Shown here one piece after another: positions 1 through 64,000 of a stretch of DNA of 64,000 bases (position 1 is the stretch's first letter; every line of letters starts with the position of its first letter). The stretch is from Pseudarthrobacter defluvii (GTDB taxonomy: Bacteria; Actinomycetota; Actinomycetes; Actinomycetales; Micrococcaceae): assembly GCF_030323865.1 (NCBI RefSeq), contig NZ_CP066362.1:1860001-1924000 (forward strand), read 5' to 3'. The notes below the pieces were generated by a model. It did no database searches. It was not told the origin of the DNA and was given only the letters and a program-made list of their open reading frames with translations. Position numbers and translations under genes: made by a program.

Positions 1-159
1 GGCGCGTCCGGCAACGCACTGCGCGCTCTGCGGTTGGGAGCGGCGCGATGTACACCACCGCTGCCAGGGAAAGATCCATGGCTGTCCCCTATCTGTCCGG
101 ATCTCGCTAGGCTGACCCGTCTTTTCCAGGGTTTGAGAGCTGCGAGCCCAATGGAGCTT

Positions 160-456
160 TCAGACCGTGGTGTTGGGGGTGAAGTAGTTATGCACGTCGA
201 GGAAGGTCATCTTCGGTGGCGCCGCGAATCCCAGTTCCATGCTCAGTGGCCCCATCGTGTCCCGGGCGAAGGCGTCGAACTGCTCGCGGCTCGCCCAGAC
301 ATCCGTGACTTGGAAGCCATTGTCGGTTGCGGTGGCCCAGTGGGAAATTGATCCTTCGGGACCTGGACCGCCGGGGGCCAACCCCATCTTCTTGTTAATC
401 TCGTCATATTGTTCGAGGGTTGATCCGTCGAACTCCATGATGATTGCTACTGCCAT
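160..456 (-). CDS. Small dimeric alpha/beta-barrel-like protein
   Basis: This 98-residue soluble protein opens with a beta strand (MAVAIIMEFDG) and has a central HWATATDNGFQVTDVW strand pair and a DVH strand near the C terminus. The pattern resembles the dimeric ferredoxin-like barrel families (ABM/EthD type), which act as small monooxygenases or have no known activity. I chose the ATG at 456 because a purine-rich GGGAG lies just upstream. An open frame continues further upstream but reads as low-complexity antisense-like peptide. The gene stands alone and diverges from the DUF3592-like gene. The fold is inference; no catalytic residue can be named. Confidence 0.72.
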   Translation of the reverse strand: MAVAIIMEFDGSTLEQYDEINKKMGLAPGGPGPEGSISHWATATDNGFQVTDVWASREQFDAFARDTMGPLSMELGFAAPPKMTFLDVHNYFTPNTTV

Positions 457-621
457 GATCTGCTCCCGGGGTCGTTGTTGTTTCGGAGTCCCGCGAGGAA
501 AGATTAGGCCCGCCCTGAGGGCTCGGTCGAGGGGGAACGGCCCCCTCCGGTGCCCCCTTTGTCGGGGTACAGCAGCCACTTCTCCGCTATGGGGGTGGAC
601 GCTGTCCGGAAGAATAGGTCC

Positions 622-1134
622 GTGACGAATTCTGAAGCCATGAACAAAAAGCCCAAGTCCCGCCTGCACCGCATGGTGAATGCGATGTTCGTTGCCGTGT
701 TGATGCTGGCGGGGCCGGGCCTGATGGCGGCCAGCTATCAGCAGGTTGATGCCGACGAAGAGCTCGCCCGCACTGGCGTCCAGGTCTCCGGGACCATCAC
801 CTACTTCAGTGACGCCAGGAAGGCATCGAACCGGGACATCACGGTTGAGTATGTGGCGGCCGACGGCGTTAGCCGATACGCCAATGCCCCCGTGGATCAT
901 GAGCAGCACCCATCCGTCGGTGAACAGGTCACCGTCGCGTACCGCGAACAAGACCCGGAGCAGGCAGTCGTGCTCGGCTATGAAAGCAACAGCGAGTTCC
1001 TCGGTGGTGTCGGCCTGATCCTGACGGCAGTCTTCACCACTCTTGGCCTCATCCTCATTGTTTCCAGGCTGCGGAGGAGACGACGAAACAAAGTCCGCAG
1101 CTCGAACGTTCGGAGCGGTAGGGCAGAGTTGTGA
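622..1134 (+). CDS. DUF3592-like membrane protein
   Basis: This 170-residue protein has a basic N terminus, a membrane segment at about residues 20-38, an extracytoplasmic beta-rich domain (TGVQVSGTITYFSD, ITVEYVAADG, VGEQVTVAYREQDPEQAVV), a second membrane helix near residues 128-147 and an arginine-rich tail. That layout is typical of DUF3592 proteins, whose role is unknown. I prefer the GTG at 622, which has GGAAGAA seven bases upstream, over the ATG at 640, which lacks a clear ribosome site. It is a single gene with no operon partner. Confidence 0.75.
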   Translation: MTNSEAMNKKPKSRLHRMVNAMFVAVLMLAGPGLMAASYQQVDADEELARTGVQVSGTITYFSDARKASNRDITVEYVAADGVSRYANAPVDHEQHPSVGEQVTVAYREQDPEQAVVLGYESNSEFLGGVGLILTAVFTTLGLILIVSRLRRRRRNKVRSSNVRSGRAEL

Positions 1135-1151
1135 AGGACTGACGTGCAGGC

Positions 1152-1328
1152 CTATTCGGCTTGCCAGGCCCGTACCAGGTACCGCTCCACCACTTCTGTG
1201 CCGACCAGGTCCCTCATCCGGTCCCGGCCCGAGGCATAGATTAGGAAGCGGTACTGCGCCGGCTTTTCGATCAGGCCGAGATCCCCGAGGCGTCCTCCAG
1301 TCAGCGCTGGTGGCTGTGGTCGGGCCAT
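1152..1328 (-). CDS. Short hypothetical ORF, possibly a gene remnant
   Basis: The last 58 codons of this frame look protein-like (GDLGLIEKPAQYRFLIY and GTEVVERYLVRAW), while the upstream part of the same frame reads as noise and overlaps the kinase gene. I see no good ribosome site at the ATG at 1328. It may be the 3' end of a gene whose 5' part was lost, or a spurious frame. No family is recognised. Confidence 0.25.
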   Translation of the reverse strand: MARPQPPALTGGRLGDLGLIEKPAQYRFLIYASGRDRMRDLVGTEVVERYLVRAWQAE

Positions 1329-1419
1329 GTCAGGCAACCCAGCTGGCCCTGCTGGCTCACCAGCCAAGACTTCAAACTCCAAGTCCCAGGACCGGCATTG
1401 ATGCCGGTCTGCAGGAGGA

Positions 1420-1947
1420 CTACCAACCGATGAGGGAGCGAACGATGCCGGCTGCCTCCATGGGACTTTCAGTGCCCAGCTCGACGACATGTGTGTCGAG
1501 CTGGGCCTCGTTCAGGATCTCTTCCAGCTTCACGCTGCGGTCCAGATGCCACATCAACTCAGGGCCGCCAGCATCATGCCGATGACGCAGCCGCTCATGG
1601 ACAGTGTTGATGGGCAGCTTCAGACGGACTAGCGATAGCTCGCCGCCACCAAGAGCCTCACGGTAGCGATAAACATCAGCTGCGCGTTCAATAACCCCGG
1701 CCAGGATCAGCCGTCGGACACCGCTGTAACGGTAATTCCCGGCGACCGCCTGTAGGTTTCGGAGCGCAAGCTCCTGATTGAATTGGTCCTCCGGCGGCGC
1801 CGGCCAGGATCGGCGGAGCTGATCCATGTCCACCATCGCGCTGCTGAGTCCGTCGTCTGTCAGAAGCCGGTGCAGGGCTTCGGCCGTCGTCGTCTTCCCG
1901 GATCCGACCGTGCCGTTGAGAAACACACTCCGAACTTCGCCAGTCAT
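1420..1947 (-). CDS. P-loop nucleoside/adenylyl kinase-like protein
   Basis: This 175-residue protein has a Walker A motif (GTVGSGKTT, residues 12-20) right after the first beta strand. It also has a Walker B-like strand (SAMVDMDQLRRSW), an arginine-rich lid region (ERLRHRHDAGG) and a C-terminal helix. This matches small AAA_33/adenylate-kinase-like phosphotransferases; the substrate is unknown. A TAGGCT box sits six bases before the ATG with no room for a Shine-Dalgarno site, so the mRNA is probably leaderless. A similar small kinase, also with a leaderless-type start, lies at 47989-48504. Confidence 0.8.
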   Translation of the reverse strand: MTGEVRSVFLNGTVGSGKTTTAEALHRLLTDDGLSSAMVDMDQLRRSWPAPPEDQFNQELALRNLQAVAGNYRYSGVRRLILAGVIERAADVYRYREALGGGELSLVRLKLPINTVHERLRHRHDAGGPELMWHLDRSVKLEEILNEAQLDTHVVELGTESPMEAAGIVRSLIGW

Positions 1948-1953
1948 CCAAGG

Positions 1954-1959
1954 AGCCTA
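1954..1959 (-). promoter_or_regulatory. Leaderless -10 box (TAGGCT) for the P-loop kinase
   Basis: On the minus strand TAGGCT is followed by six bases and the ATG at 1947. This is the TANNNT-N6-RTG pattern of actinobacterial leaderless transcripts. Confidence 0.5.
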
Positions 1960-2032
1960 GCCGGGCTGGCCGGCAGGGGCTGCGGGACGCGGCCGGTAGT
2001 CTGGGACGAGACATCATCAATCTGGGGGAACG

Positions 2033-2683
2033 ATGAAACGCCTTGCTGCCGTACTGATTGCCGCGCCGCTGATGCTGACCGGCTGCGTTGTGCCCTACGG
2101 CAGGGCCACGCCGTCCGCCACAAATGCAGCCACTGACGGGGGCCCCACACCCACTGGCACATACGCGCCGGACGCCGGAGCCAGGACTTTTTCAACTTTG
2201 GACAAGGCCGGCATCGAGAAGATCAAGGCCTCGAAGTCTGCCAGTTTCGACATGACGACCGGCTGGCTTTCCAAGGACAGCGTCGGGCTGGAAGATGGCA
2301 GCAGCCAGGCGCCGGATGTCAGCATCAAGGACGGCACGATGTCCGTGATCATTGAAGGGCCCACGGGCGTGGTCACCGCACAAACAGACCGACTCCGCAT
2401 GAACGGCATGAACACCGGCTCAAACTTCAGCGAGGTCACCTACTTCCTCACCGCCCAATCACTTAACGAGTACACCACCATCATCCGCGACGGGGTCGAC
2501 CGCTACGGCATCAACAACGAAGCCGCTGAGGACTGGATCCAGAGCATCTCCGCCAAGCCTGATCAGAAGAGTGAATTCGCGATCGGCACCGGCACCAGTA
2601 CCGGGCTCCAAGTCACCTACGACCTCCGATATGACGGGGCCAAGGACACCCAGGTCATCATCGTGCACGTCAACCCAATGTAA
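2033..2683 (+). CDS. Secreted lipoprotein, unknown function
   Basis: This is a 216-residue protein with a short lipoprotein signal peptide and lipobox LTGC (Cys near residue 18), so it should be anchored on the outer face of the membrane. A low-complexity Thr/Pro linker leads into a mixed alpha/beta domain (FSTLDKAGIEKIKASKSASFD, then several alternating strands). The domain is reminiscent of LppX/LprG-like lipid carriers, but I cannot confirm that. GGGGGAA just upstream supports the ATG. It stands alone, convergent with the aldo/keto reductase. Confidence 0.8.
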   Translation: MKRLAAVLIAAPLMLTGCVVPYGRATPSATNAATDGGPTPTGTYAPDAGARTFSTLDKAGIEKIKASKSASFDMTTGWLSKDSVGLEDGSSQAPDVSIKDGTMSVIIEGPTGVVTAQTDRLRMNGMNTGSNFSEVTYFLTAQSLNEYTTIIRDGVDRYGINNEAAEDWIQSISAKPDQKSEFAIGTGTSTGLQVTYDLRYDGAKDTQVIIVHVNPM

Positions 2684-2952
2684 AGTCGGCGAAAGTGAAC
2701 AGGACGACATCGGGAATGAGGGTTCCGCGCCAAGGGGCTCATGCAACTTCACATGTCACCGCCTTTAGCCCTAAGCATTTCTGTAGGTTTGCCCGTTCGG
2801 TGTCGACTGCGAAAAGGCGGTGTGGTTCACCGCTCTGCTTGACGCCAGGTGCACCAGCCTGAAATGAGTTGTTTAGGATGGGTAGTCTGGCGCACAAGGG
2901 TTAGTGGCTTACCCGCGCACTGTTCGCGTAGTTCCCACGGTGTTCCGGGGGA

Positions 2953-3927
2953 TCAGTATCCCGCGACTTCGTGCGGCTCGTACGGATTTTCAAGTTCGGA
3001 CTTTTCCTCCGGTGTGAGTGTTAGCTCGAGAGAGCTCAGAGCGTCGTGGAGATGTTGTGGCTTGCTCGCCCCGACGATAGGCGCGCTGACCACACTGTTG
3101 GAGCGGACCCAAGCCAAGGCCACTTGGGCGCGCGGCACCCCTCGGCGTTCGGCAATGACGCGCACGGCGTCGGCAACCGCCCGGTCGCCGCTCTCGGCAC
3201 TATAGAGCGTCTTACCGAACTCGTCCTTCTCCGAACGATTGGTTTTCTCGTCCCAGTCCCGGGTCAGTTTGCCCCGAGCCAGCGGACTCCAGGGCAGGAC
3301 CCCGATCTTTTGGTCGGCGCAGAGGGGAAACATTTCGCGTTCCTCCTCCCGGTATACGAGGTTGTAGTGGTCCTGCATCGTCACAAATCGGGTCCAGCCA
3401 TTGATCTGCTGCAGATACAGGGCCTTGCTGAATTGCCATGCGGCCATCGAGGAGGCCCCGATGTAGCGGACCTTGCCGGCCTTGACCACGTCATGCAGGG
3501 CTTCAAGCGTTTCCTCGACGGGCGTGGCTGGATCCCAGCGGTGAATCTGGTACAGATCCACATAGTCCGTCCCCAACCGGGTCAGGCTGGCGTCGAGCTC
3601 CGCGAAAATGGCCTTGCGCGAGAGTCCCCTTCCGTTCGGGCCCGGTCGCATCACGCCGTGGACCTTTGTGGCAATAACGATTTCCTCGCGACGGGTGAAC
3701 TCGGCCAGCGCCTTGCCCACGATCTCCTCGCTGGAGCCGTTGGAGTAGACGTTCGCGGTGTCGAAGAAATTGATGCCGGCATCCACGGCTTGGCGGATCA
3801 GCGGCCGGCTCTCACTTTCAGGCAGCGTCCACGGATGGGGACCCCGCCCGGGATCCCCATACGTCATACATCCCAGTGCAAGCGGCGAGATGTCCATGCC
3901 CGTGTTGCCGAGCTTTATGTAATCCAT
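2953..3927 (-). CDS. Aldo/keto reductase
   Basis: This 324-residue NADPH-dependent oxidoreductase has a TIM-barrel AKR fold. The catalytic tetrad is visible: Asp in FFDTANVY, Tyr in the same motif, Lys in VIATKVHG and His in LYQIHRWD. The C-terminal NADPH-binding stretch (APIVGASKPQHL) is present. The start at 3927 has GGCGGAGGA upstream; a longer frame exists but lacks a ribosome site. The DPGRGPHPWTLPE insertion near residue 25 is typical of YajO/auxin-induced-like AKRs. It diverges from the amidohydrolase at 4470, so the two may share a regulatory region. The substrate is unknown. Confidence 0.93.
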   Translation of the reverse strand: MDYIKLGNTGMDISPLALGCMTYGDPGRGPHPWTLPESESRPLIRQAVDAGINFFDTANVYSNGSSEEIVGKALAEFTRREEIVIATKVHGVMRPGPNGRGLSRKAIFAELDASLTRLGTDYVDLYQIHRWDPATPVEETLEALHDVVKAGKVRYIGASSMAAWQFSKALYLQQINGWTRFVTMQDHYNLVYREEEREMFPLCADQKIGVLPWSPLARGKLTRDWDEKTNRSEKDEFGKTLYSAESGDRAVADAVRVIAERRGVPRAQVALAWVRSNSVVSAPIVGASKPQHLHDALSSLELTLTPEEKSELENPYEPHEVAGY

Positions 3928-4469
3928 GTTTGTCCTCCGCCTTCCAGTCCCGGGCGCAGCTGCAACCCCTGCCCCCACGCTATGTGAAGAACAGCCCCTG
4001 TGGGGCGTCCGCATGGCGACACGGGCGATGGCATTGTCCCCGCCTCGCAGGCAGATGAGATTCCGCTGAGGCTGGAGAAGCTACCTTCGAGAGCCTGGGT
4101 AGTCACTCTGCCACTGGTCGGCGCTAACCCCTGCTTCGCTCGCCACAGTATCTGTGACTGCAGGAGTCACACCCCTTCCATCGCGGACCGGGGCGTGGCC
4201 TGCCAGTGCGATTGCCACCGCAACCCTGGAGAGACCAACGAGATGAGCCAGCCTGAAGACTGGACATGCAGTCCCGTGAGGCGCGGGCAGGCGGGTCGGC
4301 AACTTCTCCTGGCCCGTGCCTGACATGAGCGATAGTAGTGTGGCGCTTTACATATGCTTGGCTGGGCAACGGTTTGCCACGCCTGTGCAGGAGTCCTCTT
4401 GCTTGGCGGGCTCCATTGGGGGTGGTAACGCCCGGACGCCGATGGGACATGGAACGCAGGAGGTTTGGC
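3928..4469. other. Intergenic control region between AKR and amidohydrolase
   Basis: About 540 bases with no convincing gene on either strand. It holds the divergent promoters of the two flanking genes and a perfect 7-bp palindrome with a 5-base spacer at 4153-4171. Confidence 0.6.
4153..4171. promoter_or_regulatory. Palindrome TGTGACT-N5-AGTCACA, candidate operator
   Basis: Two perfect 7-base half-sites flank GCAGG in the divergent intergenic region. It resembles a dimeric repressor site (GntR-like spacing). The N9 gap between TGTGA and TCACA does not fit a canonical CRP site (N6). The cognate regulator is not in this window. Confidence 0.35.
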
Positions 4470-5366
4470 TTGGCTCTGGCACCGCAGTCAGACATGGAGA
4501 TCCGTCCGTACCTCGAGTCGCTGGGCTTGTCGGGGATTATCGATCTCCATGTGCATTTCATGCCTTCCCAGGTCTTGGAAAAGGTGTGGGCTTTCTTTGA
4601 TCGCGTTGCGGACAGCGGAGCTCCCGCCTGGCCCATCACCTATCGCACGTCCGAAGAGGAACGGGTGCGGACGCTGAGGGGTATGGGAGTGAAGGCATTC
4701 ACCACCCTGAACTATGCGCACCGCCCCGGCATGGCGCAGTGGCTCAACGACTACTCGGCAGCATTCGCATCGAGCCACCCGGACGCCATCCACTCCGCGA
4801 CGTTTTACCCAGAGCCAGGGGTGGATACCGTCGTCGCGCAGAGTTTGAGAGAAGGAGCCCGGATCTTCAAGGTCCACATCCAGGTCGGAGCGTTCTCGCT
4901 CTTGGACCCTGAGCTTGCACCGGCCTGGAAGCTCATCGAGGACTCCGGTGCACCGGTCGTCATCCACTGCGGTAACGGTCCGCACGCCGGGGAATACACC
5001 GGACCTGAACCCATTCGCGAACTCATCAAGAGGTACCCCGAACTGGTGCTCATCATCGCCCACGCAGGCCTGCCGGAGTACCGGGAGTTCGCCGAACTTG
5101 CCGCACACAATCCTCACGTCTACCTCGACACCACCATGGTGGGCACCTCCTACATGGAGCAGGTCGCCCCAATCCCGGCCGGCTATGTGGACACCCTTGC
5201 TGGACTGTCCCACAAAGTAGTCTTCGGGACGGATTTCCCTTCGATTCCCTACTCCTACAGCCACCAGATTCAGGTACTCGAAAGCTGGGGACTCGGAAGC
5301 CAATGGATGAAGAATGTCCTCTGGCATACGCCGCAGGCACTCCTGCGGCTTGAACAGCTGCCCTAG
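4470..5366 (+). CDS. Amidohydrolase (amidohydrolase_2 / ACMSD-like TIM barrel)
   Basis: This 298-residue metal-dependent hydrolase or decarboxylase shows metal ligands in DLHVHF near the N terminus, a His in VIHCGNGPHAGEY, a His in LIIAHAGLPEY and the late Asp in VVFGTDFP. I chose the TTG at 4470 because AGGAGG lies six bases upstream at 4458-4463. The ATGs at 4449 and 4494 have no ribosome site. A GCGNGPH-type glycine-rich loop follows strand 5. The reaction (C-N hydrolysis or decarboxylation of an aromatic or lactone substrate) cannot be fixed from sequence. It is the only gene in its orientation here. Confidence 0.85.
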   Translation: MALAPQSDMEIRPYLESLGLSGIIDLHVHFMPSQVLEKVWAFFDRVADSGAPAWPITYRTSEEERVRTLRGMGVKAFTTLNYAHRPGMAQWLNDYSAAFASSHPDAIHSATFYPEPGVDTVVAQSLREGARIFKVHIQVGAFSLLDPELAPAWKLIEDSGAPVVIHCGNGPHAGEYTGPEPIRELIKRYPELVLIIAHAGLPEYREFAELAAHNPHVYLDTTMVGTSYMEQVAPIPAGYVDTLAGLSHKVVFGTDFPSIPYSYSHQIQVLESWGLGSQWMKNVLWHTPQALLRLEQLP

Positions 5367-5471
5367 CCCCGTTTTCTGTATTTGCTCCCAGGAGATTGCG
5401 ATCGAAACGGCGCAAGCTTCGCGGTACAGGTCTACCAAGGTGTCCTTTACTTCGTCAGCATGGCCAGCGAG

Positions 5472-6674
5472 CTAGCTGGAAGCGTTGTACACGTCGAGCC
5501 CGAACCGGTTCAGCCCCGGTGCGCCGGCGTAACCCAGGTACGACAGGCCAAACGTATCCTCGATGCTGGCCAGCAGGCTGTAGTGGTTATAGGGCGTAGT
5601 GGACCATGTGCCGCCCTTGGTGAACGGGGACAGCACCAGGGCGCCCACCCTTCCGCCGCCCAAGCCGGTGATGCCGGGCAAGGCCGCGTTGGGGCCTGGG
5701 CCCTCACCACAGCAGGCACTGGCGTCGGACTGGGGACCGTCCGATTCGTCGAAGGTGATCACCAGGACTCCGTCTTTTTTGAACGCAGGGGAGGAGGTGA
5801 TGGCCGGAACCCACTGTTTAAGCCATTCGTCGGCGCTGGCCAGCCCGCCGGGCTGCCCGTCGACGCAGGGCGAGTCGTGCCCGTCGTGGCACAGGTTGGG
5901 GGTGATCATCGACAGGTTTGGTGTGGTGGCAGCCGAGGCGAGGTCCGTCTTCAAGGCGGTCAGGTCGACGTCGTTCGCCGCGCAGTCGGGGGACCCGGTG
6001 ATCCCGGCGAAGTACACGAACGGGTTGTGTCGCGCAGCGTACTGGTCACCCACCCTTGCCTTCTGGGTGTCGTCCACGGCGCCCAGCGCAGGGTGCCGGC
6101 AGGCGGTACCCATGTCCTCCATGTAGCCCTTCCACGTTTTGCCCGCATCCGTTAACTGGCCTGCGACGGTGGGGACGCTGTCCGGGAAGACGCAACCGTC
6201 GCCAACGGCCTGTCCCGGGCTCGCTGTGCCCGTGCCCAAGAACGGTGAGTAGGTCTGGCAGTCGGCCTGCATCTGCGCGTTGGGCCCTTGGCCCGAAATC
6301 TGCGCGACGTAGTTCGGCTGGGAGTTGTGTGCCGTCCCGTAGTACTGGTTCAGAAGTACCCCTTGGTTGCGGAGCGTCTGGGAGAGATAAGGAGCGGCCG
6401 ACGCCGGGCCCCAGGTTTCGTCGTAGCCTTTGTTTTCGAGGTTGATGACGAAGACGTGGTTGGCTCCGGGCAGGTAGCCCGGGTACGAAGCGGGCGCCGC
6501 TACGGCGGCACCGCCGGGGGCCCGGGTCGTGGACACCTGCATTCCGTACGTCAGGCAGGCTGCTGCGAGCATGGCCAGGGCGATGAACGCAACGCGTGTC
6601 ATGGCGCGACGCCGCCGCCCGGGCCGTTCGCAGACGGCCGTTGATGCTGGTGGTGTTGGGGTGCTGGGGTTCAC
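5472..6674 (-). CDS. Membrane-anchored phosphoesterase (AcpA-like)
   Basis: This 400-residue protein belongs to the phosphoesterase family (alkaline-phosphatase superfamily). The N terminus has an arginine cluster and one hydrophobic helix (VAFIALAMLAAACLTYGM), a signal anchor or signal peptide. The mature part carries the metal/nucleophile region HVFVINLENKGYDETWG, then HNSQPNYVAQISG and the late VLVITFDESDG and YNHYSLLASIEDTFG motifs. I prefer the GTG at 6674, which overlaps the upstream stop as GTGA; an ATG at 6686 is the alternative. It is the last gene of a three-gene run with 6671-7939 and 7984-9003. It likely hydrolyses phosphate mono- or diesters outside the cell. Confidence 0.85.
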   Translation of the reverse strand: MNPSTPTPPASTAVCERPGRRRRAMTRVAFIALAMLAAACLTYGMQVSTTRAPGGAAVAAPASYPGYLPGANHVFVINLENKGYDETWGPASAAPYLSQTLRNQGVLLNQYYGTAHNSQPNYVAQISGQGPNAQMQADCQTYSPFLGTGTASPGQAVGDGCVFPDSVPTVAGQLTDAGKTWKGYMEDMGTACRHPALGAVDDTQKARVGDQYAARHNPFVYFAGITGSPDCAANDVDLTALKTDLASAATTPNLSMITPNLCHDGHDSPCVDGQPGGLASADEWLKQWVPAITSSPAFKKDGVLVITFDESDGPQSDASACCGEGPGPNAALPGITGLGGGRVGALVLSPFTKGGTWSTTPYNHYSLLASIEDTFGLSYLGYAGAPGLNRFGLDVYNASS

Positions 6675-7939
6675 GGGAGTTTCCATCCATCGGCGAGGGC
6701 TTTGTCTCTGAGGCCGGACCATTCCTCGGCTTCCGGCGGACCGACCGGGGTGCATGCCGGCCCAGCCACGAAGGGCGGGACGAGGTAGGTGGGAGCAGCG
6801 AGGTTGGGTGGCGTGCTGAAGTCCAGGACTTCAGCGATGTTCCGGGCGGCCTGGTCCCGGGGAGTGAGGGGCGCCAGGTTCCAGCGCCACTCGATGGCCT
6901 TTAGGACCGAGGTGTGGTCGTAGATGTCGTGGGCGACATAGCGGCGCCGGGCGAGGGGTGAGACCACCAGGCTGGGAACGCGGAAGCCCCGCAGTGCCGT
7001 CTCCGCGCTGGTGTCCGGGGCCGTCGCCGGGGGCACATGGTCGTAGAAGCCGCCCCATTCGTCGTAGTTGACCACCAACAGGGTGTTGGCCCACCCGGGG
7101 CCGGACGTGACGGCGTTGTAGACCTCGGTCAGGAATGTCTCCCCTGAGCGGATGTCGGCGTGGGGGTGGTCGTCCCCGGAGGTGCCGGAGCCCTCATCGG
7201 TAAACCGGGGGTCGACAAAGGACACGGAAGGCAGAGTTCCGGCACTGGCGTCCGAAAGGAAGTCGGCGTAAGGGTGCGAGATGCCCAGGTACTTCGTGCC
7301 CCAAAGTGCCGTGAATGGAATGTCGCCGTAGTAGTACTTGCCGGACACGCCGGCTGCGGCGAGCCGGTCCCAAATAGTTGGAAGCGTGCTGGTGGCGGTG
7401 GAGTTGTGGATGCGGTCGGTGGCCGCCGCGTGCTGGTAAAAGCGGTTGGGGTAGGTCTCGGCCATGGTTGCTGCGAAGTACCGGTCGCAGACGGTCCAGT
7501 CCGGGCCGGCCTGACGCCAGAAGTCCAGGTCGGTGGAGTCGTAGTACCCAACGGCGAACTCGTCATTTTCGCCGGCGCGGAGCCAGCCGTCATTTTTACC
7601 GTTGTTGTACTGGATCCTGCCTCCTTCATAGGAGTGGTCCGGGTCAGGGTGTCCGCAACCCTGGAAGTCCGTCAGGTGATGCGTGGAGTGCGGGATGCCG
7701 TAGCGGTCGGTGTAGCCAAGGCCGCCCTGCTTCCCGTCCGCACCCGGCATCCAGCCCACAAAGTGGTCAAAGGAGCGGTTCTCCATCATGACCACGATGA
7801 TGTGGTCGATACCGGACGCGTCCGGGGCCGGTAACCCCGGGGTGCTTGCGGATGCTGCGCTCAAGGTGCTGCCGCCGGCCACGGCGGCGGCAGCTGTACC
7901 TGCCACCACCCCTAAGAAGTTGCGCCTGGAAAAGTGCAT
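6671..7939 (-). CDS. Tat-exported phospholipase C-type phosphoesterase
   Basis: This 422-residue protein starts with a twin-arginine signal (SRRNFLGVVAG, then an Ala-rich helix and ASAST). The mature N terminus has IDHIIVVMMENRSFDHFVGW, with the conserved MENRSFDH of bacterial phospholipase C/acid phosphatases. Later motifs are GDDHPHADIRSGE, VNYDEWGGFYDHVPP and YDHTSVLKAIEWRW, which supply metal ligands. It probably cleaves phospholipid head groups or other phosphodiesters in the cell wall space. Its stop overlaps the start of the downstream phosphoesterase, and it lies 44 bases downstream of the DUF6454-like gene, so co-transcription is likely. Confidence 0.9.
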   Translation of the reverse strand: MHFSRRNFLGVVAGTAAAAVAGGSTLSAASASTPGLPAPDASGIDHIIVVMMENRSFDHFVGWMPGADGKQGGLGYTDRYGIPHSTHHLTDFQGCGHPDPDHSYEGGRIQYNNGKNDGWLRAGENDEFAVGYYDSTDLDFWRQAGPDWTVCDRYFAATMAETYPNRFYQHAAATDRIHNSTATSTLPTIWDRLAAAGVSGKYYYGDIPFTALWGTKYLGISHPYADFLSDASAGTLPSVSFVDPRFTDEGSGTSGDDHPHADIRSGETFLTEVYNAVTSGPGWANTLLVVNYDEWGGFYDHVPPATAPDTSAETALRGFRVPSLVVSPLARRRYVAHDIYDHTSVLKAIEWRWNLAPLTPRDQAARNIAEVLDFSTPPNLAAPTYLVPPFVAGPACTPVGPPEAEEWSGLRDKALADGWKLP

Positions 7940-7983
7940 GTGGGTTCCTTCGTTGTCGCGGGGAGCTTCCGGTGATGTGGGTG

Positions 7984-9003
7984 TTACTTGGCGGCGGCGA
8001 CGTCGGCTTCGTAGGTGAGGATTTCCGTGCCGTTGCCTTCGTCGCCGTTATCGGGTGCGACCTTCATGGTGAGGTGGCTGCCCGCGGCGGTCATCTTGAA
8101 CGGGTTGCGGGTGGCAACGTGCCCGGCCGTGGACCACTTCTGGAACGGCACATCGCGGATAACCCCGTGCGACTTGAGGTCGATCATGGCCATGCCGCCA
8201 AGCTCGTAGGTGGCCCCGGTGCCGCCGGCCGCCGGTGTCTGCGGGAGGTTGGTAACCCCGGCGCAGAGCATTCTGGCGTTGGGCACGTATTGGCAGTCCT
8301 GGTAGTCGATGAAGTAGTTGGGGTTTTCCCACGTGGATAGTTCCTTGCCCTGAAGGTCCCACTCTGCGAATCGGCGCGAGCCCCAGGTGTTGCCCACCAA
8401 GTGGCCGGTCTGTTTGTCGAAGATTATGCCGCCGAAGTGGTCCTTGACCTCGAACTGCTTGTGAACGTCCAGGGTGGCTGCGTCAACCTTGTAGATGATT
8501 GCGCTGCTGTCAGGCCGGTACTGGGCGACGGGAACCCACACATTGGTGCCGTCGAAGTCGATGCCCCCGGGGTGGTACATGTCGCCCTCGCCTAGGGTGA
8601 TGTCCTTTTGCAGGTTGCCTGCCCTGTCCATGACGAACAGGTGGCCGATGCCCTTGCCGGGGGTCCGGTCGTAACCGCCCTGCGGCGTGGGGAACTTTGT
8701 GGTCGGCTCGAGAATCTGGACCGCTGAGAGGAAGATATGGTCCTGGCTGTAGGCGATGCCCTCTGTATGGAAGGTGGGGAAATTTAGTTTAAGTCTCGAC
8801 GTCTGCTGCCAGTCCGTGTTGCGGGTAACGGCATTGAAGTCTTCTGCCAGGTCGGTATCCGGGGCATGGTGCCCGGACCCGCTATAACCCTGGGTGCCGC
8901 TGCGGCCGTCGGCCTGTGCGGCAGTGGTGCCCGCGACGGCACCAGCTAACAGGACCAGGGACGCGGCCGTGGCGAGCAGGCGTCGAGAGATGGATATGCC
9001 CAT
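7984..9003 (-). CDS. Secreted DUF6454-like protein
   Basis: This is a 339-residue exported protein with a signal peptide (SRRLLATAASLVLLAGAVAG) and probable cleavage after AQA. The mature sequence has repeating strand patterns (EGIAYSQDHIFLSAV, HPGGIDFDGTNVWVPVAQY, GIIFDKQTGHLVGNTWGSR) like a beta-propeller. DUF6454 is my recollection of a matching family with no assigned activity. It is the first gene of the run with the two phosphoesterases and diverges from the PHP-domain gene. The ATG at 9003 has AGAGG about nine bases upstream. Confidence 0.78.
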   Translation of the reverse strand: MGISISRRLLATAASLVLLAGAVAGTTAAQADGRSGTQGYSGSGHHAPDTDLAEDFNAVTRNTDWQQTSRLKLNFPTFHTEGIAYSQDHIFLSAVQILEPTTKFPTPQGGYDRTPGKGIGHLFVMDRAGNLQKDITLGEGDMYHPGGIDFDGTNVWVPVAQYRPDSSAIIYKVDAATLDVHKQFEVKDHFGGIIFDKQTGHLVGNTWGSRRFAEWDLQGKELSTWENPNYFIDYQDCQYVPNARMLCAGVTNLPQTPAAGGTGATYELGGMAMIDLKSHGVIRDVPFQKWSTAGHVATRNPFKMTAAGSHLTMKVAPDNGDEGNGTEILTYEADVAAAK

Positions 9004-9044
9004 GGGGGAAGCCTCTTAAGGTTGGGGTCTTAAAGTGCTCTCCA

Positions 9045-9068
9045 TAGTTACCGCCGAGTAGTTAACCG
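9045..9068. promoter_or_regulatory. Direct repeat TAGTTA(A)CCG, candidate operator
   Basis: TAGTTACCG at 9045-9053 is repeated as TAGTTAACCG at 9059-9068, 14 bases apart. It lies 42-65 bases upstream of the secreted DUF6454-like gene. The arrangement suits a regulator binding to direct repeats. No function is known. Confidence 0.35.
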
Positions 9069-9224
9069 CTGGCTGCAGCGTGATGAACGGAAGATGGCGA
9101 ACCGGGAGCGCTTTTTTCAGGAGTCACCAAGCGGCTTTTGGGATACCGAGGACGTCTCCTCGTTTATCACGTGCCCCGATTCGACGGGGTAGAACTGCTA
9201 GGCCGCTCCCAATTAATGTCCGCG

Positions 9225-9246
9225 GTTCAGGTTCCGTTCATTGTCC
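9225..9246. promoter_or_regulatory. Candidate PHO box (two 11-nt direct repeats)
   Basis: GTTCAGGTTCC is followed directly by GTTCATTGTCC. PhoP of Streptomyces and relatives binds tandem 11-nt repeats beginning G(G/T)TCA. The site lies about 40-60 bases upstream of the PHP-domain gene and in the same intergenic region as the phosphoesterase run. Phosphate-starvation control is inference. Confidence 0.42.
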
Positions 9247-9285
9247 CGGCGCCCCGGGTTAAGTCCGCATGATGAGACTCAGGCG

Positions 9286-10848
9286 GTGACTTCACCATGT
9301 AAAGCCCATGAGGGCGAAAGTGTTTCCTTGTCCGCTTCCCGCCGCGGTTTCCTGGCCGCGGCCCTTGCCGGTGCTGCGGTGACGTTGGCGCCGATGTCGT
9401 TTGCGGCCGCAGATACCGGCACCAGCAAGACCCAGACCATCACCGGCCATCTGGACCCTGGCGCTGCTGACTTTGTGTACCTGCCGGTGCAGGTACCTGC
9501 CGGGGTCAACAAGATCAGCGTCTCCTACAGCTACAGCAAGCCAGCGGTCGCTGCAGGGCTGCTGTCCAATTCCTGCGACATCGGGATCTTCGATGAGAAG
9601 GGCACCGACCTGGCCGGCAAGGGTTTTCGCGGCTGGTCCGGCGGATTCCGGACCGAATTCTTCATCAGTGCCGCCGAGGCCACGCCCGGCTATCTTCCCG
9701 GTCCTGTCGGTAAGGGCACCTGGAACATCGCGTTGGGGCCCTACCAGGTGGCCGAACAGGGCATGGACTACACCGTGAACGTCACTCTCGACTACGGGCC
9801 CGACGGCAAGCCGTTCCAGCCGCAGTACCCGCCAAAGCAGGTCAAAGGCCGGGGAGCCGGGTGGTATCGGGGCGATGCCCACCTGCACACCATCTACTCT
9901 GACGGCAAGCGCACCCCGGCCGAGGTCGCAGCGGGAGCGCGCACGGCGAAGCTCGATTTCATGATCAGCACGGACCACAACACCCCGGCCTCCCACGGTG
10001 TCTGGGGTCCGCTGGCCGGTGATGACCTGCTCATCCTCACTGGTGAGGAAGTCACCACCCGCAACGGCCACTACCTGGCGCTCGGTATCGAGGCCGGGGA
10101 CTGGATCGACTGGCGTTACCGGGCCCGGGACAAGGGCTTCGAACAGGAAGCCCAGCACATCCACGCCTCCGGCGGCCTTGTCGTCCCGGCGCACCCTTAC
10201 TGCCCGTATGTCGCGTGCCGCTGGAAGTTCGGCTATGACGACGCCGACGCCGTCGAAGTGTGGACGGGCCCGTGGACCGCGGACGACGAGTACGCGATCA
10301 ATACCTGGGACGGCATGCTCGCCCATTCCGTGCGCACGGGGTCGCGCTGGGTTCCGGCCATGGGCAACAGCGACGCCCACAGCGCACCCCAGGTCATCGG
10401 CCTGCCGCACAACGTCGTAAACGCCTCCGCGCTCTCCCATGACGCGGTACTGGACGGGATCCGTAACGGCCGCAGTTGGATCGCCGAATCGGCCGATATT
10501 TCCCTGGAGCTCACCGTCGCCGCCGGCGGACGCAAGGCGGGTGTCGGGGAGCGCTTGGACGTCGCCCCCGACGCGCAGGTTATCGTCAGTGTTGATGTCT
10601 CCGGCGTTCCGAATGGGGTGCTCCGGATCATCACCGATGAAGGCCAGACCCAACAGGTCACCCTCCCCGCCTCGGGCCAGGGCAGCCACAAGTGGGTCAC
10701 TACGGCCCAGCTCTCCGCGTATGTGCGTGTCGAGGTGCGTCACCCGATGGCGGACGGGACGCCCAGCAACGGCACCAACATGGGGACCACGCTGCTGCTC
10801 GGCACGATGGCAGCCCTCACCAATCCGATCTTCCTCGGCAAGAACTAG
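9286..10848 (+). CDS. Tat-exported CehA/McbA-type PHP metallohydrolase
   Basis: This protein of about 520 residues has a twin-arginine signal (SASRRGFLAAALAGAA). It has an N-terminal beta domain, then a PHP domain with metal-binding motifs GDAHLHTIYSDGKRTP, STDHNTP, ILTGEEVTT, VPAHPYCPY and GNSDAHSAPQ. Relatives include CehA and McbA carbaryl hydrolases and many PHP phosphoesterases. The start is uncertain. I give the GTG at 9286; a TTG at 9328, just before the twin arginines, is also possible. Its setting beside two secreted phosphoesterases suggests extracytoplasmic phosphoester hydrolysis. A strong terminator follows. Confidence 0.85.
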   Translation: MTSPCKAHEGESVSLSASRRGFLAAALAGAAVTLAPMSFAAADTGTSKTQTITGHLDPGAADFVYLPVQVPAGVNKISVSYSYSKPAVAAGLLSNSCDIGIFDEKGTDLAGKGFRGWSGGFRTEFFISAAEATPGYLPGPVGKGTWNIALGPYQVAEQGMDYTVNVTLDYGPDGKPFQPQYPPKQVKGRGAGWYRGDAHLHTIYSDGKRTPAEVAAGARTAKLDFMISTDHNTPASHGVWGPLAGDDLLILTGEEVTTRNGHYLALGIEAGDWIDWRYRARDKGFEQEAQHIHASGGLVVPAHPYCPYVACRWKFGYDDADAVEVWTGPWTADDEYAINTWDGMLAHSVRTGSRWVPAMGNSDAHSAPQVIGLPHNVVNASALSHDAVLDGIRNGRSWIAESADISLELTVAAGGRKAGVGERLDVAPDAQVIVSVDVSGVPNGVLRIITDEGQTQQVTLPASGQGSHKWVTTAQLSAYVRVEVRHPMADGTPSNGTNMGTTLLLGTMAALTNPIFLGKN

Positions 10849-10866
10849 CAGGCCAATTGGCAGCAA

Positions 10867-10902
10867 CCCGGGCAGGCGCCTCCCAATGCCTGCCCGGGTT
10901 TT
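10867..10902 (+). terminator. Rho-independent terminator after the PHP gene
   Basis: A perfect 11-bp stem (CCCGGGCAGGC with GCCTGCCCGGG, 10-base loop) is followed by TTTT. It starts 18 bases after the stop codon. Confidence 0.88.
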
Positions 10903-10926
10903 GCGCGCCCGGTGCCGCACAGCGCA

Positions 10927-10956
10927 TTGACCCTGAGTCTTTCGCCCACATATAGT
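10927..10956 (+). promoter_or_regulatory. Sigma-70-like promoter for the epimerase
   Basis: TTGACC at 10927-10932 and TATAGT at 10951-10956 are separated by 18 bases in an AT-rich island. The epimerase start lies about 120 bases downstream, leaving a long leader. Confidence 0.6.
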
Positions 10957-11077
10957 TCAGAAAATAAACTAAGAAGGTTGCATGGGGTTATCGGCGGGGC
11001 CGGCGAGGGCACCTGTTGAAGCTTCCGGGCACGTACTCACTCTGTATAAGCACTGCAGTACCGATCCAGGAGACATT

Positions 11078-11962
11078 ATGAAGGTCCTCATCACTGGTGC
11101 CCATGGAAAGGTCGGTCGCGCAGCTACCCAGGCAATGATCGATGCCGGGCACGAGGTGCTCACTACAGACCTCACGCGTCCCGGCTTTGAGCGCAAGCCT
11201 GAAGGCGCGCCAAAGTACATGATGGCGGATCTCAGTGATGCAGGGGAAGCCTACTCCGTCGTCCGCGGGGTGGACGCAGTCGTACACATTGCGGCGATCC
11301 CCGAACCCACCGGTCATCCGCCCCACGTCGTATTCCAGACCAATCTCATGGCGACCTTCAATGTTCTTGAGGCCGCCATACGATTTGGCGTAAAGCGGTT
11401 CGTTTACATCTCCAGCGAGACTGTCCCCGGGTTCTTCTTTCCCGAACGTGATTTCCTCCCTGAGTATGCACCTGTTGACGAGGAGCATCCGATCCACCCG
11501 CAGGACCCCTACGCTCTTTCCAAGCACTTCGGCGAGCAGCTCATGGACGCCGCAGTCGCCCGCTCTGACATTCAGTGCATCTCCATTCGGCCCAGCTGGG
11601 TGCAGTTCGAGGGCAATTACGAGACAAATCTCGGACCGCAGGTCCGGGACGCGTCCGTCCTCAGCCCCAATCTATGGAGCTACGTCGACGTCTACGATCT
11701 CGCCGACGCCATCGTGCTGGCAACCGAATCGGACCTCCCCGGACACGAGGTCTTTTACATTGCTTCCCCGGATAATGTGGGTGGCTACGACTTCGCGGAG
11801 ATCCTGAATAAGTACTACGGTGACAAGATCGAATTGCGCGGCCTTGACCGTGCCGACGCTTCGGGCATCTCGAGCGCGAAAGCCCAACGAATGCTCGGCT
11901 GGACGCCCAAGCGGTCCTGGCGCGACTACCTCGACGCCGAAGGACACATGATCAACCCCTAA
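11078..11962 (+). CDS. NAD-dependent epimerase/dehydratase
   Basis: This 294-residue extended SDR has the N-terminal nucleotide-binding motif VLITGAHGKVGRAA (residues 3-16). It also has an acidic residue after strand 2 (TTDLTRPG), VHIAAIP, the catalytic Ser in VYISSET and YALSK (Tyr-x-x-x-Lys). The C-terminal YVDVYDLADAIVLA is typical of sugar epimerases or dehydrogenases such as uronate dehydrogenase-like enzymes. GGAG upstream of the ATG at 11078 sets the start; upstream codons in the same frame lack a ribosome site. It stands alone behind its own promoter. The substrate is unknown. Confidence 0.9.
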   Translation: MKVLITGAHGKVGRAATQAMIDAGHEVLTTDLTRPGFERKPEGAPKYMMADLSDAGEAYSVVRGVDAVVHIAAIPEPTGHPPHVVFQTNLMATFNVLEAAIRFGVKRFVYISSETVPGFFFPERDFLPEYAPVDEEHPIHPQDPYALSKHFGEQLMDAAVARSDIQCISIRPSWVQFEGNYETNLGPQVRDASVLSPNLWSYVDVYDLADAIVLATESDLPGHEVFYIASPDNVGGYDFAEILNKYYGDKIELRGLDRADASGISSAKAQRMLGWTPKRSWRDYLDAEGHMINP

Positions 11963-12001
11963 CAGTCCCAGCCGGGGAAGTTGTGCCCCTGAGGGTGAAG
12001 G

Positions 12002-13000
12002 TCACCATGGAGAAATCGGGACTGTTCCGACGCGCCGCCCCTCGTTATCGCTCAGGTGCCCCATCCGCTTGGGCGTGCTCAGCGCGACCATCCGGTCCAG
12101 CACCGTCAGGGAAGGAAAGCTGTTGCTTGTCCTCGCCTCCAGCCGTTGCAGCTCTCCGAGGTCGCGAACCCAGAAAGTGGAGTAGATGTTGGCCGCCCCG
12201 GTCACAGCGGCCACGAAGCGGCACTCCGGCCAGGCGGCGAGGTTCTGGCAGATCCGGTCCAGGTCCGCGGCGGGCGCCTGCGCCAGCAGCGACGCCTGGA
12301 TGGGCCATCCCGCCAGAGGGTGGGCTATTTCGCAGCGGAATGCGACGATTCCGGAGGACATGAGCCTACCCAGGCGACGTCTGGCGGTCGCCGTACTTGT
12401 TCCCGTCAACCCGGACAGTTCAGCCCATCCGAGCCGCCCATCCTGGGCCAAGTGTTCAAGCAGGGATCGATCCAACCCGTCAAGATCGATGGCGTGCTGG
12501 CCCCGGGGGAGGGACATCGTGCTCTTAGCCAACACGTTGAGCTGCCCCTGGTCCAGGGACCGAAGCCTCCACCGGCTGCCCTCGAGGTACAACGACGTCG
12601 TCAACAGGACGGATACGGAGGTAATCCCCCGCACTCCATAAACCTTGCCTGAAAGGAAACGGTCCAGTTCCCTGAGGTCCCGGGTCAGCACGTCGCAGTT
12701 GATGTCGTGGCCTCCCGTGGCCACCTCAATCGTGGCCGCTTCCGGGCACCCCGCCAGTTTCTCCACCACATGCGACCGTTCCCGCGGATCGGAGCGAATC
12801 ATGACGTAGGCGATGCACCGGCTGCGGCTGAACTCCCGGCCGAACGAGGCAGTTACCCAGGCGAGGCCTGCGGACGACAACCGGTCCCAGCGACGTGCCA
12901 GTGTGGTCGCGGTGCTCCCCAGCGGCCGGGCAAGATCGACCCAACTTGCCCGCGGCCGCAACTGCAGTGCATTCACGAGGGCCAGGTCCAGCTCATCCAT
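12002..13000 (-). CDS. Two-domain Lrp/AsnC-type transcriptional regulator
   Basis: This regulator of about 332 residues has a duplicated Lrp module. Each copy has an N-terminal HTH (MDELDLALVNALQLRPRASW and later LDRSLLEHLAQDGRLGWAEL) and a RAM-like ligand domain (IEVATGGHDINCDVL; FVAAVTGAANIYSTFW). The ATG at 13000 has CAGGA about ten bases upstream. A longer frame starting at 13063 is possible, but that ATG has no ribosome site. It diverges from the M20 hydrolase and the solute-binding lipoprotein, which are its likely targets. The effector is probably an amino acid or derivative (inference). Confidence 0.85.
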   Translation of the reverse strand: MDELDLALVNALQLRPRASWVDLARPLGSTATTLARRWDRLSSAGLAWVTASFGREFSRSRCIAYVMIRSDPRERSHVVEKLAGCPEAATIEVATGGHDINCDVLTRDLRELDRFLSGKVYGVRGITSVSVLLTTSLYLEGSRWRLRSLDQGQLNVLAKSTMSLPRGQHAIDLDGLDRSLLEHLAQDGRLGWAELSGLTGTSTATARRRLGRLMSSGIVAFRCEIAHPLAGWPIQASLLAQAPAADLDRICQNLAAWPECRFVAAVTGAANIYSTFWVRDLGELQRLEARTSNSFPSLTVLDRMVALSTPKRMGHLSDNEGRRVGTVPISPW

Positions 13001-13071
13001 GTTGGCCGAATCCTGCAAACTGGGCCGCTCAACGTCGGATTCTTTCAATTCTGGCGGCCGCATGCACCAAG

Positions 13072-13087
13072 TGTCACATATTTAACA
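13072..13087. promoter_or_regulatory. Imperfect palindrome, candidate Lrp/AsnC operator
   Basis: TGTCACATATTTAACA matches its reverse complement at 12 of 16 positions and is the only AT-rich patch in the gap between the regulator and the M20 gene. Lrp-family sites are typically AT-rich and palindromic. Confidence 0.38.
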
Positions 13088-13165
13088 AAGCCTCCGCCGG
13101 CTTTCCCGTTTCCTGCTCACCGGAACGCGGGATCGCCGTCGAAACGACCCTGAACCTTTGAAAGT

Positions 13166-14410
13166 TTGGTTGCTTTGACCGTCTCTGAAACCCGATCAAC
13201 GTCCCGCGCACAGGAAATGGCCTCACGGATTGCGGGCGACCTGTCCAGCTTTCGGCGTGAGCTGCACCGTATTCCGGAACTGGGCAACGACCTTCCACTC
13301 ACCCAGCAAAGGGTGCTGGCTGAGCTCGACGGCCTTGGGCTCGAAATCACCACCGGAAAGAAGCATTCCTCCATCACAGCGGTCTTGCGCGGAGAGGGCC
13401 GCCCGGTCAATGGACCCAAGCCCGTCGTCTTGTTGCGTGCCGATATGGACGCCCTTCCGGTCACGGAAGAGAACGATCTGGCCTACAAATCGACTCACAA
13501 GGGGCTGATGCATGCGTGTGGCCACGACATGCACGCGGCCGGGCTGCTGGGCGCCGTCCGCATTCTGCACTCGCTCAAGGCGGAACTGGCCGGCGACGTC
13601 GTCTTCATGTTCCAGCCAGGCGAAGAAGGACCCGGCGGTGCCCGGCCCATGATTGAAGAAGGCGTATTGACGGCGGCGGGCCGGCGCGCGGATGCTGCTT
13701 TCGGCCTTCACGTCTTCTCTGCCAGCCAGCCGAACGGCACCTGGTTCGGGCGCCCCGGCCCGCAGATGGCCGCCGTCGATGACCTATCTGTCCGTTTCAC
13801 AGGGGCAGGTGGACACGGCTCCCAGCCGCATGAGGCCAACGATCCGATCCCGGCGCTGTGCGAGGCGGTGACAGCACTTCAGACCATGGTGACAAGGGCC
13901 TTCGACGTGTTCGATCCGGTCGTCCTTACCGTCGGGAAGATCGCTGGCGGGACACGGGAAAACATCATTCCCGACCACGCGGTGTTTGAGGCCACCGTCC
14001 GCAGTTTCAGCGCGTCATCGCGGGCGAGCATCAAGGAAAGGAGCGTCCGCCTGATCGAGGGGATTGCCGCCGCGCACGGGCTGCAGGCCTCCGTCGATTA
14101 CCAGGAGCTGTACCCCGCTACCGTGAACGCCCCCGATGAGTACGACCTCGCCCGTCGGACCATTGTGGACTTATTTGGTGAAGGCCGTTATCGGACCATG
14201 GCGAATCCGATGCCCGGTGCAGAGGATTTCTCCTTCATCGCCAACGAGGTGCCCAGCGCCTTCCTGTTCCTGAGCGCCTGCGCCCACGAGGACCCTGCCC
14301 TTGCAGGATCCAACCACTCGCCGCTCGCACTCTTTGATGACGCCGTGCTCCCTGACGCAGCTTCCTGGCTGGCGGAAGTGGCCATCCGTCGCATCAACCA
14401 AGGAGTCTAG
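13166..14410 (+). CDS. M20 family amidohydrolase/carboxypeptidase
   Basis: This 414-residue zinc hydrolase resembles IAA-amino-acid and hippurate hydrolases. Motifs in order are RRELHRIPELGND, LLRADMDALPV, HACGHDMHAAGLLGA (metal His/Asp), FQPGEEGPGGARPMIEEG (catalytic Glu), the dimerisation domain with GAGGHGSQPH and GGTRENIIPDHA, and the late MPGAEDFSF and NHSP. It removes an acyl or amino group from N-acyl amino acids. The start is uncertain: TTG at 13166 is given, and TTG at 13175 or ATG at 13217 are alternatives. A solute-binding lipoprotein follows within 91 bases, suggesting uptake and hydrolysis of the same substrate. Confidence 0.9.
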   Translation: MVALTVSETRSTSRAQEMASRIAGDLSSFRRELHRIPELGNDLPLTQQRVLAELDGLGLEITTGKKHSSITAVLRGEGRPVNGPKPVVLLRADMDALPVTEENDLAYKSTHKGLMHACGHDMHAAGLLGAVRILHSLKAELAGDVVFMFQPGEEGPGGARPMIEEGVLTAAGRRADAAFGLHVFSASQPNGTWFGRPGPQMAAVDDLSVRFTGAGGHGSQPHEANDPIPALCEAVTALQTMVTRAFDVFDPVVLTVGKIAGGTRENIIPDHAVFEATVRSFSASSRASIKERSVRLIEGIAAAHGLQASVDYQELYPATVNAPDEYDLARRTIVDLFGEGRYRTMANPMPGAEDFSFIANEVPSAFLFLSACAHEDPALAGSNHSPLALFDDAVLPDAASWLAEVAIRRINQGV

Positions 14411-14501
14411 GGGCAGCTTCATGGGGCTGTTGACCGCGAAGGTCTCCCGGTTCCCACTTGCCCGCCGTTTCGCCGTTCCCAGAAATAAAGGTAGCAAAGC
14501 C

Positions 14502-15434
14502 ATGGATATGAAGAAATTGAAGACCACTAAGGCCACGGCTCTTGTGGCCGCCGGCCTGATCGCGCTCACGGGATGTACCTCCGCCTCCGAGGCAGGCGGC
14601 ACGAGCCAGCCTTCCGGCGCGGCAACTTTCGACCCGGCAAGTGTGTCGAAGGACGATGCCCTGGCAGCGCTGGTGCCGGACAAAATCAAGAGCAAGGGAA
14701 CCTTGGTGGTCGGCTCGGATACCACCTACGCCCCGGCGGAATTCCTTGCGGCCTCCGACGGCCAGACAGCGGTGGGCTACGACATCGACATCGCGAAAGC
14801 CATCGGTGCAACCCTGGGCCTGAAGGTGGAGGTACAGACCTCGGGGTTCGACGGCATACTTCCTGCCCTCGGCCCGAAATACGATCTTGGCGTCTCGTCC
14901 TTCTTCATCACCAAGGAACGGAGCAAGGCGGCGAACTTCGTCAGCTATTTCCAGGCCGGCACCCAGTGGGCGACCCAAAAAGGCAACCCAAAGAACGTCA
15001 ACCTTGACGATCTGTGCGGTAAGCCTGTGAGCGTCCAGACAGGCACCTTCCAGGAAGACCCGGATATTTCCGGCCGCAGCGCCAAGTGCGTGGCGGCAGG
15101 AAAACCCCCTATCGAAGTCGTGTCATTGAAGAACCAAACCGACGTCGCCACCCGCCTCGTTACCGGTGGCGTGGAGTCGATGGCAGCAGGGTCGATCACG
15201 ACGGCGTACGCCATCGCCCAATCTGACGGCAAGCTGCAGACGCTGGGAGACGTATACGGTGCTTCACCGGTGGGTATCGCCGTTGCCAAGGATGACCTGC
15301 CGCTGGCAGACGCTGTCGCCCAGGCGATGAACAAGCTCATCAAGGACGGCTCATACAAGAAGATCCTCGACGCCTGGGGCACAGGTACCGGATCCATCGA
15401 AAAGGCGGAAGTCAATCCCCAGGTCAACAAATAG
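14502..15434 (+). CDS. Family 3 solute-binding lipoprotein (amino-acid ABC type)
   Basis: This 310-residue lipoprotein has lipobox ALTGC (Cys near residue 25). The mature part is a type II periplasmic-binding fold: GTLVVGSDTTYAPAEF, VGYDIDIAKAIGATLGLK, FDGILPALGPKYDLGVSSFFIT and a final GSYKKILDAWG. These are hallmarks of SBP_bac_3 amino-acid receptors. AAAGG lies about ten bases before the ATG. No permease or ATPase gene is adjacent, so it must work with a transporter encoded elsewhere. It probably binds the substrate or product of the M20 hydrolase upstream. A terminator follows. Confidence 0.9.
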   Translation: MDMKKLKTTKATALVAAGLIALTGCTSASEAGGTSQPSGAATFDPASVSKDDALAALVPDKIKSKGTLVVGSDTTYAPAEFLAASDGQTAVGYDIDIAKAIGATLGLKVEVQTSGFDGILPALGPKYDLGVSSFFITKERSKAANFVSYFQAGTQWATQKGNPKNVNLDDLCGKPVSVQTGTFQEDPDISGRSAKCVAAGKPPIEVVSLKNQTDVATRLVTGGVESMAAGSITTAYAIAQSDGKLQTLGDVYGASPVGIAVAKDDLPLADAVAQAMNKLIKDGSYKKILDAWGTGTGSIEKAEVNPQVNK

Positions 15435-15449
15435 ATCGCGAGGGTAGGG

Positions 15450-15483
15450 GAGGCCGGCGCTGTCAGGCGCCGGCCTCGTCTTC
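15450..15483 (+). terminator. Terminator after the solute-binding protein
   Basis: The stem GAGGCCGGCGC pairs perfectly with GCGCCGGCCTC (11 bp, 6-base loop TGTCAG) and is followed by GTCTT. The T-run is short. Confidence 0.7.
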
Positions 15484-15554
15484 GCCGGACCACTCAGTAG
15501 ATTCTTGGAAGGGACACCCGCGCACGAGACGCTGTAAGGCCGTCAGCGGGCTGG

Positions 15555-16055
15555 TCAGGACCGACTCGCATCACTTGCCGCCAGGTGCTCGGCGATCCGC
15601 TTGATCGTGGCGAGCGTTTTCGGGATGCCGTCCAGCGCCTGCTGCGTTCGGTCGGTGATCTCAGTGGATGCTCTGTCGCCGAACTTTTCCTCGAACATTG
15701 CGATCCCGGCTGGCAGAAAGTGCCACGACTCGGTCAGCGTCGTCCCGGTTTCTGCCGGCGTCAGGGTAAAGCCCCAGCGGACGTAGCTGCCACCCACTAT
15801 CCAGGCGAATTCCCGGCCGCGCTCGGCAGCGACCACCTGCGACCGGGTTTCCCAGGTGCGGTGCGGGAGCTCATTGCGCCCAGTGAACCAGGCACCAACC
15901 TGTCCTGCGCTGGCCTCGTCGTCCCACCAGCACGAGGTACAAACCGGGCTCCACTCGCCCGTGCGGCTGATGTCGGAAACCAGGTCGTACAGCGTCGTGG
16001 CCGAAGCCTGGACCGTGACGGACTCCTGGTGATGGCGGGTGCTTGCCGTATTCAT
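15555..16055 (-). CDS. SRPBCC (START-like) protein
   Basis: This 166-residue protein is of the polyketide cyclase/START-like type. It has an N-terminal strand (ESVTVQASATTLYDLVSDISRTGEW), a Cys-containing SPVCTSCWWDD loop, and a long C-terminal helix (LDGIPKTLATIKRIAEHLAA) that covers the hydrophobic cavity. Such proteins bind lipophilic ligands; the ligand is unknown. AGGA about eight bases upstream supports the ATG at 16055. It lies 21 bases downstream of the DsbA-like gene in the same direction and may be co-transcribed. Confidence 0.85.
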   Translation of the reverse strand: MNTASTRHHQESVTVQASATTLYDLVSDISRTGEWSPVCTSCWWDDEASAGQVGAWFTGRNELPHRTWETRSQVVAAERGREFAWIVGGSYVRWGFTLTPAETGTTLTESWHFLPAGIAMFEEKFGDRASTEITDRTQQALDGIPKTLATIKRIAEHLAASDASRS

Positions 16056-16076
16056 TCATCCATCCTTACAGATGCT

Positions 16077-16814
16077 CTATTTTTTCTGCCGTCGGCTGCC
16101 GCCGTGCCAGTCCTCTTGTTTACCGACCGTACCGGGCGTGAATCCGAGGGCAGGCAGCTGTGGCTCTTCGCGCAGGCTGCGCTTCAGTTCGGCGAATCCC
16201 GGGAAGCGGGCGAGGCCCACCACATGGTCCCACAGCTCGGCGGCCGAGTTTTCGTCCGGCAGTCGGCTGATCACCGGCCCGAAGAAGGCCACCCCGGCGG
16301 GAGGCTCAAAGTGAATGATGGGCGTTCCCACATCCTTACCGGTCAACGCCAGCGCTTCATCCGTCTCCTGACGGATCTCGCGGTCCCAAGTCTCGTCGTC
16401 GAGCGCTTCCGCCAGTGCCAGGGGCAATCCAGCATCGGCAAGGATTGGCTCCACGAACCCGCGCGTACCACGCCGCTCCCGGACTTCAACCTCGGTGCGC
16501 TGGTCCATTGGGGCTGGGGCAGTTTCGAAGATGTGTTTGCCGAACGCGGCATACAGCCCTGACATCGATTCGCGGCCATGCTCCGCACGGGCCCGGGCGG
16601 CCACCCGCAGGAGCCGGAGCCCGGCCGTGTGCCCGGCCTCGTACTCGGGCGGGAAATGCGCGTCGTAGTCAACGCTGGAGTTGACCAGACGCAGAGAGAT
16701 GAACCGCCAGTCGACGGTGTAGTCGCGCTGCGCCTGCACCTGCCGCACCCATTTGCTCGTCATCCAGGCGAAAGGGCAGACCGGGTCGAAATAGAAATTC
16801 ACATCGGCATCCAT
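16077..16814 (-). CDS. DsbA-like mycothiol-dependent reductase (Rv2466c family)
   Basis: This 245-residue thioredoxin-fold protein has an alpha-helical insertion. The N terminus NFYFDPVCPFAWMTSKWVRQV matches the mycothiol-dependent nitroreductase Rv2466c family, and the cis-Pro region is DVGTPIIHF. The active site reads CPFA, so the second Cys of CxxC is replaced by Ala and only a monothiol mechanism is possible. The ATG at 16814 has AAGG upstream; a GTG at 16844 is less likely. Mycothiol use would fit an actinobacterium (known for the family, not shown here). Confidence 0.82.
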   Translation of the reverse strand: MDADVNFYFDPVCPFAWMTSKWVRQVQAQRDYTVDWRFISLRLVNSSVDYDAHFPPEYEAGHTAGLRLLRVAARARAEHGRESMSGLYAAFGKHIFETAPAPMDQRTEVEVRERRGTRGFVEPILADAGLPLALAEALDDETWDREIRQETDEALALTGKDVGTPIIHFEPPAGVAFFGPVISRLPDENSAAELWDHVVGLARFPGFAELKRSLREEPQLPALGFTPGTVGKQEDWHGGSRRQKK

Positions 16815-16925
16815 ACCCCAGCCTTGCATTGGGGCGTAATTCACGCCTAATTAAGCGAAAATCCTGGTACCGATGCCAATGGTCTTTCCCCTTAGCGGGT
16901 GAAAATGCACCAACTCCCGGGCTGT

Positions 16926-17279
16926 TCACTGCTGGGCGTCGAGGCCCTGTCGGTCCAGCGAGAGGTAGACCGTACGGCCTTCGACGCGGGCGATCGCATC
17001 AGCGGCGGCGTAGTAGTTCTCGGCCCAGAAGTGCGGAGCCTCAATCTTGAGGTACCCCTGACGGAAGAGTTTGAGGGCCATCTCCGGCGGTACTTTCGGC
17101 TCGACCCCTACGATCGACCCAACCCCAAGGCTGATCAGCCCGTGAATCGAGGCAACCCGCTCTTGGAAGGCAGCGGCCTTCGGATCAGGGGCCCGAATGA
17201 ACTCGACCCGGCCCAGTTCCTCGCCCCGGGCATCGATGACCGACATGCCGACCTGGACCTGCTCGAGAAGATTCACCAT
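16926..17279 (-). CDS. DUF2171/PRC-barrel-like small protein
   Basis: This protein of about 117 residues opens with VGMSVIDARGEELGRVEFIR, a typical PRC-barrel or DUF2171 strand pattern. A helical middle and YLKIEAPHFWAENYYAAADAIARVEG near the C terminus follow. GAAGGAGG ends only two bases before the ATG at 17279 and five before the GTG at 17276, so either codon may be used. PRC-barrel-like proteins sit in RNA-processing or stress contexts; no function is assigned. It stands alone. Confidence 0.72.
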   Translation of the reverse strand: MVNLLEQVQVGMSVIDARGEELGRVEFIRAPDPKAAAFQERVASIHGLISLGVGSIVGVEPKVPPEMALKLFRQGYLKIEAPHFWAENYYAAADAIARVEGRTVYLSLDRQGLDAQQ

Positions 17280-17463
17280 CGCCTCCTTCAAGGACGCAGC
17301 ATGGACAGTGGTAGGGCGGAATAAAGATTAGGTCCCCTCCTGTGCCCGGGCTAGGGGCTTAGTGCCCCTTCACTTCGGCATGGTCCTGTTACTTGAGGGT
17401 GGTGAAAGGCCAAAGGGTCTCCCCACTTGAAGCTGGGAAGGAATAGAAGGAGCCGTTCCTGCC

Positions 17464-17787
17464 TTGTACATGGTGAGGCGCCGACCGTTGGCTGCCTCGC
17501 TCGAAAGGACCCCCTTGCCCGTAGCTTTCATTCCATTCACCATGCGCGCTTCCGTGCGCGACGACCACCGGCGCACCTTCCGCACCGACATTGAACGCCT
17601 GACCGACGGACACCTTAGGTCAACGCCACTGGACGTGCTCCGCTCAACGAACACCCAGGCCGTATTCCGCGGGGCCGTCCCGAAGGGCCCGCACACAGCA
17701 AATGACGCGAGCCTTGCCCAGTACCTCCAGGATCGTCTCGCCAGAGAGAACATACATCTGGATCTCAAAGTCACCATCGAGCGGTAA
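17464..17787 (+). CDS. Hypothetical protein ending at a terminator
   Basis: This 107-residue basic protein has no recognised family. The C-terminal part looks structured (SLAQYLQDRLARENIHLDLKVTIER). Support comes from AAGGAG about ten bases before the TTG at 17464 and from a textbook terminator 12 bases after the stop on the same strand. Overlapping minus-strand frames read as low-complexity antisense. An ATG at 17470 is another possible start. Confidence 0.45.
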   Translation: MYMVRRRPLAASLERTPLPVAFIPFTMRASVRDDHRRTFRTDIERLTDGHLRSTPLDVLRSTNTQAVFRGAVPKGPHTANDASLAQYLQDRLARENIHLDLKVTIER

Positions 17788-17799
17788 GTTGAGTTGCGC

Positions 17800-17835
17800 A
17801 GCCCCGGACCACCGTTGGTCCGGGGCTTTTGTTTT
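17800..17835 (+). terminator. Rho-independent terminator
   Basis: A perfect 12-bp stem (AGCCCCGGACCA with TGGTCCGGGGCT, loop CCGT) is followed by TTTGTTTT. It ends the plus-strand gene and directly abuts the stop codon of the convergent lipoprotein gene. Confidence 0.92.
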
Positions 17836-18457
17836 ACAGGCCGCCAGTAAACGTGAACGAAGCAGGGAGAGGGCTCGGGGCTGTGCCGTGGAACAGCACA
17901 ATTTCGTCATGTGCTTTCAGGACGACGTCGGTGATCTTCCCGTCCTGCTTGGCGCCGTTGACCGCCACGTTCCACCCGTCGATACTTGAGTGCGGCGCGC
18001 CAGGGGTCTTGTCCGTGCCGTCCAGGACACCCCATTCGGTGAGGAACTGCCCCAGGGTGTAGGTAGCGCCGGCGGTGGGTGCCTCAATGTGGATGACGCC
18101 GGTTTCGTCGTGGCTGTGTAGCGCGGATATGCCGTTGGGTTGGCCCGCAGTGTTAAAGCTGAAGCCGATGTCGGCCGGGACGGTCACGCGTTTGCTGTCC
18201 GTGAAGATGTCCAGGTGTGCGTGGAAGTGTTCGGCGGCGCCTTCGGCGGTGAGTACTTCCAGACCGGCGGCTTTGATCCGGTCCGCTGCGCCCTTGGGGT
18301 TCAGTTGCCAGTCCGCGGGGGCGGAGGTCGCGGCGGCCGTGGTCGCGGGCGCTGGTGTAGAGGCGCTGGGGGCCGTCGTAGTGCTTGAGGGGGCGCAGGC
18401 TGAGGCGCTCAGAACAATGCCGGCCAGCGCGGCCATAAGGGTGATGCGGTTTTCCAA
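17834..18457 (-). CDS. Histidine-containing lipoprotein, unknown function
   Basis: This 207-residue protein has signal peptide ITLMAALAGIVLSASAC, with the lipobox Cys near residue 21, and a Thr/Pro/Ala linker. The folded part has two conserved-looking His clusters, AEHFHAHLDIF and SALHSHDETGVIHIEAP, and ends with KAHDEIVLFHG. Together they suggest a metal-binding (possibly copper) cupredoxin-like beta sandwich. That is inference. The start is a TTG at 18457 with a weak ribosome site. It is convergent with the preceding plus gene. Confidence 0.8.
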   Translation of the reverse strand: MENRITLMAALAGIVLSASACAPSSTTTAPSASTPAPATTAAATSAPADWQLNPKGAADRIKAAGLEVLTAEGAAEHFHAHLDIFTDSKRVTVPADIGFSFNTAGQPNGISALHSHDETGVIHIEAPTAGATYTLGQFLTEWGVLDGTDKTPGAPHSSIDGWNVAVNGAKQDGKITDVVLKAHDEIVLFHGTAPSPLPASFTFTGGL

Positions 18458-18627
18458 CGGACACTGCTTTCGGTCAGGGTAACGGGCACCTCGCGCGTGC
18501 CTATGGACAGCCTAATGGCCGGTTCCACCTGTCACAGACAGGTGTCTGCACAGGCCCACGGTACCCACCCGGGAACGACAGCACCCCTCCCCGCGGTAGC
18601 AGGAAGGGGTGTTGGGCCGGCAGGTTG

Positions 18628-20142
18628 CTAGTAGGTGATGCCGGTGCCGGCAGGACCCCAGCGGATGACGCCGTTCTGGAAGTTCTGCGCCACGTTGCCA
18701 TTGGGCCCGGTCGGGTATTCGCCGCTGGTCGGAAAGCCGAGCCGCCCGGTTGGCCCGCCGGCGCCCCGGTACAGGTTGCTGATGCCACCGAAGACGAAGT
18801 TGCCGCCCGAGCCGGGCAGCCACGCGATGAAGCCGCCCTGGTAGGTCTGGTAAACGCCGCCGTTGGCGGGGATCTCGCCCGATGACGGGTAGCCGAGGAC
18901 GCCGTTCTCGAAGCCGGTGGCGGCCCAGATGGTGCGGACTCCACCGACGGAGACCTGGGTGCCGGTGGCGGGGGAGTACAGCAGGGCCCCACGCTGGAAG
19001 TTCTGGTAGAAACCGCCGTCCCGGATGGCGGTCTTGGCGCTGGTGGCCACCCCGAGGTAGGCGCTGTTTTCCCGGTACCGGGCCAGCATCTCACCGGAGA
19101 TGACGCGTGCACCGGTGGCGGCGCTGTAGGTGATGACGCCGTTCTGGTAGTTCTGGGCGCTGCCACCGTCCACCGCGTAGATCTCCGAAATGGGGTAGCC
19201 GAGCGGGCCGGCTTCAAAACCGGTCGCGGCCCAGGCGGTTCGGATGGCGCCGGTGGAGATGTGCGCCCCGGTGGCGGGAGACCACAGGACGGCCCCGCCC
19301 TTGTAGTTCTGGTAGACGCCGCCGTCCCTGATGCCGCCGACTTCGTCTGTAACCGGGTATCCCAGGATGCCGTTTTCGAACCCGTAGCTGGCCCACAGGG
19401 TCCGGATCGCCCCTGTCGAGACATGGGCTCCGGTGGCCGGGGAGTAGATCAGGGCACCGTACTGGTAGTTGCGGTACGAGCCGCCGTCCTTGAGCCCGTA
19501 GACCTCGGGGGACACCGGCAGGCCCAGGGCACCGTTGATGGCTGCGGCTTTGACGGCCAGTGGGGTCTGCGTTGTCGGGGAAGTCGACGGTGCCGTGGGC
19601 GGTGTCGTGGTGGTGGGGTAGGCCGCCATGTTGGAGACCATCAGGTGCCACCCGGCGTAGGGCCCGCTGGTGGGGACGACGTAGCCGATGCCGGCGTCCG
19701 TGCCGCGCGGATCGAGCATCGCGGCCTTGTGGCCAGGGGAATTCATCCACCAGTCGACGAGCTGGGCGGGGCTGAAGTTGAACCCGATGTTTTCGCGGTA
19801 CCAGGTGGCGCCGGCCGGGATCTCATTGCCGCCGGCATCGGTGCGGTGGATGGTGGCGAAGTCGAAGTTGGGGTCCATCGTGGCGACGCCCAACTGCTTG
19901 GCCCAGTCCTGGGAGACATCCGCGATCTTCTGGTTCCAGACGAAGGGCCGCGAGCCGACCTTTACGCGTTCGGCGTTGATGAGGTCGAAGGTCTGCTTGG
20001 TGAACGAGTCTGAAATGGTTGTGGCCGGGACGACGGCGGGGGCCGGCGCGGCGACGGAAGTGGTGGCGGCATTGAGGCCGCAGGGCAGAGTGAGCAGCAG
20101 TCCGAGGGTCACCGCGGACATGCGTGAAGAAGAGAATTTCAT
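18628..20142 (-). CDS. Secreted CAP-domain protein with six LGFP repeats
   Basis: This 504-residue exported protein has a signal peptide (VTLGLLLTLPCGLNA). A CAP/SCP domain follows (FDLINAERVKVGSRPFVWNQKIADVSQDWAKQL, ENIGFNFSPAQLVDWWMNSPGHKAAMLDP, GYAGW-type end), with active-site-like His residues. A Thr/Pro linker leads to about six repeats of 50 residues with LGLPVS, LGYPVT, LGYPIS, LGVATS (degenerate), LGYPSS and LGFPTS. LGFP repeats are thought to bind the cell envelope. The ATG at 20142 has AAGG five bases upstream. It probably acts at the cell wall; the enzymatic role is unclear. Confidence 0.9.
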   Translation of the reverse strand: MKFSSSRMSAVTLGLLLTLPCGLNAATTSVAAPAPAVVPATTISDSFTKQTFDLINAERVKVGSRPFVWNQKIADVSQDWAKQLGVATMDPNFDFATIHRTDAGGNEIPAGATWYRENIGFNFSPAQLVDWWMNSPGHKAAMLDPRGTDAGIGYVVPTSGPYAGWHLMVSNMAAYPTTTTPPTAPSTSPTTQTPLAVKAAAINGALGLPVSPEVYGLKDGGSYRNYQYGALIYSPATGAHVSTGAIRTLWASYGFENGILGYPVTDEVGGIRDGGVYQNYKGGAVLWSPATGAHISTGAIRTAWAATGFEAGPLGYPISEIYAVDGGSAQNYQNGVITYSAATGARVISGEMLARYRENSAYLGVATSAKTAIRDGGFYQNFQRGALLYSPATGTQVSVGGVRTIWAATGFENGVLGYPSSGEIPANGGVYQTYQGGFIAWLPGSGGNFVFGGISNLYRGAGGPTGRLGFPTSGEYPTGPNGNVAQNFQNGVIRWGPAGTGITY

Positions 20143-20372
20143 GGACACCTTGATTGGGGCCGGGGGGTAATACCGGGAGACGGAACAAGTCTGCCCCGGC
20201 CCTATCGCGGGAAACGCCGATTTGTGGTGATGCTGCGGAAAGTCTTGGCAGATTCTGCGGAAGCCAGCTGCCGCGGGTACGTTCAGGCGCCTAGATCAGC
20301 GACTCAGTTCGACGCGCAGGATGGTGCCCTGGGGGAGTTATTCCACCCCGGCGGCAGGGATGGGCCCGGTCA

Positions 20373-20462
20373 TCACCGGAGGCCGCCTGCCAGCAGCAAC
20401 GCGACAGCCACAACGCATATGACCGCGATCACCGAAAGCGCCACCCACAGAAGCTTCTTCAT
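20373..20462 (-). CDS. Possible 29-residue membrane peptide
   Basis: The frame encodes MKKLLWVALSVIAVICVVAV plus a short Leu/Ala tail, a single transmembrane helix with two N-terminal lysines. GAAG lies close upstream of the ATG. Such micro-proteins exist in actinobacteria, but there is no independent support here. Confidence 0.35.
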   Translation of the reverse strand: MKKLLWVALSVIAVICVVAVALLLAGGLR

Positions 20463-20522
20463 GCTTCTAGTTTCGTCGCCGGGACGCATGCCCGCACCTG
20501 GTCCCCGCTCTGCGGACCGTCG

Positions 20523-20558
20523 GCGGACGACGGCGGGTGCCCGCCCGCCGTCGTCCGC
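20523..20558. repeat. Perfect 15-bp inverted repeat, 6-base loop
   Basis: GCGGACGACGGCGGG pairs with CCCGCCGTCGTCCGC around the loop TGCCCG, with no mismatch. No T-run follows on either strand, so it is not a classical terminator. It may be a REP-like element or an RNA structure. Confidence 0.7.
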
Positions 20559-20785
20559 TTCCTGCTCACTGCCCACCTTGGGGATTGCCGCCTCCCAAGC
20601 TCCCCGGAAGCGGCCTCCCAAAACTTCTTGCGCTTGTGCAATAGTTGCGAAAAAATAAAAACATAGGTTCTCCAGGGGAAACGCCGGTGCACGGCGGGCC
20701 CTGCATCTCAGTGCCAATTCCAAGGGAGAGCAACAGGCGTACTGGGGCGCGGTCTGATGAGCCATATCGCGAAGGAGCATTTCCT

Positions 20786-22135
20786 ATGGCACAGAACGTA
20801 ATGGCAGCAGCGGCAGTGGGTAATACCCGATGGAAGCGGTTGATCCCCGTCGCCATCATCGTCTACATCATCTCGTTCATGGACCGGACAAATATCGGGT
20901 TCGCCCTGAACGGGCTCCATCAGGACCTGGGCATTGACGCCGCCCAGCAGGGCCTGGCGGCAGGCATCTTCTTCATCGGGTATCTGGTCCTGCAGATACC
21001 AGGCGGCCATCTTGCCGAGCACTGGAGTGCCAAGAAGTTCGTGGGCATCATGGTGCTTATTTGGGGCGTGCTGGCTGTCCTTTCCGGGTTCATCCAGGAT
21101 TTCACCCAACTGCTCGTGGTGCGCTTCTTCCTTGGCGTGGCCGAGGCCGGCATCTGGCCCGCGATCCTTGTACTGATCAGCCATTGGTTCCCCGCCGCTG
21201 AGCGGGCACGGGCGTACGCGTTCTGGATGATGAACATCGCGATAGCCTCCATCATCACGGCGCCCCTCTCCGGGTGGATCCTTTCTTTCTCGGACTGGCG
21301 TTGGCTGTTCATCATCGAAGGCATATTCCCGTTCATCATTGCGGCCCCCCTATGGTGGGCGCTGATCGCCGACCACCCGCGCGAAGCGAAGTGGTGCTCG
21401 GTACAGGAGCGTGAATACATCGAGAAGGGACTTGCTGCTGACGCAGCGGCACACCCCCAGCAGGAAAAGCTGGGCCTGCGCCACGTCATGTCCAATTCAG
21501 TGGTATGGCGGCTGACCCTGGTGTACTTCCTCATCCAGATCGGCTTCTACGGCATCAACATCTGGCTGCCGCACGTGATCAAGACGATCACCTCCGGGTC
21601 CTCCATCGAGGTTGGCCTGATCACGGCAATTCCCTACGTGCTGGCAATGTTCGGCCTCTGGTACAACGCCAAAGCGGCCGACCGTACGGGCCGTTACTCC
21701 ACCCATGTGCTGCTGTCCATGGCAGTGGGAGCCGTCGCCCTGGTCATCTCGGTAGCTACCGGGGACAGCGCGCCGATCCTTGCCGTCACCCTCATCAGCA
21801 TCGCTGTCGCAGGTGCCCTGGCCTACGACGGTCCCTTCTGGGCTTCGGCGTCGCGTGCGATGCCGGTGGCCGTTGCGGGTGCTGCCATGGGGTTGATCAA
21901 CGCGGTCGGCAATCTCGGCGGGTTCGTCGGACCCTATGTAGGAGGCTTCCTGCAGGATGTGACGCATGGCAGCTTCCTGGCCACGTCCATTTTCCTGGCG
22001 GCATGCTTGCTGGCCGCGGGTTTGGTGATGCTGACACTGCGGCGCGGCGGTGACCGGCCGCTGGCCGGCAGCCGGTCGAGGGAGGGGCAACCCGAAAAGG
22101 CCAAGGCAGAATCACGCAGGAGGAATACCCTCTAA
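20786..22135 (+). CDS. MFS transporter, anion:cation symporter (ACS) family
   Basis: This 449-residue, 12-helix major facilitator has helix 1 VAIIVYIISFMDRTNIGFALNG, where the DRTN motif is typical of the ACS/phthalate-tartrate group. Other features are GYLVLQIPGGHLAEHWSAKK (motif A region), the long central loop near residues 195-225, and a second half beginning VVWRLTLVYFLIQIGFYGIN. AAGGAG lies nine bases before the ATG. It likely imports an organic acid by proton symport. No catabolic gene is adjacent on this strand; a sugar-acid operon lies beyond on the other strand. Confidence 0.92.
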   Translation: MAQNVMAAAAVGNTRWKRLIPVAIIVYIISFMDRTNIGFALNGLHQDLGIDAAQQGLAAGIFFIGYLVLQIPGGHLAEHWSAKKFVGIMVLIWGVLAVLSGFIQDFTQLLVVRFFLGVAEAGIWPAILVLISHWFPAAERARAYAFWMMNIAIASIITAPLSGWILSFSDWRWLFIIEGIFPFIIAAPLWWALIADHPREAKWCSVQEREYIEKGLAADAAAHPQQEKLGLRHVMSNSVVWRLTLVYFLIQIGFYGINIWLPHVIKTITSGSSIEVGLITAIPYVLAMFGLWYNAKAADRTGRYSTHVLLSMAVGAVALVISVATGDSAPILAVTLISIAVAGALAYDGPFWASASRAMPVAVAGAAMGLINAVGNLGGFVGPYVGGFLQDVTHGSFLATSIFLAACLLAAGLVMLTLRRGGDRPLAGSRSREGQPEKAKAESRRRNTL

Positions 22136-22153
22136 GGGTGCTTCGCACAAGGT

Positions 22154-22197
22154 GCATCGTTGGGCCGGCCTGCATTGCAACCCGGCCCCAATGATGC
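22154..22197. terminator. Hairpin between convergent genes
   Basis: A 15-bp stem with one bulge and one G-T pair (GCATCGTTGGGCCGG against CCGGCCCCAATGATGC) lies between the MFS gene and the convergent GH15 gene. There is no clear T-run; it may terminate in both directions. Confidence 0.45.
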
Positions 22198-22255
22198 CCA
22201 CTGCTTACGAGGCGATCACTCTGCCCGCTCGCTGAAAGCATCCAGTTCCCCCCGC

Positions 22256-24067
22256 CTAATCTTGGTGACGGTCTTCCGGGCTGTGCAGGGGAGTATTGCT
22301 TTGCCGTGAGCGCCCGTGCTGCAGTTGCAGGGCGCAGTGGATGAGCGGGAAGTGGCTGAAGGCCTGGGGTGTGTTGCCTAGTTGCCGCTGGTTCCGGGGG
22401 TCCCATTCTTCGCTGAGGAGGCCCACGTCGTTGCGGAGGCTGAGGAGGCGCTCAAAGAGTTCCTCGGCCTCGCGGCGCCGGTTGATCCCCAGCAGGGCGT
22501 CGACCAGCCAGAAGGAGCAGGCGAGGAACACCCCTTCCGTCCCGGGCAGGCCATCGTTGCTCGCCTGTGGGCGGTAGCGGAGGACAAAGCCGTCTTCGGT
22601 GAGGTGGTGCTGGATGGCTTCCACGGTGCCCACCACTCGGGGATGGTCGTGGGGCAGGAAGCCCACGCGGGGGATCAAAAGGAGGCTCGCGTCCAGCTCC
22701 TTGCTTCCATAGGACTGGACGAAGGTATTGCGCTCGCTGTCGAAGCCGTGCGTCATGACGTCCTGATGGATGGTGTCGCGCAGCGCCGACCAGCGCCCTT
22801 CCGGGCCCGGCAGCCCGGAGTGGCGGATGCCCTTGACCATGCGGTCCGCCGCCACCCAGCACATGACTTTCGAATGGGTGTTGTGGCGGCGGGGACCCCG
22901 CATTTCCCAGAGCCCGTTGTCGGGCTGGTCCCAGGCTCCCTCAAGGTATTCCATGAGGGCCACCTGGATGTCCCAGGAATCATCGGCAGTGTCCGGAAAG
23001 GCAGCGCGGGTCAGGGAGAGCCCGTCCAGGACCTCACCCCATACATCCAGTTGCAGTTGAGGAGCGGCGGCGTTTCCAATCCTGACCGGTTTGGAACCTT
23101 CGAACCCTGCAAGCCACGGCAGTTCCGTTTCCGGGAGGCGGCGGGTGCCGTCGATGCCGTACATGATCTGTAGATCGGCGGGGTCGCCGGCGACGGCGCG
23201 CAGCAGCCATTCCCGCCACGCCGCCGCTTCGTCGGTGTAGCCGCCGGCAAGCAGTGACTGCAGGGTTAAGGTGGCATCGCGAAGCCAGCAGAACCGGTAA
23301 TCCCAGTTCCTGGATCCGCCCGGGTCTTCCGGCAGGGAAGTGGTGGGGGCTGCGACGATGCCACCCGTGGGGGAGTAGATAAGCCCCTTGAGGGTGATCA
23401 ACGAACGTTCCACCGCGTCCTTGTACTTTCCCTCCATGCTGCTGCGGCCGATCCAGTTCCGCCAGAAGTTCTCCGTTGTTTCCAGCGCCTTCTCCGCGTC
23501 GGTTTCCGGCGGCGCCGGCTTGCTGCTGGGAACCCACCGCAGTACGAAGGGCACCCTTTCACCGGCCCGCACCGTGAAGTCACTGATCGTGCGCATGTCC
23601 CGGCCCTTGAGCGGGGCTGGGGTAGTGAGGTAGGCGGCGTCCGGGCCTGCGATGGCGATCAGGCGTTGATGGCTGCGCCTCACCCACGGCACGATATGGC
23701 CGTAATCGAAGCGCAGGCAAAGTTCCCCGTACATCTGCACGCTGCCCCGAAGGCCCTCGACAATACGCACCACGTCGGCGCCGTCGTCACGGATAGGCAT
23801 GAAGTCCGTGACCCTGACGCTTCCATCGGACGTTTCCCACTCGGTTTCGAGGATGAGCGTGCCGGGGCGGTACCGCCTGCGTGTGCACTTTCCTGCCCCC
23901 GCAGGTGCCAGCAGCCAGCGCCCCGCGGCGGGGGTGTCCAGCAAGGCGGCGAAACAGGCCGGGGAGTCAAAGTTCGGCAGGCACATCCAGTCGATTGACC
24001 CGCTGTTGTTGATCAGGGCAGCCGTGTGCAGGTCCCCCAGGAGCGCGTAATCGCTGATATCAGACAT
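22256..24067 (-). CDS. GH15 glucoamylase/trehalase-like glycoside hydrolase
   Basis: This 603-residue protein is of the actinobacterial GH15 type. It has an N-terminal beta-sandwich (ALLGDLHTAALINNSGSIDWM, FDSPACFAALLD) and an (alpha/alpha)6 barrel with SRNWDYRFCWLRDATLTLQSL, QLQLDVWGEVLDGL (a catalytic Glu candidate) and LSEEWDPRNQRQLGNTPQAFSH (second catalytic Glu). Family members hydrolyse trehalose or alpha-glucans. There is no signal peptide, so it is cytoplasmic. The ATG at 24067 has GGAAGGG upstream and overlaps the preceding gene by eight bases. It is probably the last gene of the long minus-strand run. Confidence 0.92.
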   Translation of the reverse strand: MSDISDYALLGDLHTAALINNSGSIDWMCLPNFDSPACFAALLDTPAAGRWLLAPAGAGKCTRRRYRPGTLILETEWETSDGSVRVTDFMPIRDDGADVVRIVEGLRGSVQMYGELCLRFDYGHIVPWVRRSHQRLIAIAGPDAAYLTTPAPLKGRDMRTISDFTVRAGERVPFVLRWVPSSKPAPPETDAEKALETTENFWRNWIGRSSMEGKYKDAVERSLITLKGLIYSPTGGIVAAPTTSLPEDPGGSRNWDYRFCWLRDATLTLQSLLAGGYTDEAAAWREWLLRAVAGDPADLQIMYGIDGTRRLPETELPWLAGFEGSKPVRIGNAAAPQLQLDVWGEVLDGLSLTRAAFPDTADDSWDIQVALMEYLEGAWDQPDNGLWEMRGPRRHNTHSKVMCWVAADRMVKGIRHSGLPGPEGRWSALRDTIHQDVMTHGFDSERNTFVQSYGSKELDASLLLIPRVGFLPHDHPRVVGTVEAIQHHLTEDGFVLRYRPQASNDGLPGTEGVFLACSFWLVDALLGINRRREAEELFERLLSLRNDVGLLSEEWDPRNQRQLGNTPQAFSHFPLIHCALQLQHGRSRQSNTPLHSPEDRHQD

Positions 24068-24686
24068 GGCTGCCCTTCCTGGCCGCATCTTTGAGTGATC
24101 GAACCGGAGGGGCTGCACGGCGGCCGGACCCCCGCGCAGCCCGAATAGCGAAGAGCACCGCCATTGCCGCCCCTAGGGCGGCCAGGACCAGACGAGCCCC
24201 GATTGTTGTTCGGGATACGGTGACCGGGCGGCCGGCCGTGCCGGGCCGGGTGACCTCGTTGGCCGGCACATCCCACGCCGCCGGGGGAGGGAAGGTCCCG
24301 GCCGGGAGTTTTTCTTGGCGCAGTTGTCGGCGGTAGGCAAGCCGCTGCCGGACATTCTGGTTGGGTGCGGCCACGGCAGCGTCTGCCGCGATCGCTGCCG
24401 GGAAGTCAATGATGTAAGGCTCACCGTAGAAGGCCGAGGAGGCTACCGACTCAAGCCAGGTGTTCGGCGGTGCCTCCACGCCGTGGGCAGCGAACGCAGA
24501 CCGGAGACTTTCCAGAATTTCCTCAAGGCTTTTGCCCTGCGCGTCCTTCGTGACTTCGAAGATGGCCAGTTGAAGCTGCAGTTTGGCATCCGCGCCAGGG
24601 TCTGACGCGCTGGGGTCCTGGCCCGTAGGGTCGGGATTCAGCGGTTCAGGGTTGGCGGGTCCGGCTTTGCCTGGATTGAAGCTCAT
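24060..24686 (-). CDS. Hypothetical protein with C-terminal membrane helix
   Basis: This 208-residue protein has no recognised family. It has a Pro-rich N terminus, then an amphipathic domain (LQLQLAIFEVTKDAQGKSLEEILESLRSAFAAHGV) and WLESVASSAFYGEPYIIDFP. A single C-terminal helix (RLVLAALGAAMAVLFAIRAARG) is followed by a basic tail, so it is a tail-anchored protein facing the cytoplasm. AAAGGA upstream supports the ATG at 24686. It overlaps the GH15 start and lies just downstream of the broken ZIP gene. Confidence 0.75.
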   Translation of the reverse strand: MSFNPGKAGPANPEPLNPDPTGQDPSASDPGADAKLQLQLAIFEVTKDAQGKSLEEILESLRSAFAAHGVEAPPNTWLESVASSAFYGEPYIIDFPAAIAADAAVAAPNQNVRQRLAYRRQLRQEKLPAGTFPPPAAWDVPANEVTRPGTAGRPVTVSRTTIGARLVLAALGAAMAVLFAIRAARGSGRRAAPPVRSLKDAARKGSHV

Positions 24687-24707
24687 AAGGATCCTTTCAG
24701 ACGTGTT

Positions 24708-25278
24708 TTAGCCGCCTACTTGGTCAACGGTGAAGGCTGCCAGGAATCCGGCGGCGGCGATGAGGAGACGTATTGGCGCTGCGGCCTGCCTTCTTCATGC
24801 CGGCTGTGCTGGAGAGGCCTTCGGGGACGTTGGAGATGAAGACGGCGGCCAGCATGGCAGGACTGACTGCACCGGCGGTCACCAGGCCGACGCCGAGGAC
24901 CACTGATTCCGGAACTCCGTCCAGCAGTGCGCCCACGGCGATCGCGGTGCCGCTGCCTGGCTTTTGTTGTTCCGACTGCTGCTTCCCGCCCGACCGTTTG
25001 CGGTGTTTGGCGCCTTTGCGGGCGAGGAGTGCGTTGGCGGCGACGTAAACGACGGCGCCGGTGGCGAAGCCTCCGATGGTGGGCCAGAGGCCGCCGCCGT
25101 TGACTGCTTCTTCCACCAGTTCAAAGGCGAGCGCTGAGATCAGCACGCCGGCGCCGAAGGACATCACCGAAGACACCACCTTGGAGGGAATCTTCCACTT
25201 CCATGCCAAGGCGCACCCGACCACCAGAGCGCCGCCGGCGATGGTGCCCCACATCCAGGCCAGCAACCATGCCGGCAT
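24708..25278 (-). pseudogene. ZIP-family metal transporter, broken by internal deletion
   Basis: The N-terminal two thirds is a clear ZIP transporter: membrane helices, a His/Lys-rich loop (RKGAKHRKRSGGKQQ), and the signature VGALLDGVPESVVLGVGL and AVFISNVPEGLSSTAGMKKAGRS. After that the reading frame shifts to junk and stops at 24724. The third frame in the same place reads RLLIAAAGFLAAFTVDQVGG and ends at 24708, which is the expected last helix of a ZIP protein. About 60 residues (two or three helices) are missing and the join is out of frame. The ATG at 25278 has GGAG upstream. The gene is probably non-functional. Confidence 0.82.
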
Positions 25279-25364
25279 CACGCGGCTCCAGCCAGAAGGT
25301 AGCGCTGCGCTTCGCGGTTCGGGTCAGTCACGGGATGGGTCCTTTCCTGTTGGTCAAAAACATG

Positions 25365-26471
25365 TCAGCGAACCCGGTAGCCTTCGGCGTCAGCTGTGCG
25401 CAGCGTCAGCCCGTTGCCGGGTCTGTCTCCCGGCTGCAGGACCCCGCCGTCGGGGTCGAGCGTTCCCTCAAAGAAGAGGTTCTCGATGCGGACGTGGTCG
25501 TGGAACCATTCCAAGTGGCGGAAGTTGGGGGTGGCGGCGGCGACGGCGGCACTCAGGTGGGGTGCGCAGTGGCCGGAGACTTGAAGACCGTGGGCAGCGG
25601 CGACGGCCGCGATACGCAGCCATTCGGTAATCCCGCCGCACCGGCTGACGTCCGCCTGCAGACAGTCGATGGCATCGGCGGCGCACAGGCGCTGGAAGTA
25701 GGGGAGTCCGGTCCCGTATTCGCCGGCCGCCACGTCAGCGTCGACGGCGTCCCGCACCACCCGGAGCCCGGTCAGATGGTCACTGGAGACGGGCTCCTCG
25801 AACCAGGTCACGTTCTCGGCGGCTACAGCACGCATGACGCGGATCGCCTGCTTGGCGGTGTAGGCGCCGTTGGCGTCGACGAACAGTTCCACGCCAGGGC
25901 CGACGGCGGCACGCGCCTCGCGGATGCGGTGCAGGTCCCGTGGAACATTGGTCCCGTTGTCCTGGCCGATCTTGATCTTCACGCGGCCAATGTGCTGGCC
26001 GTGGGCCCAACCTTCCAGCTGGCTCCGTAGCTGCTGTTCGGAATAGGTGGTGAACCCGCCGCTGCCGTAGACCGCCACTTCGTTCCCGACCGCGCCGAGG
26101 AGTTTGTGCAGCGGCAGGTCCAGGAGGCGGGCCTTCAGGTCCCAGAGGGCGCAGTCGACGGCGGAGACGGCGTAGGACGCCAGTCCGGTGCTGCCGGGGT
26201 TGCGCACCGCCCGGGCCATCGCCACCGCAGCGGCCGGTACGTCCAGGGCGTCAACGCCGTGGACGGCCGGGCCGAGGAGTCCTTCCACCAGGCCCGCGGC
26301 TGCGGGCGGCGCGTACGTCCACCCCAGGCCCGTCTTCCCGCCAGCGGCGGCCTGGACCAGCACCATGGTGGTGGAGTCCCAACTGAAGGTGCCGTCCGCT
26401 TCGGGCGCGTCAGTGGGTACTGTGTAGGCCGCTGCCTGGACGGCGGTGACGGGAGCCTCCGCGGGTGCCAC
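25365..26471 (-). CDS. Enolase-superfamily dehydratase/racemase (MR/MLE type)
   Basis: This 368-residue enzyme has an N-terminal capping domain and a TIM barrel. Catalytic features are GRVKIKIGQD (Lys-x-Lys), LFVDANGAY (metal Asp), WFEEP (metal Glu), VAAGEYG (metal Glu) and QVSGHCAPHLS (catalytic His). This is the mandelate-racemase pattern found in acid-sugar dehydratases. The GTG start at 26471 lies three bases past the previous stop, with GAGGGC upstream. Co-transcribed with the GMC, subunit-3-like and ThDP genes, it probably dehydrates an aldonic acid. The exact substrate is unknown. Confidence 0.9.
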   Translation of the reverse strand: MAPAEAPVTAVQAAAYTVPTDAPEADGTFSWDSTTMVLVQAAAGGKTGLGWTYAPPAAAGLVEGLLGPAVHGVDALDVPAAAVAMARAVRNPGSTGLASYAVSAVDCALWDLKARLLDLPLHKLLGAVGNEVAVYGSGGFTTYSEQQLRSQLEGWAHGQHIGRVKIKIGQDNGTNVPRDLHRIREARAAVGPGVELFVDANGAYTAKQAIRVMRAVAAENVTWFEEPVSSDHLTGLRVVRDAVDADVAAGEYGTGLPYFQRLCAADAIDCLQADVSRCGGITEWLRIAAVAAAHGLQVSGHCAPHLSAAVAAATPNFRHLEWFHDHVRIENLFFEGTLDPDGGVLQPGDRPGNGLTLRTADAEGYRVR

Positions 26472-26474
26472 CGG

Positions 26475-28265
26475 TCAGCCCTCTTTATGCGGCAGGAATT
26501 CCTGGATCTTGGTCTTGACCCCCTCCTTCACCACGCCCCAGGCACTGTCGTCACCCTTGACCATGGCCTCGGCCGTCTTCCGTGCCTGCTCCAGGGTGGC
26601 ATGCGGCGGGATGGGCGGGATGTCGGGGTCGGTCCGTACGTCCAAAAGTGTGGGCCTGTCAGCGGCCAGGGCCTTCTCCCAGGCCGGCCCGACGTCGTCG
26701 GGATTCTCCACGTGGATGCCCTGCAGCCCCAGGCTTTCTGCGAATCCGGCGTAGTCCACATCGGGGAGCGCCTGGGATTCCCGGAACGCGGGCACTCCGC
26801 CCATGGCCCTCATTTCCCAGGTGACCTGGTTGAGGTCGTTGTTGTGCAGGACTGCCACCACCAGGCGGGGGTCATCCCATTCGTGCCAGTAGTGCTTGAC
26901 GGTGATCAGCTCGGCGAGTCCGTTCATTTGCATGGCACCGTCGCCGGCGAAAGCGATGGCCGGGCGGCCGGGGTGGGCGAATTTGGCCCCGATGGCGTAT
27001 GGAACACCGGGGCCCATGGTGGCGAGGTTGCCCGACAATGAACCGCGGACCTCCCCCCGGAACCTCAGCTGCCGCGCGTACCAGTTGGCTGACGAGCCCG
27101 AGTCGGCGCTGAGCATGGCATTGGCCGGAAGCCGGGTGGAGAGCTCCGCGAACAGCAGCATGGGGTTGACCGGATCGGCGCTGACCATGGCCTCATCGTG
27201 CATGGTCTCCCACCAGCGGCTGATGGATGACTCCAGGCCATCCTGCCAGGACCGGTCCTGCTTCCGTTCGAGGTGCGGGATCAGTGCGCGCAGGGCGGTG
27301 CCGGCGTCGGCCACGATGTTGAACTCGTTGGTGTAGCGCAACCCGATCATTTTCGGGTCCACGTCGATCTGCACGCCGCGGGCCTGGCCGGGCTCCGGCA
27401 AAAACTGGGTGTAGGGGAAGCTCGAGCCGACCGTGAGCAGGGTGTCGCAGTCGCGCATCATCTCGTAGCTGGGGCGCGTGCCCAGCAGGCCGATCGATCC
27501 CGTGACGTAGGGCAGGTCGTCGGGCAGTGAATCCTTGCCCAGCAGGGCCTTGGCCACGCCCGCGCCCAGCAGCTCCGCCACTTCCCGGACCTCGGCGGCC
27601 GCTCCGCGGGCACCCTGGCCAATGAGGATGGCCACCTTCGAGCCCTCATTCAGCAGCTGCGCGGCACCCCTGATCGACTCACTGTCCGGCTGGATGTCGG
27701 GCCACCGGATTCCCACGCTGGAGGGCACCATCTTGAATGCGTGCGTGGGCGAGGAGTACTCGAGTTCCTGGACGTCGGCGGGGATGATCACGGCGGTGGG
27801 AGCCCGCTGTGCTTCAGCAATCCGGATGGCCCGGTCGGTGACGTTGGGCAGCTGCTCCGGAACCGTGACCATCTGGACGTAGTCCGAGGCGACGTCTTTG
27901 AACAGGGTCAGCAGGTCGACTTCCTGCTGGTAGGAGCCGCCCATGGCGCTGCGTGCGGTCTGGCCCACGATGGCCACCACGGGAACATGGTCCAGCTTGG
28001 CGTCGTACAGCCCGTTGAGGAGGTGGATGGCGCCGGGGCCGGACGTGGCCATGCAGATGGCGGCACGGCCACTGAACTTGGCGTAGCCCACGGCTTCGAA
28101 CGCGGCCATCTCCTCGTGCCGGGCCTGGATGAATTTCGGCTGGTTGCCCGCCTTGCCGAAGGCGGCCAGGATGCCGTTTATGCCGTCTCCGGGGAAACCG
28201 AAGACCTTGTCCACGCCCCACTCGCCCAGGCGGGAGAGCAGGTAGTCAGCCACTGTTGTTGCCAT
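26475..28265 (-). CDS. ThDP-dependent pyruvate oxidase/dehydrogenase-like enzyme (PoxB type)
   Basis: This 596-residue protein has the three-domain ThDP layout. The PYR domain has FGFPGDGINGIL and ARHEEMAAFEA (catalytic Glu). The central FAD/Rossmann-like domain has AILIGQGARGAA. The PP domain has AFAGDGAMQMNGLAELITV and HNNDLNQV, the GDG-N metal-ThDP motif. It resembles PoxB-like decarboxylating enzymes but lacks the C-terminal membrane-binding peptide of E. coli PoxB. It sits two bases from the GMC gene and three from the dehydratase. The substrate is probably pyruvate or another 2-keto acid formed by the pathway (inference). Confidence 0.9.
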   Translation of the reverse strand: MATTVADYLLSRLGEWGVDKVFGFPGDGINGILAAFGKAGNQPKFIQARHEEMAAFEAVGYAKFSGRAAICMATSGPGAIHLLNGLYDAKLDHVPVVAIVGQTARSAMGGSYQQEVDLLTLFKDVASDYVQMVTVPEQLPNVTDRAIRIAEAQRAPTAVIIPADVQELEYSSPTHAFKMVPSSVGIRWPDIQPDSESIRGAAQLLNEGSKVAILIGQGARGAAAEVREVAELLGAGVAKALLGKDSLPDDLPYVTGSIGLLGTRPSYEMMRDCDTLLTVGSSFPYTQFLPEPGQARGVQIDVDPKMIGLRYTNEFNIVADAGTALRALIPHLERKQDRSWQDGLESSISRWWETMHDEAMVSADPVNPMLLFAELSTRLPANAMLSADSGSSANWYARQLRFRGEVRGSLSGNLATMGPGVPYAIGAKFAHPGRPAIAFAGDGAMQMNGLAELITVKHYWHEWDDPRLVVAVLHNNDLNQVTWEMRAMGGVPAFRESQALPDVDYAGFAESLGLQGIHVENPDDVGPAWEKALAADRPTLLDVRTDPDIPPIPPHATLEQARKTAEAMVKGDDSAWGVVKEGVKTKIQEFLPHKEG

Positions 28266-28267
28266 GA

Positions 28268-29920
28268 TCAGTCTTCCTTCGTGCTCGTGACGCCCCTGCG
28301 GGCGCCTTGGACCAGGACGCCGGCCGCACGGGCGGCCAGCGCCATGATGGTCAGGGCCGGGTTTGCGCTGCCCTGGGTGGGCAGGACGCTGCCGTCGGTG
28401 ACCAGCAGGTTGGGTACTGCGAAACTGCGCAGGTTCCGGTCCACCACTCCTTCCTGCTCTGCGGCGGCCATCCGGGCTCCGCCCACCAGGTGCGCGTAGC
28501 GGTTGATGGTGATGACTTCCTCCGCTCCCGCCGCTGTGAGGATCTGCTCCATGACCTGCTGCGCGGCGGACATCAGCTGCCGATCGTTGTCACACTGGCT
28601 GTAGCTGAAGCGGGCCACCGGGATGCCGTTGCGGTCCGTTTCGTCCGCGAGCGTCACCCGGTTCCCTTCGAGGGGCAGGAACTCGCACAGTGCACCAAGG
28701 CAGGCCCAATGCGGGTAGTCGCTCATGTAGCGGCGGAGGGCAGCGCCCCAGTGCCCCTGGGCGGCAACGTGCTCCGCCCAGGTGATGGGAAGCGGCGAGA
28801 CGCACTGGATGGAGAAGCCGCGTTTGTAGGGCTTCGCGGGGTCTGTTTCATAGAAGTCTTCGGTGCTGACTTCCGGGGGCGGGGCCTTCCACATCCGCAC
28901 CTCAGCCTGGAACCGCCCGCCGGTTTGGGGTGCCCCCTGCACCATCAGGTAGCGGCCCACCTGGTCGAAGTCGTTGCACATCCCGTCCGGGAAGCGAGGT
29001 GACGTGGAGTTCAGCAGCAGCCGGGGCGTTTCGATCGAATAGCCTGCCACCGCCACCAGGCGGGCGCGCTGGAATCTCTGGATGCCGCCCTGGACGTATT
29101 CGACGCCGGTTGCCAGGCCGGTCCGTTCGTCCAGGCAGATCCTGGTGGCCATGGAGTCCGGCCGGATTTCGGCACCATGCGCCAGGGCGTCCGGGACATG
29201 GGTAATCAACGGTGAAGCCTTTGCGTTGACCTTGCAGCCTTGAAGGCAGAAACCGCGGTAGATGCAGTGCGGGCGGTTGCCGAACCGGCCATTGGCAATA
29301 GCCACCGGCCCCACCTTTGCCGTAACGCCGCAGGCGTTGGCGCCCCTCAGGAACAGCTCCCCGTTGCCGGACACCGGGTGCGGCCGGTGGGGGTAGCTGT
29401 GCGGATCGCCCCAGGGCCAGTGTTCGCCGGAGACGGGAAGCTCAGCCTCGATGTCCTCGTAGTAGGGCCGGAGTTCGCCGTACTCCAGGGGCCAGTCGGC
29501 GCCCACTCCGTCAGCTCTCAGGGTGTGGAAATCACTGGGATGGAAACGCGGCGTGTAGCCGGCAAAGTGGACCATCGATCCGCCCACGCCCCGGCCGGAA
29601 TTATTAGAGCCCAAGGGGACAGGGTCGCTGCCGCCGATCACTCTTGGTTCGGTCCAGTAAAGGTGATGGGAGCCGGCTTCGTCGCTGACCCAGTCCTGCT
29701 CGGGTTCCCAGAACGGCCCCGCGTCCAGGCCCACCGCCCGCCAGCCGGCCCGCGCGAGGCGCTGGAGCATTGTGGCGCCGCCGGCACCGCAGCCCACAAT
29801 GACGATGTCCACCTCGTCGTCGTCGCCGTACCGGCGCATGTTCTCCCTCAGCCCCCGGCTGGTGCCAGGGCCCTTTGGCAGCAGCCAGGCGGATTCGTTG
29901 CGTTCCCGCAGGGTGCTCAT
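28268..29920 (-). CDS. GMC oxidoreductase (gluconate/sugar dehydrogenase-like)
   Basis: This 550-residue flavoprotein has an N-terminal FAD site DIVIVGCGAGGATMLQRLARAG near residue 38, the GMC region PVPLGSNNSGRGVGGSMVHFAG, and PHCIYRGFCLQGCKVNAKAS with a Cys pair. The C-terminal active site includes RYAHLVGGARM (His) and QGSANPALTIMALAARAA (Asn). No signal peptide is seen, so it acts in the cytoplasm. The start ATG overlaps the upstream stop (ATGA). With the subunit-3-like partner it likely oxidises a sugar or polyol, passing electrons to a quinone or cytochrome acceptor not visible here. Confidence 0.92.
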   Translation of the reverse strand: MSTLRERNESAWLLPKGPGTSRGLRENMRRYGDDDEVDIVIVGCGAGGATMLQRLARAGWRAVGLDAGPFWEPEQDWVSDEAGSHHLYWTEPRVIGGSDPVPLGSNNSGRGVGGSMVHFAGYTPRFHPSDFHTLRADGVGADWPLEYGELRPYYEDIEAELPVSGEHWPWGDPHSYPHRPHPVSGNGELFLRGANACGVTAKVGPVAIANGRFGNRPHCIYRGFCLQGCKVNAKASPLITHVPDALAHGAEIRPDSMATRICLDERTGLATGVEYVQGGIQRFQRARLVAVAGYSIETPRLLLNSTSPRFPDGMCNDFDQVGRYLMVQGAPQTGGRFQAEVRMWKAPPPEVSTEDFYETDPAKPYKRGFSIQCVSPLPITWAEHVAAQGHWGAALRRYMSDYPHWACLGALCEFLPLEGNRVTLADETDRNGIPVARFSYSQCDNDRQLMSAAQQVMEQILTAAGAEEVITINRYAHLVGGARMAAAEQEGVVDRNLRSFAVPNLLVTDGSVLPTQGSANPALTIMALAARAAGVLVQGARRGVTSTKED

Positions 29921-30558
29921 CTGTCGGCCCCATGCGTGGGATCCTCGTCAGGCCGGACATCGCGCACTTCGAATGGCTCAAGCCGGTCCACGCCAAGGTT
30001 CTTATAGCCTCGGGGGTAGGCCGGTCCTGCGAAACCGATCTCGTCCCAAGCCAGGGGATGGGAGTAGAACGCGGTGCACGCGTACCGCGTCCACAGGCTC
30101 CACACCCGGTCCGCCGGCAGCCCATGCCATACATCCCGGTTCAGGTCGCAAATGTCCTGCAACAGCTTTGATTGGCCGTCCAAACTGAGCAGGGCGAAGG
30201 TACACTCCTCCCGGGACCGGGCCTCATGGTCAAGCGCAGCCAGGGAGGCGCGCCAGGCCTCGCCGTCCCGCGGCATGTTGTCGTAGTGCCAGCCGTCAGT
30301 TTCCTCCTCGGCCAAGCGGGCATCCACCATGTTCACCACCGGCACCCGCGGCTCCGCGTGCTGGTCCAGCAACTGATCAAACAGCGCGCGGGCCGCCGCT
30401 TCCTCGGCCGGGGTGAAGAAGCGGACGTCCGGAGGCAGGGCCATCCGGGACTGTACGACGGCGGCGGTCACCGGGTCCCAGTGCCGCGCCTGGGCGAGGG
30501 TGCTGAAGCCCGGGTAGCGCCCGCCGCCGTCGTCCCTCTGCAGGGGAAGCCCGGTCAC
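29917..30558 (-). CDS. Gluconate 2-dehydrogenase subunit 3-like protein
   Basis: This 213-residue protein has FFTPAEEAAARALFDQLLDQ near residue 50 and the family-like motif YSHPLAWDEIGFAGPAYPRGYKN near the C terminus. That motif is characteristic of the small subunit partnering GMC sugar dehydrogenases. Known subunits are Tat-exported; this one has no signal. The GTG at 30558 has AAGGAGGG six bases upstream and overlaps the preceding stop by four bases. It is translationally coupled to the GMC gene. Confidence 0.88.
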   Translation of the reverse strand: MTGLPLQRDDGGGRYPGFSTLAQARHWDPVTAAVVQSRMALPPDVRFFTPAEEAAARALFDQLLDQHAEPRVPVVNMVDARLAEEETDGWHYDNMPRDGEAWRASLAALDHEARSREECTFALLSLDGQSKLLQDICDLNRDVWHGLPADRVWSLWTRYACTAFYSHPLAWDEIGFAGPAYPRGYKNLGVDRLEPFEVRDVRPDEDPTHGADR

Positions 30559-31022
30559 GGTTCCCTCCTTAGGACTGAGGCCAGCACTCCCATGCCGCCC
30601 ACGAGGGTGACCAGCAGAGGTGCGAACAGCGGCGGGCCCATCTCCAGGTTGTAGCGCAGGTTGGATAAGCCGCCGGGCTTCTGCCGGATGCCCTGCAGAT
30701 GCAGCCAGGTACCCTGCAGCCCGTTGGCGACAATGGCGGCGCTGGCCAGCGGCAGCGCCGTCTTGGCCATGCGGCGGCTGAAGACTCCGGCGACTCCTGC
30801 TGCCGCGCCTACCGGTCCCAGGGCAACCGGCGCCCACATCCACTTGTTGCCGAAACTCGCCTTGTCATGTTCAAGGAAGATTTCGGCGGCGGTGACCAAG
30901 GCGCCGGCCGCCGTCAGGGCCGAAAGGGACCGCTCAAACCGGCCAGTCTGCACGTTTCTGATGAGCCGGTCAATCCCATGGACCATGCCGGCCACAGGAT
31001 CTTCTGCCTGTTGTGTTTTCAC
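30555..31022 (-). CDS. Small multi-helix membrane protein
   Basis: This 155-residue protein has about four hydrophobic helices (LTAAGALVTAAEIFLEH, MWAPVALGPVGAAAGVAGVFS, ALPLASAAIVANGLQGTWLH, PPLFAPLLVTLVGGMGVLASVL). The GTG at 31022 has AGGAGA upstream; a TTG further up lacks one. It is the first gene of the sugar-oxidation operon and overlaps the next gene by four bases. It could anchor or donate electrons for the GMC complex, but there is no heme or quinone motif, so its role is open. Confidence 0.72.
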   Translation of the reverse strand: MKTQQAEDPVAGMVHGIDRLIRNVQTGRFERSLSALTAAGALVTAAEIFLEHDKASFGNKWMWAPVALGPVGAAAGVAGVFSRRMAKTALPLASAAIVANGLQGTWLHLQGIRQKPGGLSNLRYNLEMGPPLFAPLLVTLVGGMGVLASVLRREP

Positions 31023-31082
31023 GATTCTCCTAACCTCGACTGGAGGTGCGTACCGGTCCTGTGGAACCTTCAAACTTTGCGG

Positions 31083-31095
31083 GATAGCAACTATC
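31083..31095. promoter_or_regulatory. Short palindrome GATAG-CAA-CTATC, candidate MarR operator
   Basis: Perfect 5-base half-sites around CAA lie between the divergent operon and the marR-type gene, immediately upstream of its ribosome site. The spacing is short for a MarR site. Confidence 0.33.
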
Positions 31096-31106
31096 GGAGG
31101 AAACTG

Positions 31107-31619
31107 GTGCCCATGGATGCAGCTGGCGGACCCGAATCAGTCCAGGAACCTTCGAGCCGGGAAGTTGAAGCGGTGATGCGTGCCGCCGATACCCTCTTGC
31201 GGGTGGTGGCCCGATCTGTTGCTGAGGTGGAGGACGTGGTGAATACTCCGCAGCTGCGGGTCCTGGTCCTGATCCACACCCGGGGGCCGCAAAACCTGGG
31301 CGGAGTCGCCGCCGAACTGGGGGTGCATGCCTCCAACGCCACGCGCATCTGCGACCGGCTGGTCGCTGCCGGCCTGCTGGAGCGGCGGGAGGACCCCGCG
31401 GACCGGCGGTACGTCCGGCTCGAACTGACGGCGAAGGGACATGCCCTGGTTGACTCGGTGCTGGACCACCGGCGGCAGGCGATTGGAGAGGTTATTTCGA
31501 GGATGCCGTCGGGTCGCCGTCCGGCGCTGGCTGCTGCGCTGGAGGCTTTTGCGGCCGCCGCCGGGGGCCAGGGCACCTCCGACGGCCGCTTTACATTGGG
31601 AGCCCGGCACGTGAAGTGA
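31107..31619 (+). CDS. MarR-family transcriptional regulator
   Basis: This 170-residue winged-helix regulator has LRVLVLIHTRGPQNLGGVAAELGVHASNATRICDRLVAAGLLERREDPADRRYVRLELTAKG in pieces that match the MarR recognition helix and the DPADRR wing. The GTG at 31107 has CGGAGG six bases upstream; the ATG at 31113 is the alternative. It diverges from the GMC/ThDP/dehydratase operon, which it probably represses until a metabolite binds. A Gly/Thr-rich tail extends beyond the last helix. Confidence 0.9.
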   Translation: MPMDAAGGPESVQEPSSREVEAVMRAADTLLRVVARSVAEVEDVVNTPQLRVLVLIHTRGPQNLGGVAAELGVHASNATRICDRLVAAGLLERREDPADRRYVRLELTAKGHALVDSVLDHRRQAIGEVISRMPSGRRPALAAALEAFAAAAGGQGTSDGRFTLGARHVK

Positions 31620-31726
31620 CCGGATCCTGTTGCAGCAAAAGCCATGCTTTCATTGAACTCCGATACTTGCGAGTGCGCAATGGTTGACGCTGTGCCCGTT
31701 TTTCTTTTCCCGGTCTTCAACGTTCC

Positions 31727-32689
31727 TTAGAGCGGCTTGATACCCCACTGGCCGGTGTGGGATTGCCCGGGCCCAAGAGTCATCAGCCCCTCGCCGGAGT
31801 TGAAGGCGTCAGGTGCACACGTCATGGGTTCAACCCCCAGTCCGCTGCGCCGCCGGTCCGCCTGGGGGAGTGTGTCGCCGGTGAAGATTTCCAGGTACGG
31901 ATACGTCTCGTCCACCCACAGCTCAACCCCTCCAGAGCGGTCCGGACGCACGAGTCTCACCCGGGCCCGGCCGTCGGCATCGCGGACTAGATCGGTGTAG
32001 GCAACATCGATGTGCCGCCCTCCCAGTTGCTGGAGTTCCTTAAGGTCGTACTCGGTGCCGTCCACGCGTTCATGCCCGGTGGGGATGCCGTGTTCATCCA
32101 CGGGCAGGAAAATCCGCCCGGGTACCTGGAGCAGGGCGGCGTCAATGGCACCCGGGCGGCGCAGTCCGGTGCTGAGGTATGGATGTGCCCCGGCGCCGAA
32201 GGGGCATGGCTCCGGGCTTCGGTTTACCGCCGTGGTGCGGACGGTCAATCCGTCCTGGCCAAGCTGGTAGTCCAGGCGGCAGTCGAGCACCCAGGGCCAG
32301 CCTTGGCAGGCGTGCAGGGTGTAGGCAAAGGATATCGAGTCCGATGTATGTTGCTCGACGGTCCAGTTCCGCCACCGCGTCAGCCCGTGGATTGCCCCGC
32401 CCTTGTCCGGCTCGCTTAGGTCCAGCTGGAGGTGCCTGCCTTCCCAGTCGTAGCCGCCACCCTTGATCCGGTTGGGCCAGGGAAGCAGTGACTGTCCCCG
32501 TGCGCCCGTGCACATGTCCTCCGGCCCGTACCCGTCCAGCAGGTCCCTGCCGTCCTCGCGGTACACGCGCAACGCAGCGCCTACTTCTGTCACGGTGGCG
32601 CTCTGGCGGTCGAAGTTAATGTCGTATTGCCGCCCCGATGGAAACAAGTGGCCCCTGTCCGCTTCCTGGGCGCCGCTTCCTTGGGTCAT
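31727..32689 (-). CDS. Aldose 1-epimerase family protein
   Basis: This 320-residue beta-sandwich mutarotase shows GQSLLPWPNRIKGGGYDWEG, GGAIHGLTRWRNW (catalytic His), GAGAHPYLS (second His) and a C-terminal acidic residue in the CAPDAFNSGEGL region. It interconverts alpha and beta anomers of hexoses. The ATG overlaps the glucose dehydrogenase stop by four bases, so the two are co-translated: the epimerase supplies the beta anomer that the dehydrogenase uses. Strong positional support. Confidence 0.92.
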   Translation of the reverse strand: MTQGSGAQEADRGHLFPSGRQYDINFDRQSATVTEVGAALRVYREDGRDLLDGYGPEDMCTGARGQSLLPWPNRIKGGGYDWEGRHLQLDLSEPDKGGAIHGLTRWRNWTVEQHTSDSISFAYTLHACQGWPWVLDCRLDYQLGQDGLTVRTTAVNRSPEPCPFGAGAHPYLSTGLRRPGAIDAALLQVPGRIFLPVDEHGIPTGHERVDGTEYDLKELQQLGGRHIDVAYTDLVRDADGRARVRLVRPDRSGGVELWVDETYPYLEIFTGDTLPQADRRRSGLGVEPMTCAPDAFNSGEGLMTLGPGQSHTGQWGIKPL

Positions 32690-33759
32690 GACTGTTCGTT
32701 CCCCTCGCGGGCTCCTGCCGGAAGGTCCAGGACCACCTTGACGTCGTCGTCTTGGTGTTTGAACGCCTCCGAGAAGTCTTCCAATGGAACCCGGCGGCTG
32801 ATGAGGCGGCGCAGCCAGTCAGGGTCTGCCTTCGCAAGGGCCTCGGCGCCGGCGTCGTAATGGCGGCGGTTCGCGTTGACGCTGCCAAAGACCACGCCGT
32901 TCATCAGCACTTCCTCACGGTTGAGCGCGCCCACGTCCACCCTCGTTTGCTTGCCTGTTCCGGAAACGCCTGTCAGGCAGGTGATGGCGTCCTGCGCCCG
33001 GCATATAAGTGCGTCCAGGACCACGGGGGTGACACCGGTGCATTCAACCAGGATGTTGGGTTTGATGCCGGCATCCGGCAGGGGTTCGCTGTGGTAGGTG
33101 GCACCCAGGTCACGGACAAGCTGCGGCTTGGGACCGTCCGTGACGATGTCAAAGACGTGGACGTCCAGGCCTTGCTGGACTCCCAGCAGCGCTGCAAGCA
33201 GCCCAACAGGGCCGGCGCCGGTCACGACGGCGGTGTGGGGGTCGAAAAATGCGCGCTGCCCGATCCTGTTGATCTGCTCCCACGCCTTGGCCACAATGGT
33301 GGTTGGTTCCAGCAGGACGCCCACATCCCGCAGGCTGTCATCGAGTTTCACCATGGCCCCGGCGTCTGCCCGCCAGCGTTCCCGGGCGAAACCGTCCAGG
33401 CCCTTGATTCCGTGCTCGGTGTACTTGCCATTGAGGCACATGTCCCATTCCCCGGCGGCGCAGGCTTTGCATGGCTCGGGGTCTGGCCTGCGGACAATCC
33501 CCACCACCAGGTCGCCTTTGGCCAAGCCGGAATCCGGGGGAGCATCGATCACCCTGCCGAGGTTTTCGTGGCCCAGCACCAGGTAGTCCTGGCCTGGAGG
33601 CGCTTCCCCGTAGTCTGCGGCGATGATCTCGCTGTCGGTCCCGCACAGGCCCACGGCCAGTGCCTCCACCAGTACCTGGCCCTCGCCGTTCCCGGGGTCT
33701 GGAACCTCCCGGAGGTGCAATGAGTCCTTTTCTCCAGGTGTAACGGCCAATGCACGCAT
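32686..33759 (-). CDS. Glucose 1-dehydrogenase-type Zn-dependent MDR
   Basis: This 357-residue medium-chain dehydrogenase resembles the archaeal-type glucose dehydrogenase. VGLCGTDSEII carries the catalytic zinc Cys, and LVLGHENLGRV the His-Glu pair. The structural zinc motif is CKACAAGEWDMC and the NAD(P) loop is VVTGAGPVGLLAALLG. The start at 33759 has AAAGGGAGG upstream. It makes glucono-lactone from glucose, feeding the oxidative pathway next door. It overlaps the epimerase gene. Confidence 0.92.
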   Translation of the reverse strand: MRALAVTPGEKDSLHLREVPDPGNGEGQVLVEALAVGLCGTDSEIIAADYGEAPPGQDYLVLGHENLGRVIDAPPDSGLAKGDLVVGIVRRPDPEPCKACAAGEWDMCLNGKYTEHGIKGLDGFARERWRADAGAMVKLDDSLRDVGVLLEPTTIVAKAWEQINRIGQRAFFDPHTAVVTGAGPVGLLAALLGVQQGLDVHVFDIVTDGPKPQLVRDLGATYHSEPLPDAGIKPNILVECTGVTPVVLDALICRAQDAITCLTGVSGTGKQTRVDVGALNREEVLMNGVVFGSVNANRRHYDAGAEALAKADPDWLRRLISRRVPLEDFSEAFKHQDDDVKVVLDLPAGAREGNEQS

Positions 33760-34073
33760 CATGCCTCCCTTTAGCCACGGATACCTTTGGCCAGTGTCCC
33801 GCGTTATTTGCGTGAGCGCAACGGTATGGATGGGCGGGGACACCCGGTAGCCCCGCCCCGCCCCATCCGGTACGCCTTTGATTCACGGCTTACAGCTCAG
33901 CGCCACACCTAGGATGGCAGTCGCAGTGGTCGCTCTTGCCGACCATAAACATCTCTGGCATCGGCTGGGACTGCACCGCGCGTAAGAGGGCGCTGCCCTC
34001 CTCAAGCCCAGACTCCGGGCGAATTGGCGGCGATTCCGGGATGTTGCAGCTCCAGGCGCGGTAGTCTCCTGGG
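33760..34073. other. Intergenic region, divergent promoters
   Basis: About 310 bases. The minus strand holds a Cys-rich short frame near 33890 (ending CDCHPRCGAEL) that I do not accept as a gene. A TAGTCT leaderless box for the plus-strand gene is at 34062-34067. Confidence 0.5.
34062..34067 (+). promoter_or_regulatory. Leaderless -10 box (TAGTCT)
   Basis: TAGTCT is followed by six bases and the ATG at 34074; no ribosome site is present. Confidence 0.5.
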
Positions 34074-34925
34074 ATGGAATCCTGGCACCGGAACCGGCTC
34101 AGTGCCGAACAAGCTGGATTTGTGGAGCACCGGTTCCCGGGCGTCCGCCTGCTGCGTGACCTCTCGTGGAATCTCGTGGACACCGCCGTCCTGGAAGTGG
34201 AGCACGGTGGATGCAGGTACGTAGTCAAGGCTGCCGGACCCGCCAACCATCACATCGGTCGCGAAATAGACGCACATGAGTCCTTCGCCGGCATTTGGGC
34301 CTCCACGGACAGGGCGCCCAGCCTCGTGACGGCAAACCGATCGCTGAACCTCCTGGTGACCGAGTACCTGGACGGTTCCCTGGTGCAAGGAGGCGCCGCC
34401 GAATATGCTCCCGACACCTACCTGCAGGCCGGCCAGCTCCTCCGTGTGTTCCACGCCCAAGCGGTACGGGTCGATCCGCGGTATGAAGAGGCAGCCACCG
34501 CCAAGTCGATGGCGTGGCTGGATAAGCCCCACCGCATCGAAGAAGCTGCCGCAAACAAAGCGCGATGCATTCTCGCTGCCTACCGGCCGGAACCAGTCGA
34601 GGCGGTCCCTACCCACGGCGACTGGCAACCGCGCAACTGGCTGATGAGCGGAACCGAGCTCAGGATCATCGACTTCGGACGGTTCGAGTTCAGGCCGTCC
34701 ATCAGCGATTTCTGCCGCTTGGCAGCCCAGCAGTGGCGGTCAGGCCCCGAACTGGAGGACGCCTTCTTCGAGGGCTACGGTTCAGACCCGCGAGAGGGCA
34801 GACTTTGGAACATCACCATGCTCCGCGAAGCTGTCTCTACGGCGGCCTGGGCGTTTCAGATTGGTGATCCTGAGTTCGAGGAACAAGGCCACCGGATGTT
34901 GCGGAATGCGCTCGCTCATTACTGA
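34074..34925 (+). CDS. Aminoglycoside-phosphotransferase-like kinase
   Basis: This 283-residue protein-kinase-like-fold enzyme has nucleotide lobe WNLVDTAVLEVEHGGCRYVVKAA with the Lys, catalytic loop THGDWQPRNWL (residues 180-190: HGD-x4-N) and metal motif IIDFGRFEF (Asp about 200, DFG). It belongs to the APH/choline-kinase-like group and phosphorylates a small molecule; antibiotic modification cannot be claimed. The mRNA is probably leaderless. It is convergent with the HAD hydrolase. Confidence 0.88.
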   Translation: MESWHRNRLSAEQAGFVEHRFPGVRLLRDLSWNLVDTAVLEVEHGGCRYVVKAAGPANHHIGREIDAHESFAGIWASTDRAPSLVTANRSLNLLVTEYLDGSLVQGGAAEYAPDTYLQAGQLLRVFHAQAVRVDPRYEEAATAKSMAWLDKPHRIEEAAANKARCILAAYRPEPVEAVPTHGDWQPRNWLMSGTELRIIDFGRFEFRPSISDFCRLAAQQWRSGPELEDAFFEGYGSDPREGRLWNITMLREAVSTAAWAFQIGDPEFEEQGHRMLRNALAHY

Positions 34926-34956
34926 CCGGACCTGCCTTTAGGCTGGTTTTGCGGCT

Positions 34957-35637
34957 TCAGCTCAACATGGTCACCAAGTCTGCAAGGCTTCGCAGCGAGG
35001 CGCTTGGTCCAGTGCCATTCCTGTCGAGGTGCCTTGCTTGCAGGCCAGCGCCCTGGGCCCCGGCAACATCGACGACATAGTTGTCCCCGACGTACAACGT
35101 TTCCGCGGGGGACACCCCCATCCTCCGGCAGGGCACGAGGAAGGCTTCAGGATCAGGCTTGGGGTGGCCGGTCATCTCGGAGCTGAAGACCTCGTCCAGG
35201 AATGGCTCGAGGCCGATCCTCCTGATCTTCGATGCTTGTTGATCCTGGTTGCCGTTGGTGACGACGGCGGCCCGCAGATTAAGGGCAGTAAGGGCCTGCA
35301 ACGTTGGCGCCGAATCCCGAAACGCTACCCATGCCTGCTCATAGTTCCGCAGGTAGGCAGCGAACATTTCGTCTAGCTGCGTGTCTGTTCCGGGAGGAAC
35401 CGTTCCGACTAAAGGGAGGAACTGACGGAGCCGCTCGCGGCGCTGTTCCTGGAATGGGATCTCCTTTGCCAGGAATCGGACGTAGTTGAGCTGCTCGATT
35501 TCAAACCAGGAACGCTCCAGCTCCCGACTGGGCTCTTGGTTGAGGTGCCGTAGGAAGCCGTTCAGGCCCGCACGGGCAGACGTGTAATGGTCGAACAAGG
35601 TGTTGTCCAGATCGAAGAGGACGGCCTGAATGTGCAC
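34957..35637 (-). CDS. HAD-family hydrolase
   Basis: This 226-residue phosphatase-like protein has motif I AVLFDLDNTLFDHY (nucleophile Asp), motif II AVVTNGNQ, motif III Lys in TGHPKPDPEAF and motif IV LYVGDNYVVDVAGA. The helical cap between motifs I and II places it in subfamily I (YjjG/haloacid-like). The GTG at 35637 follows a TACAGT box by six bases, a leaderless start. The substrate is unknown. Confidence 0.92.
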   Translation of the reverse strand: MHIQAVLFDLDNTLFDHYTSARAGLNGFLRHLNQEPSRELERSWFEIEQLNYVRFLAKEIPFQEQRRERLRQFLPLVGTVPPGTDTQLDEMFAAYLRNYEQAWVAFRDSAPTLQALTALNLRAAVVTNGNQDQQASKIRRIGLEPFLDEVFSSEMTGHPKPDPEAFLVPCRRMGVSPAETLYVGDNYVVDVAGAQGAGLQARHLDRNGTGPSASLRSLADLVTMLS

Positions 35638-35643
35638 CCGTCC

Positions 35644-35649
35644 ACTGTA
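35644..35649 (-). promoter_or_regulatory. Leaderless -10 box (TACAGT)
   Basis: TACAGT is six bases before the GTG of the HAD gene on the minus strand. Confidence 0.5.
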
Positions 35650-35702
35650 GCCGTCGAACAGCGTGATGACCGGCGGCACGGGCGCGTCCCTAAGATGTGA
35701 GC

Positions 35703-36025
35703 ATGGGACAGCAGGCCGAGGTGGTACTCGTTCACGGGATGTGGCACCAGCCCGCCCACTTTGACCGGCTCGCAAAGGCCCTGCGGGAGCAGGGGTCGAC
35801 TGTCCATGTTCCTCGTCTGCATCGCGGCTCGCTGGCGGCGGATACAGCGGCTGTGCAGAAGGACGGGAAGTCCCTTACGCCGACTGCACTGACGCCGACA
35901 GCGTCTGGGCAACAGCGCTGCTCGTACCGCAGCAGCCGGGCCACTCACCTTTCATCAGCCGTCCCGCAGACATCGCCCGGGTGATCACGAGTGTCTGGGC
36001 TCCTTTCAGGAGCAACATTTTCTAG
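35703..36025 (+). pseudogene. Alpha/beta hydrolase, internal deletion with frameshift
   Basis: The frame from 35703 begins like an intact alpha/beta hydrolase (EVVLVHGMWHQPAHFDRLAKAL, then HVPRLHRGSLAADTAAVQ) for about 50 residues and then becomes noise. Another frame starting near 35850 reads LLVPQQPGHSPFISRPADIARVI and stops at 36025, which is the usual hydrolase C terminus with the catalytic His. The nucleophile-elbow Ser and the catalytic acid region are missing, so about 130 residues have been lost and the join is out of frame. It should be inactive. Confidence 0.8.
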
Positions 36026-36028
36026 ACT
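36023..36028 (+). promoter_or_regulatory. Leaderless -10 box (TAGACT) overlapping a stop codon
   Basis: TAGACT is six bases before the GTG at 36035. Its first three bases are the stop codon of the hydrolase remnant. Confidence 0.5.
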
Positions 36029-36034
36029 CGCTGC

Positions 36035-36664
36035 GTGACCGATGACGAAGTGCTCCATGCCTACGGTGCCCGGGCTGCAGAGTACGAGAGCCTTCTTGGC
36101 TCCGTAAAGGACATGGCCGAGCTGGACCGCCGTCGTATCGAACGGTGGGCCGGGGGACTTGGAGGGCCTGGACTTACCGGACCAGTGCTCGACGCCGGGT
36201 GCGGCCCCGGGCACTGGACCCACTTTCTGCAGGGGCAGGGACTGGATATCTCCGGTGTTGATCTCGTCCCCGAGTTCATCCGGAGTGCCCGCGCCCGCTT
36301 CCCGGAGGTGCGCTTCCGGGTGGCGTCGCTTCGTGCCCTCGACCTGCCCGACGGCCACCATGCCGGCGTCCTGGCCTGGTACTCGCTTATCCATTTCGCA
36401 CCCACGCAACTGCCCCCGGTCCTGACGGAGTTCCGGCGCATCCTGCAACCACAGGGGCGCCTGCTTGTTGGCTTCTTCGAGGGCGAGTCCGGCGAGCCCT
36501 TCGACCATGCGGTCACCACGGCGTACTACTGGTCTGTTGACGAAATGAGTGCGATGCTGCGGGACGCCGGCTTCGAGGTCCTGGACGTGGAAACACGGCA
36601 CGACCCCCGCCGGCGGCCGCACGCCGCCATCGCCGCGATCGCCCGCAGCGAGAAGACGAAGTGA
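36035..36664 (+). CDS. Class I SAM-dependent methyltransferase
   Basis: This 209-residue protein has an N-terminal helix (YGARAAEYESLLGSV), SAM motif I VLDAGCGPGHWT (about residues 51-62), motif II acidic end (ISGVDLVPEFI), FRVASLRALDLPDG and post-motif LPPVLTEFRRILQPQGRLLVGFF. It is a methyltransferase_11/25-like enzyme with unknown substrate. The GTG start at 36035 fits a leaderless mRNA. It is the only complete gene in its run. Confidence 0.9.
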   Translation: MTDDEVLHAYGARAAEYESLLGSVKDMAELDRRRIERWAGGLGGPGLTGPVLDAGCGPGHWTHFLQGQGLDISGVDLVPEFIRSARARFPEVRFRVASLRALDLPDGHHAGVLAWYSLIHFAPTQLPPVLTEFRRILQPQGRLLVGFFEGESGEPFDHAVTTAYYWSVDEMSAMLRDAGFEVLDVETRHDPRRRPHAAIAAIARSEKTK

Positions 36665-36755
36665 CACCGACGCGGCGTTGCCAGCCGGATGTGCCGTTGG
36701 ATACCCATGCCACGGGCTTGGAAATCGTTGGCTGGCAAGTCCCTGGCTTCCGGCG

Positions 36756-37316
36756 TCATGACACGGGGTCGGGAACAGACCCTGACACCAACATGTTCCT
36801 GTAGTCCTGCGCCTGGCCGTGCAGTTGCTCGTCGGTCAGGTCACGTACCCCGTGCAGGATGAACGGGCTGAGCCACTGCATGCCCAGCCGGCGGGCTGTC
36901 GCCTGCAGGGGAATGAGGATGTCACTGTAGTCCCATCCATGGAAGCCGCTAGGAGAGTATGCCTCCGTGGTACCCCCTGTGCTGGTGGCAACCCGGAGCG
37001 TTTTGCCCGCAAGCGCCCCCGGCCCGCCGGTGCCGTAGGCCCAGCCGCGGATAAGCACCTCATCGAGCCAGGTTTTGAGGAATGCAGGAGGGGCGTACCA
37101 GTGCGTTGGATATTGCAGAACAATGTTCTCCACCGCTTCCACCGCTGCCCTTTCGGCCGCGACGTCGATCCGGCCGTCCGGATACAGGCGCCGCAAGTCA
37201 CGCACGGCAAGATCGGGAGCCCCTTCCAAAGCGGCAGCGAGGGCACGATTCACGCGCGATTGGCTGATATCGGGATGGTCGAGAAGGATCAGGGTTTTGG
37301 GTTTTTCAGACGTCAT
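36756..37316 (-). CDS. NAD(P)H quinone oxidoreductase, flavodoxin-like (KefF/MdaB type)
   Basis: This 186-residue flavodoxin-fold protein has LILLDHPDISQSRVNRALA at the N terminus and IVLQYPTHWYAPPAFLKTWLDEVLIRGWAYG carrying the flavin-binding and dimer-helix motif. TLRVATSTGGTTEAYSPSGFHG is the second FMN contact. It performs two-electron reduction of quinones or electrophiles. Its start overlaps the stop of the TetR gene by 11 bases, so the regulator and the reductase form a small self-regulated operon. Confidence 0.9.
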   Translation of the reverse strand: MTSEKPKTLILLDHPDISQSRVNRALAAALEGAPDLAVRDLRRLYPDGRIDVAAERAAVEAVENIVLQYPTHWYAPPAFLKTWLDEVLIRGWAYGTGGPGALAGKTLRVATSTGGTTEAYSPSGFHGWDYSDILIPLQATARRLGMQWLSPFILHGVRDLTDEQLHGQAQDYRNMLVSGSVPDPVS

Positions 37317-37908
37317 TATCGTGTTCCTTTTGGCGGGTGGGTCGCGGGGTTTGGGACAGGACTGCTGCCCGGGCAGACGACTTCGCGGCGTTGACTACTG
37401 AGCGCGACTGGGTCAGCCTGCCGGTGGCAAGCGCCCCATCGATCAGCAGCCCAAGATGGCCGGCAAGGTGTTCCGGGTCCGTGGCGTTCGCCTCCCGGCT
37501 CAATTCGAGGAGCCACTGGTAGCGGCGCTTGACGTGGTGCAGCGTGGCCTGTCTGGCAGCCGAGTCCAGGGCTGCCTCCACACCGGCACTGACGAAGGGG
37601 CACCCGAAGAATCCGTGCCGGTCGAACGCGTCCGACAGTGCGTCAAAAAGTGCCACGAGCCGGTCCCGGGGCTGGGCTGCCTGTTGGGCTGCGGACTGTA
37701 ACTGTTCAAGCCAGGCGACGTCCGTGCGGGCCAGATAAGCAGCCACGAGGTCATCCTTTGTCCGGAAGTGGGTGTACAGGGTCGACTTGGAGACTCCGGA
37801 TGCGGCGACCACATCGTCCACCCCGACCCCGCGGATGCCGGACTCATAGAACAGTCCTGCTGCTGCCTCCAGGATCCTGTCCACCGATCGGGTGCGGCGC
37901 TTTGTCAT
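37306..37908 (-). CDS. TetR-family repressor
   Basis: This 200-residue protein has HTH RILEAAAGLFYESGIRGVGVDDVVAASGVSKSTLYTHFRTKDDLV near the N terminus (positions 8-52), with a typical TetR_N layout. The C-terminal ligand domain (FGCPFVSAGVEAALDS) is common in reductase-linked regulators. The start at 37908 has AAGGAGGAG seven bases upstream. It sits first in the two-gene operon and likely binds the palindrome at 37925-37940 to repress itself and the quinone reductase. Confidence 0.92.
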   Translation of the reverse strand: MTKRRTRSVDRILEAAAGLFYESGIRGVGVDDVVAASGVSKSTLYTHFRTKDDLVAAYLARTDVAWLEQLQSAAQQAAQPRDRLVALFDALSDAFDRHGFFGCPFVSAGVEAALDSAARQATLHHVKRRYQWLLELSREANATDPEHLAGHLGLLIDGALATGRLTQSRSVVNAAKSSARAAVLSQTPRPTRQKEHDNDV

Positions 37909-37924
37909 CAGGCTCCTCCTTAAT

Positions 37925-37940
37925 CGAACTGATCTGTTCG
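37925..37940. promoter_or_regulatory. TetR-type operator CGAACTGATCTGTTCG
   Basis: This 16-base sequence is symmetric at 14 of 16 positions. It lies about 17 bases before the repressor start and overlaps a TATACG -10-like element on the minus strand, as expected for autorepression. Confidence 0.6.
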
Positions 37941-38068
37941 TATAAGTAGACGTGCAGGCGTTGTATTCCCGGCCATCTTCCCCCTGGTTCCTCGGCTGGA
38001 ACTTCACTGGGAATGCTTCGAACGGGACACGCCCAACCATGTCCTGTTACACCTGCCGTGGTCCGGGG

Positions 38069-38074
38069 TAAGCT
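38069..38074 (+). promoter_or_regulatory. Leaderless -10 box (TAAGCT) for fdhA
   Basis: TAAGCT is six bases before the ATG at 38081; TTACAC lies 16 bases further upstream as a possible -35. Confidence 0.5.
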
Positions 38075-38080
38075 CCAGAA

Positions 38081-41000
38081 ATGGCACCGCGAAGTTTTCT
38101 TCAATGGCCGGTCGTCCGTCAGCTGAGCACGGGCGACCTGCTTGGCCGTGGCCCAGCGGTCACATCGGCCAAGACCAAGGCAATAGCTCCACGCACCGCC
38201 ACTGCTGACCGTGTGGTGCAGAGCGTTTGTCCCTACTGCGCCGTCGGCTGCGGACAGCGTGTTTATGTGAAGGACGAAAAGGTAGTCCAGATCGAGGGCG
38301 ATCCGGATTCCCCCATTTCCCGCGGCCGGCTGTGCCCCAAAGGCTCTGCCAGCGAGCAGCTGGTCAATTCGCCGGGCCGGCAGACCAAGGTGCTCTACCG
38401 TGCACCGCGTTCCACTGAGTGGGAACACCTGGACCTGGAGACGGCCATTGACATGGTGGCGGACCGGTTTATCGAGACCCGCCGCAGGACCTGGCAGCAG
38501 GAAGACGACCAAGGCCGGCTGCTGCGGCGCACCATGGGCATCGCCTCGCTGGGCGGCGCGACCCTGGACAACGAAGAGAATTACCTCATCAAGAAGCTCT
38601 TCACGGCTGCAGGGGCGGTGCAGACCGAGAACCAAGCCCGCATATGACACTCCGCCACGGTTCCCAGTTTGGGAGCCTCGTTTGGACGCGGTGGTGCAAC
38701 GCAATCACTGCAGGACATGGCCAACGCCGACTGCATCGTCATCCAGGGTTCCAACATGGCCGAGTGCCACCCTGTGGGCTATCAGTGGGTAGCGGAGGCG
38801 AAGGCACGCGGAGCGAAGGTCATCCACGTCGATCCCCGCTTTACGCGCACGTCTGCCGTCTCGGATAAGCACATACCTATCCGGGCCGGCTCGGATGTCG
38901 TGCTTCTTGGCGCGCTCATCAACTACGTGATCAGCAATGATCTCTGGTTCAAGGAGTACGTCAGCGCATACACCAACGCTGCCACGTTGGTCCACGACGA
39001 TTACCGCGATGCCGAGGATCTGGGCGGGCTGTTCTCCGGCTTCGATCCGGAGAAGGGTGCCTACGACACGTCGTCATGGGCGTACGCCGAACGTGAGGAC
39101 GGCGCCATCGACGAGCCCGGGCCCGGGTCGGAACACGGGGCCAATGGGACGGCGCGCGCTACCGGCCATTCGTACGGCAGTGGTGGTCCGCCCTTGGAGC
39201 ACGCCGAAGTCCAGCGGGACGATACCCTTCAGGACCCCCGGACCGTCTTCCAGATCGTGAAGCGGCACTACGCCCGTTACACGGCGGAGATGGTGCAGGA
39301 CATGTGTGGCATCAGTGTGGCGGATTTCGAGTACCTGGCGCGTACCATCACGGAGAACTCCGGACGCGACCGGACCACCTGTTTCGCCTATGCCGTTGGC
39401 TGGACCCAGCACTCGCTGGGAACGCAGTTCATCCGGGGTGCCGCCATCCTGCAGCTCCTGCTCGGAAACGTGGGACGCCCGGGCAGTGGCATCATGGCCC
39501 TGCGCGGACATGCCAGCATTCAGGGTTCCACCGACATCCCGACGCTGTTCAACCTGCTGCCCGGGTATCTGCCGATGCCCAGCGCGGGCCGCCACGACAG
39601 CCTCGAAGAGTATCTGTCCGTTATTGGGTCGAAGCAGCAAAAAGGTTACTGGGCTAACGCGGACGCTTACACCATCAGCCTTTTGAAGGCATGGTGGGGT
39701 GACGCCGCGACCGCGGACAACGACTGGGCCTACGACTACCTTCCCAGGCTGACCGGAGCGCACGGTACGTACGAAACCGTGATGGGGATGCTCGAGGACG
39801 AGGTGGAGGGCTACTTCATCCTCGGACAAAATCCTGCAGTGGGTTCGGCTCATGGCCGGATGCAGCGGATGGGCATGTCGCACCTGAAGTGGCTCGTGGT
39901 TCGGGACTTGAACATGATCGAGTCCGCTACCTGGTGGAAAGACGGTCCGGAGATCGAATCGGGGGAGCTGCGCACCGAAGACATCGAGACCGAGGTGTTC
40001 TTCATGCCGGCGGCAACCCACGTCGAGAAAGCCGGATCCTTCACCCAGACCCAAAGGCTGCTGCAATGGCGGCACCAGGCGGTTGCACCGCCAGGGGAGT
40101 GCCAAAGCGAACTGCAGTTCTTCTTTGAACTGGGCAAGCGGATCCGGGAGAGGCTGGCCGGTTCCCAGGATGAGCGCGACCGTCCCCTGCTCGACCTGAC
40201 TTGGGACTATCCCACGGACGAACACGGCGATCCCGATGCCGAGTCGGTCCTTGCCGAGATCAACGGCCGTCACCTGGCGGGTCCGGACGCAGGGAAACCC
40301 CTGTCCTCCTACACGGAGATGCAGGCTGACGGATCCACGTCTGGCGGCTGCTGGATCTACACCGGTGTTTACGCTGACGGCTTCAACCATGCCGCCAACC
40401 GCAAGCCGGGCCAGGAACAGGGACCGGCTGCTTCGGAGTGGGGCTGGGCATGGCCGGCCAACCGCCGGATTCTCTATAACCGTGCCTCGGCGGACCCGGA
40501 CGGCAAGCCGTGGAGCGAGCGGAAGAAATACATCTGGTGGGACCAGGAGCAGGGCAAATGGGTCGGAGACGACGTGCCCGACTTCCCGGTTGACCGCGCC
40601 CCGGGCAGCAAACCCGATCCCTCGGTTGGTGGTCCTGCCGCCCTCAGCGGTGATGATCCCTTCATCATGCAGGCTGACGGCAAGGGCTGGCTGTTTGCGC
40701 CGAAGGGCCTCATGGACGGACCCCTGCCCACGCACTACGAGGCGCAGGAGTCACCGGTGGCCAACGCGCTGTACCCGCAGCAGCAGAACCCCGCGCGGCT
40801 GGTGTTCCCCCGCAAGGACAACCTGAGTGCCCCAAGCGCAGGGACCAGTGGCTCCGACGTCTACCCGTATGTCTTCACCACGTACCGGCTGACCGAGCAC
40901 CACACGGCGGGCGGCATGAGCCGTTGGCTTCCGTACCTCTCCGAGCTGCAACCGGAGATGTTCTGCGAGGTCTCGCCGCAGCTGGCGGCCGAACGCGGTC

Positions 41001-41416
41001 TTGAACCTTATGGGTGGGCCACGATTATTTCGGCGCGTTCCGCCATTGAGGCCAAAGTGCTGGTCACTGACCGCATGGCGCCCCTCCAGGTTGGTGGCCA
41101 CACGGTGCACCAGATCGGGTTGCCCTACCACTGGGGCGTCGGCAGCAATGCCGTCGTCAGCGGCGACGCTGCCAACGACCTGCTGGGTGTGACGCTGGAT
41201 CCCAACGTCCAGATCCAGGAATCGAAGGTGGCATCCTGTGACATCCGGCCGGGCCGCCGGCCCCGCGGGAAGGAGCTGCTTGCCTTGGTTGCTGAGTACC
41301 AGGAACGGGCCGGCGTGACCATTGAGACCGGCAACCGCGCCGTCACCGATCCCGCGGTGGAAGGGCTCCAACCCCGCCCCGATGAAAAGGGCAGCACCGA
41401 GGGTGGGGAGCATTGA
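38081..41416 (+). CDS. fdhA: Formate dehydrogenase alpha subunit, selenoprotein (UGA = Sec at codon 189)
   Basis: This protein of about 1,111 residues oxidises formate to CO2 at a molybdenum/tungsten bis-pterin site. The N-terminal [4Fe-4S] Cys motif is C50-x2-C53-x3-C57 with C85 in RLCPKG. TGA at 38645-38647 interrupts one frame in the context QARI-U-HSATVP, which is the conserved Sec/Cys-His active site, and the frame continues without change to 41416. Later motifs include GRGGATQSLQDMANADCIVI, HVDPRFTRTS and the C-terminal molydopterin dinucleotide domain (MFCEVSPQLAAERG). A hairpin follows the UGA. No Tat signal is present, so the catalytic side probably faces the cytoplasm. selABCD lie directly downstream. 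Confidence 0.95.
38645..38680 (+). promoter_or_regulatory. SECIS-like hairpin after the UGA
   Basis: GGTTCCC (38659-38665) pairs with GGGAGCC (38671-38677) around loop AGTTT, starting 11 bases after the UGA. Bacterial SECIS hairpins sit in this position and SelB binds the GU in the loop. Confidence 0.68.
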
Positions 41417-41517
41417 TGAGCCCGCTTCCCACCGCTTCAGTTGAAGCACACATTGCCCCGCCCGGAACGCCGCCTGCCGGTGGCGTTCCGGGCACCGACC
41501 CGACGACGGAGGACTAG
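41416..41517 (+). CDS. 33-codon small ORF between fdhA and fdhB
   Basis: The ATG at 41416 overlaps the fdhA stop (TGATG), with GTGGGGAG six bases upstream. The frame (MSPLPTASVEAHIAPPG, then a Gly/Pro/Thr-rich end) stops at TAG directly before the fdhB ATG. It uses no hydrophobic helix and no Cys. The tight coupling suggests a real translated peptide or a coupling device rather than a spacer. No family is recognised. Confidence 0.5.
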   Translation: MSPLPTASVEAHIAPPGTPPAGGVPGTDPTTED

Positions 41518-42525
41518 ATGGGCCAGCTGTCCGGACCGACCGACCCCACCGCCGATGCCCATTGGGAGCACAATCATCCGCGCAAGGGGTTCTTCACCGA
41601 CACCTCGATCTGCATTGGCTGCAAGGCCTGTGAAGTTGCCTGCAAGGAGTGGAACCACAACCCGCAGGACGGAAACCTGGAACTGCTCGGGTCCTCCTAC
41701 GACAACACCGGATCGCTGGGTGCCAGCACCTGGCGGCATGTCGCCTTCATCGAACAGGGCCAGGAACGGATTGTTGAGGCGCGGGAATCAGGCCGCGCCC
41801 TGGTCAGCCTGGGCATGCCCCGCATTGGTCCTCCGGCCGCGGCAGCGCCGGTCACGGACTTGGCGGACGCTGATACCACCCCGCCGGACACCGCTGACTT
41901 CCGGTGGCTGATGTCCTCGGATGTCTGCAAGCACTGCACCCACGCCGGCTGCCTTGACGTCTGTCCCACTGGCGCACTGTTCCGCACCGAGTTCGGCACT
42001 GTCGTGGTCCAGGATGACGTCTGCAATGGCTGCGGAACCTGCGTGGCCGGCTGCCCCTTCGGCGTGATCGAGCGCCGCAGCAACGGCACGGTCAAGGTTG
42101 CCAGCAGCAGGGAAGAACAGCACGCCAAGCATCCCGCCGTCCCCAACGAGGGCATCGCCCAGAAGTGCACGCTGTGCTACGACCGGCTGGTTGATGACCA
42201 GACGCCTGCATGCGCCAAGGCATGCCCGACGACGTCCATCAAGTTCGGCGACCACGATGACATGGTGGACACGGCCCGGGAACGGGTGGCCACCCTGCAT
42301 GCGCAGGGCATGACCGAGGCAAGGCTTTACGGGGCGAACGAAAACGACGGCGTCGGCGGAACCGGATCAGTCTTCCTGCTGCTCGACGAACCCGAAGTGT
42401 ACGGTCTTCCGCCGGACCCCCGGGTTCCCACCGCAGACTTGCCGAAGATGTACCGCCGGGCCGGAATGGCCGTGGCGGGCATGGCCGCGGCCGCTGCGCT
42501 GGCCTTCCTGGGAGGACGGGCGTGA
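41518..42525 (+). CDS. fdhB: Formate dehydrogenase beta (Fe-S) subunit
   Basis: This 335-residue electron-transfer subunit carries four [4Fe-4S] motifs: CIGCKACEVAC (C32-C42), CKHCTHAGCLDVCP, CNGCGTCVAGCP and CTLCYDRLVDDQTPACAKACP. A C-terminal helix (RAGMAVAGMAAAAALAFLGG) anchors it in the membrane, as in FdnH/HybA-type proteins. GGAGG five bases before the ATG sets the start. It overlaps the NrfD-type gene by four bases (GTGA). Confidence 0.95.
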   Translation: MGQLSGPTDPTADAHWEHNHPRKGFFTDTSICIGCKACEVACKEWNHNPQDGNLELLGSSYDNTGSLGASTWRHVAFIEQGQERIVEARESGRALVSLGMPRIGPPAAAAPVTDLADADTTPPDTADFRWLMSSDVCKHCTHAGCLDVCPTGALFRTEFGTVVVQDDVCNGCGTCVAGCPFGVIERRSNGTVKVASSREEQHAKHPAVPNEGIAQKCTLCYDRLVDDQTPACAKACPTTSIKFGDHDDMVDTARERVATLHAQGMTEARLYGANENDGVGGTGSVFLLLDEPEVYGLPPDPRVPTADLPKMYRRAGMAVAGMAAAAALAFLGGRA

Positions 42526-43610
42526 CCCTCTCAGAGTTCGACAGCTTCCGTCCCTCAGAGCCTGCCCGCCGCCGGCAGGGCGGCAAGCGCGGCACCGGCC
42601 GCCGCCGGGACAATGGTGACGGCTCGCGGGAAATGCCCATGGTGCCGGAGCCCGAGTTCACCTCGTACTACGGCCGTCCGGTGGTCAAACCGGCTCCATG
42701 GGGCGACGACGTGGCCATCTACCTCTTTCTGGGCGGGGTGGCAGGTGGATCGGCCCTCCTCGGTCTTGGCGGTCAGCTGACCGGCCGGCCAATCCTTCGC
42801 CGCAACGCCCGGCTGGGCGCCTTGACGGCAGTAAGCGCCGGCGCCGTTGCCCTGGTGAAGGACCTGGGCAGGCCGGAGCGTTTCCTGCACATGCTGCGGA
42901 CCTTCAAGGTGACGTCGCCCATGAGTGTTGGCTCGTGGATCCTCAGCGCCTTCAGCGCGGGCACGGCCGTGACGGCGGTGGCGGAAATCGACCGGATGAC
43001 GGGAAGCCGGCTTCCGCTGGGTCCGTTGCGGAAGGTCCTGCATGCAGTTGAAGGCACGGCAGGGGTCGAAGCGGCGGTCTTCGCAGGGCCACTGGCCGCG
43101 TACACGGCTGTCCTGCTTGGCGACACCGCCACCCCGACGTGGAACGCCGCGCATGAGGAACTGCCATTCGTCTTCGTCAGTTCGGCATGCCTCGCTTCTG
43201 CCGGCCTCGCCATGGTCACCACACCCATCCACGAGACAGGGCCCGCCCGGAAACTTGCTGTGCTCGGTGTCCTGGGCGACGTCGCTGCCATGAAGGTGAT
43301 GGAGCACCGGATGGATCCGGTGGCCGCGGAGCCCCTGCACCAGGGCAAGGCGGGCACCATGCTGAAGTGGAGCGAGCGGTTGGCGTTGGCCGGCGGCCTG
43401 GGGACACTGTTCGCAGGACGCAACCGCGTGGTTGCGGCAGTTTCAGGATTGGCGTTGCTGTCCGCTTCGGCACTGACCCGCTTCGGCGTGTTCGAAGCTG
43501 GCCTCGCCTCTGCCAGGGATCCGCGGTACACCATCGAACCCCAGAAGAACCGGCTCGCTGCCCGCCGTGCTGCCGGGGTGACCGGGGACGCGATCACCAC
43601 CGCCAGCTGA
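42522..43610 (+). CDS. NrfD/PsrC-type membrane subunit of the formate dehydrogenase
   Basis: This 362-residue polytopic protein has eight or so helices and no heme ligands arranged like FdnI, so it is NrfD-like (quinone-interacting, heme-free). The N-terminal stretch is Arg-rich and soluble (PARRRQGGKRGTGRRRD), and PAPWGDDVAIYLFLGGVAGGSALLG is the first helix. It likely passes electrons from FdhB to menaquinone. The GTG at 42522 is coupled to fdhB. Some family members also bear the name FdhC/HybB. Confidence 0.88.
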   Translation: MTLSEFDSFRPSEPARRRQGGKRGTGRRRDNGDGSREMPMVPEPEFTSYYGRPVVKPAPWGDDVAIYLFLGGVAGGSALLGLGGQLTGRPILRRNARLGALTAVSAGAVALVKDLGRPERFLHMLRTFKVTSPMSVGSWILSAFSAGTAVTAVAEIDRMTGSRLPLGPLRKVLHAVEGTAGVEAAVFAGPLAAYTAVLLGDTATPTWNAAHEELPFVFVSSACLASAGLAMVTTPIHETGPARKLAVLGVLGDVAAMKVMEHRMDPVAAEPLHQGKAGTMLKWSERLALAGGLGTLFAGRNRVVAAVSGLALLSASALTRFGVFEAGLASARDPRYTIEPQKNRLAARRAAGVTGDAITTAS

Positions 43611-43622
43611 GGGGGCAGCGGG

Positions 43623-44648
43623 TCAGCGGACCTCGATGCCCCGCCCAGCGGTGGTGTGGCCGATCACGGGGTAGCCCGGCAGCTCGCCGACCACCAGCAG
43701 GCCGCCTGAGGTCTGGGCGTCGGCCAGAAGCAGCAGGTCGTCTTCGGTGACACCCGCGGCTGAGCCCAGGTGCGGCCGCACCCAATCGAGGTTGCGCCGG
43801 GTCCCGCCGGAGACGAAACCGTCGCGGAGGGCCTCCCGCGCGCCCTCGATCAGCGGAACGGCCTTCAGATCGATCACGGCGCCCACTTCCGAAGCGCGGA
43901 CCATCTTGTAAAGGTGCCCCAGCAGCCCAAAACCCGTCACGTCGGTGGCCGCCCGGACGCCGGCGGCAACCGCGGCGTCGGCTGCGTCCCGGTTGAGGGC
44001 CGCCATGGTCTCCAGCGCTTCAGCGAATACCTCACCGGTCTGTTTGTGCCGGTTGTTGAGAAGTCCGACGCCGAGTGGTTTGGTGAGCGTGATCGGCAGC
44101 CCGGGCTGCGCGGCGTCGTTGCGGAGCAGCCGGTCGGGGTGGGCGACGCCAGTAACGGCCATGCCGTACTTCGGCTCAGGATCGTCAATGGAGTGGCCGC
44201 CGAGCACCGGGCAGCCCGCCTGGGATGCCACGCTCAGCCCCCCGCGGAGGACTTCGGTCATCAATTCCATCGGCAGGACACCGCGGGGCCACCCGACAAG
44301 GTTGATCGCCGTGACTGGCTTGCCACCCATCGCGTAGATGTCCGAGAGGGCATTGGCGGCCGCAATCCTGCCCCAGTCGAAGGCATCGTTGACCACGGGA
44401 GTAAAAAAGTCAGCGGTGGTAAGGACGGCCAGATCATCGCGGACCAGGACCGCCGCGGCGTCGTCGCCGCTGTCCAGGCCGACCAGGACCTCCGCGCCCG
44501 GCTGGCCGATCAGGCCACGGACCGCATCCTCGAGTTCACCGGGCGGAATTTTGCAGGCGCAGCCCCCACCGTGGGCATAGTCGGTGAGCCGGAGCGCACC
44601 GGCAACACCATCATCAACTTGCTGGACTGATGTCTGAGCCTCATTCAC
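43623..44648 (-). CDS. selD: Selenophosphate synthetase
   Basis: This 341-residue enzyme makes selenophosphate from selenide and ATP. The active site is HGGGCACKI with Cys30 (E. coli Cys17) and Lys33. VGLDSGDDAAAVLV is the ATP/metal site, and later glycine-rich loops (LGGHSIDDPEPKYG, TDVTGFGLLGHL) match the PurM-like fold. The Cys form is used, not Sec. The GTG at 44648 follows TACGCT by six bases (leaderless). It is convergent with the NrfD gene and divergent from selC. Confidence 0.95.
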   Translation of the reverse strand: MNEAQTSVQQVDDGVAGALRLTDYAHGGGCACKIPPGELEDAVRGLIGQPGAEVLVGLDSGDDAAAVLVRDDLAVLTTADFFTPVVNDAFDWGRIAAANALSDIYAMGGKPVTAINLVGWPRGVLPMELMTEVLRGGLSVASQAGCPVLGGHSIDDPEPKYGMAVTGVAHPDRLLRNDAAQPGLPITLTKPLGVGLLNNRHKQTGEVFAEALETMAALNRDAADAAVAAGVRAATDVTGFGLLGHLYKMVRASEVGAVIDLKAVPLIEGAREALRDGFVSGGTRRNLDWVRPHLGSAAGVTEDDLLLLADAQTSGGLLVVGELPGYPVIGHTTAGRGIEVR

Positions 44649-44654
44649 CCGCCA

Positions 44655-44660
44655 AGCGTA
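44655..44660 (-). promoter_or_regulatory. Leaderless -10 box (TACGCT) for selD
   Basis: On the minus strand TACGCT is six bases before the selD GTG. It lies next to, and opposite, the selC promoter. Confidence 0.45.
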
Positions 44661-44679
44661 CCCCTCCAGTTAACCCTGC

Positions 44680-44685
44680 TATATT
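44680..44685 (+). promoter_or_regulatory. -10 element (TATATT) for selC
   Basis: TATATT ends seven bases before the first base of the tRNA, the expected distance for a -10 box. No clear -35 is seen. Confidence 0.6.
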
Positions 44686-44692
44686 GAGGCGC

Positions 44693-44787
44693 GGTGGCGT
44701 CCGGGTCCTGGTGGGCCCCCCGGTCTTCAAAACCGGTGAGGCTGAGCATCTCGGCCTGGCGGGTTCGATTCCCGTCCGCCACCGCCA
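44693..44787 (+). tRNA. selC: tRNA-Sec, anticodon UCA
   Basis: The 95-nt RNA has an acceptor stem GGTGGCGT against CCGCCACC (seven of eight pairs), a 6-bp D-stem with a 4-base loop (GGGTCC/GGGCCC), anticodon stem CCGGT/ACCGG with loop CTTCAAA (UCA at 44727-44729), a long variable arm, a T-arm with TTCGATT, discriminator G and encoded CCA. Length and D-arm match bacterial tRNA-Sec, which reads UGA. It is followed 36 bases later by selA. Confidence 0.95.
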
Positions 44788-44823
44788 AACTACCGGCGTG
44801 ATTGCCGCGAAAAGAGGAGGGCT

Positions 44824-46155
44824 GTGGACCAGGTCGATCCCCGGCGGCTGATTCCCCGCACGAACGACCTGCTGGCGCTGCCGGCCGTCCGCGAGGCCCG
44901 GACGCGGCTGAATGAGCGCGTCGTCCGCGAACTCGTCCGGAAGGTCCAGGAGCAGGCCCGCCGCGGTGAGCTGGCTCCCGGCAAGGTGGAACCCGCCCTG
45001 CTGGCCGCCGTCGCTTCATTGAAAGCAACAACCCTTCGCCCGGTGCTGAACGCAACCGGTGTCATCGTGCACACGAACCTCGGCCGTGCCCCCCTTTCCG
45101 CAGCCGCGGTGGAAGCCCTTGTCGCTGCCAGCGGCTACGTTGACGTGGAGCTGGACCTGGCAGACGGCAGCCGCTCCCGCCGCGGTGCCGGCGCCCGGGC
45201 TGCCCTCCTCGCTGCCTGTCCTGCGGCCGAGGACGCCCTGGTAGTTAACAACGGGGCGGCTGCACTGGTGTTGGCCACCACAGCCCTGGCCGCCGGCCGG
45301 GAGGTAGTTGTGAGCCGAGGAGAACTCGTCGAGATCGGCGCAGGCTTTCGACTGACCGATTTGATGGAGTCGACGGGCGCGGTGCTTCGCGAGGTGGGCA
45401 CCACCAACCGGACCCACCTGCACGACTACGCGGGCGCCCTCGGGCCGGACACAGGCTGCGTCCTCAAGGTGCATCCGAGCAATTTCCGCGTGGACGGCTT
45501 CACGTCCGCAGTTTCGATTGACGAACTGAGCCGGCTGACTGCCGCAAATGGGATCCCGCTTGTGGCTGACCTGGGCAGTGGGCTGCTGGCTCCCGATCCC
45601 TACCTGCCCGACGAGCCGGATGTTGCCTCCGCCTTAGCGGGCGGTGCGGACGTCGTCATTGCCAGCGGTGACAAACTGCTGGGCGGGCCCCAGGCCGGCT
45701 TGCTGCTGGGCCGCAAGGAGATCATCACCAGGCTGGCCCGGCACCCGCTCGCCCGTGCGGTCCGGGCGGACAAGCTTGCCCTGGCCGCCTTGGAGGCGAC
45801 GGTCGCCGGTGGGCCGCCGCCGGTGGTCGAGGCGCTGCACGCCGACGTCGAACAGTTGCGGCGCCGTACTGACAGGCTCGCCGAAGCCCTCGGGGTACCC
45901 GTGGAGGCCCATGACGGACGGGTGGGCGGCGGCGGTGCCCCCGGCTTTCCGCTGCCGGGGTGGGCGCTCCGGCTGCCCGAGGGAATTGCGGGACGCTTGC
46001 GCACCGGCCACCCTGCCGTGCTGCCGCGCGTCCACGATGGCGCCTGCCTGATCGACCTGCGGTGTGTGCCGCCCGCCGACGACGATCGGATTCTTGACGC
46101 CGTACGCCAGGCATTGGCAACCCTCGACGTGGCAGACGCAGGCAGGGCGGGCTGA
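44824..46155 (+). CDS. selA: L-seryl-tRNA(Sec) selenium transferase
   Basis: This 443-residue PLP enzyme converts Ser-tRNA-Sec to Sec-tRNA-Sec using selenophosphate. LRPVLNATGVIVHTNLGRAPL, YVDVELDLADGSRS, VVNNGAAALVLAT and the PLP lysine SGDKLLGGPQAG (Lys284) are all present. The N-terminal helical domain (DLLALPAVREARTRLNERVV) binds the tRNA. GAGGAGGG upstream sets the GTG at 44824. It is co-transcribed with selC and lies three bases before selB. Confidence 0.96.
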   Translation: MDQVDPRRLIPRTNDLLALPAVREARTRLNERVVRELVRKVQEQARRGELAPGKVEPALLAAVASLKATTLRPVLNATGVIVHTNLGRAPLSAAAVEALVAASGYVDVELDLADGSRSRRGAGARAALLAACPAAEDALVVNNGAAALVLATTALAAGREVVVSRGELVEIGAGFRLTDLMESTGAVLREVGTTNRTHLHDYAGALGPDTGCVLKVHPSNFRVDGFTSAVSIDELSRLTAANGIPLVADLGSGLLAPDPYLPDEPDVASALAGGADVVIASGDKLLGGPQAGLLLGRKEIITRLARHPLARAVRADKLALAALEATVAGGPPPVVEALHADVEQLRRRTDRLAEALGVPVEAHDGRVGGGGAPGFPLPGWALRLPEGIAGRLRTGHPAVLPRVHDGACLIDLRCVPPADDDRILDAVRQALATLDVADAGRAG

Positions 46156-46158
46156 ACC

Positions 46159-47955
46159 GTGCACGTCGTTGCCACTGCCGGACATGTCGATTCCGGGAAA
46201 AGTACCCTGGTCCGCGCCCTGACCGGCATGGAACCGGACCGCTGGGAGGAAGAGCGGCGCCGCGGGCTGACGATCGACCTCGGCTATGCGTGGACAACGT
46301 TGCCGTCCGGCCAGGACGTTGCCTTCGTTGACGTTCCCGGCCACGAACGCTTCCTTGGCAACATGCTTGCCGGCATCGGACCCGCGCCTGTGGTCTGCTT
46401 CGTCGTGGCCGCGGACGAGGGCTGGCAGGCCCAGTCAAGCGACCATCGCGATGCGGTCGCCGCGCTCGGAATTGAACACGGCGTTGTCGTGCTCAGCCGC
46501 GCGGACCGGGCATCCGGGCAGCGGGTCGCCGACGTGCTGTCGCGGACCCGCACGGAGCTGGCAGGGACCGGGCTGCGGGATGCTCCAGCCATCGCCGTGT
46601 CGGCCATCGACGGCACCGGCTTGGCTGAGTTGCGTGCAGCGCTCGACGGCGTCCTTGCCCGGGTGCCTGCCCCCACCACCACCGGGAGGGTCCGGCTGTG
46701 GGTGGACCGGTCATTCACGATCACCGGTTCCGGGACGGTGGTCACCGGAACACTGGCTGCGGGCACACTCGCCCAGGGTGACCGGTTGGAACTGCTCGGC
46801 CACTCAGGGTCCCGGCCTGTGGCGGTCCGCGGCCTGCAGAGCCGCGACACCTCATACCCGTCGGTGGAGCCGGTCAGCCGGGTGGCGTTGAACCTGCGCG
46901 ATGTAGCCGCAACGGACATCCGGCGCGGGGATGCGCTGGTTACCCCTGGCGCCTGGCCCACCACCGGCGTCGTAGGCATCCACCGCACTACCGGCGTGGC
47001 CTATACCGAGGTGCCCGAGCAAATCATGGTTCATGTCGGCACGGCGTCCGTGCCGGCGCGCCTGCGTCCCTTCGGGGCCGACCACGCCCGGCTGGTCCTC
47101 GACAGGCCCTTGCCCCTGGTTCTCGGGGACCGGCTGGTGCTGCGCGACCCCGGCAGCCGCTCGGTCCTGGGTGGGGCGCGCATTCTCGACGCCGACCCAC
47201 CGGAGCTGCGGCGGCGCGGTGACGGCGCGCATTGGGCTGAACGGCTTTCGGGCATGGACCCCGCAGGAGACATTCTGGGGGAAGTGGCAGCCCGCGGAGC
47301 CGTCCAGGTGGATCATCTCCGCAAGCTTGGGCTGCTGCCCGGGCACGGCACGGAAGCCCCTCAGGGCGTGCGGGTTTTCGGTGACTGGTGGGTGCATGCC
47401 CCTGTCCTGGAGGCATGGCAGCACCGGCTCCGCACTGCGGTCGAGGCGCTGCAGGAGAAGGACCCCTTGGTCCCGGGCCTTTCCATGGGTGCGGCGCGGG
47501 ACCTGCTCAGGTTGCCTGAGGAGAGGCTGCTTTCCCATCTGATCCGCGGGGCGGAGCTGGAGCAGGAGGGTGGCCACATCCGGTTGCCGGGCAGCCAGGA
47601 CAACCTTGGTCCCATCGAGCTGGCAATCGTCCAGTTGGAGCGCAGGCTCAGCGCGGCCGCGTTCCACGCCCCGGAAGCCGACGAGCTGGCTGCCTTGGGC
47701 CTCGGCGCACGGGAACTGGCCGCCGCAGAACGCACGGGACGGTTGCTGCGTCTTCGCGATGGGGTGGTGCTGCTTCCCACGGCGCCGGCACTCGCGATGC
47801 GCACGCTTGCCGGCCTGGCCCAGCCCTTCACCACCAGCCAGGCACGACAGGCGCTGGACACCACACGCCGGATTGCGGTTCCACTGCTGGAGCACCTCGA
47901 TTCGCGCGGCTGGACCAAACGGATTGATGCCGGTCACCGCACAGTGGTGCGCTGA
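46159..47955 (+). CDS. selB: Selenocysteine-specific elongation factor
   Basis: This 598-residue factor delivers Sec-tRNA to the UGA at the SECIS. The GTPase domain has G1 GHVDSGKST (residues 8-16), G2 RRGLTIDLGYAW, G3 DVPGHERF and G4 LSRAD (113-116 SRAD in place of the usual TKAD). EF-Tu-like domains II and III follow (TGSGTVVTGTLAAGTL). Four winged-helix repeats form the C-terminal SECIS-binding part. The GTG start is three bases past selA. Together with selA, selC and selD this completes the set. Confidence 0.96.
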   Translation: MHVVATAGHVDSGKSTLVRALTGMEPDRWEEERRRGLTIDLGYAWTTLPSGQDVAFVDVPGHERFLGNMLAGIGPAPVVCFVVAADEGWQAQSSDHRDAVAALGIEHGVVVLSRADRASGQRVADVLSRTRTELAGTGLRDAPAIAVSAIDGTGLAELRAALDGVLARVPAPTTTGRVRLWVDRSFTITGSGTVVTGTLAAGTLAQGDRLELLGHSGSRPVAVRGLQSRDTSYPSVEPVSRVALNLRDVAATDIRRGDALVTPGAWPTTGVVGIHRTTGVAYTEVPEQIMVHVGTASVPARLRPFGADHARLVLDRPLPLVLGDRLVLRDPGSRSVLGGARILDADPPELRRRGDGAHWAERLSGMDPAGDILGEVAARGAVQVDHLRKLGLLPGHGTEAPQGVRVFGDWWVHAPVLEAWQHRLRTAVEALQEKDPLVPGLSMGAARDLLRLPEERLLSHLIRGAELEQEGGHIRLPGSQDNLGPIELAIVQLERRLSAAAFHAPEADELAALGLGARELAAAERTGRLLRLRDGVVLLPTAPALAMRTLAGLAQPFTTSQARQALDTTRRIAVPLLEHLDSRGWTKRIDAGHRTVVR

Positions 47956-47988
47956 CCGGGCTGTCAGGCAGCAGGTCTGGAAAGACGA

Positions 47989-48504
47989 CTAGGCCGGCTC
48001 GGTTGACTGGACGCGCCGCAGGATGTCGTCCACCACGCGTGCGAGCGGCGCGGTGGCGTCGATAGCGATGCCGCCAGATGGGATTTCTTCCCGTGTTTGG
48101 TACAGGTGCTCAATCAGGTCCCGTTCTGTTCGCCGTCCTCCCCATTCGTCCTCCGGGCGCTGGTCAAGCCGTCGCTTCAACGTTTCCAGGTCCACCTCGA
48201 GGACGAAGACGCCATCGAAGAGATCGATGAACTTGACGAGATTCCGCGAGCCGCCGCAGAAGAAGGTCAACGCTTCCCGCTGGTCTGCGGCCAACGCCCT
48301 GACCTTGTCCACTCTCCAGAGGTGGTGCCGGTGAACGGCGACTCCGGTGATGCCCCCGACCGGCTCGCCGGTTTCCGGGTTACCTTGATAGGCGAGTTCG
48401 CGGTCGCCGTTGATGGCCTCATAGCCCCGCCGCCGCAGTTCATTGCAGACTGCAGTCTTGCCGGTTCCAGAGCCGCCTTCGATCAGGTAGTTCTTCCTGC
48501 CCAT
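47989..48504 (-). CDS. P-loop nucleotide kinase-like protein
   Basis: This 171-residue protein has Walker A GGSGTGKTA (residues 10-18), an acidic GDRELAYQ segment, GGITGVAVHRHHLWR and an Arg-rich lid (LKRRLDQRPEDEWGGRRTERD). It is probably a small nucleoside-type kinase or an adenylate-kinase-like phosphotransferase. TACCAT lies five bases before the ATG, fitting a leaderless start. It is convergent with selB. Confidence 0.8.
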   Translation of the reverse strand: MGRKNYLIEGGSGTGKTAVCNELRRRGYEAINGDRELAYQGNPETGEPVGGITGVAVHRHHLWRVDKVRALAADQREALTFFCGGSRNLVKFIDLFDGVFVLEVDLETLKRRLDQRPEDEWGGRRTERDLIEHLYQTREEIPSGGIAIDATAPLARVVDDILRRVQSTEPA

Positions 48505-48509
48505 GCCTG

Positions 48510-48515
48510 ATGGTA
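48510..48515 (-). promoter_or_regulatory. Leaderless -10 box (TACCAT)
   Basis: TACCAT is five bases before the kinase ATG on the minus strand. Confidence 0.42.
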
Positions 48516-48577
48516 CCGATCATGGCCAGGGGCAGTTCTCCCCGTGTCCCTTTCGGGCAGTTGGGCCGGGGGCTGCC

Positions 48578-48583
48578 TAAGCT
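48578..48583 (+). promoter_or_regulatory. Leaderless -10 box (TAAGCT)
   Basis: TAAGCT lies six bases before the ATG at 48590. Confidence 0.45.
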
Positions 48584-48589
48584 GTGGTC

Positions 48590-49177
48590 ATGACAATGCC
48601 ACCACACGTTTCCGCAACACCGATGAAGTCCCTGTTGTACTGGCGGAAGAGCAAGATCAACGGAGCCAAGACGGTGCCCGTCATAGTCAGCATGGATCCG
48701 TCAGGGATGTTCCGCATGGTGGATGCCGCGGGCGTGAGCGTGCTCTCCTTGCCTGTGCAGCAGGCGTCATTCCGGTTCACCAGCATGGGAACGATGGTGG
48801 TGACAGCCCAGGGCCGTACGTATGACGTGCTGGGCGTGGGGGCGTCAATGTCGCCGGACCCGTCGCCCGAGCAGAAGGCGGAGATGAAGGCGGCTGTCGC
48901 CGACTACAAGGACCGCACAGCCCTCAACCGTGCCGGTTCCGCCGGTGCTGCAATGAGCGGCGCAGGGGGATTGGGCGGTGTTGCAGGCGTCGCCGGCAGT
49001 GCCTTGATGATGTTCTCCTACTACGAGGGGCTGGAAACCATCAAGGCCTGGCAGGCGGTCCTTCCGCAAACAGGCGCTCCGGTCCAGACGAGTGCAATGA
49101 AGGCCGGCCTTTACATGATGCTGGGTCTCGTAGTGGCCATCATCATCGGCATCATTGTTGCCATCAACGTGCTCTAG
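48590..49177 (+). CDS. Hypothetical membrane protein
   Basis: This 195-residue protein has no named family. The N-terminal domain is beta-rich (TVPVIVSMDPSGMFRMVDAAGV, SFRFTSMGTMVVTAQGRTY). A Gly-rich helix (MSGAGGLGGVAGVAGSALMMF) and a C-terminal helix (GLYMMLGLVVAIIIGIIVAINVL) suggest two membrane segments. The ATG at 48590 fits the leaderless box. A GTG at 48584 is possible. The next gene follows 11 bases later and may share its mRNA. Confidence 0.72.
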   Translation: MTMPPHVSATPMKSLLYWRKSKINGAKTVPVIVSMDPSGMFRMVDAAGVSVLSLPVQQASFRFTSMGTMVVTAQGRTYDVLGVGASMSPDPSPEQKAEMKAAVADYKDRTALNRAGSAGAAMSGAGGLGGVAGVAGSALMMFSYYEGLETIKAWQAVLPQTGAPVQTSAMKAGLYMMLGLVVAIIIGIIVAINVL

Positions 49178-49188
49178 GCTGGGGATCC

Positions 49189-50223
49189 ATGCGTGCAATC
49201 GTCATGGACCGGATCGCCGGTCCCCTGTCTGTCCAACAAGTGCCTGTACCTGAGCTGCCGTCAGGCGGTGTCCTGGTCACCGTCACCGCCACCGGCCTCT
49301 GCCGCAGCGACTGGCACGCCTGGGCCGGCCACGACGACATAGCGTTGCCGCATGTCCCGGGCCATGAGTTCGCGGGCGTCATCACCGCCGTCGGTGAAGG
49401 GGTGACCAAGTGGGCCGTCGGCGACAGGGTCACGGCGCCCTTCGTTGAGGGCTGCGGGGCATGCGAGTGGTGCCGCGGGGGTAACGCGCAGGTCTGCCCC
49501 GAACAGCAGCAACCCGGCTTCACCCACTGGGGCTCCTTTGCCGAGCAAGTGGTCATCCACGCCGCAGACACGAATCTCGTCGCCATCCCGGCAGGAGTCA
49601 GTTTCGAGGCTGCGGCAAGCCTGGGCTGCCGTTTTGCCACCGCATACCGTGCACTCACCGGCAGGGCAGGCCTTGCCCGCGGCGAGTGGGTCACCATCGT
49701 TGGAGCCGGCGGGGTGGGCCTCAGCGCCGTCATGATTGCGAAGGCGCTCGGCGGCAAGGTGGTTGCTGTGGACCGGAACCCGGGTGCCCTTAAGGTGGCG
49801 GCATCCCTCGGAGCCGATCACATCCTGGTCGCCGACGGTTCGGACGTCCCCTCCCAAGTGCAGGCCATCACTGGTGGAAGCCACGTCTCCATTGACGCCG
49901 TAGGCAGTGAGCAGACATGCGCTGACGCGCTCCTTAGCCTTCGCCGCCGTGGCCGGCATGTCCAAATCGGGCTCCTCCCGCCGGTGGAAGGCCATCCCCG
50001 CGTACCAATGGCGCGTGTTATTGCCTGGGAACTGGATGTCTTCGGCAGCCACGGCATGGCAGCGGTGGATTACCCTGGCATGCTCGCCCTGATCGCATCG
50101 GGGGCACTGGAGCCACAGAAACTCATCGAGCGGATCATCGGCTTGGAGGAGGCCGCCGGGATGCTGCCACGTTTCGACACAGCGAACGTCGCCGGCATGA
50201 CAATGATCGATCCCACCCTGTGA
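49189..50223 (+). CDS. Zinc-dependent alcohol dehydrogenase (MDR)
   Basis: This 344-residue medium-chain dehydrogenase has catalytic zinc Cys in TGLCRSDWHAW, His-Glu in PGHEFAGVI, structural zinc CGACEWCRGGNAQVC and NAD loop VTIVGAGGVGLSAVMIA. It is like Arthrobacter ADH of the zinc-binding sorbitol/alcohol group. The start is ATG at 49189 with GGGGA close by, and a TAGGCT box (its TAG is the stop of the previous gene) is eight bases upstream. The substrate is unknown. Confidence 0.92.
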   Translation: MRAIVMDRIAGPLSVQQVPVPELPSGGVLVTVTATGLCRSDWHAWAGHDDIALPHVPGHEFAGVITAVGEGVTKWAVGDRVTAPFVEGCGACEWCRGGNAQVCPEQQQPGFTHWGSFAEQVVIHAADTNLVAIPAGVSFEAAASLGCRFATAYRALTGRAGLARGEWVTIVGAGGVGLSAVMIAKALGGKVVAVDRNPGALKVAASLGADHILVADGSDVPSQVQAITGGSHVSIDAVGSEQTCADALLSLRRRGRHVQIGLLPPVEGHPRVPMARVIAWELDVFGSHGMAAVDYPGMLALIASGALEPQKLIERIIGLEEAAGMLPRFDTANVAGMTMIDPTL

Positions 50224-50260
50224 CGCTTCCGGCCCGCGGATTGGGTGGTTTGATTAGTCA

Positions 50261-51013
50261 GTGCTCCGAGTAAGACGCTTTGTAGTTTTCAGCCTGTTCG
50301 TGGCCTGCGCCAGCGCGGTTTTCTCATTTTGGATCATCGGGCAGCCCGGGGCGGAAGCCCGGGTGGCGTTTTCACCACCGCCGCGGGCGGCGGTGACCCT
50401 TGAAACCGGGGCTGGCGGCATGACCACCGCCGTGGACGTGACACGCAGTCCCGACGCCGAATGGCTTCGAGGGGCTTCCCACGGCACCGGAATCCCTGCC
50501 CGTGCCCTGCGGGCCTATGTTGCTGCTGCCATCACGGCCAATGACTCCACGCCGCACTGCGGAATCGGCTGGAATACGCTGGCCGCCATCGGCTTCGTTG
50601 AATCAGGCCACGGAACCTATGGTGGCGGCAGCCTGGACGCGTCGGGCCAGGCCAGCGGGCCGATCGTGGGCCCGAGCCTCAACGGGTCAGGTTTCGCCGC
50701 CATCCCCGACACCGACGCCGGTGCCCTGGACGGTGACGCCAACTGGGACCACGCGGTGGGTCCCATGCAATTCATTCCCTCCACCTGGCGACTTGCAGGA
50801 ATGGACGGGAACGGGGACGGAACAGCGGACCCGTTCAATATCGACGATGCAGCCCTCAGCGCGGCCACGTATCTATGCGGCCACGGCCGGGACCTAACGA
50901 CCTCGCAGGGGTGGCGGGATGCCATCTACGCCTACAACCAGTCCGACGCCTATATCCGCAAGGTGGGTGCGCAGGCCACTGCCTACGCCACGAAAACGGG
51001 TACCGCAGAGTAA
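50261..51013 (+). CDS. Secreted lytic transglycosylase (SLT domain)
   Basis: This 250-residue protein has an N-terminal signal/anchor helix (FVVFSLFVACASAVFSFWII) and a lysozyme-like SLT domain. The catalytic Glu is in AAIGFVESGHGTYGG, with AVGPMQFIPSTW and YNQSDAYIRKV following. A Gly-rich insertion sits around SLNGSGFAAIPDTDAGALDG. It cleaves peptidoglycan without water, forming anhydromuropeptides. The start is GTG at 50261. It is convergent with the P450 gene. Confidence 0.9.
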   Translation: MLRVRRFVVFSLFVACASAVFSFWIIGQPGAEARVAFSPPPRAAVTLETGAGGMTTAVDVTRSPDAEWLRGASHGTGIPARALRAYVAAAITANDSTPHCGIGWNTLAAIGFVESGHGTYGGGSLDASGQASGPIVGPSLNGSGFAAIPDTDAGALDGDANWDHAVGPMQFIPSTWRLAGMDGNGDGTADPFNIDDAALSAATYLCGHGRDLTTSQGWRDAIYAYNQSDAYIRKVGAQATAYATKTGTAE

Positions 51014-51019
51014 TCCACG

Positions 51020-51042
51020 ACTGGCAGTCGATAACTGCCAGT
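51020..51042. terminator. Hairpin between convergent genes (9 bp)
   Basis: ACTGGCAGT pairs perfectly with ACTGCCAGT around loop CGATA, between the transglycosylase and P450 stops. There is no T-run, so a bidirectional terminator is likely but not proven. Confidence 0.5.
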
Positions 51043-51054
51043 GCCTCCCTGCGG

Positions 51055-52221
51055 TCAGGCCTGCCAGGTGATGGGAACTGCCTTCAGCCCGTAGACGATG
51101 GTGCTTTCCATGCGCTCCAGGTGGGCTCCGGGAGCCACGGACAGCCCGGGCAGGCGGGCGAGCAGCGCCTCCAGCGCGATCCTGGCCTCGAGCCGGGCCA
51201 GTGGTGCGCCCAAGCAAAAATGGATGCCGTGGCCGAACGCCACATGCCGGTTCGGGCTGCGGTCGACGTCGAACTCGGCCGCCCGCTCAAACTGCCGCTC
51301 GTCGCGGTTGGCCGAGCCGATCCACGCCACGATCGGTGCCCCGGCCGGTATGCGTTCGCCGCCCACCTCGGTCTCCGCTACGCTCACCCGGTACATCGAC
51401 TGGACAGGGGAGCGGAAGCGCAAAACCTCTTCGAGGGTCTGGGGCAACAAGGCAGGCTCCTTCAGGAGACGGTCAAGGGTGCCGGGCGATTCGGACAGGC
51501 ACAGAACGGCGTTGCCGATCAGGTTGGTAGTGGTCTCGTTGCCCGCGACCAGCAGCAAAGCGCAGAAACCCAGCAGTTCAGGCACCGAGAGTTTCTGGCC
51601 TTGAATCTCGGCGGACAGCAGGCTGCTGATCATGTCCTCACCCGGCCGGCTCCTGCGCTGGTCGATCAGGTCCAGGAAGTACTCGACCATCTCGGATGTG
51701 GTGGTGTCCTGGCTGCCGCTGCCCGGACCGGTGCGTGTTTGGCTGACAATGGTGTCCGACCAGTGCTTGAAGCGCTCACGGTCCTGCGCCGGAATGCCCA
51801 TCAATTCGGAGATCACGATGACCGGCAACGGGTAGGCCAAATCCTGGATCAGGTCCGCGCTGCCGCCGCGCGCCACCATTCCGTCCACCAGTTCGTTCGC
51901 GAGCGCGGAGATGCGTGGGGCCAGGGCGTCGACTGCTTTGGGCGTGAAAGCCTGGGTGACCAGGGACCGCAGCTGCCGGTGCCGCGGGGGATCAGCCGTG
52001 ATCAGGCTTGACGCGAACAACTGGCCTGAACCCGATGGCGCGTCGCCGCCCATCCGTGAGGAAAACGTCGCGTGCTCGGACAGCACCCGCTGGACATCGT
52101 CGTACCGGAACACATGCCAGCTCCCGGATTGCTCATCGTGGAAGACCGGCGCGGCCGCCCGCATGCGTTCATAGTGGGGAAAAGGATCCAGCGGGTATTG
52201 CGTGGACTGGGTGGCGTCCAT
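51055..52221 (-). CDS. Cytochrome P450
   Basis: This 388-residue soluble class I P450 shows I-helix LLVAGNETTTNLIGNA (acid-Thr pair), K-helix ETLEEVLRF-like EEVLRFRSPVQ, the NRDERQF region and heme motif FGHGIHFCLGAPLARLE with the Cys ligand near residue 336. Such CYP107/CYP105-like enzymes hydroxylate small hydrophobic molecules. No ferredoxin or reductase gene is adjacent. The ATG at 52221 has GGGAGG seven bases upstream. Confidence 0.95.
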   Translation of the reverse strand: MDATQSTQYPLDPFPHYERMRAAAPVFHDEQSGSWHVFRYDDVQRVLSEHATFSSRMGGDAPSGSGQLFASSLITADPPRHRQLRSLVTQAFTPKAVDALAPRISALANELVDGMVARGGSADLIQDLAYPLPVIVISELMGIPAQDRERFKHWSDTIVSQTRTGPGSGSQDTTTSEMVEYFLDLIDQRRSRPGEDMISSLLSAEIQGQKLSVPELLGFCALLLVAGNETTTNLIGNAVLCLSESPGTLDRLLKEPALLPQTLEEVLRFRSPVQSMYRVSVAETEVGGERIPAGAPIVAWIGSANRDERQFERAAEFDVDRSPNRHVAFGHGIHFCLGAPLARLEARIALEALLARLPGLSVAPGAHLERMESTIVYGLKAVPITWQA

Positions 52222-52280
52222 GGTGGCCTCCCTGACTGACCGTAGAACCTCGATCCTAACCAAAGCCTGCCCCCGGGTCA

Positions 52281-53231
52281 TTAGTCCCGCCGTCGTAAGC
52301 TATGACGCTTCACTTTGGAATTCCTGGACTTCCGCACTCCAGCCAAACCAAGCCGCCGCTCATGCCTCGCGGCGAACCACACGGCGGCCACCATCAGGCC
52401 CAAGACGTCCACGAACCCCAGGATCGCTTCCCACGGCATTTGGATGGACCCTCCCCGCAGGTTGTTGTAAAAGGAGCCGAGGGGGACCAGCAGCGGCCAG
52501 AGGACGATGAGGTTCCGGGCGGCGCTGAAGGCAACCGCGTAGACCACTCCGAGGCCGAAAAGGAAGAGCATCTCCGACCAGGCCATGCCGTAGCCGACGT
52601 GGTACGCGGCGTACAGGGCGGCGGCGCCGGCCACACCCGGGATCGGGCCGAAGCTGGCTTCCAGGCGCGCCTGGACGAAGCCCCTGAAGAAAACTGCCTC
52701 GAAGAACCCGACGGTGATGGCGAGGGCCGCCAGGGGCACCCAGTCGACGGGGCGCGGAAGCGGGTACCCCCAAAGGGTGATGACGAACTGCACCGATGCG
52801 AGGACGAGTCCCAAGGCAAACGCCTGGCCCAGGTTTCTGCGGCTGATTCCCAACGCGGCCAGGGACCTCCGCCGGATCCACGTGTTGTATCCGATGGGAC
52901 CGAGGACACCGAGGAGCATGCCGGCAGCGAACGACAGGAACAGCCCCAGCGTGTTTCCCTGCGTGAAGACCCTGAACGCCAGCCAAAAAAGGGCCACGAC
53001 GCCCACGTAGAGCGCCGCTACGGCGCCGACGTCAGGCCAGTCAGGATGTCCGGCCCAGCGGGGCCGCGACATGGGCACAATGAGCGCCAAAACCAGGGCG
53101 GCAACGGGAACGCCGAAACCGTAGACTGCGGGGTTCCCGAGGGACAGCAGCAGTATCGCGCCGACGAGGAACACGGGCCAGGCAATCCGTGGCAAAGCCC
53201 GGGCGGTTCCACCCAGCTTCGTATCCGACAT
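52281..53231 (-). CDS. CPBP-family intramembrane metalloprotease-like protein
   Basis: This 316-residue protein has about eight membrane helices. CAAX-protease (CPBP) motifs are TVGFFEAVFFRGFVQARLEA (EExxxR-like, Glu and Arg), YAAYHVGYGMAW (His) and FSAARNLIVLWPLL (Asn). The start at 53231 has GGAGG upstream. Members process membrane peptides or are immunity proteins for bacteriocins; no peptide gene is visible here. Confidence 0.88.
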   Translation of the reverse strand: MSDTKLGGTARALPRIAWPVFLVGAILLLSLGNPAVYGFGVPVAALVLALIVPMSRPRWAGHPDWPDVGAVAALYVGVVALFWLAFRVFTQGNTLGLFLSFAAGMLLGVLGPIGYNTWIRRRSLAALGISRRNLGQAFALGLVLASVQFVITLWGYPLPRPVDWVPLAALAITVGFFEAVFFRGFVQARLEASFGPIPGVAGAAALYAAYHVGYGMAWSEMLFLFGLGVVYAVAFSAARNLIVLWPLLVPLGSFYNNLRGGSIQMPWEAILGFVDVLGLMVAAVWFAARHERRLGLAGVRKSRNSKVKRHSLRRRD

Positions 53232-53404
53232 GACACCCACCTCCAGGTAACGGCGGACTGCATGCATCAAGTCTTTCGTTGGCCAAGCCCGGACTATAGG
53301 GGCGAAGGGCCCAGCCGGGCTTGAACACAGGTCCCGCACCGCGCCAAGCCACCACCCGGGTCAGCGGCCAGCCCCTGCGGCTGCGGCGCGCTTCCCTTGC
53401 GCCC

Positions 53405-55480
53405 CTAGCCCAGGCCCAGGGCGACGGCCAGCTCCGGCCCCAGTGACTTCGCGAAGGTGTTCGTCATGTGGTTGTCCCGGTAGACCAAAACATTGCCGAT
53501 GACGGCAGGGCAAACGCCGTCCCGGCAAAACAGCTTCGACAGGTTGACAACGTCGACGCCGTCGATCCGGCCGGCTGCCGACACAAGCGCGTCCTCACCG
53601 TCAGAAAGGGCCTCCGAAGCGGGTGTGGCACAGGCGCCGCCGTCGGCGTGCTTCTGAACGCACTCAACCGGGTTGCCCTGGGGATATGGCAGGTCGGCGA
53701 CGACGGAGACGCGCAGCCCGGCAGCGCGCAGGCGGGAAAGGGACTGGACATAACCATCCAGCAGCGGGGCATCGGGCCCCCAGGACCATCCAAGTGCCTT
53801 GCGGTACCCCGCTTCACGCATTCCCGCAACCAGGACAAGGTCCGGTTTTGCTGCCGCGATCTTCTCCGCCGTCACAGCGTTCTGCGCGGAGCAGTTGGTG
53901 TAGACGGTGGCGGCAGACCGCGGCGGCGTCAGCGTAAACGGGCAGCCGTTGCGCACCATGGCGTGGATCCTGAGCGGGATCTTCCGTGAGACGGCGATGA
54001 GCGGGTCCACAAACTGGCCGGCATGGGAATCCCCGACAACCATCACAACCGGGGCACCTTGCTGTCCGGTGGACCCGAACCAGCAATCCGTGTCGGGCAC
54101 CAGGGCGGGGTCGTACACCCCGCAGGCCCCGGCGCTTGTGGCAGGCACGTCCTGCATGGCAACAGAGGGATCAGGACGGATGGGCAGGCCGGCAGGGACC
54201 GGCGCGGGCCGGGCAGACCACGCCTGCGCGCCGGGGTAATCGTGGTCGGACAGCTCGGTGGACAACTGCGCGCGCTTGAACTCGATCACCTGCCAGGGCG
54301 CCCACGCCGCCACAGACACCACCATCGCCACGCAAAGCGCCATCGCGTAGACCTGTCGGTAGGCGCGCCAGCCGGCGGGCCCCGAGTGGTGCCGGAAGCG
54401 CTGCTCCACAAGGTGGTAGGAGGCGGCGGCGAGGGCAAGGCTCACGACGGCGAGGATAAGTGCTTCCCTGATGCGCGGTGTGCGGCCCAACAGCGCCACA
54501 GCGAAAACGATGACGGGCCAGTGCCACAGGTACAGGGAATACGACACGTCTCCGACGAACGTCATAGGCCGGATGCCAAGGACCCTTGACGCGGACCAGG
54601 GAACGGCCGTTGACAGGGTGCCCGTACGCAGCAGGATGGCGGTGCCGAGCACTGGAATGGCGGCGATGCTGCCGGGGAAGGCCATGTCGGTGCTGAAGAG
54701 GAAGGCCGGCACGATAATGGCGGAGACGCCCAGCCACCCGCTGAGCGCGGAAAGACGGGCGGAGCCCTTCAGCATGGTTGGGAGAAGGGCCGCGAGGCCG
54801 CCGACGGCGAGTTCCCAGATTCTGGTGGTGGTGGCAAAGTACGCCATGGTGTGCTCATGGCCGCTTAGGTAAATGCTGTAAATGAACGACGCCAGGGCAG
54901 TCACGGACAGGGCCGGCACGATGAACCGGCCGGCTTTTTGCCCGGCAGCGCGGGCCGCGGCGATCAGGCCAAGGAAAAAGAACGGGATGACGAGGTAAAA
55001 CTGCTCCTCGACGGCGAGTGACCAGAAGTGCTGCAGGGGAGATACTTCCTGCGTCGCCCCCGCATAGGTGGCAGCAGAAAGTGCCTGGTGCCAGTTTTGT
55101 ACCTGGAGCAGCGAGAACAGGACATCGGAGGAGATGTTCTGCCAGCGGCTTGGGGCAAGCAGCAGGACAGTGCCGGCCAGGACAGCGGCCAGAACAACTG
55201 CCGACGCCGGGAACAGCCTCCGGATGCGCCGGGCGTAGAAGTCGAGGACGGAGATGGACGCCTTCTTCGCGGCTTCCCTTGCAAGTGAGCCAATGATGAG
55301 GAAACCCGAGACGACGAAGAACACGTCGACTCCTACGAAACCGCCCGGCAAGGCTTCCGGGCGGAGATGGTATATCACCACGATCCCCACGGCCAGCGCG
55401 CGAAGGCCCTGGATGTCGGGCCTGGGGCCATGGCTGTTCCGGGTGTGTGTCCGGCGGCCCTTAACCGCGGCGTGCCTCAT
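53405..55480 (-). CDS. OafA/YrhL-type acyltransferase with SGNH domain
   Basis: This 691-residue protein has ten or so membrane helices. The acyltransferase-3 signature RPDIQGLRALAVGIVVIYHL and FVGVDVFFVVSGFLI is present. An SGNH hydrolase-like domain (VVMVVGDSHAGQFVDPLI with the Ser, and late YRDNHMTN with Asp-x-x-His) lies outside. It transfers acetyl or other acyl groups to cell-surface polysaccharides. The start is ATG at 55480 with GGAGGGG upstream. It diverges from the SMP-30 gene. Confidence 0.92.
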   Translation of the reverse strand: MRHAAVKGRRTHTRNSHGPRPDIQGLRALAVGIVVIYHLRPEALPGGFVGVDVFFVVSGFLIIGSLAREAAKKASISVLDFYARRIRRLFPASAVVLAAVLAGTVLLLAPSRWQNISSDVLFSLLQVQNWHQALSAATYAGATQEVSPLQHFWSLAVEEQFYLVIPFFFLGLIAAARAAGQKAGRFIVPALSVTALASFIYSIYLSGHEHTMAYFATTTRIWELAVGGLAALLPTMLKGSARLSALSGWLGVSAIIVPAFLFSTDMAFPGSIAAIPVLGTAILLRTGTLSTAVPWSASRVLGIRPMTFVGDVSYSLYLWHWPVIVFAVALLGRTPRIREALILAVVSLALAAASYHLVEQRFRHHSGPAGWRAYRQVYAMALCVAMVVSVAAWAPWQVIEFKRAQLSTELSDHDYPGAQAWSARPAPVPAGLPIRPDPSVAMQDVPATSAGACGVYDPALVPDTDCWFGSTGQQGAPVVMVVGDSHAGQFVDPLIAVSRKIPLRIHAMVRNGCPFTLTPPRSAATVYTNCSAQNAVTAEKIAAAKPDLVLVAGMREAGYRKALGWSWGPDAPLLDGYVQSLSRLRAAGLRVSVVADLPYPQGNPVECVQKHADGGACATPASEALSDGEDALVSAAGRIDGVDVVNLSKLFCRDGVCPAVIGNVLVYRDNHMTNTFAKSLGPELAVALGLG

Positions 55481-55707
55481 TGCTTCCCCTCCATACAAAA
55501 CGCTGTCAACCTCCGCCCTGCATGGGGAATCGGGGCGGGTGGGGCCCGCCGACAGCCGATTGTATCCGAAGACCATATCCTGCAGGATCCGGCGCGGGAA
55601 CGCCGTCGTTGTAATCGCTGGCGCTAGGGTGGTGCCTGTGCCGGCGCCGGAGGGCCCGTCCTGTCCGGGCACGCCACGGCCGACCCCTGGACCGCAAAGG
55701 AGCTCCA

Positions 55708-56601
55708 ATGGTTAACGACTTCACCACCGGCCCGCTTGAATGCCTTTACACGGGCTCCGTGTGGGCCGAGGGACCTCTGTGGGTGCCGTCGTCGCAGACC
55801 GTGCGCTGGAGCGATATCCCGAATGACCGCATCCTTGAGTTCAACCCTGACTCCGGGACTACCCGCGAATACGCCGTGGGCGTCGAATACACCAACGGCC
55901 GCACCCTCGACGCCGATGGCAGCGTGGTGCAGTGCAGCCACGGCCGGCGCCGGGTGGAGCGGGACAGCGGAGGGACAGTAACCGCGCTGGTGGACTCATT
56001 CGAGGGCCGGCGGCTGAACTCACCCAACGATGTGGTGGTGGCCCGCGACTCCAGCATCTGGTTCACGGACCCGCCGTACGGCATTCTGCCGGGGACAAGG
56101 GAAGGCCACGAGGGCGAGCAGGAGTACGGCGGCTGCAACGTCTTCCGCTTTGAGCCGGCCACCGGAAAACTCACTGCCGTCATTCCGGACCTGGTGCACC
56201 CCAACGGGCTGGCCTTCTCGCCTGACGAGTCGGTCCTCTACGTCGCGGACACCGCCGGCCGCCGCTACGGCGTGCCCCTGCGGATCGCCACCTACACCGT
56301 GCGCCAGGGCCACTGCGGTCCCCGGACAGGCATGTTGGAGCTGGAAGACGGCTACCCGGCCGACGGTTTGAGGGTGGACGTCAAGGGCAGGATCTGGACC
56401 TCGGCCGGACCCACGGTCCGCATCTATTCGCCGTCCTTCGACCTCCTGCACACCATCGCCGTGCCGGAAACTGTGTCCAACCTGTGCTTCGGCGGTCCCG
56501 ACGGGCAGGACCTCTACCTCACGGCAACCACCAGCCTGTACCGGATCCGCACCACCACCACGGACGCGGCCGCCCGCACCTTTCCGCCCAACCCCAACTG
56601 A
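55708..56601 (+). CDS. SMP-30/gluconolactonase family protein
   Basis: This 297-residue six-bladed propeller has metal-site residues in VWAEGPLWVPSSQTVRWSDIPNDRI (Glu), TLDADGSVVQCSHG, RLNSPNDVVVARDSSIWFTDPPYGI (Asn, Asp) and HPNGLAFSPDESVLYVADT (Asn, Asp). It probably hydrolyses a sugar lactone. AAAGGAGC upstream sets the start. An aldo/keto reductase gene follows 13 bases later, so the pair likely acts on one sugar. Confidence 0.92.
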   Translation: MVNDFTTGPLECLYTGSVWAEGPLWVPSSQTVRWSDIPNDRILEFNPDSGTTREYAVGVEYTNGRTLDADGSVVQCSHGRRRVERDSGGTVTALVDSFEGRRLNSPNDVVVARDSSIWFTDPPYGILPGTREGHEGEQEYGGCNVFRFEPATGKLTAVIPDLVHPNGLAFSPDESVLYVADTAGRRYGVPLRIATYTVRQGHCGPRTGMLELEDGYPADGLRVDVKGRIWTSAGPTVRIYSPSFDLLHTIAVPETVSNLCFGGPDGQDLYLTATTSLYRIRTTTTDAAARTFPPNPN

Positions 56602-56614
56602 TCGCGAGGAACCC

Positions 56615-57646
56615 ATGCAGTACCGAACCCTAGGACACAGCGGCACTATCGTCACCAACTACGCGCTGGGCACCATGACCTTCGGCGCAGAGGCGACGGA
56701 GGAAACCTCCCATGCCATCCTGGACAGCTACTTCGAGGCCGGCGGCAACTTCATTGACACCGCGGACGTGTACAGCGCCGGCGTGTCCGAAGAAATCATC
56801 GGCCGGTGGCTGGCCAAACGGCCCGAAGCCAGGGACAGCGCCGTGGTCGCCACCAAGGGGCGCTTCCCCATGGGGACGGCACCGAACGACGTCGGGACGT
56901 CCCGCCGGCGCCTTACGCGCGCCCTGGACAACTCCCTCCGCCGCCTGGGCGTGGAACAGATTGATCTTTACCAGATGCACGCTTGGGACCCGATCACTCC
57001 GCTGGAGGAGACGCTCCGTTTCCTGGACGATGCGGTGGCAAGCGGCAAGATCGCCTACTACGGTTTCTCCAACTTCCTGGGCTGGCAGCTCACCAAGGCC
57101 GTCCACGCGGCCCGCAGCCAGGGCTGGAATCCGCCCGTGAGCCTGCAGCCGCAGTACAGCCTGCTGGTCCGGGACATCGAGTTCGAAATCGTTCCGGCCG
57201 CGCTCGACGCCGGAGTTGGCCTGCTGCCTTGGTCGCCGCTGGGCGGCGGCTGGCTGTCCGGAAAGTACAAGAAGGACCAGCGCCCGTCCGGTGCAACCCG
57301 GCTCGGCGAAAACCCGGAACGCGGCATGGAGGCCTGGAAGGCGCGCAACGAGAACCCTCGGACCTGGGCCGTTCTCGACGCCGTTGCGGAGATTGCTTCT
57401 GCCCACGGCGTGAGCCATTCCCAGGTGGCGCTGGCTTGGCTGGCGGACCGGCCTGCAGTGACCTCCGTGATCCTGGGAGCCCGCACCACGGAGCAGCTGG
57501 CTGACAACCTGGCCGCCGCCGAACTGGAACTCACCGCCGACGAAGTCTCCCGGCTCACGCAGGCCAGCCGGCCCGAAACCGGCGTCTACCCCTACGGGCC
57601 CATGGCCCAGGAGCAGCGCAGCCGCAAGATGGAGGGCGGCCGGTAG
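56615..57646 (+). CDS. Aldo/keto reductase
   Basis: This 343-residue AKR has the tetrad in NFIDTADVYSAGVSEEIIG (Asp, Tyr), VATKGRFPMG (Lys) and LYQMHAWDP (His). The C-terminal NADPH site is SVILGARTTEQLADNL. GCGAGGA sits just upstream of the ATG. It is in an operon with the lactonase. It differs from the AKR at 2953, so these are not tandem copies. Confidence 0.94.
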   Translation: MQYRTLGHSGTIVTNYALGTMTFGAEATEETSHAILDSYFEAGGNFIDTADVYSAGVSEEIIGRWLAKRPEARDSAVVATKGRFPMGTAPNDVGTSRRRLTRALDNSLRRLGVEQIDLYQMHAWDPITPLEETLRFLDDAVASGKIAYYGFSNFLGWQLTKAVHAARSQGWNPPVSLQPQYSLLVRDIEFEIVPAALDAGVGLLPWSPLGGGWLSGKYKKDQRPSGATRLGENPERGMEAWKARNENPRTWAVLDAVAEIASAHGVSHSQVALAWLADRPAVTSVILGARTTEQLADNLAAAELELTADEVSRLTQASRPETGVYPYGPMAQEQRSRKMEGGR

Positions 57647-57679
57647 TACCTCCGGAACAGCCCGGGGAAGTGCGTCAGG

Positions 57680-57922
57680 CTACTCCGTGTGCTTGAGCAC
57701 GTCCGGCAGTTCGTCCACGTACACCGTTTGCGGCGGGTCGAAGTAGATCACCAGCACTTCATCACCCACCGGGAAGTCTCTGGCTTTGTCGAACGGGTGG
57801 GCATGAAAGGCCATGATGCCGCCAAGATAGGGCAGCATGACTTCGCCGATGGTGTCCGGGCCAATTCGCCCGGTCACCCGGCCGATCTTTCCGGTCAGGC
57901 TTCGGTCAACGTTCTTGCGCAT
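57680..57922 (-). CDS. Small beta-barrel protein next to flotillin (NfeD-like?)
   Basis: This 80-residue protein is all-beta by pattern (GKIGRVTGRIGPDTIGEVMLPYLGG; VGDEVLVIYFDPPQTVYVDEL). It resembles the OB-fold of NfeD partners that accompany SPFH proteins, without their membrane helix. It lies 18 bases downstream of the flotillin gene. AAGGGA upstream sets the start. The partner role is inference from position. Confidence 0.7.
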   Translation of the reverse strand: MRKNVDRSLTGKIGRVTGRIGPDTIGEVMLPYLGGIMAFHAHPFDKARDFPVGDEVLVIYFDPPQTVYVDELPDVLKHTE

Positions 57923-57940
57923 CCAGGTCCCTTATGCCCT

Positions 57941-59374
57941 CTAGGAGCCCTGTGCCCTGGCCGGGTGCTTGGCGTCTTCACCCTTGCGCAGAGCGGACGC
58001 GAGGGCGGGGAGGTAGTCGCCTGCCTGGGCCAGGATTCCGCCCAGCATCTGGTTGACGCCCTCTCCGCCGTTCAGGACGGTCATGTTGCCCACGTGGGAG
58101 AAAGGCTCGGCCGCCGCGGCGATGATGGCTGGCATGTTCTCGGCAAGCTGCTGGGATATGACTGCGTCCTGGTTGGTGCCCAAGGCTTCGGCGCGGGCCT
58201 TGATGCCGTCCGCCTCGGCGAGTGCCTTGGCCTTGATCGCGGAGGCAGCGGCGTCACCCTTGGCCCTGGTTGCCGTGGCTTCGGCCTCGCCGGTGACCTT
58301 GGTGGCCCCGGCCGTGGCAGCGGCTGCGGTGGCGTTGGCCTGGGCCAGCAGCTCCGTCCGCCGCGCGTTGGCCTGGGCTTCCAGTTCGGTACGGCGGGCC
58401 AGTGCCTCCGCGGCGCTGATGTCCGCAGCCTTCTTGCCCTCCGCTTCGGTCCGGGTGGCATAGGCCTTGGCATCCGCCGGCTTCCTGACGATGGTCTGGA
58501 GCTTCTGCTCCTCCCGGTCTGCCTCGAGTTTGGCCACCTCCGTTTCCTGGACTACCACTTGCTGCCTTGCCGTCGCTTCGGCCAGCGGCCCGGCCTGGGA
58601 GGCGTTGGCCCTGGCGCGCTCGGCGTTGGCCTGCGCCACGGATTGCCTGATTGCGGAAGCGCTCTGTGCGTCCGCGATCAACGCTGCCGCCTCCGCTTCT
58701 TTTTCCGCCGCTTCCCGGTTCCGGGTGGCCTCCGCGATCCGGGCCTCCATCTTCACCTGGGCGATATGCGGCTTGGCGATGTTCTGGATGTAGCCCGTTG
58801 GGTCCTGGAGGTCCTTGATCTGCAGGGAGTCCACCACCAGGCCCAGTTTCTCCATCTCCACCCCGCTGGCGCTGCGCACTTGGGAAGCGAGCTTGTCCCG
58901 TTCGCGGATGATCTCCTCTACGGTCATGCTGCCGATGATGGAGCGCAGGTGTCCCTCGAAGACGTTATATACCTGGCTTTCCATTTTTGGCTGCTGGCCC
59001 AGGAAACGGCGGGCGGCATTGGCGATAAAGGGCGGGGCATCACCGATTTTGTAAATGACCACACCCTCCACAATGACCTGGATGCCCTGGGAAGTAACGC
59101 AGGAAACCTTGAGTTCGGTTTCATTCAATGTCAGTGACAGAGGCCGCACCGTCTGGAGGCCGGGCAGGACCAGGGCGCCTTTGCCGGTGACGATCTTGAA
59201 GTCCATTCCTTCCCGGGTTTCCAGTGTTCCGCGGGTCAGCCCGGAGATGATGAGGGCCTCATTGGGCTCAGCCACTTTCCACATCAGTTTTGTGGCCACC
59301 CAGATAAAGGCGATGGCAAAGAGAACCGCCAAAATAGTGGCAATAAGCGGGAAGAACGGTGCAAAGTCCGGCAT
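57941..59374 (-). CDS. Flotillin-like SPFH protein
   Basis: This 477-residue protein has an N-terminal helix (LIATILAVLFAIAFIWVATKLMW) and an SPFH/PHB domain (EALIISGLTRGTLE through TVEEIIRERDKLASQVR). A long Ala/Glu-rich coiled-coil (about residues 210-400, EAEAAALIADAQSASAIRQ and repeats) and a C-terminal tail complete it, typical of bacterial flotillins that organise membrane microdomains. AAAGGA lies upstream. A palindrome sits in the leader. Confidence 0.95.
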   Translation of the reverse strand: MPDFAPFFPLIATILAVLFAIAFIWVATKLMWKVAEPNEALIISGLTRGTLETREGMDFKIVTGKGALVLPGLQTVRPLSLTLNETELKVSCVTSQGIQVIVEGVVIYKIGDAPPFIANAARRFLGQQPKMESQVYNVFEGHLRSIIGSMTVEEIIRERDKLASQVRSASGVEMEKLGLVVDSLQIKDLQDPTGYIQNIAKPHIAQVKMEARIAEATRNREAAEKEAEAAALIADAQSASAIRQSVAQANAERARANASQAGPLAEATARQQVVVQETEVAKLEADREEQKLQTIVRKPADAKAYATRTEAEGKKAADISAAEALARRTELEAQANARRTELLAQANATAAAATAGATKVTGEAEATATRAKGDAAASAIKAKALAEADGIKARAEALGTNQDAVISQQLAENMPAIIAAAAEPFSHVGNMTVLNGGEGVNQMLGGILAQAGDYLPALASALRKGEDAKHPARAQGS

Positions 59375-59389
59375 AACCAGATCCTTTCA

Positions 59390-59414
59390 ATGCCGTGAAT
59401 GGGCATCACGGTAT
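59390..59414. promoter_or_regulatory. 9-bp palindrome in the flotillin leader
   Basis: ATGCCGTGA pairs with TCACGGTAT (one G-T pair) around a 7-base loop, next to the ribosome site of the flotillin gene. It could be an operator or an RNA hairpin controlling translation. Confidence 0.4.
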
Positions 59415-59619
59415 AGCCCCAACAATTGCAGCCGTCCTTTACCGCACCGCTGAAGTGCCCTCGATTCAGGCGTTTCCGGCCAGCTGTTGTAGACAGTCTG
59501 ATTGGGGCCCGCCCCGGAGTCCAGAGTTGGGCGGACATTTGCCTGCGGCAACGGAAAAACGCTTACGACGGCGGCAACCCGTCTTCCGTCGCCGGGTCCG
59601 GCCTCCGGGGCAGGACCAG

Positions 59620-60408
59620 TCAGGAAGGGAGGTTTTTCTCCAGGTAGCCGAGGGCTGCGCTGGCCGCCCTGGCGGCCTCCGCCACCGCCGGACCCAGCCG
59701 CCCGACGTCGTCCGGGCCAACGCGCTGGGTGGGAAACCCGACGCCCAGGACCGCAGCGAGGCGCCCGGCGTGGTTGAAGACCGGAGCGCTGATGGAGCCT
59801 ACGTCGGAGTTCCGCTCGCCGAAGGCCGCATAGTAGCCAACGGCTTTCGCATTGCTGACCTGGCTGTCGAGTTTCTCCCACGTATCCGGCGTCGCCGGCG
59901 TATAACTCGTCAGTTCCGCGTCCTCGAGGGCCCGGCGGGCTTCGGGATCGAAGGCAAGGAAGATCTTTCCCGGAGCCCCGGCATGCATGGGCATGACTTG
60001 CCCCACGAGGAAGGGCCGCATCACCACGTGACGGGTCTCGGCCACGGCAACCACTGTACGGAAGGGGCCGTCCCGCATATACAGGCAAGCGGTCTCTCCG
60101 GTCCGGTCACGCAGTTCCTGCAGGAAGGGATGGACCAGGCGGACCACATCGAGGCCGAAGGTTCCCGGGGTGGCCCACTGGACCAGGCGCAGTCCGATCC
60201 GGTAGCGGTCTCCGTCGCGGTCAAGGAACCCTTCCCGCACCATGTTCTGCACCAGTCGCTGGCAGGTACTTGACGGCAGTCCCGTCTCCCGGACGATCTG
60301 CTGGAGGGTTGGTTCCGGAAATTCAATGGAAAAGCAGTTCAAAATCTCGCTGACTTTGCGCAGCACCAGGAGGGGCTGCGCGGATCCGCTGCTTCGCTCT
60401 GACGCCAA
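59620..60408 (-). CDS. IclR-family transcriptional regulator
   Basis: This 262-residue regulator has an N-terminal winged helix (LLVLRKVSEILNCFSIEFPEPTLQQIVRETGLPSSTCQRLVQNMV) and an IclR effector domain (PMHAGAPGKIFLAFDPEARRAL and late ISAPVFNHAGRLAAVLGVGFP). The start is TTG at 60408 with AAGGG about ten bases upstream. It diverges from the MHS-family permease and probably controls the block 60624-63363. Confidence 0.92.
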   Translation of the reverse strand: MASERSSGSAQPLLVLRKVSEILNCFSIEFPEPTLQQIVRETGLPSSTCQRLVQNMVREGFLDRDGDRYRIGLRLVQWATPGTFGLDVVRLVHPFLQELRDRTGETACLYMRDGPFRTVVAVAETRHVVMRPFLVGQVMPMHAGAPGKIFLAFDPEARRALEDAELTSYTPATPDTWEKLDSQVSNAKAVGYYAAFGERNSDVGSISAPVFNHAGRLAAVLGVGFPTQRVGPDDVGRLGPAVAEAARAASAALGYLEKNLPS

Positions 60409-60487
60409 CGTCTATATCCCTTGTCTTCAGTGATTTTCCCGTGCGTGAGTCGTCATTCTATGGCGCCGCGCCCGGTCAAGATAATCG

Positions 60488-60516
60488 TTGACATAGGCAA
60501 CAAGGACCCGCACCAT
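60488..60516 (+). promoter_or_regulatory. Possible promoter for the MHS permease
   Basis: TTGACA at 60488-60493 is followed by 17 bases and CACCAT. The -10 is weak. Confidence 0.33.
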
Positions 60517-60623
60517 GGGTTGGAGAACCGCATTGCGGGTCCAGCGGCCTGATTCCGGAAGCTCAAATATCCGACGTTCGAAGCCAGGCCGGCGCCCTAC
60601 TACATCTGACCAATGGAGTGATG

Positions 60624-61946
60624 ATGAGTATTCAAGGAGTGACCCGGGAGCAGGCCGTCCGGCGCGCCACCGTGGCGAGTGTGGTGGGTACAACCATCGA
60701 GTGGTACGACTTTTTCCTTTATGGAACTGCCGCCGCCCTGGTGTTTCCCCAGCTGTTCTTTCCGGGCCAAGTAGCCTTCGCCGGTGTGCTCGCGGCTTTC
60801 GGCACGCAGTTTGTCGGCTTCGTGGCCCGGCCCATCGGCGCGGCCATTTTCGGCCACTTCGGTGACCGGATCGGACGCAAGACGACGCTCATGGCCACGC
60901 TTTTCCTCATGGCTTTCGGAACCGTACTGATTGGCCTGCTCCCCACGTACGAAAGCATCGGCGTTGCCGCGCCGGTCCTGCTGGTACTGCTGCGCATCAT
61001 CCAGGGCATCGGGGTGGGCGGCGAGTGGGGCGGTTCGGTGCTGCTGAGCATGGAATGGGGTGACCAGGCCCGCCGCGGCCTGTCCGCCTCCTGGCCGCAG
61101 ATCGGCGTGCCGCTTGGACTGGTCCTGTCCACCGGCGTCGTCCGGCTGACGACTGCCGCCACCGGCGCCGAGGGATTTGTCGCCTACGGCTGGCGGATCC
61201 CGTTCATTCTGAGCATCATCCTGATTGGTGTGGGCCTGTTCGTTCGCCTGCGGGTCATTGAGAGCCCCGAGTTCGATGCCGTCCGGAAGTCCAACAAGGT
61301 GGTCAGGGCCCCGATCATCGAGGTGATCCGGAGGCAGCCCAAGGAGATCCTCCTCTCCGCCCTGGTGCGCACTTCGGAACAGGCACCCTTCTACCTGTTC
61401 ATCACCTTCGTAATCACGTACGCCACCAAGCAGCTGAAGCTGGACAGCAACTCCATCCTCGATGACACGCTGATCGCAGCGGCGTTGGGGCTGATCAGCG
61501 TGCCACTGTTCGGGCGGCTTTCAGACCGTTTCGGCCGGCGACGCGTCTACGGAACCGGGATCGTGCTCACGGCACTGTTTGCATTTCCCTACTTTGGACT
61601 GTTGAACACCCGGGACGCCCTGTGGGTGGGCGTCGCCGTCGTGGTCAGCCTGATCCTGCACGACATCCAGTACGGCCCGCAGGCTGCCCTGATCGCGGAA
61701 AGCTTCGACACCGACATCCGTTACACCGGCGCCGGGCTGGGTTACCAGCTGGCCAGCGTGATCGCCGGTGGTCCCGCGCCCCTGATTGCGGCGGCGCTGC
61801 TGGCGAACTACGGAAACTCGACGTCGATCTCGTTTTACATCATCCTCTGCTGCGTCATCGCCATGATGGCCCTGATCTTCCTGCCCAGGGCCAAGGGGGC
61901 GCTGGCCAAGGACGCCGCTGCCGCCGCGGCCCCCAGGAACCTGTAG
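60624..61946 (+). CDS. MHS-family MFS permease (metabolite:H+ symporter)
   Basis: This 440-residue, 12-helix protein has TTIEWYDFFLYGTAAALVFPQLFF in helix 1. The signature GHFGDRIGRKTTL and IQGIGVGGEWGGSVLLSMEWG are typical of MHS (KgtP/ShiA/ProP-like) symporters. GGAG lies five bases before the ATG at 60624; a GTG at 60618 is the alternative. It likely imports an organic or aromatic acid. It starts a run with the flavin reductase-like and enoyl-CoA hydratase genes. Confidence 0.93.
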   Translation: MSIQGVTREQAVRRATVASVVGTTIEWYDFFLYGTAAALVFPQLFFPGQVAFAGVLAAFGTQFVGFVARPIGAAIFGHFGDRIGRKTTLMATLFLMAFGTVLIGLLPTYESIGVAAPVLLVLLRIIQGIGVGGEWGGSVLLSMEWGDQARRGLSASWPQIGVPLGLVLSTGVVRLTTAATGAEGFVAYGWRIPFILSIILIGVGLFVRLRVIESPEFDAVRKSNKVVRAPIIEVIRRQPKEILLSALVRTSEQAPFYLFITFVITYATKQLKLDSNSILDDTLIAAALGLISVPLFGRLSDRFGRRRVYGTGIVLTALFAFPYFGLLNTRDALWVGVAVVVSLILHDIQYGPQAALIAESFDTDIRYTGAGLGYQLASVIAGGPAPLIAAALLANYGNSTSISFYIILCCVIAMMALIFLPRAKGALAKDAAAAAAPRNL

Positions 61947-61951
61947 GCCGG

Positions 61952-62587
61952 ATGCGATCTGACTTCGACCCCGGGCAGCTGGGCCCGCGGGAGTTCTACA
62001 AGTTCCTGACGTCGGTGGTTGTTCCACGGCCCATCGCCTGGGTTTCGAGCACGTCCCCGGCGGGGGTGGACAACCTGGCACCCCACTCCTTTTTCACTGT
62101 TGCCTCGGTGGACCCTCCGATCATCCAGTTCACCTCCGTCGGGGAAAAGGACTCGCTGCGGAACATCGAGGCGACGGGGGAGTTCGTGGTGAACCTCGCG
62201 CCGGCCACGCTGATCCAGGAGGTCAATGCCACCGGCACGAACTTCAGTCCCGACGTAAGCGAGTTTGATGCCGCAGGCCTTACCCGCGAGCCCAGTGCAG
62301 TGGTCCGGCCGCCCCGGGTCAAGGAGTCCCCGGCGGTCCTGGAGTGTTCCCTGCATCAGACCCTGCCCATGGGCGACTGCGTCCTGGTGTTCGGGGTGGT
62401 GGTGCACGGATCAGTCTCAACCGGGGTGCTCCGCAGCGGCCACCCCGACGTCACCGGGCTTGATCCGCTCTCGAGGCTTGGCGGTGATGAGTGGGCCACC
62501 ATGGGTCCCATCCAGGACCTTCCGCGGATCCGGGCATCCCAATGGCCCGGCAGCTCCACGCCACGGACTCCGCGGCACCCGAAATAA
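61952..62587 (+). CDS. Flavin reductase-like (DIM6/NTAB) domain protein
   Basis: This 211-residue FMN-binding split-barrel protein has YKFLTSVVVPRPIAWVSSTSPAGVDNLAPHSFFTVASVDPP (the TSPxGxxNxAPxSxF motif, split here), then EFVVNLAPATL and SLHQTLPMGDCVLVFGVVV. It reduces or carries FMN, or serves a partner monooxygenase. It lies five bases after the permease gene. No oxygenase gene is in the window. The ribosome site is weak, suggesting coupling. Confidence 0.85.
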   Translation: MRSDFDPGQLGPREFYKFLTSVVVPRPIAWVSSTSPAGVDNLAPHSFFTVASVDPPIIQFTSVGEKDSLRNIEATGEFVVNLAPATLIQEVNATGTNFSPDVSEFDAAGLTREPSAVVRPPRVKESPAVLECSLHQTLPMGDCVLVFGVVVHGSVSTGVLRSGHPDVTGLDPLSRLGGDEWATMGPIQDLPRIRASQWPGSSTPRTPRHPK

Positions 62588-62604
62588 GGGAGGAAAGCCG
62601 ACGT

Positions 62605-63363
62605 ATGGCCGCCACCATAAGCCTTGAAGAGGTGGGATCTGTCGCGACGCTGTCCTTCGGCAGCGGGCAACGGCTCAATGCCCTTGGGCGCGCCGAGTGG
62701 CAGGAGCTGGGGAGCGCGGTCCAGCGGCTGGCGGCCATCCCGTCCCTTCGCGCCGTCGTGGTGCGGGGCAGGGGAGGAGTGTTCTGCTCCGGGTTTGACG
62801 TGCGCGAATGGGAGGGGCGGACGGACGCGGAAATCAGCCGGACGTTCCGCGTGATCGAGGGTGCACTGCAGGCGCTCGAGGACTTGCCCGTTCCCACCGT
62901 GGCTGTTGTAGAGGGGGCGGCTGCCGGTGGGGGCTGCCAGCTGGCCCTCGCCTGCGACCTGCAGTTGCTCACGCCGTCGGCCCGCATCGGGATGCCCGTG
63001 GCACGCCTGGGCCTGCTGGTCCCGGCCACCTTTGCCAACCGCATGGCACTGCGGATAGGCCCGTCGCGTACCAAGGACCTCCTGTTTGGCGGCCGCATGC
63101 TGACGGCCGACCAGGCCTGGTCCACAGGCCTGATCACCACCCTCGCCCCCGACGAGGACGCCGATGCGGCGCTGGAAGCGATCCTCGACAACTGGAAAGG
63201 GCTTTCGGCGGCTTCCCTGCGGGCATCAAAAGCAGCGGTGAATGCGGGTCTGGGCCTGCTGACGGAAGCCGGCCGCCGGGCAACACCGGGGCCCGCAGTG
63301 GATCCCGTTGAGTTCCAGGGCCGGGTCAAGGGCTTTCTGGCCCGGCAGCGAAAAAAGCTGTAG
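62605..63363 (+). CDS. Enoyl-CoA hydratase/isomerase
   Basis: This 252-residue crotonase-fold protein has oxyanion-hole segments VVVRGRGGVFCSGFDVREW and VEGAAAGGGCQLALACDLQLL. MPVARLGLLVPATFANRMALRIG carries part of the active site, and C-terminal helices mediate trimer contact. Catalytic Glu residues are not obvious, so hydratase versus isomerase cannot be told. GGAGG lies 11 bases before the ATG. It is probably part of beta-oxidation-like degradation of an imported acid. Confidence 0.9.
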   Translation: MAATISLEEVGSVATLSFGSGQRLNALGRAEWQELGSAVQRLAAIPSLRAVVVRGRGGVFCSGFDVREWEGRTDAEISRTFRVIEGALQALEDLPVPTVAVVEGAAAGGGCQLALACDLQLLTPSARIGMPVARLGLLVPATFANRMALRIGPSRTKDLLFGGRMLTADQAWSTGLITTLAPDEDADAALEAILDNWKGLSAASLRASKAAVNAGLGLLTEAGRRATPGPAVDPVEFQGRVKGFLARQRKKL

Positions 63364-63373
63364 CCAAAGCCGG

Positions 63374-64000
63374 TCAGGGGCTGTCGCGGTGTGAGGGGCG
63401 CACCATTGGAAGCGGCTGCTGCGGCGCTTCCAGGACGGTGACCTCCATGGGCATCCGGTGCGTCCGGCGCAGGCTGCCGCGCAGGACGTTGTGCAGTCCG
63501 TGCGTCACCAGCCTCCGCCTGGTCAGGAACCGGAATTCCGCCCTATCGGAGGTCACCAGGTCCACGATGGGCCATGCAGCTTCGTCGGCGCTCTGGCCCC
63601 ACAGCCCGACGACCACCGGCAGGGCGCCCAGGCGATGCTGGTACCCGGGCTGGGAAGTCACCCGGCCCAGGAGGTCGGTCCGCACCAGCCCTGGGTTCAT
63701 GCCGTGCACCCGGACGCCGGTGCCTTTGGTTTCCAGCCGCAGCGTCTCCGTGAACTGGCGGACCCACCGCTTGCTGGACGCATACGCGTTCTGCAGGGCG
63801 ACGGGTCCGCGGTCGCCCTGGCCGTACAGGTTGACCAGGTCGCCGTGGCCCTGGGCAAGGAACACCGGCAAGGCCACGCGGGCCCCATGAAAGGTCCCCA
63901 GGATGTTCGTTCGCACCACGTCCGTGAAGCCGGCCACGGGCGTGGAGGCCGTCGGCCCGAACACGCCGGACACGCCTGCGTTGTTGACCCAGATGTCCAG
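63374..64000 (-). CDS. Short-chain dehydrogenase, 5' end cut by the window
   Basis: At least 209 residues are present; the start lies beyond position 64000. It begins inside the LDIWVNNAGV motif and includes FTDVVRTNILGTFHGARVAL, a YASSK active-site Tyr-x-x-x-Lys and GMNPGLVRTDLLGRV. The usual catalytic Ser 13 residues before the Tyr is Gly here (NLYGQGDRG), so catalysis may differ. It is convergent with the hydratase gene. Confidence 0.85.
   Translation of the reverse strand: MDIWVNNAGVSGVFGPTASTPVAGFTDVVRTNILGTFHGARVALPVFLAQGHGDLVNLYGQGDRGPVALQNAYASSKRWVRQFTETLRLETKGTGVRVHGMNPGLVRTDLLGRVTSQPGYQHRLGALPVVVGLWGQSADEAAWPIVDLVTSDRAEFRFLTRRRLVTHGLHNVLRGSLRRTHRMPMEVTVLEAPQQPLPMVRPSHRDSP

Follow-up and report, generated by a model that had tools for sequence, protein, structure and literature searches.

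Within the window, the 64,000-nt stretch of Pseudarthrobacter defluvii DNA analyzed here, we identified a ~9.9-kb block that very probably is a self-contained selenocysteine (Sec) module for a formate dehydrogenase of the membrane-bound type (FdhA, FdhB and an NrfD-type anchor), inherited, at times transferred, as one. It offers a clean natural example of decoding machinery that travels with its target, and a ready 10-kb unit with which to ask if a naive Arthrobacter gains Sec in one step; existing knowledge of Sec is unchanged by the finding.

Table 1. Features of the block, in window positions, with the evidence for each
Feature	Position	Strand	Evidence
Probable -10 region (GGGGTAAGCTCC here; GGGATATGCTCC in several relatives)	38065..38076	+	Upstream listing of relatives
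fdhA, Sec-containing formate dehydrogenase catalytic subunit (predicted)	38081..41416	+	Read through one UGA; NF041513 1977.2 bits; aligned to 1h0h and 1kqf
UGA codon 189, predicted Sec	38645..38647	+	Aligned with Sec of solved structures
Bacterial SECIS hairpin (predicted), 7-bp stem (GGUUCCC 38659-38665, GGGAGCC 38671-38677), 5-nt loop AGUUU (38666-38670)	38659..38677	+	11 nt 3´ of UGA; comparative evidence
fdhB, iron-sulfur subunit	41518..42525	+	TIGR01582 165.2 bits, below cut-off 334.7; Fer4 Pfam domains
NrfD-type membrane subunit	42522..43610	+	PF03916 67.3 bits
selD, selenide water dikinase, Cys in HGGGCACK motif	43623..44648	-	TIGR00476 384.4 bits
TATATT, probable -10 of selC	44680..44685	+	Sequence
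selC, tRNA-Sec, 95 nt, anticodon UCA	44693..44787	+	ARAGORN; Rfam RF01852 78.3 bits, cut-off 47
selA, L-seryl-tRNA(Sec) selenium transferase	44824..46155	+	TIGR00474 411.9 bits
selB, Sec-specific elongation factor, SelB winged-helix domain	46159..47955	+	TIGR00475 274.6 bits; PF09107 52.6 bits

The fdhA reading frame and its neighboring genes

A single UGA is the sole break in the fdhA frame and, since 188 codons separate it from the ATG, it is codon 189. With the UGA read as U, the match of the protein to NCBIfam NF041513 (formate_DH_Act) covers residues 6-1076 of 1111 and lies above the curated cut-off of 1400 bits. The UGA column of the structural alignment is X (Sec) in both 1h0h and 1kqf (E. 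coli FDH-N), and the homologous site is TGA in 58 of the 71 copies in which it was located, with TGC or TGT in the remaining 13. The frame, the structures and the 71 sites all agree with the claim of an earlier note on this DNA that fdhA is broken by a UGA alone, at codon 189, in the position of Sec or Cys, and the coordinates given there were correct. For annotation, fdhA at this locus needs to be read through the UGA. One FdhA match above the NF041513 cut-off is found in the genome, and FdhD is encoded at another place. Directly before the ATG lies the probable -10 region, a position that suggests a leaderless fdhA mRNA; a scan of 37900-48100 for sigma-70 consensus promoters predicted none.

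Genes for a Fer4 subunit and an NrfD anchor adjoin fdhA, as in membrane-bound formate dehydrogenases. SelD, SelA and SelB all score above their NCBIfam cut-offs, and with selC the Sec-decoding gene set is complete; family and tRNA searches agree with the earlier placement of selD, selC, selA and selB beside fdhA within ~10 kb. The gene content, the alignment with Sec of solved structures and the conserved hairpin described below support reading the locus as a predicted selenoprotein gene together with a complete Sec decoding kit. From what is known of Sec biology, which also underlies our view of actual Sec insertion and of the physiological role, SelD would provide selenophosphate, the seryl-tRNA synthetase of the cell would load serine onto tRNA-Sec, and SelA would turn seryl-tRNA-Sec into Sec-tRNA. 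SelB, on the hairpin past the UGA, would then bring Sec-tRNA, allowing the fdhA UGA to be read as Sec, which in FdhA would be a metal ligand of the active site.

The hairpin downstream of the UGA

A hairpin after the UGA, also claimed previously, is supported by synonymous constraint, covariation and the comparison of Sec with Cys copies. Single-sequence folding was dropped as proof of the hairpin, as its z of -1.30, with 23/200 shuffles equally good, is not significant; the evidence is the comparison between relatives. Synonymous variation in fdhA is lowest around the UGA, with the four lowest of 930 windows of codons starting at codons 0, -1, -3 and +1 relative to it. In the stem, 95.4% of cells are paired and 19 are double-change cells (0/500 shuffles as high); pair 21-27 goes from C-G to U-A in 4/47, and pair 18-30 is changed on both sides in 11/47. 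Two of the five pair measures, pairs with double changes (70/500 shuffles as high) and further pair types (94/500), are not exceptional. All 58 Sec-type copies have at least six of the seven stem pairs as well as the loop RGTYT, a combination kept by 0/13 Cys copies. The broader statement that 13/13 Cys copies are without the hairpin was rejected, as it is true for stem and loop together only: one copy (L004) retains a run of six stem pairs, and two keep the loop. The Cys copies form one separate clade, and their loss of the element therefore counts as one comparison. Pro at Sec+6 is likewise present in 58/58 Sec copies and 0/13 Cys copies; at that position, both 1h0h and 1kqf, themselves Sec enzymes, carry Ala. 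A scan of the whole genome with a hairpin model scored 150 of 3671 first-look candidates and returned one site, fdhA itself, though fdhA copies were the basis of the model and other selenoprotein types could escape it.

If the UGA is read through and the hairpin is merely a by-product of protein conservation, it is understandable that the stem sits in a well conserved peptide, that three of its seven pairs are invariant and that two pair measures fall inside the shuffle range; the single comparison offered by the Cys clade and the six-pair run in L004 also lean this way. We consider this reading very improbable, given that the constraint falls on synonymous sites, that pairs 21-27 and 18-30 change on both sides, and that the loop is found in every Sec copy but in only 2/13 Cys copies. 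We give next to no credence to a broken gene with a true stop, in which the 915-aa downstream frame is translated separately from its own start. A mechanical ORF with a TTG start is indeed present at 38669-41416, but the UGA is shared by most homologous sites with Cys at all the others, synonymous variation is low around it, the molybdopterin domain match (154-590) runs across it, and the presence of SelB tracks that of UGA-fdhA across genomes.

Co-occurrence and probable transfer of the block

In a sample of 149 genomes of the family, SelB was found in 39 of the 41 genomes with UGA-fdhA; the two without SelB over the cut-off (G021 and G148) both have fdhA copies near contig ends. All 40 SelB carriers have an fdhA of NF041513 type, one copy being cut before the UGA. 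In a class-level sample, a SelB-like match was missing in 1/46 UGA genomes (G180, a draft). tRNA-Sec is present in 39/39 relatives, and the gene order of the block is kept in 38/39, without the genes that flank it in the window. Compared across relatives, as the earlier note had proposed, the block behaves as one unit. The note had also named Cys relatives without sel genes as evidence against its claim. Such relatives, scored as having no SelB, do exist, in nine genomes over the two samples (G104 in the family sample; G150, G183, G184, G246, G266, G268, G306 and G336 in the class-level sample). They do not refute the claim, because the full hairpin-and-loop element is lost and the copies form one separate clade, in line with ordinary Sec/Cys exchange.

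The trees of the block genes share a conflict with rpoBC. All five gene sets join G009, of the same genus, with G078, of another genus, at bootstraps of at least 98%. With the whole block, a tree constrained to show the genus as a single clade is rejected (p-AU 5.7e-10), whereas rpoBC unites the genus at 100/100 and rejects G009 with G078. A plasmid typed as conjugative holds a full copy of the block, in the window's own clade. Co-occurrence, gene order, the conflict in five sets and the plasmid copy support the suggestion that this compact unit is transferable as a whole, and indicate that it has travelled from one bacterium to another as a single piece. Purely vertical inheritance in the family, with patchiness from losses only, is an unlikely account: the joining of G009 with G078, opposed by rpoBC, and the copy on the plasmid stand against it. 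In its favor, the block tree shows four genera as single clades, out of eight represented by two or more carriers, and patchiness by itself cannot tell gain from loss. One clade for genus g7 in the block tree was not rejected (p-AU 0.19); for genus g8 it was weakly rejected (p-AU 0.024), which we did not count as evidence of transfer because rpoBC also fails to show g8 as one clade. The block genes do not all give the same tree: G039 groups with G018 in the fdhA tree (68/94) and with G000 and G123 in the selD, selA and selB trees, so that some parts of the block may recombine as well.

No transfer, integrase or transposase genes were found among the six proteins of the block, and comparison of 37800-38110 with 47900-48250 gave no direct or inverted repeats of at least 10 nt; the block therefore looks like a passenger, not a mobile element. 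For the plasmid copy, the repeats listed (25 of the 46 inverted pairs and 20 of the 25 direct families) included no obvious inverted pair framing the copy and a Tn3 transposase. Searches with the flanks of the window (~4.5 and 5.4 kb) and of G123 and G009 (~4 kb per side each), in seven or eight genomes each, showed no clean empty site: in no genome lacking the block at that place did the hits join both flanks. A PF03432 relaxase, the one type surveyed, is encoded in 17/40 carriers and on the contig of the block only in G102:C1 and G103:C1 (both >1 Mb), several block contigs being short drafts; a plasmid location is, on this weak evidence, not the rule. With somewhat less than even confidence, we suggest that the block may act as a mobile amino-acid kit, in which a passenger of 9.9 kb, spread from genus to genus on conjugative plasmids such as pYA7-1a, would give a naive actinobacterium a 21st amino acid along with the protein that uses it, and that the hairpin, not the enzyme, may dictate part of the protein, namely the Pro at Sec+6, for which the Cys clade provides a single comparison.

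Relation to described Sec loci

This kind of arrangement is not new and has already been described (PMC1794560, PMC5029168, PMC7176365). FdhA is a full-length match above the cut-off of the actinobacterial family NF041513, from which we found no difference, and some other matches above that cut-off carry Cys. The FDH1 cluster of Actinomycetospora chiangmaiensis likewise combines a Sec FdhA, FdhB and FdhC with SelA and SelB; unlike here, the table for that cluster lists a permease and does not list SelD under it (PMC7176365). Formate removal in A. chiangmaiensis depends on selenium, which we counted in favor of the Sec-module explanation, although that organism has three Sec formate dehydrogenase systems, of which the others may share the work (PMC7176365); here, one match exceeds the family cut-off.

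In Proteobacteria, selA/B/C and fdhA form clustered units (PMC1794560), and pSymA carries fdoGHI with selABCD (PMC8124441); these loci also place a formate dehydrogenase selenoprotein beside the decoding genes, and transfer as a unit has been proposed (PMC1794560, PMC8124441). They belong to other taxa and differ in gene order from the block described here, in which selD sits between the nrfD-type gene and selC and is encoded on the opposite strand. Sec-trait transfers have been described into two named Arthrobacter recipients, in which formate dehydrogenase is the sole selenoprotein and, for most donors and recipients, the genes are near one another, as here; those donors are from outside the suborder of the recipients (PMC5029168), whereas the transfer indicated here is between genera of one family.

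Features of the selenocysteine module

The block comprises formate dehydrogenase and selenocysteine (Sec) genes (see table). The fdhA frame is interrupted by a single UGA, and with this codon read as Sec the protein scores 1977.2 bits over nearly its full length against the NCBIfam actinobacterial formate dehydrogenase model (NF041513; cut-off 1400 bits). The UGA aligns to the Sec column of the solved formate dehydrogenases 1h0h and 1kqf. The tRNA-Sec of the block is 95 nt long with the anticodon UCA, and the HGGGCACK motif of SelD has Cys, not Sec. Given the aligned UGA, the tRNA-Sec, the sel genes and the hairpin comparison described below, the earlier note's proposal of a selenocysteine module beside its own selenoprotein holds. 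Formate dehydrogenase activity requires FdhD, whose gene lies elsewhere in the genome, outside the block. A motif resembling a -10 element ends no more than about 10 bases ahead of the fdhA start codon ATG, as in several relatives, a position that suggests a leaderless fdhA mRNA.

Positions of the block, its elements, the DNA similar to it in same-genus carriers, and plasmid copies
Feature	Record	Positions	Remark
fdhA, fdhB, nrfD-type gene, selD, selC, selA, selB	window	38081-47955	selD on opposite strand
-10-like motif	window	38065-38076	
UGA of fdhA	window	38645-38647	
Predicted SECIS hairpin	window	38659-38677	7-bp stem, loop AGUUU
DNA similarity, G123	window	38025-47957	
DNA similarity, G009	window	38055-47957	
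DNA similarity, G039	window	38023-48518	extends beyond selB
Complete Sec block, pYA7-1a	L192 (NZ_CP110115.1)	15017-24890	
Block, Tsukamurella "plasmid 17"	L193 (NZ_LR134459.1)	5640-15192	typed non-mobilizable

The hairpin in Sec-type and Cys-type copies

Folded singly, the hairpin sequence is unconvincing (z -1.30). Among 39 family copies, synonymous variation scaled to the mean of each amino acid has its minimum at the UGA, and the four lowest of 930 11-codon windows begin at codons 0, -1, -3 and +1. We assayed covariation in 47 non-identical sequences drawn from both samples, family and class, with 500 shuffles as a control that takes no account of relatedness between sequences. The fraction of stem cells paired (95.4%), the number of cells changed on both sides (19) and the covariation score (0.245) were reached in none of the shuffles. 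The counts of stem pairs with double changes (3, reached in 70/500 shuffles) and of further pair types (7, reached in 94/500) were unexceptional. Three of the seven stem pairs are invariant, hence uninformative, and pairs 15-33, 17-31 and 18-30 are unpaired in 8, 5 and 2 sequences, respectively.

The UGA site was located in 71 of 73 loci (best matches only for the class; L113 comprises just the sel half, and a contig end interrupts L129) and reads TGA in 58, TGC in 12 and TGT in 1. Six or more of the seven stem pairs, together with the loop GGTCT, AGTTT or AGTCT, are present in every one of the 58 Sec copies (96.1% paired), whereas the 13 Cys copies have 62.6% of the stem paired and never stem and loop together. 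Six stem pairs are found in two Cys copies, as an unbroken run in one (L004), and the loop GGTCT is retained in two. Pro occupies position +6 from the site in 58/58 Sec copies versus 0/13 Cys copies.

Since the 13 Cys copies form a single clade among the 71 FdhA proteins (quick tree, SH-aLRT 99; root not inferred), those of four family genomes (G018, G084, G104, G121) probably were acquired, not converted in place. The family Cys-type loci (L002, L003, L004, L005) are in a clade distant from the Sec type; G018, G084 and G121 carry both types. The earlier note had named a Cys-type relative without sel genes as evidence against the module. Judged by SelB, such relatives exist: a SelB-like match is absent from all nine Cys-only genomes (1/1 in the family sample, 8/8 in the class sample), but rather than refuting the module they fit Sec/Cys exchange.

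Co-occurrence of fdhA with SelB and conservation of the block

FdhA exceeds the cut-off in 42/149 family genomes, 41 with UGA and one (G104) with Cys only. SelB does so in 40/149, the next-best match, at 200.8 bits, being taken for EF-Tu. SelB accompanies UGA-type fdhA in 39/41 genomes, the exceptions being G021 and G148, where fdhA is near contig ends; reciprocally, all 40 SelB genomes carry an fdhA of this family, truncated before the UGA in G125. In the class sample, FdhA exceeds the cut-off in 54/197 genomes, 46 of them with UGA, and SelB in 43/197; 11 more score 228-242 bits for SelB, with the next group at 214. Counting these 43 and 11 as SelB-like (54 genomes), 45/46 UGA genomes have such a protein (34/46 by the curated cut-off alone). 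Nine SelB-like genomes lack a full-length UGA-type fdhA of this family (G152, G162, G190, G226, G287, G297, G298, G305, G330), and thus SelB outside the family is not bound to this fdhA alone. FdhA of this family is under the cut-off or absent in G152, G162, G190, G298, G305 and G330, which presumably have other selenoproteins.

The block and about 4 kb per side were taken from 39 carriers, in 40 stretches; in G015, G073 and G125 the upstream flank was incomplete or absent. Each carrier has one tRNA-Sec with UCA. Gene order and orientation are the same in 38, two of them cut by contig ends, and the selC-selA-selB half is inverted in the other, G001 (L117). The nrfD to selD gap is about 11 kb in G060 (L112 and L113).

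Transfer between genera and a plasmid copy

By rpoBC (rpoB only for G078), the same-genus carriers G000 (the window's genome), G039, G009 and G123 form one clade (100/100). The block alignment rejects this clade (lnL 185.6 lower, p-AU 5.7e-10), as does each of five gene sets, most weakly selD (p-AU 0.0385). Each set (fdhA, fdhB+nrfD, selD, selA, selB) instead joins G009 with G078 (bootstrap 98-100%), a pair that rpoBC rejects (p-AU 8.3e-53). The genus grouping was fixed beforehand and the pair first noticed in a quick tree; codons were projected onto the window's sequence, omitting insertions. Along with the co-occurrence and the conserved order, this supports treating the block as one unit, the comparison that had been proposed. 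Elsewhere the gene trees disagree: G039 groups with G018 in fdhA (68/94) and with G000 and G123 in the sel genes. Block presence and absence require 14 changes on an rpoBC tree of 60 genomes, no unbiased rate because 20 non-carriers were chosen to accompany the 40 carriers. Part of the neighbourhood is common to the window and G039, its sister on rpoBC, and no sign of a recent arrival of the window's copy was seen.

Upstream of the block, the window has tetR and kefF, which were found in none of the 39 carriers' stretches; its downstream kinase gene was found in one, G039. Relatives' flanks were compared among themselves for G123 and G009 only. In ungapped 30-base windows (G123, G009, G078, plasmid, G018, G039), similarity falls to 0.5-0.67 over the 30 bases immediately ahead of the fdhA ATG and to about 0.3 farther upstream in G123, G009, G078 and the plasmid (G018, 0.53), and is 0.2-0.4 directly past the selB stop in these five; G039 and the window have about 60 upstream bases in common. 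Such edges also arise when non-coding flanks decay, and are therefore no proof that the block was inserted.

The top hit among plasmids, pYA7-1a (Arthrobacter sp. YA7-1; 129,773 bases), carries the whole block at 82.4% identity, including the tRNA-Sec and the UGA with hairpin, and is typed conjugative (MOBP, MPF_T; MOB-suite, via PLSDB). A Tn3-family transposase gene lies 224 bases past selB, and a recombinase also adjoins the block, which groups with G000, G123 and G039 (100/100). Judged by sequence, pYA7-1a is a candidate vehicle for block transfer. The Tsukamurella record, we suspect, may be a mislabelled chromosomal contig. SelB relatives (E 1e-40 or better) occur on 21 plasmid records, including Enterococcus, Terrisporobacter and rhizobia. 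The three smaller contigs of G000 (C2, C3, C4) probably are plasmids, since each has a relaxase.

Published papers describe sel genes clustered with fdhA, with transfer argued to need both (PMC1794560), sel gene transfers (PMC1273633), two Arthrobacter recipients of the Sec trait (PMC5029168), selenium-dependent formate removal by an actinobacterium with SelA, SelB and SelD detected (PMC7176365), the cluster on pSymA (PMC8124441) and a Geodermatophilaceae tRNA-Sec with anticodon CUA (PMC5330540). No TAG-interrupted FdhA was seen among the matches listed over the cut-off in either sample. A search with most subscription journals outside its scope found no paper on a Sec block with a conjugative plasmid, on strain YA7-1 or on Micrococcaceae selenoprotein transfer. 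The arrangement of the block is of an already known kind; added here are its transfer between genera, tested by trees, and a plasmid copy within the window's own clade.
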